A stretch of DNA of 64,000 nucleotides from Nymphaea colorata (lineage: Eukaryota > Streptophyta > Magnoliopsida > Nymphaeales > Nymphaeaceae): the NCBI RefSeq assembly GCF_008831285.2, contig NC_045138.2:31281934-31345933 (forward strand), in the 5' to 3' direction. A program made the position numbers and the translations under genes. Positions within the stretch are counted from its first letter, which is position 1. Each line of letters starts with the position of its first letter. The notes beneath the pieces were generated by a model. It was given only the letters and a program-made list of their open reading frames with translations, was not told the DNA's origin and searched no databases. Below are positions 1 through 64,000 of this stretch, piece by piece.

Positions 1-1588
1 TATGTGCTTCATTTAATATAATGCAATAATTTTATTCATGCTTTCATATTCTAAGCAGCAACCAACAGATTCAGATCTATTGGACTTTTTCATTAGTCAT
101 TTCAGTATAGATCAGCAGACAGCAGATGCAACTAGGCAATCATTGAGAAAGCTAATTATACAAGTCTAACTGTATCTAACTGTAACCTAACCAAATTACA
201 CTTTTTCAATTAAAAAAAATTTCACCTCCACAATGCCAATCAGAGCCACAAATATTGTGATATTTCCAAAAATATAGCAATATTAACGAAAAATTAAAAA
301 AAAAACATGAGAAAAATATGCGATATTTTAAATAACATTAAAAATGAATTTATTTGTGATTTTATCGCGAATTTATCGTGATTTTTTCAAGATTTTTTCA
401 TTTTTTGTTTTTGTATTTGTCAACTTTTGTTTCATTGTTTTATTTATTACTTTATCATTTTAGCAAGATATTTTATGTCTTCTTATTAGTTTCTCGTTTA
501 TTTTATTTTCACCTAATACTTTGAATTTTTTATTTAAAAAAAAAATCTAATATTTGCTCATAAAAGATAGCTTTGTCGAAGAATACGTTAGAAAAACCTT
601 GCTCATAAAAACCTGAGAACGATATTTGTAATAATGATGTATACAATTAAAAGAACAAAGAGTTCATATGTAATAGCAATGAAAAAGGAAAGGCACGCAT
701 GCATATGTCCAACTTCGAACTTTATCAAATTCTATGTCATCCAAGGGATTTGTGGCCAACCTAGAAAAATAGGATGGTATATCTAAGTACAAATATAAGA
801 ACAAAAATAAGAAGGCATTAAATGGTTTGACTAAAAGCTCAATTCTGAGCAGGGAAAGAAACATAACTAAAGTTGTAACAACGATCAATATCACAATCAT
901 GTTCACGAATCAACCCATATTAAATGATAACCATATATATAATTATATATGTGTTAATTTTTAAGGAATATAAATAATATTCCTGTAAACAAACATAACT
1001 CCACCACTCCCAGCTTTCCCCAAATCATGCAAATTCATACGCGGACAATGGAAGACATTAGCAATCAAATGGCCTGAAGACTATCACAGGTGAACAACAC
1101 AGTTAGACATTAAACCAACTACTTTCTAACTAACTATACTGATCGATTATATAGGACCCATTAAACTCTAAGCATCAGAGTTCCTCACTCACAACATCAA
1201 AGTGCAATTGAAACAGAGGTTACATCAGCGGAGCAACTTTAACTTGTTGAGAAAAGGAGGAACACAGTTGCATTAATATAACTCGCCAAACATTAGAATT
1301 ATTCAACGAATTCCACAACATGGGAATTGAACTGCTTCAGTGATTGTACCCAACCACCATAGTATGCATGCATAAGTTCATAGCATGTTATTGCAATTTC
1401 GGTCAAGATCAAGAATGAGAGGCGGACAAATATAAAATTTTGATTAATGTTCTCAACATGGAAAAGACCCTATGCTTATTGGCCATCATGCAGAAGGGAG
1501 GCAAGCATCTACAGCACAACATGTCTAGTTTTATTTGTCTGGAAATAGAGTCGCCAAATTCAGAAGATAGATAACAAAAGAAACATAC
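1..1588 (-). other. FatB intron 2 (part), no gene seen
   Basis: This stretch follows the GTATGT donor of FatB coding exon 2 on the minus strand, so it should be intron 2, continuing past the left edge. I searched its reverse complement for the next FatB block (the conserved Gly-Asp-Val-Val segment that should follow the split Trp codon) and did not find it. The sequence is AT-rich with poly-A and poly-T runs. The short frames at 664-906 and 1409-1591 have no recognisable content. Confidence 0.55.
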
Positions 1589-2356
1589 CATGATGGGTAT
1601 CGGTCAACAACAATCTGCATGCGAGTGACAACCCATATTAAACCTCTCTTAGACATCTCAGGTGTTGAACCAAAACCATCTCCCAAGAGTCCGGCGCGCT
1701 TGACATGGTTGAGAGATGTTTCCTAGTTCGTCAAGATAATAATTCAATAGGCAGTACAGAGGTGAGAAATATCATTCCAAATTCAAGCCTATGACGGAGC
1801 CGTTACCACTTACTTGTAGATGATTCATCAATGTCTCTATGGAAGCCGTCCTGTCTGCTCCAATTTCATAAGACCTAATAGGAAAATTCTGCCTAAACAC
1901 AAATCCGTCATGAACTATTCTCCCAAACCCGAATGTTTCCATCAGCATGTCCGGCCTCTTCGGCTTCCAGTCAAAATTAATTAATTGCTTCTCCGCAGCT
2001 AAAACCATCGCTGTTATCGCAGCAAGCAACACACTCCAATCTGGCAATTGATTGATAATCGTTTTCCCTTGCTGTGAAGAAGATGAATAAGAAGGAAACT
2101 CATCCTCATCCATCAGACCTGCAGCCTTGCCATTGTCAGTTGTCGTGAACACCACCTTGCTACCGTTGATTTTTGGAGCTGCATGGGCATTTGTCTTAAC
2201 CTGAATCCCACCAGCATTTGGTTTTAGTTTGATCCCGTTTGCACTCAAGTTGTTAGGGCCAGATGCAAGCGCCGCCTTGGGCTTAAACCGGTAGACATCT
2301 GGTGAAATCAAGGCCGTGGCAGCTGCAAAAATGGCAGCAGCAGCAGCTACAACCAT
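1589..2356 (-). CDS. FATB: Palmitoyl-acyl carrier protein thioesterase FatB, N-terminal part (coding exons 1-2; gene cut by window edge)
   Basis: FatB hydrolyses saturated acyl-ACP, mainly 16:0-ACP, in the plastid stroma and so releases free fatty acids for export to the ER. Exon 1 is 2356-1814 (181 codons, phase 0, donor GTAAGT). Exon 2 is 1722-1589 (134 bp, preceded by AG, donor GTATGT), ending two bases into a Trp codon. The N-terminus is an Ala-rich transit peptide. A hydrophobic segment follows the Asn-Gln-Leu-Pro-Asp-Trp signature near residue 100. The family-typical stretches DWKPKRPDML, GRIVHDGFVFRQNF, RSYEIGADRTASIETLMNHL and GLLGDGFGSTPEMSKR are all readable. I chose the Met at 2356 because FatB proteins usually begin Met-Val-Ala; the same frame also has a Met at 2401. 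The catalytic hot-dog domain residues lie in later exons beyond the left edge. Family assignment is near certain; only the start is open. Confidence 0.95.
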
Positions 2357-3885
2357 GGTTTTGGTTTTCAATTTACTATCAGAGAGAACAAATGGAATCA
2401 CGGCAGAAGGAAACCGGATAAACCTTGATGAATGTGGACAAGAAGGCCACTATCTGCAGAAGAACACAGCAAAAAAGCTAGAGATCATACCGGAGAAAGA
2501 GGAGAGAAAAAAACATGGACGACCACGAAGAAGTAAACGATATAGGATAATAATGGAAATATCTTCCCAGACATGAAACAACTACACGAAAATGAACTAT
2601 TTTGCTGGACAAAACGCCGCTTTTTGTTCAACGAGAAAGGAGGAGACTTCGGAATGTGGAGAACACAAAACAATAGCATCATTTTCACAAAAATGCTGAC
2701 TGAAAAACTCGTGCATCTCTTGAGAAAGAAGGAAAAACTGGAAAAACCTTCTCGACAATTTTTCCATTAGCACTTAAAAGAAAATAATTAAACAACCGAT
2801 TCTTTCGTACTAAAAAAAGGGTTACCTTTTAGACCTAAGAAACAGAAAGGTTCAACCAAATGATGATTTTCTCCTCTTTCTGGATCTTTGCAACGGAAGC
2901 TCCTCTCGAAGGAGAAAGAAAGAACGTGGCTTAAGAAAGAATTTTACATAGAGAAATATATCCTTTCTCCCACATTTTTTGGTTACATCCTCTAAAACAC
3001 GAACGTATAAAAGCTCGGGAGCTAAGATACACCCGAACCACGATGAGAAGAAATCTAGAAATTTATGGAAATTAAAACAGAGGAAGATCAAAAAAGAAAA
3101 AAAATAGCCAAAAAAAAGAAATATAAAACGCACTATATTTTCAAATCTGATAAGGAAAAGCAAGATCTTCAATATTTTTGAAAATTCAAAAAGATAAGCA
3201 GAAAAAAAATGGAGGAAACAAATCAAGACAGCCTAAAGATCAAAAACCCAACAGAAAAAGCAAAACATTATGGATTTTTTTTTGCTTTTGCCTTTGAAAG
3301 ACGCATTGGGGAAGGGAAACATAAAGAAAATCGTCCGAGTAGATCAAAAAAAACAAACGAAGATTTTGACACAGAGGAAAAAGGCAAACCAAAGTGACAG
3401 AGAAGCGGCTACCTAATTCTTCCTGCTAAGGATCCTCCTTTTCCTAAAAAACCGAGAGAAACAATGGGAAGAAATATCTAGCTCTTCTTCTTCTTCTCCT
3501 TCTTCTTCTTCTTCTTCTTTCTTTTCCACTTCAAATTTCCTTCTGCCTCAAGCCCTCGATGAAATGTGAAAAGGAGAGAGAGAGGGAGAGAGAAAGCGGG
3601 ATCCGAAAAGGAAGAAAGAAAGCAGGAAGAGGAGGGAAGCACTACCTAATGCCTCCCTCTTGTCCCGCCTTTAGTCCCTCCCCTATAAATGAGGAGACTA
3701 CAGACAGACACCAAATCACAGAAGAGAAGACAAGAGAAGAGGAGGAGGAGATGCAGAGAGAGAAAGAGAGAGTAGCAACACCACCCAACCACCTTCCGTT
3801 CTCCTTCCTCCCAGTCACTCTCTCTCTCTCTCAATATGGCAACTCACCGCTCCTCTACTCTCGTGTGTTGGGTGGCAGTTGTTCG
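2357..3885 (-). other. FatB 5' untranslated region with a probable leader intron
   Basis: Between the FatB start codon and the TATA element at 3911-3918 lie about 1.5 kb without a supported coding frame. On the minus strand a pyrimidine-rich tract ending in CTTCTGCAG sits at 2454-2463 and is a good acceptor about 100 bp before the ATG. Possible donors with AGGTAG lie near 3410 and 3653. FatB genes in other plants often have an intron in the leader, which fits, but the donor choice is inference. The region contains a TTC-rich tract (3482-3525) and GA/CT-rich stretches (3570-3600, 3815-3832), common in plant core promoters and leaders. Confidence 0.5.
3482..3525. repeat. TTC/CTT microsatellite in the FatB leader
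   Basis: A run of TTC units with a few CTC interruptions (GAA on the transcribed strand). Such tracts are common in plant 5' leaders and may vary in length between individuals. Confidence 0.8.
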
Positions 3886-3910
3886 CTCAGCCTCCGCCTC
3901 CTCCGCCCCC

Positions 3911-3918
3911 TATTTATA
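3911..3918 (-). promoter_or_regulatory. TATA box of FatB
   Basis: The minus strand reads GGGGTATAAATAGGGGG across this site, a near-perfect plant TATA element inside a C/T-rich core promoter. Transcription would start about 30 bp further on, near 3880, which leaves room for the leader and leader intron. No better minus-strand TATA lies between it and the coding start. Confidence 0.7.
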
Positions 3919-3960
3919 CCCCCTCCCACCCTTCCCCTCTCTCCTTTAAAATTTTGAATT

Positions 3961-6900
3961 TTGTCGTCTTGAGACCCATTTACAAACCAAACCTTACATT
4001 GACCTTTTAAAATTATTCCTTTCAGTTGCATTTACCACTGAAATTATTTTTCTTTCAATTAAACGGCATTAATATCTTAAAAAAATAAACTAGCCAAAAA
4101 AAATAAGAAGCGAGCAGTTTGTAAGTGTGATAAAATGAAAGTTCATTAAAACAAAATGTAGTCACAAGGCATTACCAATCTTAATAGAAAAAATAAAAGT
4201 GACATAAGAGAAAAATTAACAAAGAAAGCATAAGCAGATAAAATGGAGAATAGAAACTGGGCAACGGGGAGAGAGAAGGAGAGTTAAGAAGTCATTCCAA
4301 CAACATTCACTATTGTTTTGACAATGCATCTTATTAAAAAGGCAGTGGCAGTGGCAAATAAATGACAAAAGAAAAGGCAATCACAAAAATGTAGTGCTTT
4401 GACTATGCAACAGAAAGGCAAAGGGGACACTCGTTAGATAGGTGAATCTTAGAACCTTAGAAATGATCCAAGGTATTAATGTAGCCAACAAAAATGAGTT
4501 GAGTGAAAATCGTAGCATAGAGTGAATGGTCAGAAAACCAAAAGGCACAATGGGATAGCCATGAATCGATGAGGCTCAAAAATAGCATGGTAACAAAAGG
4601 CAAAGGTAACTGATATATTCCCCATTATTTTTATCCAAATAATGTGTTTATTATGCTGCCAAAGTATTTCTAAATATTTTCGGTTTCACGACCTGTATAT
4701 ACCTCTTTTGTTTGATTTTAAAAGTTTTTTTTATTAACATTGATTTTTCAAATCAATCTTAGGTAATGTTTGATAGCATCATACCAGATCTCGAATTCAA
4801 GGCTGTATTAAAAAGTGTGCGTGTAAAAAATTTGAGAATCTCAATAGCTTGAATCTTAAATTTGTTACATGTGCAAGACTATAAATTTAAAGTCGAATTT
4901 GAAAAGAGGGAGTTCAGACCTCAAATCCACTAGTTTAATTTACTTTGTACCTCGGGGTGAGTAGAAGGAAAAACCTGTTGCTTAGCACAAAAAACGTGAG
5001 GCTATGTGCATCCGCATCAATTAATGCATTGTTTTCCATGCAGGTGCTCATACCACTTAAACCAGAGACCAGCGGCCTACCAATTACTAACTTGAAGGTG
5101 CCACCACCCATCGTCGTACCTCGATTAGTTGAGTTTATTATTTTTTTTATATGATGTCGATCAATTTGAAAAGTTGTTCTTAAAACTTGAAAATCAAACT
5201 CATATGAAGCATCTCTCATAGTGTAGGACGATTATTTTTTAGTAAGCTTTAACATTGAAATTATATCTCATTTTCAATGTTTAAAGTAGTGTTTGGATGG
5301 CACTTCAAAACAGTTTTTTTTTTATAACATCAAAGTCAAGTTTTCTGGAACAATCATTTTTGAGAGATCCTAGCTTTTCAAAAGGATTGAATAACCTGAT
5401 CACTGGAAAATAAGTTTTAGAATCCAAACAAACTCTAAATATTTGTTTAACCCTTTTCTCTGTTTTTCCAAACTTTTACAGACAGTGACGTTTCAGAGCC
5501 TTCTGGAAGCCATTGGTTCCTGAACAGGAGCTTTTTCCCTTTTTTTTTGAATACTACGTAACCAAAACAGTAAAAATTTGTTTAAAAAAGGAGCAGGACT
5601 TGGAATATAAATCCAAGATAAAGTATTGGACTTGATTATGTGTAAAACTTGGATCCAACCTTGATTCTTGTTTATAAATTTAAGTTCCAACTTGAATTAT
5701 AATTTAATATTGAACCCGATTAACAGTTTTCCATTTTCATTATGTGGACGTTCAATGACGAGAAAAAGGCAACTGAGAGGTTATAACACTAAAAAAAAAT
5801 TTAGTTTTTTATTAAATATTGTGATGAATCTTCAAGGGCTTATAAAGAGAGTGATTAAACATATGATTGTTCTAGTTTTTAGTTTTTTTGAAATTGAAGC
5901 CGAAACTGTTAAGGAACGGGGTGGGATTTCCCGAATAAGAGTCCAAGTGTAGAAGTGGGTCGAATTGTTACAGTAGTATCAAAAACGGTTCAACACTCTG
6001 ATTTAAGGTCCTACACACATGGATGTGTGTGCTTCAAGAAGATAGGTGGATTGTATAACACAAAAAAAAAACTTTTTTGAAATTAGAAACAAAATTGCTA
6101 GAAAATAGGTTGAGATCCGTCAAACGATCATTGAAATAACACCCATAGAACTCAAACATGCAATGTGCGTATTAAAATCTGATAGAAACTTGACATTTAA
6201 CTTACCTCATTGATATGGGTGCAATATAAGTTTGCCCACCAATAATGATATCAAGGGGCTGAAGGTATGGGGGAGTCCACAGGGCCATGCCCCTTCCTCC
6301 GCACCCCCTCAACTTTTTAAAATTTAAATTTACCGATTCCATTTTGTGAAAATTTTAGTTTGGCCCTTGTAAAATTTATGAAAAAACTAACCACTATTAA
6401 AAAATTTCATAAATTTTATTTAATGGTGGCAGTTCAACCCCCTTGCTACAACACTGTGCATCTACTCATATCTTTCCACTTTTTCAATTTTAAAATAAAT
6501 GAAAATATCTAAGCTTGGATTAGAAAACCTGTAATGGCCTTGTATAAATGAGCTCTATAATTAAATACTCAAGGCAAGGCATGTGGGGATCCATATTCAC
6601 ATGCTCAGCGGGAAAAATCATTTCATAATGTGATCAGATACTCTGTACTGCCAGTCAGGTGATGGGTTCGGTTCCCCATAAACACGGCATGTATCAACTT
6701 CTCAAACATCCGACGGAACGGTCTAATGAGCGTGACTGTTATTGGCCTGGTGCAGCTCTATCTTTTAGATTATGTGTTGGACATTTCTTGATTGAATATA
6801 TATATATATAATTTATATATAAATATATATATTTAGATTATGTTAAAGATTAACTATTTCCTTGTTTCATTTAAACGATGGCTAAAGATTAATTTAAACT

Positions 6901-7672
6901 AATTAAAAAACGAAATTGATGAAACAACCCAGCAAATCCAATAGTGAAGAATCGTTAATTTCCCTGCTTATGACATATATTGGTTCAACCACATGGAGTG
7001 GGTTACTTTCCTTCTTCATTTAAATACATGACCGTCTATACTGTATGCACACACACTTATTTATATTGGCATTCATCACTCTTTGAAATGAAGTACATGC
7101 GAATTCAGTAGAATTAAACTTCATCTACGACATCAAAATTTTAAATCTCGAACCTTTTTCTAACTACCAACATAGACTTTAATGTGCATTCATTTTGCAA
7201 CTAAAAATTATATCAAAAGTGAGCAAGAGATAGAGATAGAGCGGAAACGAAACCATCAATCAAGTTTCGTTGAATATCGTAGGCAGCTACGTAAGCGGCC
7301 TCCCTCGAGGATGGAGCCTCAAACCAAACCTTGTTCTCTTGCTATTCATGAATGTGGTTGTGGGTCAAGCCGTTTGTTGTTGAGGATCTCTTTCACTTGA
7401 ATATTGCAAAGAAATCTCCTTGACATGACTGTCACGTGTGATACATGAACGTCCATATTTAATGGTGATTTTATTTTTTTGAAGAGTCTCGTAGTCATCT
7501 AATTTACATTGTTAAAACAAAAATAAAGAAAAAAAGTGATGAATAATTTTGTCATCTAATACTAGTTTACACTTTTTCGCCTTTCTTAATCATTCTTTAC
7601 TTTAGATGGATGACCTTGGTTAAATGGTTGACTAACTTTATTTAACTAGAATATATATATATATATATGTCC
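3961..7672. other. Intergenic, AT-rich, no gene supported
   Basis: Short open frames here (for example 4935-5219, 5668-5952 and 7182-7400) show no domain, homology or consistent splice structure. A possible degenerate Tourist-like element lies at about 5286-5436, bounded by GTGTTTGGAT and its inverted partner ATCCAAACA. A B-box-like GGTTCGGTTCC at 6665-6675 has no matching A box 44 bp upstream. Short (AT)n tracts occur near 6796-6830. Confidence 0.6.
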
Positions 7673-7890
7673 GATTTGAATTGAATATATGACTGAATCA
7701 TTCCAAAAAAAATCGAATATGAAAAAAAGTCTAGTCTCCAATTAAGAAATTAGATCAAATTCAATTTTAAGAAATATATTTGATTTGAATTGAATATCTG
7801 ACTGAATCATTTCCAAAAAATTAGACATGAAAAAAAGTCTAATACCTAATTAAAAATTAGGTCAAATTCAAATTTAAGAAATGACATCCA
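7673..7890. repeat. Tandem duplication, about 109-bp unit, two diverged copies
   Basis: GATTTGAATTGAATAT begins at 7673 and again at 7782. The following text (GACTGAATCATT, then AAAAAAAGTCTA, then AATTAGRTCAAATTCAA) recurs in the same order in both copies. The copies differ by small changes and indels. The LINE at 8044 sits just downstream, in related AT-rich repeat sequence. Confidence 0.75.
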
Positions 7891-8026
7891 ATCATATTCA
7901 AATCAAATTATTTTTAAATAAATATCTTATATTCAACACTTTCAAAATTTGGATTGAGATATAAATGTATGATCAGATTTCAAATTCAGATTCTTATTTA
8001 TGACTTTTCATTATTTGTGTTCGAAT

Positions 8027-8043
8027 CTGAATATGTGAATATC
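8027..8043 (+). repeat. Target-site duplication, left copy, of the LINE
   Basis: CTGAATATGTGAATATC occurs here and again, base for base, at 13889-13905, directly outside the two ends of the LINE-like sequence. An exact 17-bp direct repeat at both borders is the hallmark of target-primed reverse transcription. Confidence 0.93.
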
Positions 8044-8373
8044 AGAAGGGAGAAGGGAGAGAGAGAGAGAGGGAGGAAAGGTGCTTTGGGGCTGGCTAGG
8101 GTTTTGCAGAGGGCCCTGCCCCCCTCCCCCGTCTGAGCGGAGGGTGGAGGAGCTGGATGATAAATGCATCAACAATGTGAGGATGGAGGCAGCACGTGAC
8201 GTGCGTGATATTGGTATGCCGGTCAAGGCACTCTCTCAGGTTGCAGATAGGCATTGCCGTGCTTTTCCTTTTTTGGCAAAAGCATCACAAATGTTGAAGA
8301 GTACAGGGCAGACCAGCAATGTAACGAGCAGAGGAACCCCCATCACTAGAACGGGGCCAGTCATGAGGCTAAA

Positions 8374-9135
8374 GTGAAAGAAACTTTTATCCAAGCAGAC
8401 CAAGCTGCGACAGGAACATGGACATCAGCCGTCAATGGAGAATCCCATAAAGAGGTATGTGATATTCCTTCCCTAAAAATCAAAGACATAGATGGTAGAA
8501 AGATGTTGTTTATTTCAAATGCAGCCTATAAGGCTATGGCTCGCCCTTTTGATTTCGCTGCCATTGCCACTCTGACTGGAGGGCTAGGAAGGGGTCAGCT
8601 TGATTACCCTTTCATATTTGAGACTCTCAAGCGTCAATGGATGCATCTTCCTTCTGTGAAGTTCACCATAGTCAGTAAAGGGAACTTCCTCATCAAAACA
8701 GGCTTAGAACCAGAACTTTTGAAAATCTTGAAGCCTGGCACCTGAAAGGTTGGAGGTCGCTTCCTCATGGCAAAAAGATGATTTCCAGGAATGGAGGTGC
8801 GAGTAGCAACATCATCCAAGGTACGCATATGGATTAAGTTGTCGAACCTACCTCTGTGCATGTAGAACGAGAGAACCCTTGCTGACATTGCTATGGTGAT
8901 GGATGCGTGATTTGTAGGGATGAATCAGTGCACTAAAAGTATCGATAAACACAGTTTCGTGAGAATCTTAGTGGAAGTTCTACTAGGGTTTGTTCCTACG
9001 CCAGAAATCCCCCTTGCTTTTAAAGATGGAAAGAAAGTAATGCAAATTGTGGAATATGAGAAGAGGGTGAAATTTTGTTCTATGTGTAGCTCAACCACCC
9101 ACAATACAATAGCATGTATATTGAAGAAGGAATGA
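8374..9135 (+). pseudogene. LINE ORF1 remnant: DUF4283-like domain plus CCHC zinc knuckle
   Basis: The first part (8374-8745) resembles the DUF4283 region of plant LINE and retroelement gag-like proteins. The frame breaks near 8745. A second open part (8920-9135) has the usual HSFVRILVEV core followed by a knuckle of spacing C-x2-C-x4-H-x4-C (CSMCSSTTHNTIAC). ORF1 proteins of this type bind the element RNA. A hydrophilic, Lys-rich frame (9181-9762) follows and is probably the ORF1 C-terminal tail, out of phase with the knuckle part. At least two frame breaks make it a pseudogene. Confidence 0.8.
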
Positions 9136-9902
9136 CACTACTAACATGAGTGTCAAAAAGAAGGTTGGTCCACAGTTAAAGTGATCAAAAGGCATGTCAA
9201 AAGACACCAAACGATCACACCCACCCACAAAGAAAATGAAAACAAATTCAATATCCTTGAATTAGAGGTTATTGAAGTTCCTTTTGATGTGTCTCTTTTG
9301 GGACAAATAACTTCACCTCTAGCAACTTCTGAGACAACACATGCACATCACCAGGCCCTAGCTAAAACTCATTGCAGCTCTCCCCTTGCACCAGTAGCAG
9401 AGCGAAAGGAGGAAAATGTTAACCTTGAGACCCATGCTGACAGTCCTAAGAACCAGATAGAACCTAACACTAAGGACACGATTGTCACCCTGCCCAAGTT
9501 TGGAATCAAGGCCCAAGCAGACTTAGAGGTGACTCAAAAAGCAGTATTTGCCTTTGTTGCACATACCAAAAAGTCTAGGAAAAGGCGGTCTAGTACTCAC
9601 AAAGCTATTCTAACCAATACGGATAACAATGTTTCTAAAAGGAGAGCTCAAGAAGAAGAACATGATGAAGGTAGCTTGGCCATAGATGAGCATATGCCCA
9701 AGGTTGTCAACGCCACCCTACAAGGGGCAATGCCTAAGTTTGTAGATATTGGCACAAACTAAGCCATGGCGATAGACCCTAGAGGAGGTGCACCCAAGCA
9801 AGATGGGCAGACAAACTGTTATGGAATTCAACATGGTGAAGGGGTGGACAAGGAAATTTTGCCTACGGGGGTGGTTGAACCCAACAAACATGAAAGTGTG
9901 TA

Positions 9903-12900
9903 GCTGAAACATAAGGGGACTGGCAGGTAGGATTCAAATCGGAAATTTCGATTCACCTTCGCCAAGTATGACCCTAAAATTTCATTCATTATTGATCCTA
10001 AACTATTTCTTGAAGGTGTTAGAAAGCTGCAGCTTGTGCTTCCCAAGTATAATATTGTTTTCAATTTATCCTATGATGATAGATGGGCTCAGATTTTAGT
10101 TATTTGGAACCAAGATGTCGTTGACTTGATTCATGTTTCTTTGTCTTCTACATAGGTATCATGCAAATTCAAAGACAGGAACAATAGTCTACACTTCTGT
10201 GCGATCGGTGTGTACCTAGACACTGATTTCAGATGTAGAAAGTGGCAACTTCTAGACCTACAACAAATTATCATATCCTCAGAGGAGCCTCTGGTCTGCC
10301 TTGGAGACTTCAATGGTGTAAGTGGTGCTGTCGAGAAATCTGGTAATCCTCTTGCCCAATTGGCATGTATGGTCTTCGCGAATTTGGTCAATAGTTGCAA
10401 CTTAACTGAAATTTCTAATCCATACATCAAGTATACATGGACTAACAATCGTATGGGGCCTATGAATGTGATGAGTAAGATCGATCATTGTTTTGTTACA
10501 CCTTCTTGGTGGATATCATGTTTAACTGCAACGAACTCATGATTCTCCCTCGCACTTGCTCTGATCACAACCCCATCATTCTCAATGCTTACAATCGCAG
10601 ATTTGGGGCATGTGGTAGACCCTGTTTTAGATTTTATGCTTTTTGGATGGAGGAAACTCAATGTCAGAACATCATCAAAGATTGCTGGCAGGAGATAGAC
10701 CATGGCCGTCCACTGATTATGATCCTAAAAAAACTTGAGTTAGTCCAAACCAGTGTGTCCTCTTGGGTGAAGAGGTTTGGGAGAGGCTTTGAGAATGAGA
10801 TTAGTGAGCACAAAAATGCTATGTTGCATGTGCAAAATGAGGCTGAGAATGACGATATGAATGCTATACAAAAGAAAACTGAATATAGAGAGAAATTGAA
10901 CTGTCTTCTTCTAATGGAAGAGTTCTATTGGAGACAAAAGAGCAGAATTAAATGACTCAAGGATGGAGATGCCAATACCAAGTTTTTTCATGAGTCAGTC
11001 AAAAGCAAAAGGTGCATGAATAAAATCAGTGCTATCACAGTGGATGGACAAAAACTTGAAGAGGAAGAAGACATCTGCAAGGCCTATCATGAGAACTTTA
11101 GCAACCTGTTGAGTAGAGGCAATGAAACAGGGCAGTTGTCAAACAAGATGCGTGAAGGGAAGACAGTCACAACAGCGGAGAATGTTAGCTTACTTGCCCC
11201 CATCTCTGAAGAGGAAATCACTTGGGCGATCAAGGGTGCGGACCCTAACTCTGCCCCTGGCCTCGATGGATTCCCTAACAAGTGTTACATTCAGAATTGG
11301 GACATTTTCCAAGAGGACATTCAATCTTATATAAAGAATTATTTTGTCTGTGGTAAGTTGGTTCGCAAGGCCAACAAAACTCATATTGCTGTCATTCCTA
11401 AGATTGCAAGTGATCATTATGTTGAAAATTTTAGGCTCATATCGCTTTGCAATAACATCACCAAATTCTTAAGTCCTATCATGATTAGAAGGATGAGACC
11501 TATACTGTGTCGTATTATTGGCGCTAACCAAAACGCCTTCTTAGTAAGGAGATGCATCCAAGACAGCATTTTGCTAGGGCAAGAACTTATCCACTCTAAG
11601 GAGGCTAGGAAGAGCAAATCTCTTTGTATGAAAATTGACTTCAACAAAGCCTATGACAGAGTGTCATAGGAGTTCTTGGAGAATGTCATGCATGAGTTGG
11701 GATTTAATCCTAGTTGGATACAAAAAGTGATGACTTTGGTTACAATTGTAAGTATGACAGTCGTGCTCAATGGCAAGGAGGGAAACTGGTTTCACCCTCA
11801 AAGAGGATTAAGACAGGGTGGCCCTTTGTCTTCGTACCTTTTCTTCATTGTTGTTGATATGTTCATGAGAAGCTTGAAGCATGTCACTCGAAATAAGCAA
11901 GTCAAGCTCCCCACAATAGGTAAAGACAGGTCTAGCATCAGATCACTGTTTTATGTTGATGATTTGATTATGTTCTCAACATACCACATGAAGTCCTTAA
12001 AGACAATCAAGGGAATCCTTCAAGAATTGGAAAATTGCTCTGGTCTCAAAGTTAACAAGGACAAAAGCACTATTATCAAGATCAATACCGGCTTCAATGA
12101 GCTTAGCAAGACTGCTTGAATTATGGACCGGCAAGCTGGGCAACTCCCCTTTAAATATCTTGGGGCACCTCTCCAAAACAAACGGTTGGCAGATAATCAA
12201 TGCTCTGGGATGTTGCTTAAAATTGAATAGAAATTGGGGAGCTGGAAGCAAAAACTGTTGTCGTATGCAGGTAGACTATGTTTAATAAAGTATGTGTTGT
12301 CCACCATCTCATCTTATACAGGAATGGTTTATCAATTGCCCCGTAAATTTATTCAAAAAGTAGAAAGCCTTTGTGCTAACTTTCTTTGGGGTAGTTGTGA
12401 TAATAAAAACAAAGCTCACTTGATTAAATGAGATCAGCTTTGCTTACCTAAGAGCGAAGGAAAAGTCGACATGAGAAGGATCAAAGACACTAATATAGCC
12501 AATCTCGCCTATCTAGCATGTAGAGCACTAAGCACTGATAACATTTGGGCTGGTTACGTCAGAAAGAAATATCTCAAAGGACATGGTTTGTGGCATTCCA
12601 TCTCTTTTACTAAAAGTTTTGTCATTTGGAGAGATATAGTTAAATCTTGGAAGCAAATCAGAGATCAAGTCTATTGGCATATTAAATTAAGGATGGCAAT
12701 AGGGCCAAATTTTGGATAGATAATTGGGCAAGTAGGCCCCTAGCAGATGTAAATGACCCTATTCTTGAGGTAGTCAATCATGGAGTCAATGTTAGAGAGG
12801 TTATCCTTGGTCCTAATAAGGAGTTGCGTGCTAAAGTGAACCGATGGAAGCCTGATACTGCGATGTTGTCCTTGGTGGATAACGTGCACTCGTCTGGGCC

Positions 12901-13310
12901 AAACATCACAATCACCCCATCTCTTGGAAAAGGATTTGGGAGACTAAGGAAACTGAAAAGTGGCGTCAATACATTTGGATAAAAAATGGTTTTCGTAGGG
13001 CGATGTGGACGATTTACATTGGGTGTCAAGGTAGAACCACGATTGATATCAGACTCAAAAAATTAGGAGCGCAGTTAGCATCAAGGTGTGTTTTGTGCCA
13101 CAATCACGAGGACGATGATAGCCACCTATTTTTTGGCTGCCCAGTGTCGAAATTGCTATGGCAATTCATTGCAACTAAATTCAATCAGAAGATTCCTAGA
13201 GATAACACCAATGTCTCATTTGGTGGTTTAAAAGGAAATTTAAAAGGAAACTATGGGCGAGCATATGGAAAACAACTTTCCACATGGCTATCTGGTACCT
13301 GTGGCAGTTG
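9903..13310 (+). pseudogene. LINE ORF2 remnant: endonuclease, reverse transcriptase and zf-RVT domains
   Basis: ORF2 of plant LINEs nicks the target and copies the RNA. The endonuclease region begins with the NIRGLAG signature near 9907. It contains CLGDFNGV (near 10300) and the SDHNP motif (near 10560). The reverse transcriptase has SAPGLDGFP (near 11250), IDFNKAYDR (near 11640), RQGGPLS (near 11815) and the catalytic FYVDD (near 11950). A zinc-binding zf-RVT motif (CVLCHNHEDDDSHLFFGCP) follows at about 13087-13140. One frame runs from about 10510 to 12690 broken only by stop codons at 10953, 11667, 12117, 12228 and 12429. Frameshifts lie near 10510 and 12690, and more damage lies before 10200. 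It cannot make an intact enzyme. Confidence 0.9.
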
Positions 13311-13888
13311 AAGAACAAGGTAAAACATGATAATGAACAAATTGTAGGTGCCTATTATCCTAGATTTTGGGAATCTTGCATAGAACAATATAAAAAAGTG
13401 AACCAGGATAGAGTGGAAATCTGACTATGTCAAGGTATCCCATCGGTAGGCTGGAACTTCAACATTCATATTGCATCTTGGCATGAGAAGGCTTGCACCG
13501 TACTGCAGGACTGCTTAGAAGCTACAATGAAAGATACAGTTTTAATATATGCTCTTGGTCGAAAGAAGGGTGCGTGTTATCTGATAATTGGGTTCTGAAC
13601 AAAAGTTTAGGCAAGATTAATACTAATGAGCAGACGATAATCATACAAGCCAACAACGACGCTTGGAAAGATGATATGGACAAAGTCATAAAAGGAACTA
13701 CATAAAGGGCTAGGCTTCTTGTGCACATACAAAGACATTTTAATAGATTACAACTGTCATATCAACAACCATCAATTGAAGTTTGTTTGGTAATGTAATC
13801 ATCATGACAAGGATTTTAATTTTTGTTGTAAATACCCCATTTTTGTCTAATAAAATGGTAGAGGGCCTATCCCTCGGCAGGCTTTCAC

Positions 13889-13905
13889 CTGAATATGTGA
13901 ATATC
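13889..13905 (+). repeat. Target-site duplication, right copy, of the LINE
   Basis: This is an exact copy of the 17 bases at 8027-8043. It fixes the 3' border of the LINE at 13888. Confidence 0.93.
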
Positions 13906-14267
13906 CAAAAAGTGAATACGGTTTATGAGGATTATCCAATTTGAATAAAATCCATTGACATACCTAGTCTAAAGTTTGATGCATGCAATATTTTCATGAT
14001 CATGGTGTAAAAGGAATTGTACATTCCATATCAGATCATTGAAGAGAGTTCATGCATGTTTTCCATTATCTTAAGATGCTCAGGGATGATGTACAATTCT
14101 TAAAATTCATTGTCTCCCATTTTCAGAACATTCGTGTATCGATTGGCACAATGGACATAGAGTATATGTTCATATTTAACACATTTTCTTAGTATAGGTT
14201 TTTCCATTCTTCCATGTGAAGGCTCCAAACTGTAACTAACATACAATCTCTTGACAAGATGAACATA
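13906..14267. other. Intergenic, nothing recognised
   Basis: AT-rich sequence continuing the pre-insertion locus downstream of the LINE. I see no coding frame, RNA gene or clear repeat. Confidence 0.6.
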
Positions 14268-14830
14268 CACCACCCAAAAAAAAAAAAACTAAGATTCACC
14301 GGCATGCGGAAAGGAAGTTATCCATGAAATTGTATTAGTTATCGATGATATTGTATTTTCACCGACCTCTAGGATGTGTTGCAAGTGAAGATCGAGTTTC
14401 ATCGACTTCCAGAGGTAAACGCCCATGAAAATCAGCCTTCACCGATGTGTGCAGGGAAAAATTCGTTGAAATTCAGTTTTTACCGACGGCAGCCAGGTGA
14501 ACATTGGTAAAAGTTACCTTTTCACCAACATGTACTAACGCTCACGTCAGTGCAAATGTTTTCCGACCAAGCATTGTCGACGTCCGGTCTGTGCGTCAGT
14601 ATAAGGTCTCTTTCAACAATGCGTTGTCCGTGAATGTCGGTAATAATACTTTTACTAACATCCTTCTTGCATCAGTGAAAGTTATCATAATACTTTCGCT
14701 GACGCACGCAGCTACGTGTGCCACTGGACTGTTGGTGATAGGTTTCATTGACAACCAGTGTGCACCTTCCTCTTTTACCGATGTTTTTTGACCGTCGATG
14801 AATCCTCGTTTTTCTGTATTTATATCAGTA
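14268..14830. mobile_element. CACTA-like non-autonomous DNA transposon remnant
   Basis: The left end reads CACCACCC followed by an A-run and AAAACTAAGATTCACCGG. The reverse complement of the right end reads AAAAACGAGGATTCATCG, so the ends are inverted and similar. The left end resembles the CACTACAAGAAA terminus of CACTA (En/Spm) elements. Between them the short motif CACCGAC/GTCGGTG and variants (TCACCGAC, TTTACCGACG, TTACCGATG) recurs many times, like subterminal repeats. There is no transposase. The open frame at 14504-14791 is made of these repeats and is not a gene. The exact right border is uncertain because the last bases are degraded. Confidence 0.5.
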
Positions 14831-15457
14831 GAAACTTAGTGAGCGATCAGAGATACAAACTGGCCCAACATGTGAAAAAATATAGATGGCAACGCTGGTC
14901 ATTGAAGTAGTTGAATCAGCATAATTTTGTATTGGATTTCCCTGACCACGACTTTGAGTTCCCCGGAATGAGAAAGAAAGAAAACCAAGTGTTTTGATTT
15001 TGCAAGCATGATGCAAAAGCAGAATGAACACGCCAATGTAGGTGGCTGATCAGAAATTCCAACCAGCAACTACCTGATGGGAAGGTGCCATTTATTAAGG
15101 AGTTCCTTCCAGTCTTACGCCCACGGCCGACTAATTAATGGCGACTGAATTAAATCTCTACTTCTCATTTTCTTCATCAGCCACCTTGACCAATTAATGC
15201 AGCAGATTCATGCACGTTGGTCATCGATATTAGATCACATAGATATAACTTTGAGCTTGTTTAAAATATATAACTAAGACGTTGATATCTGTGGAACTGA
15301 TTTAGATAGTGTTTCAAGTAAGCTCCTATGTTGGCAAGCTAGAAGAGACCATAACAAAAGGAAGGGAAGGGCCGAAAGAATTGAAACTAGGCAGCTCCAT
15401 GCTTAGAAGCATTAGCAATGGTTTATGACGTAGCGAGGACTTATGGTGTTTTTAATG

Positions 15458-15519
<62 letters not shown>

Positions 15520-16425
15520 TACGTCTCTATCTGGTGGTGCAGCTAAATGTTAGTTTCTGACGGAGGAGCACTAATTGAAGAAATCTTAAATACAAGCCAT
15601 AGTCACAAAAAGTGCATTTTTTTCGAAAAAAATGCAATAAATTAAACTTATTTTTTACTCTTTTCATATTTTTCATTTTTTTAATGTCAAACAGTTTTTT
15701 TCATTTTTTATTTTTTATTTCTTGCAAATCTAATTCTTTTGATGTTTGTGTTATTAGTTTCTCAATTATTTTATTTTTTTTCTATTTATTTTTTTCAAAT
15801 TTTTAAAAATATACTTTACTTTTGCCTTTTTTTCAATATTATATCCAAGAAAAAATCTCGCCGTTTGAAACTTCGAAACGTTATTTATGGCTATGATACA
15901 AACCCACATAGTTAAAGCTGACCATAGAGTAGGTTGGTATTTTACACTTAAAATGCTAAAATCAGTTTTGGGTTAGATTACGGAAAACTTTTTTTTTTTT
16001 GTTAACTACTATTTTCCCTTTCTTAAGGTGGATTTCAGGAATGAAATCTGACTCTGAGTAGCTTAAAGTGGATCTGAAATCCAAATCCAACACTATATTT
16101 GGGATCATTCAAACGATGATGCCTTAATTCATTACAATAGTGAAAGCTAACGATTTACTTATCTCATTCAATTATTAAGCGTCATTACAATGGTGCCCCT
16201 CCTTGTATAAGTCTGCATGCATGGTTCCTCATCATCTGTGATAAGGTTCAGATCCAATGTAACCTTGAAATGGGGTTTGCACCTTGCTAGTCATTGTGTT
16301 GCGCTTGTAAGGAAGTATAGCGGCTTCGCCCCTGAAAAAAATCCTCGCTCTGCCCCTTGCCCCTGTAGTAGTTTCTCCTCCTTCATTCACTCACGATCTT
16401 CTATTTGGTTCGTGTTCATTGCGAC
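14831..16425. other. Intergenic, AT-rich, no gene supported
   Basis: This stretch contains a long (AT)n tract and a T-rich segment at about 15610-15830 that creates a spurious Phe-rich frame. I recognise no protein, RNA gene or transposon end. Confidence 0.6.
15461..15514. repeat. (AT)n microsatellite
   Basis: An uninterrupted AT dinucleotide run of about 54 bp. Confidence 0.95.
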
Positions 16426-16599
16426 CAGGGGCGGAGCCAGGATTTTCTTCAAGGACGGGGTCCAATCTCTAGATATGGGTAGGACCAAATTGAATTCAAA
16501 TCCAAAAAATACATGTGCAATTAAAAAATTATATTTTTTTTCAATGTAATTTTTTTTTTCATTGACCAGGATGGGGCCATGGCCTAGGCACCCCCCCTG
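16426..16599. mobile_element. Small hAT-like MITE, 174 bp
   Basis: The unit begins CAGGGGCGGAGCCAGGATTT and ends CACCCCCCCTG, giving short inverted ends of CAGGGG type. The eight bases before it are ATTGCGAC and those after it CTTGCGAC, a 7/8 match, as expected for an 8-bp hAT target duplication. It has no coding capacity. The opening sequence is a widespread plant hAT terminus. The inverted ends are short, so the class rests mainly on the duplication and the terminal motif. Confidence 0.65.
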
Positions 16600-17538
16600 C
16601 TTGCGACGCTCCCAGGCTTGGCGTTTCCTTCAGTGCACTTGGTTATGTTGCTTTTGGTGGTAGATTTGGAGTACCAGTAATGACATCACGTTCTGTGGGA
16701 TGAATTTTGATTTTTCTCTTTTCTCACATGCTCTTCGATCAGACATTTTAGCTGTGGACAATGCTTTTGGCCACCGCTTTAATTTGCTGTGGCACTATTT
16801 CCTCTTCTTTTGCTACTATGTAGCTTTTAGCATCCATTTTTATTGGATGTTGTCTCGTTTAATATAGTACCAGAAAGACTGAGTCTGCCATCATCTCAGC
16901 CATGTCCACTAATTTCTTTGGCATCATCAGGTTAGGGTGAGCGAGAGGCTAATCTCATCGCTCGAGTAGGCTGAAGTCTCTCCTTCCCCTCATTCCCCTC
17001 CGCTATGCACTATGTTCATATTGGCACCCCTTTTTTGCAGTACAGAAGGTTGACACCATGTAGGCATGGGCATCGGGCTGGCCCAGCCCAATAAACAATC
17101 AGGCTTGAGTTGGGCCATAGCCGGTGACTGCGGCCCGAGTTTGGTCTGATTAAATTAAAAAAATATATTTTTAATATAGAGTAATATCTATATATATAAT
17201 TAATCATAATATATATATATATAATAAAACTAATATTAAAAACAACTTATCGAACTAAATCGGGCCTAGTCGAGCCAAGTACCTATTACTGGTCGGGTAC
17301 TTTGCCCAATGTCCGACCTTAACGAGAGTTTGAAACGATTAGCCGCCTATCAGCCTCCGCCTGGCAGGTGCACCAACCCCCACGATTTCTTTGGCATTTT
17401 GCATTTGTTGGTATTCATCAATGTTTTTCTTCTTCTCTTTTCCTTTCTTGCAATTCCATATCAAATGCATGGGCACATGGCTATCACTAATAAAAATCTG
17501 AATTGCTGTATTATTGTTATAATTATAGTATATATTTA

Positions 17539-17539
<1 letters not shown>

Positions 17540-17590
<51 letters not shown>

Positions 17591-17593
17591 ATA

Positions 17594-17624
<31 letters not shown>
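17540..17624. repeat. (AT)n microsatellite with GT interruptions
   Basis: An AT dinucleotide run of about 85 bp with a few ATGT interruptions. Confidence 0.93.
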
Positions 17625-19085
17625 TGCTTATGTGACGTGATTTGCGTGGCCAATATTTTAAGATTTGATGCATACAAAACTTTCTCCTATCTAAAAATAA
17701 CGAATGTAATTAAGCAAGATATTATATTACTTTAGAGAAATGAGGAATTCCCGCAACTTTAATGGCAACAACGTGTGACATATTATTGTGGTGAAGTTGG
17801 TGAGATGTCCAGTTCATGACATCCCTTTCTTCAACGGCGGAAGCTGGCCGATGTAAACAGAGTTTTTATATTTCTCTTGGGCTAAAACAAATGAACTTTT
17901 CGCAAGCAAAAACACCATGGTGGATGATCATGGATATTCTAGAAATTCTGGTTAAGGTGCAATAGGTATAAAATTTTTAATTTTAAAGGGCATCAGAAAA
18001 ATTGCTTAAAAATATCAATATAAAAATATTTTTTTTTTTGGGGATCCATGTGTGCAATCGCCTACGGCGTAGCTGTCTCCTGTTAACCAGACTTAACATA
18101 TTAGTAAACCATGTAAATCATGCTCATTGCACCCACAATAATATCTAGATATATTATGAACGAAGAGAAAGTCATATAAATGTTGAGATGAGATCTATAT
18201 ATTCAATTAATAAGTGGGTCGAGTTAAGGCCTGGAGATATTCATAAGGAGAGACCCAGCTTTATCCTAGTGTGATCTTGTCTTTACCAGACTTAATGTAT
18301 TTTTTTTTTCAATTAAAGCAATGGTGAAGCCACAAATTTTTAGCTGAGAGATATAACACAAGTTCTCGATTTTAGGTCCTTCAAAAAAATTTAAATTTGA
18401 AGGGCACCAATATGTAACAAACTAAATTATATAGGGGAAATAATATGTATATGAACTAAATATGTGTGTCTATGTGAATAACTGCCGACATGAGCCCACT
18501 CCTAAGGTTTTTTCGTTCGTGGAAAGAGAGAGAAAAAGAAAAAAAGTTGGGGGAAGATAGAGGGACAAGAACCGGCCTCTTTAGCCTCTCTATAATTAGA
18601 TCCACAATCTCATACTCAACATTCCTCAATACCATCAAGATAACACTATTTAAGATTTAAACGGAGAGCGTGACGCCAGCCGATGCAACTGGTTGCGTTA
18701 GAGAAAAAGAGGGTCCCACTTCTAATACACAAAAAGAAGAAAGGGCATTTGCTCAAGTTTACAAACAAATCTTCCATCCAATTTAGTAAAATCGAGATAT
18801 TATTTCAAGCCAGAAGCTCCACACACCCCAACCTTTTTTTTTTTGCCCTCAAGTAATTTTTCTTCGTCAAAACATATGAGGTCTAGGTGCAACGACGGAA
18901 CGATTCGAAAGGAGCTATGCATATCAAAAGACAATGAAACAAACCTTTCATTACGTAGTAAACTTCAGTTCATATAAAATCACTTCATATTCCTCAATGA
19001 TACATAGAACAAAAATGTTTCAAAGCAACAACATTGATGTCTAACAAAACAAAACATCAATGAGACTCAAAATATGACGTGTCGG

Positions 19086-19097
19086 CACTACAAGAAA
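19086..19097 (+). mobile_element. Solitary CACTA-type terminus
   Basis: CACTACAAGAAA matches the canonical terminal sequence of plant CACTA (En/Spm) elements. I did not find the inverted partner TTTCTTGTAGTG downstream in the window, nor a transposase, so this is probably an orphan or strongly decayed end. A 12-bp match could also be chance. Confidence 0.4.
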
Positions 19098-20812
19098 CCA
19101 AAAATCTCCCAACTAAAATATGAGTTGAGCCTTTTATTGTTTACTTTTTTAGGTTTTGATAGACTAGCAGCAGCAATAACTAAGAAAACATTACTAGGAA
19201 TTTTTCCCCCTGTTTGAAGCATATAATTAAGCAGGTCCTTGCGTTGAAATTTCACATAGAATGTGTTTTCCTTGCATTAATATTAAGTTTTCATATAGAA
19301 AGCTATGCGGGTGCCGGAATGGCACATCCCAAAAAATTTAAGGCGAGAGTATTTTATTATTATTATTTTTAATTTATTATATATATAACAGAATAATCAT
19401 ATTATTACAATTTAGTTATTAATGTAAATAACATACTTGAATAATAGAATAATTGTATTGTATAGAAAAATATCAAAACAACATATAATATATAAGTAAT
19501 TTAGTAATATGACATTTTAATTGAGCTCGGGTGTGAGTCGGAGCCTCACCCATGTTCGGTGCACACCCGACTCGATGCGGACTCCGGTGCATCCGGTGAC
19601 TTAGATAAAAAGTGCTTTGCCCACCTGACTACCTGTTGTAAATCTAGAACCTTCAAGTTGAAAGAGGATATAAGACTAAGTTTCAATATTAATGAAAGTT
19701 TTCCCTATTAAAAAAGTAAAAAGTCAATGAATGTCGTCAGGTATTTCATGCATACATGAGCGTGTACCCCAATTTGAATACATATGCATTTGGATGAAAA
19801 GGAAATATACTTTTTGAAGTACGAAATTAGCGGCGGGTTTAACGAATTGTGTAACTTTAGTCGCCTCCTCAACAATAATGTAAGAATTTAAGGGTGTGTT
19901 TGTTAACTGCGGACCTGTCCCAAACCCATTATTTGTTTAAACACTGGGTTTTTATATAGAGTGAACTCAAAACCAGTTTAATGACAACCAACTTGTGATA
20001 TATATATATATATAAGAAAACAGATGCTTAGGTCAGGGATGAAACCAAACCTATTGATTTTTTTGTTTAAAACCCATTTTAAATACAATATAAACATTTA
20101 AAGACTGATTCAAGTTGTTTGAATGAAAAATGTTGATTTTTTTTTTATTATCATGCCATGGGGGCAGTTCATTTTTTATTATAAAACTACCATTAAAGTC
20201 TAACAGAAATCAACTTAGTATATGTTTTGCTTCAACCCATTTTTAAGATCACATCAATAAGGTTAGATTGCAAAAAAAAAAAAATTTAAAAATCAAAATC
20301 AAAATCAAAGGGTGTGGATATATATATATAGAAAGAGAGAGAAAGAGAGTAATTGGTAGTTACCAGCTACTATGTTAGGATAAAAACCCGATCACTCAAA
20401 AATTGATTGTTAAAACACGTTTTTGCATAATCCAAATGTATAGACGTGATCGATGAAAACATATGGGCACGTCCCACTTAACCTCGGCGACTGATTACAC
20501 TCAAATAGTGTATTTTCGGGTGAGTGGGTTTGCCCATTGCCCTGATGGCCGAAACCTCTATCCAACCCCTTATTCGCGTAAGATACAGTCAAATAGTATA
20601 TCAATCTACGGTTTTTTAGGAAAACATTTGTATGACACCTTTTAAAAAGTGAGTTTTGTAAAAACTTGACAAAACCCAATTTTGATGTCATCCAAGTGCG
20701 ACCAAATGGTGTTTTGCAATCAAAACCAGCTTTTGCCAGTAAAACATAATCTTAAGGCTGTCACGTAAACGTCTTTTTAAGAGTCATTTGACAACAGAAA
20801 CATATTGTTATC

Positions 20813-20975
20813 GAGCGGTGGCACATGTGGGTTGGTGTGGGCAGTTGCCCACACCAGCTCCTTAAAATTTCCTTATTTTTAATATTTACTTTGATACATA
20901 TATAAGTGCCCCTAGATATGAGTATTTATAAACAAGTGCCCCTTCAACCAATTTTTCTCGCTCCACCACTGCATA
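20813..20975. mobile_element. hAT-like MITE remnant of the TTGCCCACAC family
   Basis: Left text CGGTGGCACATG and right text CGCTCCACCACTG form weak inverted ends of CAGTGGNGGA type. The internal sequence GCAGTTGCCCACACCAG and the segment AGTGCCCCTTCAACCA recur in related form near 51354-51500 and 54437. No matching 8-bp target duplication was found, so the borders are approximate. Confidence 0.4.
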
Positions 20976-22423
20976 GGAATAAGCATTACCATATTAACAA
21001 CATAACATTAAAAAAAGGAAAAACATTCTTAAATGCCTATTTTCATCGATGAATTAATCGGACTCCATTGACGAGAGTTTGCTCGTAAAAAGAAAAGAAA
21101 CAGACATGCCTCGTCTGTTCTTGGTTTGAAAAACATACAAGCAACTCCAATGTAGGTAGGAAACATGGGCGGGGCGGGGCCGCTGACCACACGGTCCATC
21201 AGTGAAAAACAATTTTCTCATCATATCGGCTGATCGCCAGTTTGATTTTCATAAGTACTACTCCGTTGGGTATTCTGCTTCCCATTCAGTCTCAAAACAT
21301 ACCTAAACTCGAACAGCATGAAGAAAGAGAGAGTGTGTGACTTCGGCCTCTTCATATCATCCTCGCTAAGGCTTGGTGGTCTTTCTCTCAAATTAATTTA
21401 TCTGACATCGAAGCAAATGCTGCAAAGAAAAACAATTAAAAAACTACTTTGCAATTTATGTCAATGAAATTGCATAACATCTCTTTCATTAACAACTGTC
21501 GACCACGGACCACCCCTTGACTCAGTTAAAAACTTCGTTGGGTTGAACGGAATTATTGTAAAACAGTAACCTTCTTGTTGTAAAAGTGAAGAAATACAAT
21601 TTTATATTGGTAAAATATCTCACCGCTAGCAAACAAGCAAAAGCCAGGTCAACCAAAAAATACTAATTAAAATGTTTTTTTATACAATCTAAATCTTAAG
21701 AGTGATTTGATGAATACCATGTATTAAGTTTGTCATTTTTTTTTACTTTAATCATGTTTTTAGAAAAAGTAAAATCCTTTTTAAAAAAATAACTTGAAAC
21801 GAAGTATAAAGTTTTCCTTTGTTTACTTCGAATCCGGACATCTTATAAACGAATATGGTAAGGAGCATGAACAATTCGAATCCGATCAGTTATCCAGAAT
21901 TTGTAATTTCTGTATTAAAAAAAAAAAAAAAGCAAGCCCCGGTTCCAAGCTGTTTAATTGACTCCTGGCTCAAAAAATGAATTTCAAAATACATAAAATT
22001 TATTTTTCCTTTTATTTATACCATTCAACTCCAATAGTGGTTTGTTAGCTCATAGCACGAAATATCATCTCAATCTAAAAAGAAAACCGTTCCGGAAGAA
22101 AAAAAAAAAAAAAAAAAATCTGCCGTTTCCGTCTGGCCCCAAACCTTGTAAATGTCTATACCCACTCCAATATCTTTGAATAAAAATAACATTTTTTTAT
22201 TATGTGGATTTGTTTAATCACGTAAAGTTGCTTGGACTACAGTTTTCTAATATAATTCATGGCCAACACGAACTGGACAGCTTGGGTGGGGTTTGGTATA
22301 GGAAGGAGAAAACATGAGCCATTGAAACATGACCAAGTCTCCAACAATTTTATAAAAATTTTATTGGTCAAATTCCAAACAATGTTGTTGGGTAGCTCAA
22401 AATAAAAAATTAATTTTGAAAAG

Positions 22424-22425
<2 letters not shown>

Positions 22426-22501
<76 letters not shown>
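22426..22501. repeat. (AT)n microsatellite
   Basis: An AT run of about 76 bp. A second shorter one (about 24 bp) lies at 22637-22661. Confidence 0.95.
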
Positions 22502-22507
<6 letters not shown>

Positions 22508-23734
22508 AAATTGAATGATAACTTCATCTTTTCATGTCATCCATCTGATAGACTATTAAAAGAAAACCAATGAGAGAAAGGTAATGGACACCTTCAGTTC
22601 ACAACATTTTTTATTGTTTTTTTTATCATTCATTCACTATATATATATATATATATATATCTACTGATTTGGAATTTGACCGATAATTTTTATGAAATTG
22701 TGGGGAATGAGTATACAAAATCAAAATTGATGGTGAAAAGCACTATGCGTGTATATAGAAATTAATATATATAGGTATTAAAAAATTGTGAAGAAATAAT
22801 CTTGAATGACGTGCGTTTGAAGTATGGGCACTTTTTTAAATTGTTGGTTGCATCATAATAGAATGGGGCACAGCGAAATACAACAAAATTTCGATCCTGA
22901 TCTGACCCATCTGCATTTGGATCCGAATTAAATAAAAGCACTTCATTTGGTCAAATTCGGATGCAGTAGAGGCAGGGATGTCGTTGTCCGGGATTTGAAC
23001 ATGACAACTACGGAGCAACTAATAAATGTCTTCAGAAGAATAACAATCTGTTGGATTTTATTTGATTATTCATCTTGATGACCAGTGGGATTTATCTGAT
23101 TATTCGGACGAATATCTGATTCTGGCGAACGATATTCTGTTAATAAAATATGGTGGTTTTTTTTTTTCCTTTCTACGTAAATTCAGATATGAATCTGGAT
23201 CAAATGCATTACGTAAGTAATGATCAAAATGTTCTGGATTTAAAGCCAAATTTAAGCCCCCATTTGTGAATTTTCAGAAAAAATAAGCTTCTGTTTCTTT
23301 TTTCTCGAAAAATCTGCAGCAAATATTCTGGTTAACACCAATTTTTTGATTTTTTAAAGAAAATCTAATTTGGGTTCCTTGAAGTTGAACTGGTTTATGT
23401 TTTTGGTGACATTTGATTCATCTGTCCATGGATCTTTTGTGACAAAAGAAAAGTTTCTTATTAATGAATGCGAAAAACAGCGGCTTAAGAAAATAAGGGA
23501 AGTTTCCATCCAACCCTTTATTTTTAAAAAATAAAATTGAAAACTCATTTTTAAAAATTAAAAAAATATATTTATTTTCAAATTAAATTTCCAGTCAACC
23601 TTATCTTCATTAAGTTTGCCTGTACAGATGTGATATGATCATCGACCTGTAAAATGAAGACGATGTCAAAGATTTAAGAGAAGATTTGGTAGAGGAACCA
23701 ATTTGGAAATGCATAAACTTATGATAGAAACGGA

Positions 23735-24122
23735 TAGGGATGGGCAACCAAGCTCGTGAATCAGTTCGAACCGAGTTATTCACTTAACGAAACGAGCTCG
23801 AGTTCATGAATTGACTTGTTTAAATAATCGTGTTGAGTTCAAGCTCAACACGTAGCTACCAAGTCGAATTCGAGCTTTAATCAAGTCGATATATTCAAAC
23901 AAATTTACGAGTTTATCCAACCTTAATCGAGTCGAACTCGAGCTCAACACGTAACGATGAATATCAATTCTATTCAAACGAGTTTGTCGAGCATTAATCG
24001 AGTTGAGTTCAACGTGAACACGTAACTGTCGAGTCAAGATCGTGTTGCTTCCATCAAGCTATTCTCAAGCTTGAGCCGAGTTTGATTGAACTCGAGCTGG
24101 ACTCGGCTGGTGTTCACCCTTA
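23735..24122 (-). mobile_element. hAT-like MITE carrying GAGCTCGA-type tandem repeats, 388 bp
   Basis: The unit starts TAGGGATGGGCAACCA and ends TGGTGTTCACCCTTA, an imperfect terminal inverted repeat. The flanking octamers are GAAACGGA and GAAACGGG, a 7/8 target duplication. The interior holds degenerate repeats of about 70 bp containing CGTAACGATGAATATC, GAGTTTGTCGAG and AATCGAGTY, the reverse complement of the array at 52798-53100. The open frames on the minus strand (23804-24037, 24034-24252) are repeat translation, not genes. Confidence 0.7.
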
Positions 24123-26141
24123 GAAACGGGTCCGGATCAAAACATGAAAAAGAATGGATTTGATTAATCCGTATCAGATCCAAGATCCAAATGGAGTCGG
24201 ACCAACTACGACCAGACAAGAATGAGGACAGAAACAGAAAAAAGGAAGGCAATGGCTAATTTGAGAGGGACAGAAAAACTGGAGAGAGAAAGAGGGACCA
24301 ATTCACCAAAAGAGTCCTTTCAGGCGTTCCGCCCGTTAATTGGAAAAAAGGAGTGAAAACAGAGAATCTCTCTCTCTCTCCTCTCTGTCTCTTTCTCTCT
24401 CTCTCTTATTCTGAGGGGAAGCTAGAGAGGAAGAGAGCCAGAAGGAGAGGAAGGACACCCATTTGCTGAAGGGTTGAGGAAGAAGGAGATGAACAAGTAG
24501 TGGATTTCTTAGACGAGGAAAGAAAAAAAGAAGAAGAAGAACGGAGCAGGATCTAAATCATTTTTCTTTTCAGTATTTATCTGTATCTAGTTTCATCGGG
24601 TGGAGAGTGCTTCAGATCCTTCAGGTATCTCGCTGTCCTTTTGTTTCTTTCTTTTCCTTTTGTTTTGGGGGTTTGGAGAACTGAGTTACTAAATGGTTTT
24701 CATTTTTTTCTAATCAAGTTCTTTGACGGTTGATTGTGAAAAATGGCTGCCCATCGCTGGCCATCGTTTCTACTCTTCTTTGTCAATTTTTTTTTTATTG
24801 GGATTGTACTTCTGTTTTAGGCAGTTCTTGGATTGCAGGGGGGTGAGTTCTTCCCCCCACCCCTTCTCTCTCTCTTTTTTGGATACGTAATTTCAATGAT
24901 GGCAACCTGATTAAGGTTCTGTCTTTTCAAGTGGGGTTCTTTATTTTGGTGGAAGTGATGTAAAAGCCTTTTGGGTTGGTTTTCAATATTATCTTTTTGC
25001 TTTTTTTTTTTTTTCTTCTTCTCTTTGGCGTTTTTTCTCCCTTTTTTGAATTTGGGGATCCTGAGGTTTCAGCTGCACCTTGTACGTTTGGCATTTATTA
25101 GGGTATTTTTATTAATTTTTGTTGGATTATTTGCTCCATCTGAACAAATTAAAGTGGTATTGGTTGGGATTCTTTTTCTTTCTCGGGTTCTTCATTAGAT
25201 TTTTTTTGTTCGTCTTCGAGGAAGGTTCATTTATTTCTTATCCTCAAGCGTTGGCGCGGTTACTTTGCTTAAAATTTGTTTTAGTATCGAGTTTGAGCCT
25301 CTCTCTCTCTCTATCTTTCTCTCTCTCGGGGAATTATCTTGCCATTGTGGTTCTCGGGATTATGAAGACTGTGTTGGGTTTTGATTTCAAATTGACGATT
25401 TGGTAAAGTTGATACATGGTTGAATATGAAGGCCTTAATAGAAATGCATGGACTTATCCGGATAAAATGGGATAAGTTCTTTATTTTTCCCATTATTATG
25501 GAGAAACGAAGCAGATTTGTTTATATTCTTGGACGTCCTTGGTAAGGACATGTACTCAAATACCCGGGGGCTGAAAGCCTGATTAATGTGAAGATCTTGA
25601 ACATAACTTGATTTTATGTGGAATTTGGCGAGAATTTTTTGCGAGCCATATGAATATCCTAACTGTCATGTGACTCCCATAACCAAAATTTATGTCGAGT
25701 CAATGTCTTGGAAGCCTCAGATTCTCCCATTCTTTTGTGAAGTTTATGCCTGTTATGTTTTTCATGCTCATTCGGGTAGCACAGGATATCATACAAGTGT
25801 GACAGAGCTGTTTATTGTATTCTGAGTCCCGATTGAACATTTTTGCTGCTTTTTTTCTTTTTGCTTCCTCTTGTAGCATGTAGTACTTACTTACTTACAA
25901 GTTACAATATATTTTTCTTCTTTTTAACTTCAGAATAGTGTATTTGCACCGGACAGCTTATCTTGAAGTGATGAGTTGATTTTTAGTCTTCTCACACCGT
26001 GGATGTTGGCAGCGATCGTATATCAGAAGTTGACCGTATATACACAGGAGTGATTTAATTTTCATCCTATAAGAAGCAGTCAGGGCTTGGGAGATTGATG
26101 AAATGTCGTCTCTATGTGTTACTCTTTGATACCGTGTTGGC
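24123..26141 (+). other. Promoter and 5' untranslated region of the RING-H2 gene with a probable leader intron
   Basis: A CT-rich tract (24368-24412) and GA-rich sequence precede a plausible leader exon ending at about 24623, where CCTTCAG is followed by GTATCT. A plausible acceptor, TTTTTAACTTCAG, ends at 25933, about 210 bp before the start codon. The implied leader intron is T-rich, about 1.3 kb, and contains a CT run near 25298-25327. Its open frames (24971-25198, 25119-25406) are T-rich and unconvincing. I see no clear TATA box. Confidence 0.5.
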
Positions 26142-27886
26142 ATGTCCATGGATGTTTCCCCTTATGAAATAGGTTCTGAAGAGCAGAGTGAGAGACATCC
26201 TTTGTTAATGGAAAGGACAGTAGGTTCATCAGATCATGAGCATGTTATAAATGTAATGCAGGGTACCGCAACTCCATCAAGCTCTCATGACGATCTAAAC
26301 AGCTTAGACTCATCACATGAGGATAGGTCGCCTACTGACAGTACACAGGTCCAACACCCTCCATCTTCATCTACCTTGTCTTCTTCAAGAAACAGTTCAT
26401 TCCTGAGAAGAGGTGATAATTATGGCCGCCGACACAGAAGTCCTCTCAACTCAGGGTTGTGGATTTCAGTTGAACTTGTAATTGCAGTTAGCCAGATAAT
26501 TGCGTCGGTAATTGTTTTGTCACTGTCAAGACATGAGAAACCAAAGGCTCCACTGTTTGTCTGGGTTGTGGGTTATGCTTCTGGCTGTCTTGCTACCCTT
26601 CCACTTCTTTATTGGAGGTACATCACACGTAATCGTTTCGCGGAACAGGACTCAGCTCAGATGCATGTGGATTCTAATCGGGATAACCCTTCTCTGGAAT
26701 CAGCTTCTTATGCTGTGATGTCAACTCCTCAAGCTCCTGAAGCTGAAGTGCATCATAGAACCACTTCAAACTCATGGATTGATCAACATGCAAACCCTAG
26801 AAGCACAAGGTAATATTGGAAATATGCTTGTGAACCGCAGGCATGATCCTGACTTCAATTACTTTTGATTTGTGAAACTGGACATGCTATGGTTGCAACT
26901 AAGTATAGTCTAGCAATGATTGTCATTCATTCTGTCAGGTGAATGCAGGTACGAGTGTGGGTACGGCAAACATACACACACACACACACATGAAAGAAGC
27001 TTACATGTTGATATATCAAAAACTATATGTATTATGTAATGTTAAGTATGGATTATTATACCTGCAAATATAAATATCTGCATTGAGAGTTGTGCTGGCA
27101 TAGGCATGGTACCTGCACTCCAGTTGACTTTCGTGTGGTGGTCTATATGTGGGATCTATATGATGTGACGTTTATTCAACCTTAGAGAGTGAAAGTTTTC
27201 TACACTTTAAACTATAGCTAATCGCAATTTATCAGCCACTATATATGAAGAGAAGAGGTCTGAGAGTGTTGAAATAACAATTATTTGTGATGCAGATTGC
27301 GTTAGTAACTTAGTATGAATTCAGGAAATAATGTGGACCATATTTTGATGAAAGTAGAGCAGATTGATAATGGCATTTGCTATTATTATCTCTTTCAAAA
27401 TTAGGTGAACTCAAACACTGTGGAGTGTCAGTTTATGGTGTTCATAGATGAGGGGAGGGATTTGATATCTTTGGGACTTTGAAGTATGAAACCAGTTGTC
27501 ATGAAGTTGTGACAGAATAGAAAAACTCCCTGATTTGGGATATTATTGTATACTGATAAGATTAGAGGTTTGTATAAACTTAAGCTTGGCGTTCATGTCT
27601 TTATATATTCATGCTGGCTGTCATAAAGTAACAGTTTGTTGAGAATGTAGAATAGAAATGTGATATCTGAGGAAGGGAATTTACTGTGGGAAGCTGTAGA
27701 AATATCACATACTGTAGGCACTACTGACTTCTTCTGTACTTAGAAGGCCTACTGCCTTAGGAGCTTTATGAAAGATGCGCAGGCTGAGTTTTTCAACTAA
27801 TTTCGGTGATGTTTGGAAAAATTCAAATGGTATGTCACATGGGTGCAGCGTGCTGCAAACTGATGGGTGTGAGTGCAGCAAGGGGG

Positions 27887-27954
<68 letters not shown>

Positions 27955-30900
27955 ATACAAAGTCACATTCTAGATTCCAAACTCTGTAGCATTCTATTTC
28001 TTCTATGTAATATATATACCCTGGAGTTTGTTTTTAGATTTTAAGATCTTACTCATAACAGAAGTAGGTATATTAAACAAGTAGTTTTTATATATCTAGT
28101 ATTATATATTTATAACTGTATGAATATGTAGATCTTATAAGCAGCATATATATATCACAGAACTGATTAACGAAACTTATGCAATTAATACATATAGGAA
28201 AACATGTTCTCATATTAAAAAAACCTATAAACAGCAATAAGCTAATAGCATATATGACCATATGGCATATGCAATACATAAAGTTACAATGAGCATATAA
28301 TATCTAGTATTAAACTGCAATGCAGTAAAATACTAAAAACAGTATGACAGATGCAGCAAAACTAAAAAAGCTGAAAAACAGAAGCATCATTTCTTAAAAA
28401 CAATAAAAAAGGACAAAACTGACACCCGTGCGGTTCATGTCCACAGCACCTGGCACTGTGTCGGAGGTGCACCCGCACTTGCACCTGAGTTGCGTCGAGT
28501 CGGGTGCTTTTGCTGTTTTGGTGAGTCCGTGTGACATTGTCAAATGGAAGGCAATGACTCTTCATTTTAGATGTCCTGATCATCGTGTTAATGCATCTCA
28601 AGTTTCTGTGAGTATGGGGTGGGAAAAGCAAGATACAAGAAATTGACTAAAATGTAGACTGAGTGTCAAACTTGCAGTCCAATGTTTGTTTACACTATTG
28701 TAACATTGGGATGTAAGTGTCCCGATAGTATATTTGGACACTCTGTCAAAGCCAAACAAATTAGAGGGAAGTACATCTCTGAACATTTTTCTTATGTTCC
28801 TTTTTTGGAAGCAAAAAGGTGGTTTACAAATCCTTCTTCCAATTCAAACCTGTTTTTAGTTACTAACAGTTGATACTTTTGTGTGAATTAGATTTTCACA
28901 ACCACTGGTCTCCTCAGTTTCTCTTTTTTGCTCTTCTGCTTATAGTAGCTCATCCAATAGGTGCTGTTTTAATGTTGTAAAGCATTCCCTATGCAGGAGT
29001 TTAAACCAAGAGGGACACTGGCTTCCTACAAAATGGAATAGCGTTAGCATGTGTTTTTAAGTATAATACATTAATAGCTGTTCATTTGAAAAAAAATGTA
29101 AATTTTTATTGATAAAGGGGAGACACTCATAATACTCTCTTTTGAGAGAGAGATTTTTTTTCCTATTTTGGGTTGGTCTTTCTTTTTTTTTTTTTGGGGG
29201 GGGGGGGGGGGTCGGGAGGGGAAGAGGCAATGGGTATTGAGCCATTTTTTTTTTTGTTTATGGTTCTGAATTGAGCCATAAACAAGAAAGAAAAGGGGAT
29301 ACTCCTCTGTGTGTGTGTGAGAGAGAGAGAGAATCCACCATGGTACTTTTTTAAAATCAAAAGGGGCTTAAGGAAGCTCCCAAAAAAGAAAAAATAAATG
29401 AACATTTTTGCCTTATAAGAAAAGAAGGTAAATCAATGGTTGTGCCTAATTAGGGTGGTTACTGTCCATCCTGACCTCATTAAAATATTTTGGTTGGGAG
29501 CACTAATGTGGCTCCAGCATTAGGTATCTCCAAGGAGATATCTCATCCCTTTTTTAAAGATGTGCTGGTGATTAGCTGCCTACTTTTATTCTCATCCAAC
29601 ATGCTTAACTAATGTAACACAGGCATAATGTGGTGAACTTGTAAGCTTTATAGCAATCCCTAAACTTTTCTTTTTTGTGGAAAAGTAGGAAGATAATGAT
29701 TGAGAAATTCAAGGAGTTACATATCTTCTAACATGAAAAAACTTGATGAAAAAATTAATGAGCCTACCCTGACACCTTTGGAAATGAATGAATCATGGAT
29801 GAGTAACAATTTCCTTTCGGGCATTGAAGAGCAAAGCAATTTCAATTCCTTACTTTTCTCTCACTTTATTTTCATGCATTTAGCCTCAATATTTCCTTCC
29901 ATGTGCATTTCCTTAGACAAGGGGCTTTATATTTCGTGTACTCCATGGTTCTTCTTCAAGTACTTACAGTGAATCTCATGATGCATTGACAGAATCGGTG
30001 TTCTAGTAGACCACTTTAAAATGGCACTTGATTGCTTTTTTGCTGTTTGGTTTGTTGTTGGCAATGTCTGGATCTTTGGTGGGCATTCCTCTTCTTCCGA
30101 AGCCCCAAACTTGTACAGGTACTCATGCAGTTTCTCTCTCTGTCTTACCAACTGGTTTGTAGCATAGCTGTTAGGACCTGTGGCATGTGGACACTGCAGC
30201 TTAGGTTCAATTCCCATGCGTATTAGCCTCTGATCGGCATTGAGAGTATGAGGGCTGGGGGTGTAGTCCTGCGGCCTTTCTGGAAGGCTGGGGTTGTAGT
30301 TGTGCCCCTCCCCCGACCCTCTCTCTCTCTCTCTCTCTCTCTCTCACTTATCGTGTTGTGTCATCCTCCAGGTTATGTATAGTATTTCTGACCTTCAGTT
30401 GCATTGGGTATGCTATGCCATTTATTCTCTGTGCAACAATCTGTTGCTGCTTGCCTTGCATCATCTCTATTCTTGGTTTCCGGGAGGATCAATCTTACAA
30501 CAGAGGAGCTACAGAAGAAGCTATTAATGCTCTTCCAAGTTACAAATTCAAGGCAAAAGGTGGACAACGAAGAACCGAGGATGAGAATGAAATTGATTCT
30601 GATGGTCTAGGCGATGGTGGTACTATAGCAGTTGGTACAGAAAGGGAGAGATTGGTTTCAGCAGAGGATGCGGTAAGCATCACTGGTTTATAACTGACTT
30701 TAGCCAACTTGCTTGACCTCACCTTACAAATTTTTAGTCAAACGAGAATCCTTATAGTTGTCACCCTGGCTGTAGCAGAAAAGCCAAAAGCTTGTGTCAT
30801 GGTTCTTCTTAGTGAATTTTGGATATCTAGGGGTGTGAGCTTGTTATGGTTCTCCATCGTGTCACCAAGTTCATAAATGATTTCTGACAGAGAAGTCATT

Positions 30901-31529
30901 TACTTTGTTAGTGAGGACTTGGGACCAGACCCATAGTGTCTTTATAGCACAGGCGAACCTACTCCCTAGCTTTTCAATAAAAGAGTAAACTCATGAACTC
31001 AAGTTGGCTAGACGAGTTGGTAAAAATTGAATTTTAGTGAGTGATTTCACTATCTTTCATTGCATGAATGAGAGAGCTTATAGTAAATGGAGAACTAATG
31101 TTTCCACACTATATTTTTCTTATTCTTCACGCCATATCCATCTGTATATCAGGTGTAGCAGTCCTCTAGAATAAAATTCCATATTTAGCTAACCATGGTC
31201 TTTGTTTGTTTCACACAAGTTCCATCACCTAAATATAAAGCAGAGGTTCTGTGGATTGTTCAAGCTTGACCTGAAGAGTGTGTCCTGTGCAGGTCTGCTG
31301 TATTTGCTTGGCAAAGTACGTCAACAACGATGAATTGCGAGAGCTACCATGTGCACATTTTTTCCATGTGGAATGTGTTGACAAGTGGCTGAAGATCAAT
31401 GCACTATGTCCACTCTGTAAGCATGAGGTTGGTATCAGCACTAGCTCTACAGATGATCTAAACTTTGATGCGAACCATGGGGAGCAGAGAGTAGGAACTG
31501 TGATCACTGGTGCTTATGCAATGGTCTAG
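26142..31529 (+). CDS. Membrane RING-H2 E3 ubiquitin-protein ligase (At1g12760/At4g11680-like), four coding exons
   Basis: Exons: 26142-26809, 29993-30118, 30372-30672 and 31293-31529, all GT-AG and frame-consistent, giving 443 residues. The N-terminal 100 residues are Ser-rich and polar (HPLLM near 19-23). Hydrophobic segments lie at about 106-129, 137-160, 233-252 and 266-300. An acidic linker follows. The C-terminal RING-H2 uses Cys367, Cys370, Cys385, His387, His390, Cys393, Cys404 and Cys407, complete for binding two zinc ions. The last exon carries the whole RING, so skipping it would remove the ligase module. This layout (polar N-terminus, about four membrane spans, C-terminal RING) matches a plant family annotated as E3 ligases; RING-H2 domains recruit E2-ubiquitin. 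The substrate and the membrane cannot be told from sequence. A second in-frame Met at 26148 is equally possible as the start. Confidence 0.9.
27891..27953. repeat. Compound (AC)n(AT)n microsatellite
   Basis: An ACAC run of about 35 bp passes into ATAC and then AT units. It lies in intron 1 of the RING-H2 gene. Confidence 0.95.
29181..29211. repeat. T-run followed by a run of 16 G
   Basis: About fifteen T are followed directly by sixteen consecutive G (29196-29211) in the sense strand of intron 1. The G-run could form a quadruplex in DNA or RNA. It is also a place where sequencing length errors are likely. Confidence 0.9.
30140..30350 (+). mobile_element. Probable tRNA-derived SINE filling RING-H2 intron 2
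   Basis: An A-box-like TAGCATAGCTG at 30160 and a perfect B box GGTTCAATTCC at 30204-30214 lie 44 bp apart, the spacing of an internal RNA polymerase III promoter in a tRNA. A GC-rich body unlike the AT-rich surroundings follows, then a (TC)n tail at 30320-30345. The sequence takes up most of the 253-bp intron (30119-30371). I did not find a clear target-site duplication because both sides are CT-rich. A decayed tRNA gene is the alternative, but the long non-tRNA body favours a SINE. Confidence 0.5.
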
Positions 31530-32177
31530 GACGCCTTGTCTCTGTCTCATCAAACCCCAGAAACCCACATTATCGTGGGCCATATCAGTAGCAAGATGGA
31601 TCATCTGAACTTTTGCGGAGAAACTTGCATTAGATACCCACATTCCAGAGGTTGTCCATTAATCAGCTTCAGCTGTTGGAGTGTCGTCATCAGAGTTGAT
31701 CTGTTGGGCATGTGGATGGGGTAGATTCTGTACTATTGGATCCAACCTTGGGCAGCAGACAGTGGCGGAGGGTGGGGTATGTTTTGTGTGTGCCTGGTGG
31801 CCCCTGACCTTCTTCCCATTGTCCTGCTGCTTGTTGCGTACCTCATAGCTTGCCATCGAAGTGTGGGTGAAGAAATCTGTGAGTACGTCTCCAACATTTT
31901 GTATGTCCCAAGTCATAAAGCTACAAACGGAAGATGGGTTGCCTGCCTTCTATCCTTTTGTATATTATATGATATATCTTGATTATCAAGTTTTTACCCT
32001 CTCTTTCTCTCCAATTTCCATCTGCTGTCTCTTCGAGAATTACGAAACAACATTATCGTAAATCTAGTACGAAACGTATGTAGCAGGTTTTGTTAGAATA
32101 TCATGTTTTTATCATGACCAAGTTGTCGTTTACTTTGAAAATCATAAAATTTCTTGACCAAGTTGTCTTCTTAAAAG
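31530..32177 (+). other. RING-H2 3' untranslated region and downstream flank
   Basis: The sequence after the TAG stop at 31527-31529 is less AT-rich than intergenic DNA up to about 31970, consistent with a 3' UTR. Open frames on either strand here are short and unrecognised. Confidence 0.5.
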
Positions 32178-32499
32178 TAGGGCTGCACAAGAGTTTAGCC
32201 AACTCGGGCTTGAAAAAACTTTTGACTCGTTTATAAACGAGCCGAGCTTACAAAGGTATTTGAAACGATAAACAAGTCAAGTTCAAGTTTTAGGAATTCA
32301 ACTTGTTTATGCTTGACTCGCAAACTGATATTATATATAATATTATTAAAATTGGTTTTACAAGTTACACGAGTTAAATGAGTTAAACGAGTCGAGTTTG
32401 GGTTCGATTTTGTGTAGTTGAGTTGAGCTCGAACTTGTTATAAGGAAGGAGCTCGGCTTGAGTTCGAGCCGAACTCGAGTCGGCTCGTGTGCAACCCTA
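32178..32499. mobile_element. hAT-like MITE, 322 bp, same family as 23735-24122
   Basis: The ends are TAGGGCTGCACAAGAG and, on the other strand, TAGGGTTGCACACGAG, 14 of 16 identical. The flanking octamers are CTTAAAAG and CTTAAGAG, a 7/8 target duplication. The interior is rich in GAGTTCGAGC and ACTCGTTTATAAACGAG-type text. No coding capacity. It lies about 650 bp downstream of the RING-H2 stop codon. Confidence 0.75.
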
Positions 32500-32640
32500 C
32501 TTAAGAGAGAAAGACACTTCGTTAATATGAGGAAACAATTCAGTTTGCTTGATTTTGAGAGTATTTCCGTCTCTTCAAATATAATTTTTTTTTTCAATTT
32601 AATTTTATCTCTTTAAAAAAATCCACAATTCATTTAATTT

Positions 32641-32642
<2 letters not shown>

Positions 32643-32688
<46 letters not shown>
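32643..32688. repeat. (AT)n microsatellite
   Basis: An AT run of about 46 bp followed by a short (GA)n run. Confidence 0.95.
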
Positions 32689-32690
<2 letters not shown>

Positions 32691-33254
32691 AGAGAAAGAG
32701 AGAGAGAGTAATTGTTGAATACTAGACCGGTAGACCGGACCACTTGGGTAAAGGTTAAAAACTAGGCCGTTTAAATTTTCATTAAAAAATATTTTAAATA
32801 AAAACTGAAGATCACAATGTGCTTATAAACACCAATTCAATATGAATCATTCTTTATCTAAGTCATTTTTGTAAAGAATGTGTTTTTTTTTCCTACCATC
32901 AAAATATTGACGTCATAAGAGACCGTTCATTTTTAAATTATTAGAAAAGCATTACTAAAGTAAAAAAAGTGACTTAATATATGTGTTTCATCAAATCACT
33001 CTTAAGATGATATCTGTGAGGTCAGATTATATAAAAAAAAACTTTGATAATTAATATTAATATGTCTGGTTTTGGACGGAGAAGTCCTGCTTTTTACAAC
33101 ACAAGGCCTGATTCATTGCATTGGGCAGATTTAATCACATCTGCCTAATCCATTACATCAAAATGGTTGTAATTGGATGAAGCTCAAGATAGCTATACTC
33201 GGTTGGAGAGCAGTTTGTAGTGGAGCAACACTCGGTTGGAGAGCCTGCATGAGC

Positions 33255-33258
<4 letters not shown>

Positions 33259-33315
<57 letters not shown>
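33259..33315. repeat. Compound (CT)n(AT)n microsatellite
   Basis: About 26 bp of CT units pass directly into about 28 bp of AT units. Confidence 0.93.
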
Positions 33316-33318
<3 letters not shown>

Positions 33319-34946
33319 GTTGGGAATATAATGGTATTTTTACCAGTTGATTTTCAGCAATTAGTCCTACTTGGGTGGTTCGTTCACGGATTTTGAAGCA
33401 TTTCACGTATGCGGTTTGATTTCTTGACTGTGAATTGGGTTTGCCCCCTTGAATTGATGGCCCTTTTCTAGTCAAATTAACTTGCATTCAGATGTTCAAA
33501 ATTACAGAGTCTACAAGAAAATTTAATACAAAGTTGGATGACTGCTGGATTCTACAAGAAAATCTAATACAAAGTCGATTACTAAACGCGACGTTTTAAT
33601 TGCTGCCCACCAATCGAATTTTTGTATTTTGCCTTTCTCAAAACTGAATTTGTAAATTGAGCATCCAATGTCATTAAAATCCATAGATCTCGTTTAAACA
33701 GCGATGATCTAATTACAGCACCAGTTTACGTTCATTTTTGCTGCATTACATATCTAAAATGAAGAACGCTACCTCTCATTTGGCTGTCACTGTTTAAGAA
33801 ATTTCATAATATATGCTTCTCCTGAATATCCAACAAAGATAAAGAAAGCATGCAGAAGCTTCAACATGACAAGATTCAAGGCGATACACTTTACCAGATA
33901 AACACATCGTCTCGATAGTCCACAACACGAAAAAAGTTTATGTACAAGAAGAGCACATAATATTTGACAGTATCTAATGGATCTTCAGAAGCTTAAACTC
34001 GCTTCAGAACTAATTTAACAAATTGGAACTTGCAATTTACTCAACTTTTTTTTTTCTCCATGTCTAAAATTTTCCCAAACCACATTCATTCACCTGAACG
34101 TGTTCGGACTACCACCCTTTGGTCCATCTCACATTAGATGCATGAAATAATTGGCTTGGATTGCTTGAGGAGGACTGGAAAAGTAGACACGAGGACAAAC
34201 TTGAGGATGAGCTAATCTCCAAACCGGGAAGAATGGCACGAAGCCTGAATGAGTGCAAATATTTCTCTTTAAGATTTCTATATTCTATACTTGAATATAT
34301 TAAGTTAGTTTATAGGATCATATTCGTTTGGGAACCTTTGTAATTTTTTGGTGGTTAACTAGATTAAGTAATGACATGCCCAGCCTGCCCAGCCATTAAT
34401 CTTTCATGCAATTATCATCATTTTCTCCTTTTATCAGTTTTCTTAATGTTCTCTGCTGAGAAATCTCATATGAAAAAGGATGAGACATAAGAAACGAAGG
34501 TGGGCATAGTGGGAAGGGCCTCAGGCATGAAGGGCAAGGTCCTCTCAGACTCTTGAGATCAAGAAGAAGAAAAGGCAGACGAACAAATATCAGAGCCTGG
34601 AGGGAGGGGATAGAATACTACCTAATGGCTTTTTTTGGCATGGATGACTGTTGAATGAGATTGACATCAGCCTGTATCCCTCCATTCACCTGAATTGAGA
34701 TTGTCTTTAACAGATTTCTCTTCATCCAGTTATCTGGATAATTTCAGATATTGGTAAGTAATGGTCATAGCTATCTTATTTGCGCAGTGATTGGATTTCC
34801 TCGTGAATCCATCGTCGAATTTGAATCAAGAAACGGTACTGGTGCTTATAAAATGAAGAAAGAAAATTTCCATTGTTATTATTGGATCCCCATTATGTTT
34901 AGATCATACAGTTATTCGGTAAACCGATACAGGATGTTTAATTTGT

Positions 34947-36069
34947 TCATGCAAGGATCCATGCTGCAACGGCCATCGAGCTCAACACAGTTCCGAGACT
35001 GAAGATGTGCGCAACGACTCCTCCGCTCATGGAAAATGCAGCTTCTGGAGGTAGGGCAAATGGAAATGAGGAGGAGGAGAAGGTTGGTTTTGTGTCCAGC
35101 GAAGGCGAAGAAGCTGGAGAAGCTGATTTAATGAAAGCTGCCGGCTTTTGCGTCTTGAATACAAGGGCGTCGGGAGAATCCGCCGGCAGACCCAAAATGG
35201 CTGCAAATTAACCAAAAGCAGGGACCCTTTAATGTTAGCATTCTTGATCAACACAAGGATGACATGAATTAGATTTTACCATTCCAATATTGATTTAAAT
35301 TTGAAGGCATGTTTGGATGACATGCATAAATGTTGTTTCAGATGCAAAACGTCGTCCTCGTTCTTGTCTCGATTGGTTTGCGAAAAACCCAGTTTTGATA
35401 AAACGCTGCTTCAAACACATAAACCAAGTTTCAAACTAAAACTATATAAAAAAAACTAGTTTTCTCACCCAACATCATTTTCAATAGGTATCATCCAAAT
35501 GGAATATGAATTAATAACACAAGGATTTTAACTCAAACGTTATAAAAATTGGTTTCTGAACCAAATCAGCATTTAGGATAGAAATATTGACATAATTACT
35601 TTTGAAATATGAATGATGAAATATATAAAAATCAGTAAAAGTATGAAAACATTCAAAAATTAGTTAAAATTTAACACATGAAACCAATTATAAATCGGCC
35701 AACTCGGACCGATCTTGAGAGAGAGGAACGATTACCTGGGCAGTCTGAGATACCATTGGGGACGCCACAAACCTCCGGTGCCTGCAGCATGTTGGCGTAG
35801 TTTGGGGTGTACCAGCCATTGGTAGTGTTGGCGGAGTCTCGGAGGAACCTGCAGAAGCAGAAATCAAACTTGTCCTTCATCTCCTTGAGACCTTCACAGC
35901 AGGTGGCGTCCGGGGCGGCGCCTTCCGTGTTGACATACTGGCAGGCCACGGCGGAGGTGAACGTAATGGTTATGCAATCGTCCAAGTTCTGCTCCTCTGC
36001 TGATGAGACCACCAAGCCGGCGGCCACAACTAGCAGCACCATCCCGCTCACCATCCAGGAAGAAGCCAT
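34947..36069 (-). CDS. GPI-anchored lipid-transfer-like protein (eight-cysteine), two exons
   Basis: Exon 1 is 36069-35736 and exon 2 is 35200-34947, joined by a phase-1 GT-AG intron (GTAATC ... TTTGCAG), giving 195 residues. Residues 1-24 form a signal peptide. The eight cysteines (32, 43, 57, 58, 71, 73, 101, 110) follow the C-C-CC-CxC-C-C pattern of the plant lipid-transfer/protease-inhibitor superfamily, with Phe between the CxC pair. Exon 2 encodes ILGLPADSPDAL, a Ser/Pro/Lys-rich linker and a hydrophobic C-terminus (AVAAWILA) typical of a GPI-anchor signal, so the mature protein should sit on the outer plasma membrane. Members of the LTPG type bind or move lipids for cuticle or suberin, but this copy's ligand is unknown. 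It has no neighbouring paralogue; its relatives lie at 56.9-62.6 kb. A possible N-glycosylation site is Asn81. Confidence 0.88.
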
Positions 36070-36227
36070 GATTCAAGCCTGCAGCTTTTTCTGATCTTCT
36101 CCTTCCTTCCTTCGCTGCAAGAAACTGCAGGCCGGGGTTGGAGACTGTCCTCCTTCTTCCCCGGTCGCAAGCTTCTTTAGCAGGTGCCTTTCTCCTTCGC
36201 CCTGAGGAATGGGGAGGAGGGGATGCA

Positions 36228-36236
36228 TTTTTATAG
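36228..36236 (-). promoter_or_regulatory. TATA box of the 35-kb lipid-transfer-like gene
   Basis: The minus strand reads GCTATAAAAATGC here, about 160 bp upstream of the ATG. A block reading CTGCTAAAGAAAGGAAC on the minus strand (36301-36318) lies about 75 bp further upstream and resembles blocks in the other three family promoters. Confidence 0.75.
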
Positions 36237-36533
36237 CAGGAGCTGGCGCCGGTCTCGCGAGCCTGCAGTTCATAACAGCCAGTTGTTTTGCCAACTTGTT
36301 GTTCCTTTCTTTAGCAGAGGAACGCCCTGTTCTTTTGGATGTCACCGATGACCAAGGAAACAGAATTAGTTTGAGGAGGAGAACTCGCTTATAGGAGCTG
36401 TGGTTTGTTAACCTGATCAATTCTGATTGAAAACTGATCCAAAACTGCTTAATTATTGATTTAATTTTTTCAACTCAATTTTCATTCTGTTTTTAGAGTT
36501 GTCGTAATGTTTGTTTTTTTATTCATTTAAATG

Positions 36534-36536
<3 letters not shown>

Positions 36537-36602
<66 letters not shown>
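36537..36602. repeat. (AT)n microsatellite
   Basis: An AT run of about 66 bp upstream of the lipid-transfer-like gene, ending in ACACAC. Confidence 0.95.
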
Positions 36603-36610
<8 letters not shown>

Positions 36611-36968
36611 CTACATTTTCTAAAGTTATGGTATTCATACCCATATACCTATGCTTATACCTGAATCATACTAAATTTTCTAAAGTTATATCGGAATCAT
36701 ATTACATTTTTAAAAGTTATATCACATCCATACGCTTATATGGATATACCTATACCCCAACCGTACCCATACCCGTGCGAGCTGGGAGCCGATATTGGCC
36801 GTTTGTTCAGGTCCAGTGTGTACAGAGGAAAACTGAGTGAATGTCCTCTTTTAGGCAATGTTGTTAAAATTGGTTTATAATTGAGTTATTGAGCAAAAGG
36901 ATTCACACAGCCAGCTGAATCAAATTAAAACTGAAACGGTCTGCAAACCTGATCATGTTAAAACTTTA
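36603..36968. other. Intergenic, nothing recognised
   Basis: Contains loosely repeated segments (TATGCTTATACC and CTAAAGTTATA variants at 36630-36750) but no gene. Confidence 0.55.
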
Positions 36969-37261
36969 GGGGGGTGTTTGGATGACACACTCAAAAAACT
37001 TAGTTTTGTGAAAACCTACTTAAAAGCTCAGTTTTGTGAACTTGATTTGGATGTTTGGATGACAGGTAAAAAACTTGGTCCATAAACAAAAATTAAGTCT
37101 TACCTGAAAAACCTGGGGGGGAAACAAGTTTTTTTCAGGCCCTTCATGAAAACCAGGTTCTGGCAAAAACCAATTTTAATGTCATCCAAGAATGGTGTTT
37201 TGTGACAAAACCAAGTTTTGTCTCTCAAAGCCTGGTTTTAAGTTGTCATCCAAACACCCCC
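36969..37261. mobile_element. Tourist-like (PIF/Harbinger) MITE, 293 bp
   Basis: The left end GGGGGGTGTTTGGATGAC is matched on the other strand by GGGGGTGTTTGGATGAC at the right end. The flanks are TTA on both sides (36966-36968 and 37262-37264), the 3-bp target duplication typical of PIF/Harbinger elements. The interior is AT-rich with repeated AAACTTGGT/ACCAAGTTT pieces and no reading frame. Fragments with similar ends occur near 5286, 20660 and 35305. Confidence 0.75.
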
Positions 37262-37264
37262 TTA

Positions 37265-37818
37265 TAATTTTAAGTAATCAAAGTAAGAAACTAAAATGTG
37301 TAAAAGAACCAACAAGGAATCTGCAAATGCGTCCCCATTGAATCGGACCATGCATTGAATCGAATAGGTTTGCATTTGATTGGAATTAGCCGTTTGAGGC
37401 CAACCGATTTTGACAACAGTACTGCTTTCAGCAGCTTCAGATGCAAGCACGTAAGACACCAGAATACACAAACAATTTCAATCTTATGATCATTCTTCTG
37501 TCTCCATCGACTGATGATCACAAGCAAGTACAAGTTTTAAATGAAGCTTCTCAACGCAATAATGGCACAGGCTAAAAACTTTCAGATCCATTTTACACGC
37601 CCTTAACTCTGTCCAATGGAGACCAAATTCCTACGTAACATTTACAAACATCTACAGTCCTCCCGCCAATTTGCTAAATAAAATGCAGTTTCGGGAACCA
37701 TGGTAGTCAAAATTTGTACTCAAAACATCCGCACACACTGCTCCCAATCCGGCAAAACGAGAAATGAAGACAAGTAGAAGAAGGATACAACAAGACAGTT
37801 CTACTGCTTATAGGAGTC
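37265..37818 (-). other. 3' flank of the coiled-coil gene
   Basis: Sequence downstream of the stop codon at 37819-37821 (minus strand). It includes a probable 3' UTR; the minus-strand frames here are short and unrecognised. Confidence 0.5.
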
Positions 37819-40800
37819 TCAACCATGGATATGCTTCCACTGTTTGAGTAGCCAATTCTTGTGCTTTCCTTTGCCCTTTTTTGTTGCTGATGATGATGGT
37901 TCTTCAATACCCGAGTCTTCAGAAATTTGCTCTGTTCCTCCAGTCACCTGTAAATCATGATGACAGTGTCGAACATCAATGGATGCTAAGGGTTGTTGGT
38001 CGAGGTCAAATGTTACTGTTACTTTTTTCTTATATGTATTTAGATGTTTCTGTAATTAATTAGTTGCAGACATTTTAAGAATGGTCTTGATTCCATGACT
38101 GGTGAGAAAACAGAATGCGATTAAAGAGACTATATTAGATCAGGTGGCTGGCATAAGTTTTTTATGTGTGAAGTTGGCACTCTGTAGGTTTATGAATATG
38201 AAGGTATGGAGTTGGCTATAATAATTAATTGTCTGAGAAAATTTTGGAGTCATGAATGTCACTTCCCGTGCTATCAAAATTCCATAATTAACATGAAAGC
38301 GTTTAAGAAGGAGATCAAACGCCATGATACTGAAGTTGGAACCATGCAGAAAGCGCCCCGTACAGTTTTATGGTTACAGCGTTTTATGCTTTCTACACCA
38401 ACAAGTTTATTTAAGAAATGTTTTTTCTCTCTGGTTTTCTCTCTTGATTAAGGCATTGTCTTTCTTGATTAAGGGTTAGGATTTTCTCCTGACACACACA
38501 CGCACGCAAAAACACGTACACATGGGTGCATGCAGCTAGATCCCAATATAATGCCTAAAACTATTTTACTACAAAGGAACTAAATTTCATCTGGATTTTT
38601 CACAGAGATGTGTGTGAAGCAGAAGCTCATGATGTAAGAAACTAATGGCTAAATATGAGCAAATTGTTTCCGAAGCACACACTTTCGTTGACATAAAAAT
38701 TATTCAAGCCAAAAGCTTAAAACTACTCTTTAAGACAGATTTAAGAATTGGCGCTTACATGTTGCAGCTCACTGTCGATGCCCCTTATCTGTTCTTCAGA
38801 CTCGGAAGTTTGACCTGGTGTGAGTTTTTCTTCTTCCAACTCCTTGTGCACCAGAACAATGTGTTCTTCCTGTAGAGAAATGAAATTGCTGGTGTTTGTA
38901 AGTTGTGAGAACATGCAAAGTATGACGGTGGAAAAGGTAGATAGAAGAATTGCCATCAATTATAGCATTAAAGTAGGTGAGATAGAACACGTTTTCCTAC
39001 TTATCTAAAGAGAGACCAAGAACCATGGCGAAGGGCAACAACCTACTTGCTGATTTCTAAGGAACACCCAGTTTGTCGCTTCATAAAAAGAACAAAACAT
39101 TTAGAGAGATGGTCGCCTTGATAATTAAGGAAATCGCCTGTACAGAGTGGCTGGGTTGGGGATGAATTTATGGCATCAATCAGCCTTTGCTAGACAAGCT
39201 GCATCAAGTAAAACCTTCAGGTACTCGTCCCACCACCAAAAAGTGTGTTATAAGGTTCATCCTCGTAGAAGAAAAACAAACCACAACTATCAAATCGTTC
39301 ACCAACATCCTTAAGCTTGAACGTCATTAATTTTGTCCCTCTAGCCAGTACTATAATCATTGACAGGCTTTGCATTTAGATGCCTTGATATGTTCTGGTA
39401 ACAAAGATCACTAGGAATTTTCTGATAATCAACACGACACTCATATTGGTCTCAGAAATGCCACCCTATATCTTCTTTTATTTATCACCACTATTTAAGT
39501 GACTCCTGCTTCATTCATTGGATGATCATGTATTTTCTAACAGCAGAACTTATTATCAGATAAGGTCTCATAACCATTTATTAGGGGTGCCATATGAGAA
39601 GTTGACAAAGCAAAAGAAAAGTACCCGTTCCTTGGTCTGATCTTCTGGTGGTTCCAACTCTAGCTGTAGACTGTGTGAAGATATCTGCAACATAAGCCAC
39701 TGAATTTCAGATTTGAGCAACAGGAAAGTGCAAGTATTCAGGCTACTACCTTAGCGAATAGTACACGCATGCACCATCCCTCCATAACACACAGGGATAT
39801 CTATCTAAATAATAAAAGGATGCATAAATTTTTTATTTAGGAAGATCTGACTAGCAAATAATGTGAACAGTACCATGCATTCCTTGGGAGCAGTAACGTA
39901 GAAATGACTGTGAAACTGTTCAATGACCTATACAAGTCTGAAAGGATAATTTGTTCGTTGAGTGAGCTGATATATATGTCTCCTACGACGGAGAAGCAAT
40001 TTTGACATAATCTGCATTTGTAGCGCAGAGCGGATATAAAGCATGGACCGAAAGCATAATACAAACCTGAGATTCGTGCTGCCGTCTGTCAACTTCATGT
40101 CCTTCTGAGGAATCATCGGTATTCTTGAAAGCATGAATACGGTGAACCGTTTTGTTGGTTACTGTTTCAGGTGAGCTCTGTATCTGTAACTCGGACACTT
40201 GGGTTTGACCTGAAGTTATCTCAGTAGTGAGTTTCAGGTCTGTTTCAGCTAGATCTTCATTCTTTGTTTTAGTTTTGCTACAGATGCTTTGGTTCAAGTC
40301 AGTAAGAACCTCATGCTCTATGCATGTCTCTGTGACAACCTTGAGTTCCTGTTCTATCTCCAGTTTCAAAGAGGATTTGTCTAGATTAGCTTTCAATAAC
40401 TCATCTTCACTTTTTCCCTGTGCTGCTGTAACCAGATCATATTTCAATTGCATGACTTTCTTTTTGAAATTTTCTTGCTCTGTCATAATGAAGGCCAGAT
40501 GTTCCTTCAAATCGGCCTCCTTTGTGTCTGCATCAAACTGTGAAAGCTCCAATCTCGGAACTTTTACCAGAGAAGCTTCAAGGTCTTGTGAAAGTTCGGA
40601 AACTTTAAAAGCATATTCATCATGTTCTCTTTTGGCATTCATAAACTTTCTCTCTATTAATGTTATATGCTCTTCAACCTCGTGGTTCCTATCTCTTGAA
40701 TTTCTCAGCAATATTTCTAATTCAGCCACCTTTTTCTCTGCACTTTCTGCTTTGGAGCGTGCTATATGCATAAGTTCCTCAAGCTGAAGGCATCGCTCTT

Positions 40801-43800
40801 GAGTAATGTTAGCACGACCCTCCTGTTCCACACGTTTCTCCATTGCAACTACCAGATCAACCTCTAACTCCTTAATTTTCAATCTTGACCGATCTAAACA
40901 TGATTCAAGTTGGCTAATCTCATCCGAAAACCTTTTTCTTTCTTCGAGGAGCTGTTTTACACTTTCCATCAATTCCATCTCCTTTTCTTGTGCATTTTGT
41001 AAAGCAACTTCCAGATTAAAGATTTTTGCTAAAGATGCCTCTAGTTCCACAGAAACTTCAGATAACCTGCTGGAACATTGTTCTAGTTCAATTTTTACCT
41101 CACTGTACTTTGTTTTTATGGAATTGCACTGCTCTTCAAGTTCATTTTGTTTCTGCTCTGATGTCCTTAATAGTAGTTCAATATCTGTCACCTTTCTTTC
41201 TTCTTGCTCTGTCTTGGAGTTCAGTTTTTGGATTTGGAGTTCAAGCTCAATGCACATCTCGTGGTTCACGTTGATTAGTCCCTCCTGTTCAGTGCATTTT
41301 TTCCTAACAACTTGTAATTCTTGTTCTAGCTCCAACCTACTTGAACATGAATGATCCAGGTCAAACTCTAACTGCTTCATTCTATCTTTAAATTTCTCCT
41401 TCTCTGTCATGACGAGGACCAACTGTTCCTTTAACATAGTTCCCTCTGTGTTTGCATCATGTAACGCAAGCTCTAGCGTTGATACTTTTGTCAGAGAAAC
41501 TTTCAGGTCCTCAGAAAGTTGGGAAACTTTGAAAGCATATCTTTCATGGTTTGCTTTTTCTTCCTCCACTTTGGAGTTTGCCATTTCGATGAGGTCTTCG
41601 AGCTCGTGGCATCTCTGGCCATATGTTTTGGCATCACTCTCGTACTTATTACAGTTTTCTGTAACGTCTTTCAACTCTTGTTCTAGCACCAAGTTCCTCG
41701 AAGTTGACTTATTCAGGTAAGCTTCCAATTCCTTTATCTTATTTTGGAATTTTTCCTGCTCTTCCATAAGTAAACCAAAATGTTCCTTAAACTTGATTTC
41801 TTTTGTGTCTGAGTCATGCCATGCATGCTCCAGACTCGACAGTTTAACCAAAGAAACATCCAGTTCTTGAGAAATTTTTGCAACTTTGGCTTCATATCTT
41901 TCACGTTCTTCTTTTTCATTCAACAACTCGATTTCTGTTGACTTTAAGTGTTTCTCCAGCATGTGCTCCTTGTTCTTTGAGTTCTTCAGAAGTGATTCTA
42001 GTTCAGCTAAGTTTCTTTCTGCATTCTCTGCTTTGGCATTTGAGATCTGGATTAAGCTTTCAAGCTCAAGGCACCTCTGCTGAGTTACATTGATGCGGCT
42101 CTCATATTCCACAGATTTCTCCATGGCAACTGTCAAGTCTTTCTCAAGCTCCTTTATTTTCAGGCGTGAATTTTCTAATGCCAATTCAAGATGGCCCATC
42201 GTATCTAAAACCTTACTTCTTTCCTCCACAAGCTCCCTTCTATTTTCCATTAACTCCATCTCCTTTTCTTTTGCATTTTTCAAAGAAACCTCCAAGTTGA
42301 GTATTTTTGCTAAAGAAACATCCAGTTCTGCAGAAACTTCAGACGTCTTGCTGGAATATTGTCGGCACTCTTCTTCCACCTCAACATACTTTGTTTTCAT
42401 TGATCTGCAATGTTCTTCAAGATCATTGCTCTTTTGCTCTAAAGTTTTTACTATCTGCTCAAGCCCCTCCACCTTTTTTCCTTCCTCTTTGGCTTTGGAA
42501 TCAGATACTTGGATTTGGTATTCGAGCTCCAGGCACCTCTGTTCGTTCTTGACTGCAAGCTCCTCTTGTTCACTAATTTTCTTCCTAACAACTTTCACTT
42601 CTCGTTCTAGCTCCAAGGTCCGTGAATGTGACTGATCTAGTTCAGACTCCAATTGCACAGTTTTGTCTTCAATTTTCTGCTTTTCTTCCAAAACCAGAGC
42701 CAAATGTTCTCTCAAAGTGGTCTCTCTTGTGTTTGCTTCGTGCAATGCAAACCCCAAACTTGACACCTTTTCTAAAGAAATCTCTAGCTCTTTTGATAAT
42801 TTGTCGACTTTGGAAGTAGATCTTTCATACTTTGCTTCTGCTTCCTCTGCTTTGCAGTTTGACATTTTCATGAGGCCTTCCAGCTCCAGGGACCTCTGGT
42901 GAGTTGTGTTTGCAGAATTCTCGTAATCAGTAATTTTTTCTGTAGTCGTTTGAAGCTCCTGTTCTAGCTCCAAGTTCCTTGAACGTGAAATGTTTAATTC
43001 GGATTCCAAATGCATCATTTTCTTTTCAAAATTTTCCTTCTCTCTTGTAATCTGAGCCAAATGTTCCTTCAACTCAGTCTCTGCTTTGTTGGTCTCAGAT
43101 TGAGCAACCTCAAAGCTTGACACTTTTGCTAGAGAAACTTCCAGGGTTTGTGAAAGCTCCAAAACTTTGGAGGCATATGTTTCACATTCTTGTCTTGAGT
43201 TCAGCAACTTTTCTTCCACGGATCCTATATGCTTTTGAAGCTCATGCTCCTTTGCTTTTGATTCTTTCATCAGCATTTCTAGTTCAGCCACCCTTCTTTC
43301 TGCATTCTCGGCTTTGGAGTTTGAGATATGGATTAGGTCTTCAAGCTCAAGGCAACGCTGATGAGTAATATCTGCACGGCCCTGAAATTCCACAGATTTC
43401 TCCATGGAAACAGTCAGGTCACTTTCCAGCTCTTTGATTTTCAGCATCGACTGATCTAAAGCTAATTCAAGGTTGCCAATCTCTCTTGAAAGCTTATTCC
43501 TTTCTTCCAAGAGGTCTCTTATAGTTTCCATTGATTCCATCTCTTTTTCTCTTCCAGTTCGTACAGAAATCTCCAAATTAGATATTTTTACAATAGATAC
43601 CTCCAGTTCGCTAGAAAGTTCAGATAATCTTCTCGAGTACTGATTGGATTCAATTTCCATTTCCAAATATTTTCTTTCTGCAGTTGTACACTGCTCTTTA
43701 AGATCATGTTCTTTCTGTTCAGAATTCTCTAGTAGTAGCTCAAGCTCCCTCGCCTTTCTTCCTGCATCCTCAGCTTTGGAATGTGATATCTGAATTGAGG

Positions 43801-46405
43801 ATTCAAGGTCAAGGTTTATCTGGTTAATGGTGGCGACTTGGCTCTCCAGTTCCAGACATCTTTCACTTGCAACTTTCAGCTCTGCCTCCAGTTGCAAGTT
43901 CCTTTGAGAAGATTGACTTATAGCAGATTCCAAGCACATAAGCTTATCTTTGTATTCTGATATTTGGGTTTTTAGAATCTTGTTTTCTTCTTCGACCTTT
44001 CCTAGCATTTCAGACAGCTCGAAAGTTCTCTCTTGGAATTCTTTCGCAACTTTATCTGTCTCAGAACTTCTTGCTTGAGCCCAATCTAGCTGTTCTTCAA
44101 GCTCTAGTTTCTTTTGCCTCACATGGATCAATTCCGATTCAGTTACCTTAAAATTTAATTCTACTGTTTCTCTTGCTGCATTAGACGCTTGAAGCATGCT
44201 TTGATACTCAAGATTCAATTTTATAGCATCTGTAGCTTTAAGTTCGTATTCAATGTGGAGGTCTTCAAGAGTCTTCAGCTTTAGCTCCAATTCAGCACAA
44301 CGGGACATAGCCTGTTCCAGGCAGGAGTTTGATTCAGCATTCTTGTGAATGGATGTTCTCAGCTTATTTTCAAGATCAAGGATTAATTTCTGCATCTGAT
44401 GCATCTCCTGATTAACTGAAGATACGGTAGTTTCTGCATCTATTTTCATTCTAGTCATAATGGATAGTTCCTCTTCAATGTTTAAGACCCGTTCTTCTTG
44501 GCTCTTTAAGTTGCCTTCCAGCAGCATTATCTTCTTCCTCTCCTCAATGAACGTTAAATCTAACTCGCTCAACTCAGTTATTTTTGACTGAAGGTCTTCT
44601 TTGCATGCAGTAAATGATTTGTGCAAAGCTGCAATTTCTTGTTTCAGTCTGTCTTCCGAGGCTCTGGTCAAATTTAATTGCTCTTCCACCTCCCTAATAA
44701 TTCTTTCCCCGGAGCCTATCTGTTCCTCCAGATCTAATTCACGTGCTTTTGAAAGACTAAGCTCATTTTCGACTTCAGAAAGCTTTATTAACGTATTTCT
44801 GAGAGTAACCTCCGCTTGTTCACTATCAGACATTCGTCCATGTAGCTCCCTCAGTTCCTCTTGAAGAGAGGCAACTTGAACTTCCATCTCTTTGGCATTA
44901 GTATTTGCTAGTTCCAACAAATTCTGCAACTCCAGAGCCTTCTGCGCTTCTCCCATCAAAGATCTCATCTCTTGTTCCACTGTTTGTGTTCTGTGCCTCG
45001 AAAGTTGTAGATCTGCACTTAACTTGTTGACTGCCTCTTTCGCCACAACCAACTCGCTTTGGAATGCATCTTGAGACTTAAGTGCAGATTGCAGAACCTC
45101 ACTCTGTGAATAGTACATTTGCTCATACTCTTTGGCACGTTCTTCAGCAGATTCAAGTTTGTGCTTAAGATATTTTTGCATCTGTTCTAGGTCCATTGAG
45201 TGCCTGGTCTTCTCCTTCAATTTTTCCTTCATAAAGGCAAATTCTTCTTTCAGTTTAGATTTCTCAAGTTCTGAGAATTCAATGTCTGTGTTTATCTTTT
45301 CCAGATATAGTTCGAGAGAATTCATTTTTTCCTCCATTTCCTCAACAGAGCAACTTTCTTCTTCCTCATGATGCACATGAACATTTTTCTTTACGAAAAT
45401 TAATTCCTTTTCTACCTTTATAAGCCGTCCATCAATAGATATTTCTTCTTGTGCTTCATTGACTATATCAGCAACTTCTGTGGCGCTTGAAGGAGACCCA
45501 TTATATGCTTCCACAACTTCCTGTAAATGAAGGTAAAAGCAATTGAGGAGAACAATAAAGCAACAATAATAACATAAAATGAATCATGCAGCGAACGGTT
45601 GATATGGTTAATAAAGAGAGAAGCATAATAAAAGAAACGGATCCTACAGAGCTTTTCAAATACTTGCTAACCATTAATTTAATGTATGGAAGACTCTAAA
45701 ACCATATTAAGATTCTGGTTTTAACGTTAGAAGAAGACTGCATCTCATAGACATGCAAAAGGTGTAAGCGACAGTAAAGTTCTTCAGCTTTGGTTGTTCA
45801 CAGGTAAGGTTGAATACTATGAGCAATGAAATTATTTCAGACAAATGCAGAAAAGACATTCGTCTTACATAAGAAGGTGGTAATCAATTATTTGAATTGT
45901 GAGAGCTCAAGCTTTTGACTCAAAAATCTGGACTTGGTCTGAAGAATGCTATGCCAAACCGATGACAGCATTTGCTTTGCAGAAAATTATTGCAGCATAA
46001 GTGAGGGTTGATGCCGTTTCTATGTTTCTTTAAATTCGATTTTGGCGGGCAATTTCATAAAATGATTCCTCCGCTTTAACGGCTTCTATTCAGGAGCAGT
46101 TTCTTGAGATTTTATTGAAAATGTTAAGCAGCTATATCTAAATGTTAAAGTTGAACGTTACTTTAAAATTTTGGTTTGGGCGCCGTGCTTAATTTTAAAA
46201 ATTTGTCTTCCTAAATTTTAGACAAGCATCATTATATGTGTTCACATTTTTGAAAAAAGGAAAAACTATTTAAACACACCAAACTGATCAGACAGTGGCG
46301 ACAATCTAAATTTCCTACATAAAGAAAATGATCAGAAATTACCTTTTTATCAATCATTTCTTTCATGTGGACTTCCATGGTACTTTCTTTTGTTTCCATT
46401 TCCAT
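37819..46405 (-). CDS. Long plant coiled-coil protein, PICC/PICL-like, five coding exons, about 1938 residues
   Basis: Minus-strand exons: 46405-46343, 45520-40067, 39684-39625, 38869-38759 and 37947-37819. All junctions are GT-AG and phase 0. Nearly the whole protein is charged heptad-type coiled coil rich in Glu, Leu, Lys and Ser. The start has DGRLIKVEKE, followed by EYEQMYYSQSEVLQSALKSQ, matching the N-terminal layout of the plant long coiled-coil proteins PICC and PICL (Arabidopsis At2g32240/At1g05320), and text such as NTTHQRSLELEGLM supports this. Those proteins are plant-specific and reported at the ER with a role in pathogen-response signalling. Here the C-terminal half of the main exon consists of three units of about 427 residues. 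The predicted C-terminus is basic (KKGKGKHKNWLLKQWKHIHG) with no membrane anchor, unlike PICC. The Met is in the small first exon; the main exon alone lacks an ATG at its start. I am sure of the coiled coil and gene structure, less of exact orthology. Confidence 0.88.
40290..41263 (-). repeat. Coiled-coil gene, internal unit 3 (shortened)
   Basis: Third unit, opening IELELQIQKLNSKTEQE. The landmarks are EASLAKIFNLEVAL, KIKELEVDLVVAMEKRVE and ERCLQLEELMHIARSKAESA. It then jumps from the middle of the unit (VMQLKYDL) towards unit-end-like text (LEIEQELKVVTETCIEHE), so it lacks roughly 100-140 residues present in units 1 and 2. Confidence 0.8.
41264..42545 (-). repeat. Coiled-coil gene, internal unit 2 (about 1.28 kb)
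   Basis: Second unit, opening LELEYQIQVSDSKAKEE. The landmarks are DVSLAKILNLEVSL, KIKELEKDLTVAMEKSVE and QRCLELESLIQISNAKAENA. It is full length relative to unit 1. Confidence 0.85.
42546..43826 (-). repeat. Coiled-coil gene, internal unit 1 (about 1.28 kb)
   Basis: The first of three in-frame units. In translation it opens with LDLESSIQISHSKAED, passes EVSIVKISNLEISV and KIKELESDLTVSMEKSVE, then QRCLELEDLIHISNSKAENA, and ends where unit 2 opens. The same landmarks recur in order in units 2 and 3 at spacings of about 1281 bp. Confidence 0.85.
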
Positions 46406-46884
46406 CTTCTGCTCCTGCTAGTTAACAGCACAGATATCATTAAAATATTAATACAAAAAGCCATTCTTTCAAAATTCTCACAAGCTGAATGTCATTTCTT
46501 GTTGTCATCACCCATACTTCCTGTTTGTTCAATTTTAACAGTGAGAATTGACTATATATATATATATATATATATATTTATTTATTTATATATGCGTGTG
46601 TTCAAATCTGTATCCATCCATCCATCCTGCCCCTCACAGCAGGGCATACAGCATGATGCATTGGATGGTTAGAAGAATCCAACAAACATATATATACATG
46701 TGTGTGTGTGTTTTAAGTTGTTGTTAGGAAAAGTGATGATTATATGAGCTGTTCAATTTTACTTATTATAAAAATGTAATAAAATTCAAAAATGGTTAGC
46801 TTAACATGTGTTTCTCATCGTTGAGATCATTTCTGGAAGGTTAGATTACAGAAAAACACCTTAATTATTACATTTAAGCAGTTT

Positions 46885-46929
<45 letters not shown>

Positions 46930-47926
46930 GCCTTGTACGCTTGAGCATATTATTTTGAGTTACAAGTGGGAGTTATGTTTGTGTAGAGTCTAAAAGTGTT
47001 CCAAAATTTTTGTCAATAATCGAAAATTCATATTTTGGTCTTGCATTGAAATTTCATGTGGAAATACCATGTTGGTTTTCTTTGTTTATATTTGATTATT
47101 TCCGAGCAATCTGTTGCTCTAGACTATATGCATCTTAGCATGATTATTTCATCTGGTTCAAGTTTTCTGTTTTCATCTAAAAATTCGTCTTGAACATTAG
47201 TGTCTGATTGACATATTATATATGGATCTGAATAATCGATTTCTATGCATACCGACTCGTTCCGTTGAATCTTGTGAATTATGTAACTGAATTTGGATTT
47301 GAGATTATCCAAGTCAGCCATCCCATTGGGGAAAAAAATCCAAAAACTACAGAAAAAAACAGCAAACGTTTTGAGATTCCATACAAACTTAAAACGTTTC
47401 ATCTACGTACACTGATGCTACCTTTGCGCAAAAGTAACCGTTGGATCATGGATCGAACAGTTTTGGATCCAAATATTGGATCATGTAGGATCCAACAGCT
47501 TCGAGAACCACTATATAGTGATCCTGAATTATTAGCCTTTCGATACTCCAAATTAGTTCCGAAATCCAAATGGAATTCTCTATTCACAGCCTGGCGTGCA
47601 ACGGGCTTCCCTAAATTGAAGTTCTTATGGGTAAGGCCAGACTGACGTGGCATGGCACATGTGGGTTGTCTTCATTCTTGAATCCGGATCCAAATATGAG
47701 AGGTTAGCAACCCATCCAGATCCAGATCCCGTGAGATTCATCAAAATGTGAATAAACCAAAGACCAGACCTGATCCAACCAATAAACAACCTAAATTTAC
47801 TTATTTATTTAAACGTTTATGTTCAAAATAAGTTTTCCACATTTTAATTAGGACCAGTGGGTTGCATCTGCTCTGTCATTAAAATTTGATCAACCGTATC
47901 TGAGAAAGTGGACCTGCATTTATACG

Positions 47927-47937
<11 letters not shown>

Positions 47938-47975
<38 letters not shown>

Positions 47976-47998
47976 TATATATATATATATATATATAT
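47938..47998. repeat. (AT)n microsatellite, interrupted
   Basis: Two AT runs separated by GTATGTGTT, about 61 bp in all, preceded by a short (AC)n run. Confidence 0.93.
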
Positions 47999-48489
47999 AG
48001 CCATCTAATTAGAACGGTACATATAAAACAGATGGACGGTTGAAAGAAAAACAAGAGAAAAATGTGTGAATTAATAATAGTTGATGAAAATGTCTTTCAT
48101 ATTTTCCTCATTCTTTTCTTTTTAGCCAGGATGGATCAGATCACCTTGCTTAGATGGTTGGAAGACTCTAGTCAATTTTCATGTAAAGAGAGAAGTTGGT
48201 ATATCCTAAACCAAACCATTAGGTTAGAAATAAAAACTTTATTTTTTTGCTCAAAAGATGCTTTAAGAAAACTAGAAACATCCTCATATAGAAACTAATT
48301 TGACATGAAACACGGTTTAGTTTCAGTTGTTTTTATGAAAATGTAGATTTCTCCATCACCAAAATCTTGATGTTATATGAGCAGTTCAATTTTGAGTATT
48401 ATAAAAAATACAATTAAATTAAAAAATGATTAACTTAATATATGTTTCCTATCAACTTAGTCTTAAGATCATATCTATAATATTAAATT

Positions 48490-48702
48490 CAGAGGCAAAG
48501 ACAGATTTTTTTTTTTTATGGGGCACTAATCATACAGTTAACAAATTCAATTGACAATGGGGTAGCGACCGGGATCTCATGGGGCAATCCTATATAACTG
48601 GACCCATATATACCCAGAATCATGCACTAATTCAAGCTTTCATGAAAATGGGGTCTGTGGGGGCGTATGCCCCACGAAACCCCCACCTATCTACGCCCCT
48701 TA
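48490..48702. mobile_element. Possible hAT-like MITE
   Basis: The left end CAGAGGCAAAGACAG and the right end CTATCTACGCCCCT form weak inverted ends. The flanking octamers TATTAAAT and TATTAGGT match at six of eight positions if one border base is missing. The GC-rich 3' part (GGGGCGTATGCCCC) is unlike its surroundings. Classification is tentative. Confidence 0.35.
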
Positions 48703-50196
48703 TTAGGTATATATATATATATACACACGACCAACTCGAAAAGAGAACACTGGAGAATAAGAAAGACTGGGATCTGGATCTGAGCTAGATTCAATCCATG
48801 TAATCGAATTTGAAATTCAAATGAGAATCTGAACATTCGAAAACAGAAGCAGCAAACAGACAAAAGCTACTCGTTCAAAAACTTATAACTTTATGTATTA
48901 ATTGAACACCACTCTGCGAAAAGGAACCATCTGCATAGGAATCCATGTATAAAAAGCCAATTGTACTGAAACCTAACACCTTTTATAGCGGTATTTAAGT
49001 TTTATAAAATTTGATATTAAGATCAACTCTTCAGACAGTGGATCTAGTTTTGCATCTTATGTCTAGAAGAATACATGATATAATTGGATTTCAATATGAA
49101 TTTCCAAATCCAACAAGGTTGCCCAGGACAATTAATTTGCTTCCAATTTTACGGCCATTAACAACTGTGTCAAAGGACATTCATATCTTTAATTAGTATT
49201 AAGAAGCATGTGGTTAATTTATATATCCAAATATTATAGCATAATTTACTAATTGACATTTTTCAAGTTTAATCAACTTCAATTTATCATATGATACAAA
49301 AATGTCAGTAATTGGTAACTTGGTATTCTCCAGACAGATCTATCTCTGTCGTCTCTTTACATAAAAGTAGCATAAAAATGTCACTTTGACGTCAAAATTG
49401 AATCGTTTGATTGCACAAGTAGCATTGCAAACTAAAATTTCCATACTGTTGATTCTTGAACTTGAAAAACTTTATATATTGTTCGGCTTAACATCACGAA
49501 GGACGAGAAAGAAACCAACTTCTCTACATGGCTATTGAATGAAATTAAATTGTTTATCTGACCGATATATGAGGATTCAAGGGCCTATTCTTAGCAAGTA
49601 CACAGATCGACTTGCAAAGAATATTCAGAAAATCCATCGGTTAACTCAGAAGCCAGTAGAGCTTGCAGAGACTGTTCATGCCGGGGGCAGTACTTTCAAG
49701 CAAAACAGAACGCTGATATGCTTTTCCTTTTGTCGAATACGCAGATATATTGATTAGTTCAGGATTTGTATAACATATAATTTTATCAAAAGATTAAAAG
49801 ATCAGCCTCAACTTGGTAGAAAAGTGAATTTCTCGATGGTTTCCTAACTTGAACACTGTCCTAGATTTAACCTGTTCCTTCCACTGCATCTATCTTTCTA
49901 TCCCGGCCCATCTCTCTCTCTCTACAGACTCCCCAAGTTCTTTCTTCCTCCCCCAACTTTTCTTCTTCTTCTTTTCCAACCCTTTGGTAGACCCTCCTTT
50001 CAAGTTGAAGAACAGTTAAAACAAAGATAAAGGAAATTTGCATGGAAAGTCGAAAACATAAGACGGATACAAGTTTACTGCTACTGTGAGAGAGACAGAG
50101 AAAGAGAGAGTGTGTTACCTCAAGCGACAGGAACGATTGGAGGGGACGGAGGTAAACTATGCTCACATAAACACGCTTCTTGTGTCTTCTCTGTCG

Positions 50197-50204
50197 ATTT
50201 ATAC
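50197..50204 (-). promoter_or_regulatory. Possible TATA box of the coiled-coil gene
   Basis: The minus strand reads GGTATAAATC here, about 80 bp above a plausible splice donor of a leader exon and next to GA/CT-rich sequence. It is the best TATA-like element upstream of the first coding exon, but it lies 3.8 kb from the ATG and depends on the proposed leader intron. Confidence 0.4.
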
Positions 50205-50746
50205 CATCGGTTGCGAGAGAGAGAGGGGGAGAGATCAGAACGGTGACGATGATACTCATAAAACAATGGATTCCGAAACTTTGAATAAGAGGGAGACGAA
50301 AATGATGATGAGGTAGCAGACAAAATTTTGAACGGAAGAGAAAGCGATCGGAAGATCACCAAGGTTGAGCAGATGAAACCGAATGTCAAATCACATACCA
50401 TCGAAGGGATCTAATTAAATTCTCCACCGTCGCAATTTTTTACGATCACTGACGTCACTATGCGCATCAATGATGAATGTTGGTAGGCCCCCATCACATG
50501 CTCTCAATGTAAAACTTTCTGAGTGAGTGGAAAGTAAATTTTTTTTACGGCCTCGGATCTCATATGTGAAAGATCAACAGAAGCACATATAGTTGGTTCA
50601 GCTTATCAAGATTTGTGAAGAACATGTTAAAAACATGTTGGCGATGAGGCCAATAATTAAGATGCACCACAGCTGCATGTCCATGATTGAATGATTCTTG
50701 TGAAATGCAGACTTCCATGCATGTTAGGTGCAGGTTTATCCCAGCA

Positions 50747-50838
50747 ACAAAACTTCCTTTTAGACATTAAATTAAACTAGTCGCTATTTCGTACAAAACT
50801 TCCTTTTAGACATTAAATTAAACTAGTCGCTATTTCGT
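50747..50838. repeat. Exact 46-bp tandem duplication
   Basis: Bases 50747-50792 are repeated at 50793-50838 without a difference, as far as I can read (for example ACATTAAATTAAACTAGTCG at the same offset in each). The perfect identity points to a recent event. Confidence 0.9.
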
Positions 50839-51260
50839 TGAGGGCACTCCCCATATATTTGAGGAGCATTTTATATAAATTATAGACACAAATAATGTTT
50901 GAGAGTTTTAAACTATGAGGTTTTTCTTGATTATAATACGGCAAATTTGAAAAAAAGAAAAAAATACGATAAACTTTTTAAATTCTTTAAAAATTAAAAA
51001 TAAAAAAAATAAAAAAAAAGTGAGAAATTAATAATACAAACATCATAAGATAAGTAGATTTACAATAAATAAAGAATAAAAAAAAACTGTTTGACGTTAA
51101 AAAAACTGAAAAAGGTGAAAAAACATGAAAAAGTGTTAAAAATGGGTTAAAACGTTTTTTTTTTTGTTTTTAATGTTTTTTTTTCAAAAACGTATTTTTA
51201 ATTAAATTTTGCCGGCACATACGCACATGTATCTTCGCTCCTCAATTAAATTGTTTCAAT

Positions 51261-51530
51261 CAGTAGCCAAGCGAGGAAATTTTGGAAGAGTGGTGCTAAA
51301 AATAAGAAAAAAAACTTAAAACCCTTCAAATACACAATCGAATTATTGAAGGGCAATTGCCCACACAAACCCACAACCAGTGGCTAAATGAGAAAATATT
51401 GGTTGAAGGGTGCTAATTCAAAAAAAAAAAAAAAAAAAACACCTTAAACCCTTCAAATACACAATTGAATTATTGAGGGGCAGCCTGGTGACCAATTGCC
51501 CACACAAGCCCACATGGCTTTGCCACCGGT
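51261..51530. mobile_element. Duplicated hAT-like remnant of the TTGCCCACAC family
   Basis: CAGTAGCCAAGCGAG at 51261 and CAGTGGCTAAATGAG at 51378 open two units about 117 bp apart. Both units contain AAACCCTTCAAATACACAAT and GCCCACACAARCCCACA. The right end reads GGCTTTGCCACCG, the inverse of the CAGTGGC-type left end. No clear target duplication was found. Confidence 0.5.
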
Positions 51531-52663
51531 CGTAACAATCAAACTTTGACATGGTTTGGAGCCGCATAAATCACATTTTGTACGGCAACTAGAGAATTTT
51601 AAAAAAGAAAACCTGAGACTCATTTGCTCTCAATGGGGGAATTGATCAAGAAATGAAAGAATATTGCATGTGCAATCAAAATTCTGTTCTATAATACCGC
51701 CAGAAGTGAGTGGATTCTGCCAGCTCCTGACGAACTAGCTAAGCCGTAAAATATCAAAGATATAAAATGCACACAACTTGGAGACAAGCGCGTCAGTTCA
51801 ACAGGAAGGCGACGACAACTTTGAACGTTGGCAATATGTATGTATTCCACCACAAGTGGATCCCAGCTAGTTGCTGCTTTTTAAAAGGTGGCCGGCCGAT
51901 CACCGTGACCGGCCATCGGCCATCAATAGCAGGCGACAAGGACAAGACATCGGGAGATTAGCAAGAGAGGGGGAGAGAAAAGACGTAATCTATCATAGGT
52001 GGAGTAGTTAGAATTAAGAAGAAGACAGGCGGTCAGCCGCCGTGTGCCTGGTATCTTAGCACACCGGAAAGATTAGAATCGTTGAATTTCTTCTAAGTTC
52101 TGATATCGTGCACGCAAGAAAAAGATGGCAGGAACTCAAATTGTATTTGAACAATAGCTAGCGCTTGGATTTAAACTAATATCTGGTCTAGGGGCGGAGC
52201 TGCTTATATATATATATATATATATATAGCGGATAAGGGGCCTCTGAAAAACTTATATCTGAATACATATAAAAACTGTTTCCTTAGCTTCCCTTCAATT
52301 AAAGAATTATATACAAGTGTAAGTGTCGCTTCACACTTAAATTTCTGGGTCCCTACTGAGTTGATCTGTCTCATGTTCTTTAAGTCGTTCTGGACAAGAG
52401 AAGTTACCCACAGGACATGGCAGGATCCACAAGCACATTCTTCCGTTACCATAAATTTGAAGGGAAAGGCACTCCTAGAGTGGGGTTGAACTGTCCCTTT
52501 TTTTTTTTTACCCAAAAAAAAAAACTCTTTGACATTAAGGAAAGGCAAAGTAAAATGATTTTGTATACCATGTTCATACCGAATAAGTTAGATGTTAGGC
52601 TTCTGACACGACATTATGTGTTATAAGTTGGGAATGACAAAAACACCCTTGATGGCATGTGAT

Positions 52664-53276
52664 TAGGGATGAACAAGAGCTGAGTCGAGTCCAAGTTCAG
52701 TTAGCTCGAGCTCGGCTTGACTAATGAAACTTCAAGCTTGACTTGGCTCGAGCTCGAAAATAGCTCGACGGAAGTAGCTCGAGCTCAAGCTCGACAGTTA
52801 CGTGTTGAGCTCGAGTTCGACTCGATTAAGGCTCGACAAACTCGTTTGAATAGAATTGATATTCATCGTTACGTGTTGAGCTCGAATTCGACTCGATTAA
52901 GACTCAACAAGCTCTTTTGAATACAATTGATATTCATTGTTACTTGTTGAACTCGAGATTCACTCGATTAAGGCTCGACAAACTCGTTTGATAGAATTGA
53001 TAATCATCGTTACGTGTTGAGCTCGACCTCGACTCGATTAAGGCTCGACAAACTCGTAAACTCGTTTGAATATATCGACTTCATTAAGGCTCGACAAACT
53101 CGATTAACCCTCGAGATCGACTCGGCACTTACGTGTTGAGCTCGAACTCAACTCGATTATTTGAACGAGTCGATTCATGAACTCAAGCTTGACTCGTTAA
53201 GCAAATGACTCGGCTCGAACTTGTTCATGAACCGAACTTTAACCAGTCGAGTATCTGGACTCGTTGTTCATCCCTG
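52664..53276 (+). mobile_element. MITE-like unit of the GAGCTCGA family, 613 bp, with an internal minisatellite
   Basis: The left end TAGGGATGAACAA and right end TTGTTCATCCCTG are inverted and nearly perfect over 12 bp. The flanking octamers do not match well (about 4/8), unlike the family members at 23735 and 32178, so the target duplication is lost or the borders shifted. The interior holds a 70-71-bp tandem array. The frame at 52717-52920 is repeat translation. Confidence 0.55.
52796..53100 (+). repeat. Minisatellite, 70-71-bp unit, about four copies
   Basis: TTACGTGTTGAGCTCGA or a variant begins near 52798, 52868, 52939 and 53009. Each copy continues with ACTCGATTAAGGCTCGACAA, ACTCGTTTGA and AATTGATATTCATCG. 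The last copy is cut short and duplicated in part. The reverse complement of the same unit occurs inside the MITE at 23735-24122. Confidence 0.85.
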
Positions 53277-54988
53277 CAAATAAAACACGATTCTCTTGGT
53301 TGTGCTGCTGATAATTTAACGGTAGTTAAATGCGCTCACAGTAGACACTTTCTCACCTGCACCAAAAAAGAAAAAAAATTGAAGGCAATATAGCAATTAG
53401 CAAGAAACTTTGTTCAACCAAATTGTTTGAGAAAGTCTCACTCTTCAACGACTTGGGATAGAGACCAGAGAGGTTTGACAATTGTCTAAGAGCATCTTAT
53501 TTTCTAAAGATGCGTTTATGATTCGAAAGCAATTGACAGATTCATTTTCATTTAAATTTGATTGACAAGTCCACAAAGACATTTTTCTAGTAATTCCCTC
53601 CTCAAGCTTTACTTTAACTATTATTAGCAGCATACCTAACGTCATGACTTCATGTCATAATTGGTAAGAGCTGACCTATCATTCTTAACTCATTTGCTTA
53701 ATATGCTAAAAGGCACCTACAAACGCAGTGATCAAAGAAAACATCTTTATTTGAGATATCATAATGAAATAATATCTAAGCTTCTAATTAATATCAACTT
53801 AACCTAATTATAAAGTGAAATAACTAAAAGACCCTCCAACTAAGATTTCTTCTTTGTATTATTGGCCTTTCTTGTTTTTTTCTATCTGTTCGACTTCTAA
53901 TGTCTTGTAGTAAGTCAGCAACTTTTCTGCTTCAATTGATAATATCTCTTTTCTCGTGTGACAGCCTTTAACTATTTTTGTAATTTTAGTAATTTTACGC
54001 ACGCAAAAGTACTTTCACCAAACTAAGACCATTCAAAAAATTATTACTTAGATCAGTGTGTGGTTTACATGTTCGGCGGGTAACACGAGGCCCCTTATTT
54101 GATTGTGTTAGGAGATGGGTGTTTTGGTCATTTTGAAAAAAAAAAAACTCTTTTGGATGCTCTTGGCCAGGTTTTTGAAGCAGCAAGTTTTCCTGGGCTT
54201 TTTGGTAATTTTACAGTTAAACAATCTAAGGTGGCATATTTTTGTTATTAGCAGGGGCAGAGCTACAAATTTTTGATGAAAAGTGCGGAATTAAAATTTT
54301 TAAATTTTAACATAACTCGAAATATCAATTTTCAAATTTTTATATGGAATGTAAAATTTTTATATAACATTGGGCTATGTATGTGATAGGCCGGAGCATC
54401 CGGATCAAGGGGTGGAGGCAGTGTAGATTGTGAGCGGGCAATTGCCCACACAAACCCTACAAAACGTCTTATTATAAATATAGATATTTTTGAGCCATTT
54501 TTGTCATTTATATAAAAGAATTCAGGTGTGTTTTTAAAATTCCCCAAGAAAAAAGGGAAAGGTTTTTGTTAATAATGAAGAATTTACAAAGAAAGATGTA
54601 TAGGTGAATTATTTCTACGTGCATCAATAATTGATAGGGAGAGGTGAACATGGAAACGGTGGCCGGCAGAGTCAGCTCCATGTGAAGGCGATAAAATCAT
54701 CGTACCAGCAGCATCCAACACAGGAGGTCTCGCCATGTGACGTGCGCGATTCAGTGACGTTGATGCTTATTTTTGGCGTTTCCAATCAAACAGGGGGGCT
54801 CAAGTACTGGACGTCGGAGTTCCACGCTGTTAATTCGGATGGAAATGCCCAGAAAAAGTTGTCTCGGGTTAAAATGGTTCATGTAAGAGCTTCAGACCTG
54901 AAGAAGTTATTTATTGTGTACTTCCGGTCCAGTAATTTTTCATAAATGGCCTTTGCTTTTTCTTTTTTTCTTTCTTTCTTTTTTTATA

Positions 54989-55040
54989 CCTTGAGAATGA
55001 TGAGTTTCTAAGGACCTTGAGAATGATGAGTTTCTAAGGA
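54989..55040. repeat. Exact 26-bp tandem duplication
   Basis: CCTTGAGAATGATGAGTTTC and the six following bases occur at 54989-55014 and again at 55015-55040 without a difference. Confidence 0.9.
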
Positions 55041-55141
55041 TGAAGTAGTTAAATTATAAGGAGAAAGCGCAAGAGAGGGAGAGAACATAGAAATAAAGAG
55101 AGGTTTATATGAATAAAAGGAGGATCAAAAGCGGGAGGAAT

Positions 55142-55529
55142 TAGGGATGTTAACCGATTGGATTTGAATCGAATATACCTTTAATTGTATATGTTTTTTT
55201 GGATAGTAATATAGTTAGATTTGAATTCGGATTCAAATGCAAACAAAGAAAAGTCATATCCGAATATGAATATGAAATCCAATTATTAATCCGGCTTATT
55301 TTTATTTTAAAAAATTGGTCAATTTTCAAAACGTAAGGACATTAGGTGTAGGATATTTCTTTAAAAATAAATCTGATCTGAATCCACTTCCAAATCTGAT
55401 AAGATGTTATTTGTTAAACCTGAGTCTCATCTGATTTCTTAATCAAATATTAACTTTTCTTTCATATATTTTTTTTTTCGAAACGGTTTGGTAGATATCC
55501 AATCCATATTGGATATATTGACATTCCTA
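55142..55529. mobile_element. MITE-like unit with TAGGGATG ends
   Basis: The left end TAGGGATGTTAACC and the right end TTGACATTCCTA form an imperfect inverted repeat of the hAT type seen elsewhere in the window. The interior is AT-rich with GGATTTGAATC and GATATCCAATCC. No target duplication is visible, so the borders are uncertain. Confidence 0.45.
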
Positions 55530-56898
55530 TAAATGAAAATAGAAGAAGCTTGGGTTTCATGTTATGTTGTCAAATATTGGGGCAATAGTTATATCAACGC
55601 CAAGAATCCTTATGTTTCCACGGCTTTTCTAGACTGAGCTTTTAATTTACTGCACAATTTTTTTTTGTATTTTTCATCAATTTATTAATTAGTTTTGTAA
55701 TGACAATCCGAATCATATTAATTTCTATTTATCCATTATTTACGTCATATGGGATGCTTTATTTTTTATAATGTTCCTGTTTATTCATTATCTACATCAT
55801 ACGAGACGTTTATTTTCCATAATTTGTTTCGAGGTTCCAGTCTACATGTGTAAATTCCGGTCCATAAAAAATATTCTTCATTTTGCTGCATATAAGTATT
55901 GATATTTGCCTAGCATTTGTTCTTTCGCATCAGTTTTCAAAGAAATAAAACCGGAACTATAATTATTTTCATAGATCATTGTCCAGTAGACACTAATGTC
56001 ACAGGCATCGTTTTACTTGCATAGGGTAAGCACGACATGGCGATATTTGGAATCTCATGTTCGAGCATCTGGTTATTTGCCAACAAATAAAAGAATAATA
56101 TCCTATGTTGATCGTTTCAATTAGGAATTATCTACATTACGTATTCATATTATTCGAATTCAGAATCCAATAAGATTAAAAAAAAAAGTTTATACCATAT
56201 CTGAATCTCAATTTACAACCCAAATCTGATGCAAATTTGATGTTTAATTCACATCTAATTCGGAATTGAATAAGATTAAAGAAAAGTTTATATCATATCC
56301 GAATCTCAATTTACAATCCAAATCTCGGGTTAGACGGAGCAGGGTATTGGGGGCTCGACCTGGCTTGATATATGTGTTGAAAAGTCACATCTTCACAATA
56401 TATATATATATATATATAAACTTTATGACTCTTTGGAAAGCATTTGATATATCGATGTGTGTTTTTAGAGATATTAGAAAAAATGAAATGTTAAGAGTTT
56501 GAAATAAGAGTAGACATCAAATCTAGCGTGATGCCAAGGGGAATGTTAAAAGAAAATAATTAGTATAGGATGCCGTTAGTTCCTCTTCATATCAGCGGCC
56601 ACGAGAGGTACGAAAAGGGCATGCGAAATGAGCGGTTCCATCCCAAATATAATTCTGGATATCTGCATTATGCATTATTTAAGATGAGGGACCAACCTGC
56701 GGGGGGGATGGAGATCGGATTCCTCTTAATTTCCTGTAAATTTTACATCAAGGGAGCATATTTAAGATGCCATTTAACCATCAACCAATGCGATGGATAA
56801 TGACATGGGAGGATAGATGAGCAAGGAATTGAAGCATTTCTCTGGCTTGTTCGAATGTCTTTGATCGGTAGAGCGCCGGATAAAATGCCGGAAATGTG

Positions 56899-57516
56899 CT
56901 ATATTAGGAGCCATGCAGCAGCTGCGATGAAGCTTGCAACAGTTCCAAGCCTGTAACTCGCCGAACCGACTCCCCCGTTGAATTGAGGAGAGACGGGCGA
57001 GCCAGCAGGGGCGTCGGACAGCAGCGGCACGTTCAAATGCATCCGGAACATGCTCGCTTCATCAGAATTCGGCGACAGCCCCAAGATCTCTGCAAAAACA
57101 GGCGACAAGGTTAGGACCCCCTCCTGGAAAAATGGCAGAAGAAAAGGCAGCGGCGGTCGAGGAGGAAGAATCATGCCTGGACAATCCGAGAAGCCATGAG
57201 AGATCCTGCAGACAATGGTAGACGCCATCACCTCGAGAAAATACGGCGTGTAGACCGGCGACGTCTCGTTGCCGGACAGCTGCAGGTACCTGCAGAGGCA
57301 GCGGGGCCAGTAGTCTTTCAGAAAGTTGAGCGAGCCGCAGCAATCCGAGGTGGGCTTGGATCCGGCCAGCATCACGTATTTGCAGGACCTCAAGAGGTCC
57401 ATCGGCATGTTGCAGCGGAATAGCTCTTCCGGCTCCGGACTCTGGGCGGTTGCCGGCGCAACAGCAAGAAGCAGCAGCAGCACCGCCACCGGGAAGGAGG
57501 TGCCCGTGGCTGCCAT
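56899..57516 (-). CDS. GPI-anchored lipid-transfer-like protein with a GC-AG intron
   Basis: Exon 1 is 57516-57177 and exon 2 is 57089-56899, giving 176 residues. The 87-bp intron starts GCATGA and ends TTTTTGCAG, so the donor is GC. Its position and phase match the intron of the three paralogues. Residues 1-24 are a signal peptide (cleavage likely after ATA). The eight cysteines are 35, 45, 59, 60, 73, 75, 103 and 112, with Leu in the CxC. Asn83 is a possible glycosylation site. Exon 2 encodes EILGLSPNSDEA, a short linker and a hydrophobic GPI-type tail (FIAAAAWLLI). The intron has no stop and a length divisible by three, so the unspliced frame is also open (205 residues) and a one-exon reading cannot be excluded. 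Role: probably extracellular lipid binding at the plasma membrane; ligand unknown. Confidence 0.88.
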   Translation of the reverse strand: MAATGTSFPVAVLLLLLAVAPATAQSPEPEELFRCNMPMDLLRSCKYVMLAGSKPTSDCCGSLNFLKDYWPRCLCRYLQLSGNETSPVYTPYFLEVMASTIVCRISHGFSDCPGMILPPRPPLPFLLPFFQEGVLTLSPVFAEILGLSPNSDEASMFRMHLNVPLLSDAPAGSPVSPQFNGGVGSASYRLGTVASFIAAAAWLLI

Positions 57517-57611
57517 CTTCCTTGCTCTGCTCCCTGGTGTTGTGATTTGATTTCCTCTGTAGATCTCTTGCTCCCCGAGGCTCTCCGATCCGATGCATCT
57601 CGGTGGTCTGG

Positions 57612-57620
57612 CTTTTTTGT
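57612..57620 (-). promoter_or_regulatory. TATA-like element of the 57-kb lipid-transfer-like gene
   Basis: The minus strand reads CTACAAAAAAG here, a weak TATA variant about 95 bp upstream of the ATG. The family block GATTTGCTAAAGAAGG lies about 65 bp further upstream (57671-57686). Confidence 0.5.
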
Positions 57621-57699
57621 AGAGGGGAGAAGAGGAGACGGTGTTTCGATGGACAGGCGGTGGCTGCTCCCCTTCTTTAGCAAATCTTAGCTCGGAAAA

Positions 57700-60499
57700 T
57701 TGCCCCTACTTTTCAGATGGAAAATTGAGTTGGGATTTGCTGGTTCGATCTTCGGGGAACCGTTGGACCTTGACCAATGACCGGACCTCTTCTGTAGATA
57801 TCTATGCTTTGGATCAGGGCCTGACGCCTATCGTTGAATTTACATGCTGTTTTTAGGTTCAAGGGTTTGATCCTGGCTACCCAAATCCAGTTCAACCAAT
57901 TCCACGCAAGTTTTTCAAGCGTTACAAGATCTTAGTTAGAAATGGATCATGTCCAGAAATTCTAGTGCATGATTTGGGCATCTAATTCGTTTTCTTCTCA
58001 TCATATAAGTTTGAGTGTTGTTTCGGCTTTCTTGTTGGGTCGCAGGATGAAATACACCTCTGATTTGCTTAACATAAATTCGAGTTGAGTGTTTCGGCTT
58101 TCTTGTTGGGTGGCAGGATGAAATACACCTCTGCTTTACTTAATATAAATTCGAGTGCTTAATCTGTATTTGTTTGTGCAATTATTTGTATGAAAAGTAA
58201 AGCATGCATGCACAGAGTGTTGGAACGTTTAGAAATACTCATATCTGCTGGGGCATTTGTATAGATCTAAGGATAAATTTTTAAAAAATCACCTTAAAAA
58301 ATAAAGAAATTTTAAGAGACACTAGTTACCACGTAACTCCGCCACTGATTAAAGAAGTCACAGAAACTGAATGTACATATCACTCTTTCGAAATGGTTTT
58401 AAAAAAATAACATGATTGCAATAACTTTTTTGGCCTGTAAAATCAAATCTAAGCAATGAGTTTTTTATGATTTTTTTTCATTCTAGGCATAACCTCACAA
58501 CCGGCTAATGTTCATGGATAGCTAAATATTTAAAAGTGCTATTAAAAAGTAACGTAAACCATCTTAAAACACCATAAACCGTTGCCAACGCTCCTATGGC
58601 AGAACACTTTTAGCCGTAAGTATTTTGTCATCTCGTACCATTTGACAGCCGGTTGATTTCAATTCCCCAATATATAAAGAATTGAAATCAGCTGCCGCTG
58701 GTTTTCTGATCACTAAAAAAACATTAAGCATTGTAACCACTGAATTTTCAATCTGGCTTAAAGTTCGTGCTTTGAAGGATAGACCGTAGATAAGTACGTA
58801 TGATGAGTGGAGCCAACTCAGGTCCAACTTGAACTCGAACTCGTTCGTCTAAGCTTGACTTGTTTGATAAATGAGTCCAGCTAGAGCTTGAGCTAAACCT
58901 CATCAAATAAACGAGTCGAGTTCAAGTTACACGAGCTTGTCATGACTCAGTCCGAGCTAATGTTCTAATGTAACTTTGCGTTTGATTAAAAAAGGTATGT
59001 GTTTTTTCTTTTTTAGTTTTTTTCTTCAAAAAGGGTATTTTTTATCATTTTATTCAATTGACTTTACTTTTTTCGTTGTTAATGCGTTTTTAAAAAAAAA
59101 ACACACATTTTTTTTAACTTAATCATTTCTAAAAATATGCCTTTTTAGACCAATTCAAGTCTTAGATATGCCTTTAGATAATCTGTCAAGCTGTCTCCTT
59201 ATCATTCTTCTTTTTTAGCTTAATTATTTTCTATTATCTTCTTGCTTTATAAGTCATACTTCAAATTTTCTTTCTATATACAACAACTCTAGTCACTGAT
59301 TTTACATCACATAATACTAGTCTGCATATCATTCCCTGCTTGTTTGCTTGTTATTTCCCAATTTACTTGTTTCATATATGTCTGTTTTTGAGTTTCTCTA
59401 TATTAATCCTTGCTTAATGGGGCATTGACAGATTCATCCATGATCTATAGGTATTGCAATAAAACCATGCTTAGGTTTTTCTTAAGCATTCCAAGTTAGT
59501 CTCCCAAACAAAATGGTTTTTCTTCTATTGAAATGACACAAGCGATCTGAAAAAGGAACAGGGAGAGGGTGGAAGAGTGAGTTAGAGAGTGGGATAGGTG
59601 TGCTTTCTAAATTACAAAAGTTCATCCCGTTATATCTTAAACTTGCAAATATCCGGAATGGATCTGAAAAGGGTTTTAGTATCATGATTTGGGATGAAAT
59701 GACGAAGAAGCTGGTTATATGCACCATACTATACTCGTGTATGTATACGATTTTTTTGCACCAACAGTAAAATTTTTTGTAAAAACAAATTTCTGTATCT
59801 GATCTATAATTGGTGTCAGATTTAATATATATGCTGCTTTACGACCATACACCAAATATTTTGTTTCTGAGTTTGGATATCTGACTCATCCGCTAAAGAT
59901 CCAAACCCATTTACATACTAGTTAGATGGATCTGAATTCAGCTTTTCACCAAATCCAGTTAAGTCGGATTCAAACGCTGGATTCGACATGACTCAAGTAG
60001 TTATACACCTTATCCCCTCGTCTAATTTCCATGAGAAGCGAGTCTCTTCTAGGGTGAGTTTCGGGTGAGCATGAAGAATATTTCATCTTACCGCTTGGTT
60101 GAGAGCCTCCTTTAAAGTGAACTAGTAAGAACATCCCGTATGTGCTGAATTCAAATTCGATTGTTAACCAGACTGGAACTTAACTTCTTTTCAAGTTTGG
60201 CGGATCAGATTTAGCTGATAATTTGGATATTGGACAACATCTGAACCAATGACGCCTCCTAAAGGGTTATCTTGTTGAAATTAAGACGAAAACCAATTAC
60301 AATGTAAGAAAAAGGAAAGATAGAATGGAAAGAGAGGCACCACTGAGAAAATGGGATCTGAAAAAGAGGATTGGAACAAGTCCTTTGTATTTTTCATTTT
60401 CAAACCATTGAGATTGACAGCAATGAGGACACACATAAAAGAGATGGAGGAACTGAAGATCGCCATGGATGTCTTGGCTCAGCTAGTTCATGCCTGGTC
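57700..60499. other. Intergenic, no gene supported
   Basis: Holds a 71-bp tandem duplication and, near 58805-58965, a degraded stretch of GAGTTCAAGTT/ACTCGAACTCG text related to the GAGCTCGA repeat family but without clear ends. The frames at 58594-58827 and 59482-59727 are unrecognised. Confidence 0.55.
58021..58156. repeat. Tandem duplication, 71-bp unit
   Basis: TTTCGGCTTTCTTGTTGGGT begins at 58021 and again at 58092. Both copies continue GGCAGGATGAAATACACCTC-like text and end ATAAATTCGAGT, with only a few differences. Confidence 0.88.
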
Positions 60500-61288
60500 T
60501 TAGGCTAGCGCCCATGCAACAGCTCCCATCAAGCTTACCATGGATCCAAGCCCATAGGTCTTCAGGCTGCTCTCTCCACGACTCTCTTTAAGCGAAGAGC
60601 TCAATCCCGCTGGTGCATCCGCCGACACATTCAGATGCGTATTTTCCAACTTAAACATTTGTGCATCATCCGAATCCGGTGGCAGCCCCAATACCGCTGG
60701 AAAACATACCATAAGCACATTAGAATCTTTAATATATATATATATCTTTTGGGCAGTTCCTGATTCAAGTGTAAATTTCGAGGTTTTCGATCTGGGCGAT
60801 ATCTGCATGATTAAAACTCTTTGGCAACAATTAAAAAAAAAAAAAGTTCAAAAGATTGGTGCAATTGTCATTGCTCCGGATCTCTATGCTGTAAATTAAT
60901 GGCATTTTGACAGCAGAGGATACTATATGAAAGGTGCAAAGTATGAGGATCAAGAAGACGTGCCTGGACAGTCTGTGACGGCGTGCGGGACGCCGCAAAT
61001 CTGGGCTGCCTGGTAGAGGTCGGCATGGTGATCGGAGTAGTAGTCGGAAGATTTAATGGCGGCTTCCCTGAGGAACGTGCACAGGCAAAGGGGCCAGTAG
61101 CGTTTCAGAATCTTGTAGGAGCCGCAGCAGTCCGTCGACGGCATCCCGCCTCTCGCATTGACTGCTTCGCACGGCGACAGGATCTCTAGAGAGTTTATGC
61201 AGTCTTCTAGCTCACCTTGAGCATCTAAGGCAGATGCAGAGGAGACAAGAAGCAGCAGCAGCGCCAACAGCACCATGCTTCTGTCCAT
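60500..61288 (-). CDS. GPI-anchored lipid-transfer-like protein with a GC-AG intron
   Basis: Exon 1 is 61288-60964 and exon 2 is 60696-60500, giving 173 residues. The 267-bp intron begins GCACGT and ends TTTTCCAG. A GT donor a few bases on would put exon 2 out of frame, so the GC donor at the conserved phase-1 position is the only reading that joins the family-typical DCP to VLGLPPDSDDA. Residues 1-20 are a signal peptide. The eight cysteines are 30, 40, 54, 55, 68, 70, 98 and 107, with CLC at the CxC. The C-terminus (SLMGAVAWALA) is a GPI-type signal. It is closest in layout to the divergent neighbour at 61938. An upstream TATA box is present. Confidence 0.88.
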
Positions 61289-61937
61289 GCTTACAGCTGC
61301 CTGTCTCCTCCTCCTTCCTCCTTCCTCCCCTTTTTCTTAGACCGGCAACCGATCTTCTTTCCTTGTTTTTCTTGTGGTGTTGGATTCATGGGGAGGCGTC
61401 TGCGTTTTATAGAGGGCTGTGGTCAATGAGAGGCTACCATGGTTTGGGTGTCGTTCAAGCGACGGCCTTTCTTTAGAAAATCTAGTTGGAAGCTGTGGAA
61501 AATCACTTTCCTAATCCTATGTTGAGATGAATCACAGAAAAGAAAATTTTGGAGTGGAAAATCCCAAAACCCACCTGTGATATTGTTGAGCGCACCAGTT
61601 AGACTGCAAATCACATCCCATTTTTAGAATTGGCTAAGATTTTCACCAGATAGTTGCTGGAATGGCTAAAATCGGACAAGTTTATGAATAATGTGACCTT
61701 TAATGGAGTCGCAAGGCAGTTTTCCAACTTGAATTTGCCTAAAAAAAGGAACCTCTTATCCCTCTCTCCATCTTCATTGAATGGCTCATCATTTCTTGCC
61801 CAACCACTCTCTATAAAATGCATGGCCAGCCCTCAGCAATTGCAGGACCAAAGAAAAAGAGGAAAAAGAAGGAGGAGGAGGAAGCAACCGGGGAAGAGGC
61901 AAGAGCAGGGTGCCAACCATCAGCACAGGCTGCAGAC
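61289..61937. promoter_or_regulatory. Shared intergenic promoter region of two divergent lipid-transfer-like genes
   Basis: The 649 bp between the two start codons contain a TATA box facing left (61405-61411, CTATAAAAC on the minus strand) and one facing right (61811-61818, CTATAAAA). A block upstream of each is similar: CTAGATTTTCTAAAGAAAGG on the minus strand (61466-61485) and GAATTTGCCTAAAAAAAGGA on the plus strand (61731-61750). AAAG cores are the binding site of Dof factors, a possible but unproven reading. The arrangement would allow co-regulation, and the ATG at 61818 overlaps the right TATA box so is not in the transcript. Confidence 0.65.
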
Positions 61938-62583
61938 ATGGCTGCAACTGCAACCTTGGCCTTGCTCCTACTGCTTCTTGTTTCCTCAGCATCCGCCTAC
62001 TCCGACTTGCGTGAAATGCTGATAAATTGCCAAGTTCCTATGAACCTCTTGGGACCCTGCAAATTCGTCGCCGACGACGGCCAGAAGCCGGACGAAGATT
62101 GCTGCGGATCGTTCAGGGCCGTGAAACCATACTGGCCGCAATGCCTGTGCTCCTTCCTCCTGCAAACCAGCATTAAATCTTCGTCCCTTTACTCGCCCCA
62201 CCACATGCAGCTGCTGCAAGCGCCGAAGCTCTGTGGCGTCCCTCATGGCATCTCCGACTGTCCAGGTTCGTCTTCCTCCTCCTCGACCGATTGGTCGTCA
62301 AAAATTTCGGTTTTCTTGTTCCATGATCAAGAACCAGAAGCTGCGTGAAATGAAATCTAAGGTGCCTACCACGTGATTTGTAGATGTTCTGGGACTGCCA
62401 TCAAATTCCACCGCTTCGAAGTTGTTCGACGTGGAACACGCATCGTCAGGTGTAGCGGATGATTTGCAACCGGATTCGGCGCTTGGAATTACCAGCTCGA
62501 GCAAAGGAGCCGCTGTGGAGATCTACCGGACCCTGGGGTTGATGGCGATCCTGATGGCCGCAGCCGCACTGATCCTTGCCTAG
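61938..62583 (+). CDS. GPI-anchored lipid-transfer-like protein, two exons
   Basis: Exon 1 is 61938-62265 and exon 2 is 62384-62583, giving 175 residues. The 118-bp phase-1 intron starts GTTCGT and ends TTTGTAG, at the same codon as in the paralogues. Residues 1-20 are a signal peptide. The eight cysteines are 31, 41, 55, 56, 69, 71, 99 and 108. Exon 2 encodes VLGLPSNSTAS, an acidic and Ser-rich linker, and a hydrophobic GPI-type tail (AILMAAAALILA). The start at 61938 is preferred over the in-frame ATG at 61818 because the TATA box overlaps the latter and the signal peptide begins at 61938. Without splicing the frame ends early, just after the domain. Probable role is extracellular lipid binding; ligand unknown. 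Confidence 0.9.
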
Positions 62584-64000
62584 AGCAGTGCTCTGAATTT
62601 GAAGATTACTTATCCGTTGATGACTACTTGAATTTGAAGATTGCATCTCTGTTGGTGATCCTCAATCGTTTGGAGTCTCTCTCCGACATCCAGATGACCG
62701 GAGAAATCCATGAAGCTGCTTATTTAGTTGTGTGTAAGTGTTCATATCTATTATCCGTCCTTCGACCGGACGGCTGGATATATTTTGTGCGTTGTGGAAA
62801 ATATTCTGATGAAGGCACGAATTTAACTTCTATTAGCCAGAGAAACAGAAAATGCAAAATTACATTTTTTGCAATATTGTCATTCGCTAAATTATACTGT
62901 TCGTCTATTTCTAATGTCACCAAAACGGATAAGAATAAAATATATATTAGAAGTAAAAACTATTATATATATATATAATGAAGCCATTCTTAGGGTTTAC
63001 ATCATAAGTGTGACTCTTGTTAGAAACTGAAAAATGCTTCTTAAATTATATGCCAAAAAAAAAAAGTCCAAAATTGGACGTTGGCTTAAATAATGCAGCT
63101 GTATAGTACTTTTATATTCACATGAAAACTTAAAAAAGTGAAGCTTATAATGATTTAAACACTTAAGTGACCACATTAAATAAACTACATTAAAATCTAC
63201 CAGTGTGGCTGCATTCAATTCATAGGGAATCGACAAAGCTACTAATTCACTGGATCGGCCAACTCACCAATTGAAATGAATCATATAGTCCTCAAACATC
63301 GAATTAAAGTAATAAAAAATGCTTACAATAATATAATATATCAAATCCTTTAGAAATAAAATTGAAGTAAATGATTTTAAATGAAAATTTACTGGTCACA
63401 CTGTTGAATAGGGTAACGAATCGAATCAAATTGAAGCGCAAACTCTGCTCACATTCCCACGGTATTCGGGAAGAGGAGACATCGTACATGTCAAACACGT
63501 GACATGCACAGGAGACCACTGCATAAGCACAAGATAGTAAAATATTTGCCATACGTTCAGCCTTTTCGTTTCCCCTTTCAGACTTTCCATTTTAAAGTGA
63601 GACATATGATAAGGAATTTTTCGTCGCACTTGAAAGGGGGACACCGTGCGGCAATTATTGCAAGGCCAGAGTCTTTCGAATATATATATATATATTGAAA
63701 AAAATGGTAAGTATTCTCATCATTATGTTATATTATTAATTCATGATTTTTTTTTTGTGTTTTTATTTTAAAAATTTATCTGCTTGAAATGGATGGCTCT
63801 AATTAAATGAAATGGACTCCAACCAAATGACTGAAACGCCCTTAACTAAGTTTTGTAGAAGATACATAACTTGGTAACCTCTATTTTCGTGAAATTAGTT
63901 AACAAAAATTCGTTATCTATTAAAAAAAAATCTTTGAGAGAAAAAACAAAAAAAAAGGAAATCCAACTTTGTGGTCTGTAGAAAATTACTTGGGCTGTAG
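62584..64000. other. 3' flank and intergenic, no further gene supported
   Basis: The first 250 bp may be the 3' UTR of the preceding gene; they include a local repeat, TTGAATTTGAAGATT-like, around 62594 and 62629. The rest is AT-rich with short unrecognised frames and small AT tracts (62962-62979, 63680-63696). Confidence 0.55.

What the first reader, a model, noticed from the sequence alone, without database searches (positions are those of the whole stretch)
40290..43826. Internal triplication of a 1.28-kb coiled-coil unit
Three successive units of about 427 codons carry the same landmarks in the same order (NLE-x-S/A, KIKELE-x-DL, CLELE-x-LI, KAENA). The spacing between equivalent landmarks is near 1281 bp each time, for example 43340, 42060 and 40778 for the CLELE region. 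The period is divisible by three, so the reading frame is kept. The relatives I know (PICC/PICL type) are shorter, so the array probably lengthened this protein, which would change the span of any tether. The third unit has lost an internal part.
Basis: partly seen in the sequence, partly recalled or inferred. Interest (0 to 1): 0.72.

Follow-up and report, generated by a model that had tools for sequence, protein, structure and literature searches.

The report
Plant coiled-coil gene with nested repeats
A plant gene for a very long rod-shaped protein grew by repeating one segment in exact multiples of the coil's seven-residue step, and it appears to have lost the tail that fixes its relatives to an internal membrane, so a membrane-anchored protein may have become a free rod.

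Summary
The triplication is real, but it is only the top layer. The gene (minus strand, modelled as five phase-0 exons, 1,938 residues) carries eight copies of one basal coiled-coil unit, arranged A154-B154-C119, A-B-C, A-B; the super-unit is 427 residues. All periods are multiples of seven, and a heptad tracker keeps one register for 1,474 residues. The same genome holds three more long relatives: c11 with four units, g14b with eight, and g14a with the same three super-units. Downstream of c11 and g14b lie PICC-like tail anchors. The window gene and g14a share a frame shift in the last exon that removes the anchor, and both lack most of the canonical C-terminal half. The unit tree puts the three-super-unit array before the split of the window gene from g14a (dS about 0.9); dN/dS of about 0.28 since then indicates constraint. 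Best reading: a PICC-family paralogue lengthened by in-register nested duplication, now probably an unanchored cytosolic rod. Location, expression and orthologues in other plants could not be tested.

The parts
46343..46405 (-). Exon 1 (21 codons), phase 0; modelled, start codon is a guess
   Evidence: In-frame ATG, GT donor, phase-0 join; no transcript seen
40067..45520 (-). Exon 2, 5,454 bp, residues 22-1839, open throughout; N-terminal coil and array
   Evidence: acceptor CTTCATTTACAG, donor GTTTGT
43832..45520 (-). Non-array N-terminal coil (563 codons); 59/51/48% identical to g14a/g14b/c11
43370..43831 (-). Unit A1 (154 aa)
42908..43369 (-). Unit B1 (154 aa)
42551..42907 (-). Unit C1 (119 aa; lacks 35 aa = 5 heptads)
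42089..42550 (-). Unit A2 (154 aa)
41627..42088 (-). Unit B2 (154 aa)
41270..41626 (-). Unit C2 (119 aa)
40808..41269 (-). Unit A3 (154 aa)
40298..40807 (-). Unit B3 with about 16 extra residues near its end; C3 is missing after it
40067..40297 (-). Remnant of the canonical C-terminal half (aligns with the end of exon 2 of g14b and c11)
39625..39684 (-). Exon 3 (20 codons), phase 0, modelled
38759..38869 (-). Exon 4 (37 codons), phase 0, modelled; 42% identical over 36 residues to an open stretch downstream of exon 2 in c11
37819..37947 (-). Exon 5 (42 codons and stop), modelled; frame-shifted relative to the tail-anchor sequence of g14b and c11, ends KHKNWLLKQWKHIHG
37745..37882 (-). Relic of the tail-anchor coding sequence in another frame, interrupted by a stop
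   Evidence: tblastn E 3e-4 with the g14b tail; frames

Best explanation
The gene is a paralogue of the plant PICC/PICL long coiled-coil family. One ancestral segment of about 22 heptads was multiplied by nested, heptad-exact tandem duplication inside a single large exon: a single unit, then a four-unit form, then the A-B-C trio repeated up to three times. In the line leading to this gene and its sister g14a the terminal unit and most of the canonical C-terminal half were lost (whether in one shared deletion is not settled), and a shared frame shift in the last exon removed the tail anchor. Most likely product (inferred): a homodimeric, unanchored cytosolic rod of about 220 nm in one register, acting as spacer or scaffold rather than as an ER-anchored tether. 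Shown by sequence: array, register, paralogues, tree order, frame shift, constraint. Inferred: dimerisation, location, spacer function.
For: Eight units at 154/154/119, periods all multiples of 7. One register over 1,474 residues at penalties 4 and 6; three composition shuffles gave 174-261. A-type units form one clade, B+C another. c11 has 4 units and its A unit is basal to the other A units (97%); the terminal units of g14b and c11 group together (98%) next to the recalled PICC unit used as outgroup. Units of the window gene and g14a pair by position in 8 of 8 cases, support 85-99%. Tail-anchor-like ends GLKLILVVVSVSLIVGVLLGKRV* downstream of g14b exon 2 and GFKLVVAVALISLTIGLLLGRGN* downstream of c11 exon 2, matching the end of the recalled PICC at E 3e-6 and 8e-10 while g14a gave no match. 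In the last-exon alignment the window gene has 5 and g14a 2 extra bases relative to both, the same shift modulo 3. Window gene versus g14a: dS 0.91 (0.73-1.08), dN/dS 0.29 on the N-terminal part; dS 0.91, dN 0.25 on super-units 1 and 2. AlphaFold2 of super-unit 2 gives helices 2-150 and 157-338, mean pLDDT 75.9.
Against: No transcript was seen; exons 1 and 3-5 are models, and the 3' exons of g14b, g14a and c11 were not fully modelled. Alternative splicing could add a membrane segment: hydrophobic stretches lie downstream of this gene (about 37792, KD 2.34) and of g14a, none PICC-like. At penalty 2.5 the register breaks into 1,310 + 10 + 130 residues. The AlphaFold2 model is a monomer from three sequences with weak stretches (353-355, 357-374). 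dS near 1 is close to saturation and NG86 is crude. One of eight units (C1) aligns best to a different stretch of the recalled PICC (471-599) than the other seven (601-779). B1 and B2 of g14b group with each other (80%), and C units share a 35-residue deletion with X-type units but group with B, so a simple duplication history does not explain all. Function and location are untested.
Confidence: 0.68

Rival explanations
1. The protein is still an ER tether: a membrane segment comes from an unpredicted exon or from dimerisation with an anchored paralogue (g14b or c11), and the array sets tether length.
For: Two paralogues with tail-anchor-like ends in the same genome share the N-terminal coil and unit types; a hydrophobic stretch lies just downstream in another frame.
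Against: The phase-0 gene model ends without a membrane segment; g14a, split off at dS about 0.9, also ends without one in the corresponding exon; the relic frame contains a stop.
Confidence: 0.2
2. The gene is a decaying pseudogene: a broken PICC copy whose array is only a relic.
For: Loss of the anchor and of most of the C-terminal half; fragments of the family in changing frames exist elsewhere in the genome.
Against: 5.4 kb open exon, consensus splice sites, five phase-0 exons; dN/dS 0.29 and 0.27 against g14a.
Confidence: 0.07
3. The repeat signal is only convergent coiled-coil composition.
For: Heptad proteins show raised self-similarity at multiples of 7 (mean 12% versus 8%).
Against: Offset 427 reaches 47% versus at most 18% for 114 other multiples of 7 and 17% in 2,000 heptad-preserving shuffles; units pair by position between the window gene and g14a.
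Confidence: 0.01

Closest known systems
Arabidopsis PICC (At2g32240) and PICL (At1g05320), PMC3581476
   Same: Long coiled coil (expanded in PICC, abstract); N-terminal similarity to a PICC sequence recalled from memory (204 identical of 564 aligned residues, score 789 versus maximum 280 in 100 heptad-preserving shuffles)
   Different: PICC/PICL have a membrane segment 4 residues from the C-terminus and are ER tail-anchored (PMC3581476, passages); the recalled PICC seems to have one unit where the window gene has eight; no anchor in the window gene model
Paralogue c11 (G000:C11, L040/L041)
   Same: N-terminal coil 48% identical; A, B and C/X unit types
   Different: Four units; 499 residues of exon 2 from the terminal unit on; tail-anchor-like end
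Paralogue g14b (G000:C14:4.80 Mb, L011/L012)
   Same: Eight units, first six in the order A-B-C-A-B-C
   Different: Keeps terminal unit, C-terminal half and tail-anchor-like end; one 118-residue unit, and the heptad register shifts once
Paralogue g14a (G000:C14:4.71 Mb, L009/L010)
   Same: Three super-units, no gaps against the window gene across the first two (854 codons); same frame-shifted anchorless end
   Different: Keeps part of C3; 59-60% identical
Tropomyosin (Pfam PF00261)
   Same: Generic heptad coiled coil; 36.1 bits, E 6e-9
   Different: Below the curated cut-off of 38.6; no relationship claimed

Membership tests
PICC/PICL long coiled-coil proteins | Most of the protein is a long coiled coil | tested here: met
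   Heptad tracker
PICC/PICL long coiled-coil proteins | N-terminal sequence homology | tested here: met
PICC/PICL long coiled-coil proteins | C-terminal membrane segment a few residues from the end (tail anchor) | tested here: not met
   Gene model has KD maximum 1.1 and ends KHKNWLLKQWKHIHG; g14b and c11 carry such an end. Rests on a gene model without transcript
PICC/PICL long coiled-coil proteins | Canonical C-terminal coil half after the repeat unit | tested here: not met
   499 residues from the terminal unit on in g14b and c11; only about the last 75 residues of exon 2 align here
PICC/PICL long coiled-coil proteins | ER location, cytosolic N terminus, homodimer | not testable with these tools
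   Reported for Arabidopsis PICC/PICL in PMC3581476 (abstract, headings and passages)
Pfam Tropomyosin PF00261 | Score above the curated cut-off | tested here: not met
   36.1 versus 38.6 bits

The most novel reading that the evidence does not exclude
An ER tail-anchored family has given rise to a soluble molecular ruler: after loss of the anchor, selection has kept a rod of roughly 220 nm in one register, in which eight near-equivalent segments sit 22, 22 and 17 heptads apart and offer position-specific docking sites at fixed distances. The position-by-position pairing of units between the window gene and g14a (no homogenisation) would then reflect different partners at different places.
Probability: 0.15. 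Interest if true: 0.7.

Novelty: new variant of a known kind. Interest (0 to 1): 0.5.

Why it matters
It gives, within one genome, a series of coiled-coil arrays (four units, eight units, three super-units) together with the flanking ancestral segments, so the growth of a long rod can be read step by step and tested against the idea that indels respect the seven-residue step. It also documents the likely conversion of a membrane-anchored protein into an unanchored one by a frame shift, followed by lasting constraint. PICC is implicated in plant immunity (PMC3581476, abstract), so a free paralogue is a natural test of which part of PICC matters.

Tried and rejected
Chance or composition: rejected. 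A young triplication: rejected in the strict sense, since the array predates the split from g14a. Homogenisation of units by gene conversion: not supported for the window gene and g14a, which pair by position; B1 and B2 of g14b do group together (80%). The window gene and g14a as a whole-genome-duplication pair: their dS of 0.91 resembles the KS peak of about 0.9 of Nymphaea colorata (PMC7015852, passages), but 2 of the 3 flanking genes tested have their best paralogue within 35 kb of each other on contig C6, and none of the 3 listed a match on C14, so collinearity does not support it. The species name Nymphaea colorata is my inference from genome size (407.8 Mb versus 409 Mb) and is not established. 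Relatives in viral contigs and genome contigs: none confirmed among 13 and 430 pattern matches; these are viral and prokaryotic collections. Solved structures: none at E 0.01. A stretch KIVLGIILG in intron 4 was considered as an anchor exon and dropped as probable chance. A blastp self-comparison showed no internal repeats in the recalled PICC, but it showed none in the window protein either, so it is uninformative. Papers: PMC3581476 abstract, outline and passages; PMC7322076 passages; PMC7015852 passages; all others in search listings only. No paper on internal repeats in PICC-type proteins stood in the listings of searches; apart those listings were capped, so this does not show that none exists. 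Part of the output was cut and not seen.

Full report
OBSERVATION. The window holds a minus-strand gene whose large exon is open over 5,454 bp (40067-45520). With consensus splice sites, exons 1 and 3-5 join in phase 0 to give 1,938 residues and 224 kDa; these small exons are models without transcript support. Repeat search found one landmark in 8 copies at 462/357 spacing. On the protein the five strongest off-diagonals are 427, 154, 854, 273 and 581, all multiples of 7. Identity at offset 427 is 47% over 834 residue pairs; 114 other multiples of 7 average 12% (maximum 18%), and 2,000 heptad-preserving shuffles reached at most 17% at that offset.

ANATOMY. The array is A154-B154-C119 twice, then A154 and a B with about 16 extra residues. 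C units lack 35 residues (five heptads) near their start. Between super-units, amino-acid identity is 48-53% and dS 0.94-1.15. A and B units are older: 34% identity, dS 2.1 in one and saturated in two of three comparisons. A simple heptad-tracking model keeps one register for 1,474 residues at penalties 4 and 6; at penalty 2.5 it breaks into 1,310, 10 and 130 residues. At penalties 4 and 6 the same model gives 1,529 for g14a, 1,236 for c11, 1,214 and 623 for g14b, and at most 465 for the recalled PICC; three shuffles gave 174-261. At about 0.149 nm per residue (recalled) 1,474 residues are about 219 nm. AlphaFold2 on super-unit 2 with its two sister super-units gives long helices, with weak stretches at 353-355 and 357-374. 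No solved chain matches at E 0.01.

RELATIVES IN THE SAME GENOME. The genome search reached G000 (407,766,735 bases, 783 contigs). With the N-terminal coil as query, 4 of 27 matches cover nearly the whole query: the window gene W, g14a and g14b on C14 (about 88 kb apart), and c11 on C11; the other 23 are short. N-terminal tree: ((W,g14a)99,g14b)93 with c11 and the recalled PICC outside. W and g14a align without gaps through super-units 1 and 2, 854 codons. g14b has A-B-C-A-B-C, then a 119-residue X unit and a terminal T unit; c11 has A, B, a C/X unit and T. In the unit tree (29 units, one of them from the recalled PICC, used as outgroup) the T units of g14b and c11 form a pair (98%) beside the outgroup; A units form a clade with c11 basal (97%); W and g14a units pair by position in 8 of 8 cases (85-99%); c11's third unit groups with g14b's X unit (92%). 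Reading: one ancestral unit, then a four-unit form, then multiplication of the trio before the split of W from g14a, with at least two A units already present before g14b split off (91% and 81%). Against a simple history: g14b's B1 and B2 group with each other (80%), c11's B unit is placed weakly (58%), and C and X units share the same 35-residue deletion but do not group together.

RECALLED PICC. Seven of the eight window units align best to residues 601-779 of the recalled PICC; unit C1 aligns best to 471-599 (score 126 against a shuffle maximum of 89). The others score 102-225 against shuffle maxima of 76-108. It is backed by the paralogues: g14b and c11 align with PICC 603-1068 at 168 of 454 and 176 of 455 identical residues.

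LOSS OF THE ANCHOR. Downstream of exon 2, g14b has an open stretch ending KPKRKGKRKAEEATQAVEASPLLGLKLILVVVSVSLIVGVLLGKRV, and c11 one ending SPSKRKNKKKSEAAATQTVQGSPLMGFKLVVAVALISLTIGLLLGRGN; both match the end of the recalled PICC (E 3e-6 and 8e-10). This fits the published layout of PICC and PICL, with the membrane segment 4 residues from the end (PMC3581476, passages). W ends KHKNWLLKQWKHIHG and g14a RRKHWLLRQLTGKKV. In the DNA alignment W has 5 and g14a 2 more bases than g14b and c11 at the same place, the same shift modulo 3; the old frame in W still reads ATQTVEAYPWLRLL, then a stop, then a hydrophobic stretch (tblastn E 3e-4). g14b and c11 both have 499 residues of exon 2 from the T unit onwards; W keeps about the last 75 residues of that part, while the end of g14a's exon 2 aligns best with the array, so a single shared deletion is not shown. 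W and g14a diverged with dN/dS 0.29 (N-terminal part) and 0.27 (super-units 1 and 2); since the frame shift is shared, this constraint acted after the anchor was lost.

MECHANISM. Most likely a parallel homodimeric rod that is not fixed to the ER and serves as spacer or scaffold. Arabidopsis PICC forms homodimers in a membrane yeast two-hybrid system (PMC3581476, section heading; the passage describes the assay only). The dimer, location and function of the window protein are inference. A still-anchored tether through a paralogue partner or an unseen exon stays open.

COMPARISON. By descent it belongs to the PICC/PICL family; by anatomy it fails the tail-anchor feature, so I do not file it as an ER tail-anchored PICC/PICL protein. 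The likeness to Arabidopsis rests on a recalled sequence; the likeness to the anchored paralogues rests on tool results.

AGE AND SPECIES. Genome size suggests the water lily Nymphaea colorata (409 Mb, PMC7015852), an inference. Its whole-genome duplication has a KS peak near 0.9, dated at 107 Ma (98-117). The W/g14a dS is similar, but two of three flanking genes point to C6, not C14, as the duplicated block of the window, and the third has no listed match on C14.

Noticed in passing
G000 C1, C5, C6, C10, C18, C431 (L026-L039); query residues 12-88 of exon 2: The start of exon 2 (about 40-70 codons) recurs as short dispersed copies (L030 and L031 translate identically). They may be gene fragments carried by a mobile element; no element was identified.
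   Followed up: partly
L013 (C7:8.777 Mb), L015/L016 (C15:2.56 Mb), L017 (C7:1.696 Mb): Array fragments lying in changing frames; the C7:8.777 Mb copy is 92.6% identical to unit A2 over 121 residues, so at least one partial copy is fairly recent.
   Followed up: partly
window 35671-36072, 56899-57705, 60950-61336, 61743-62348: Cluster of four lipid-transfer-like, cysteine-rich secreted protein genes (family name recalled, not tested); one search finds matches at these four places and weaker ones elsewhere.
   Followed up: partly
window 1772-2449 and 26130-26813: Two flanking genes whose best paralogues lie within 35 kb of each other on C6 (3.35-3.38 Mb): probably the duplicated partner block of this region; one search lists no long PICC relative there.
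   Followed up: partly
window 9145-13311 (+): Open stretches resembling a LINE-type reverse transcriptase, in pieces (recognised by eye only).
   Followed up: no
unit positions about 24-59 of C1, C2, g14b X and c11 third unit: The same 35-residue deletion in unit types that do not group together in the tree; possibly a chimeric origin of C by unequal crossing-over.
   Followed up: no
unit T of g14b and c11: Both terminal units lack 7 residues (one heptad) relative to A and B units, another indel that keeps the register.
   Followed up: no
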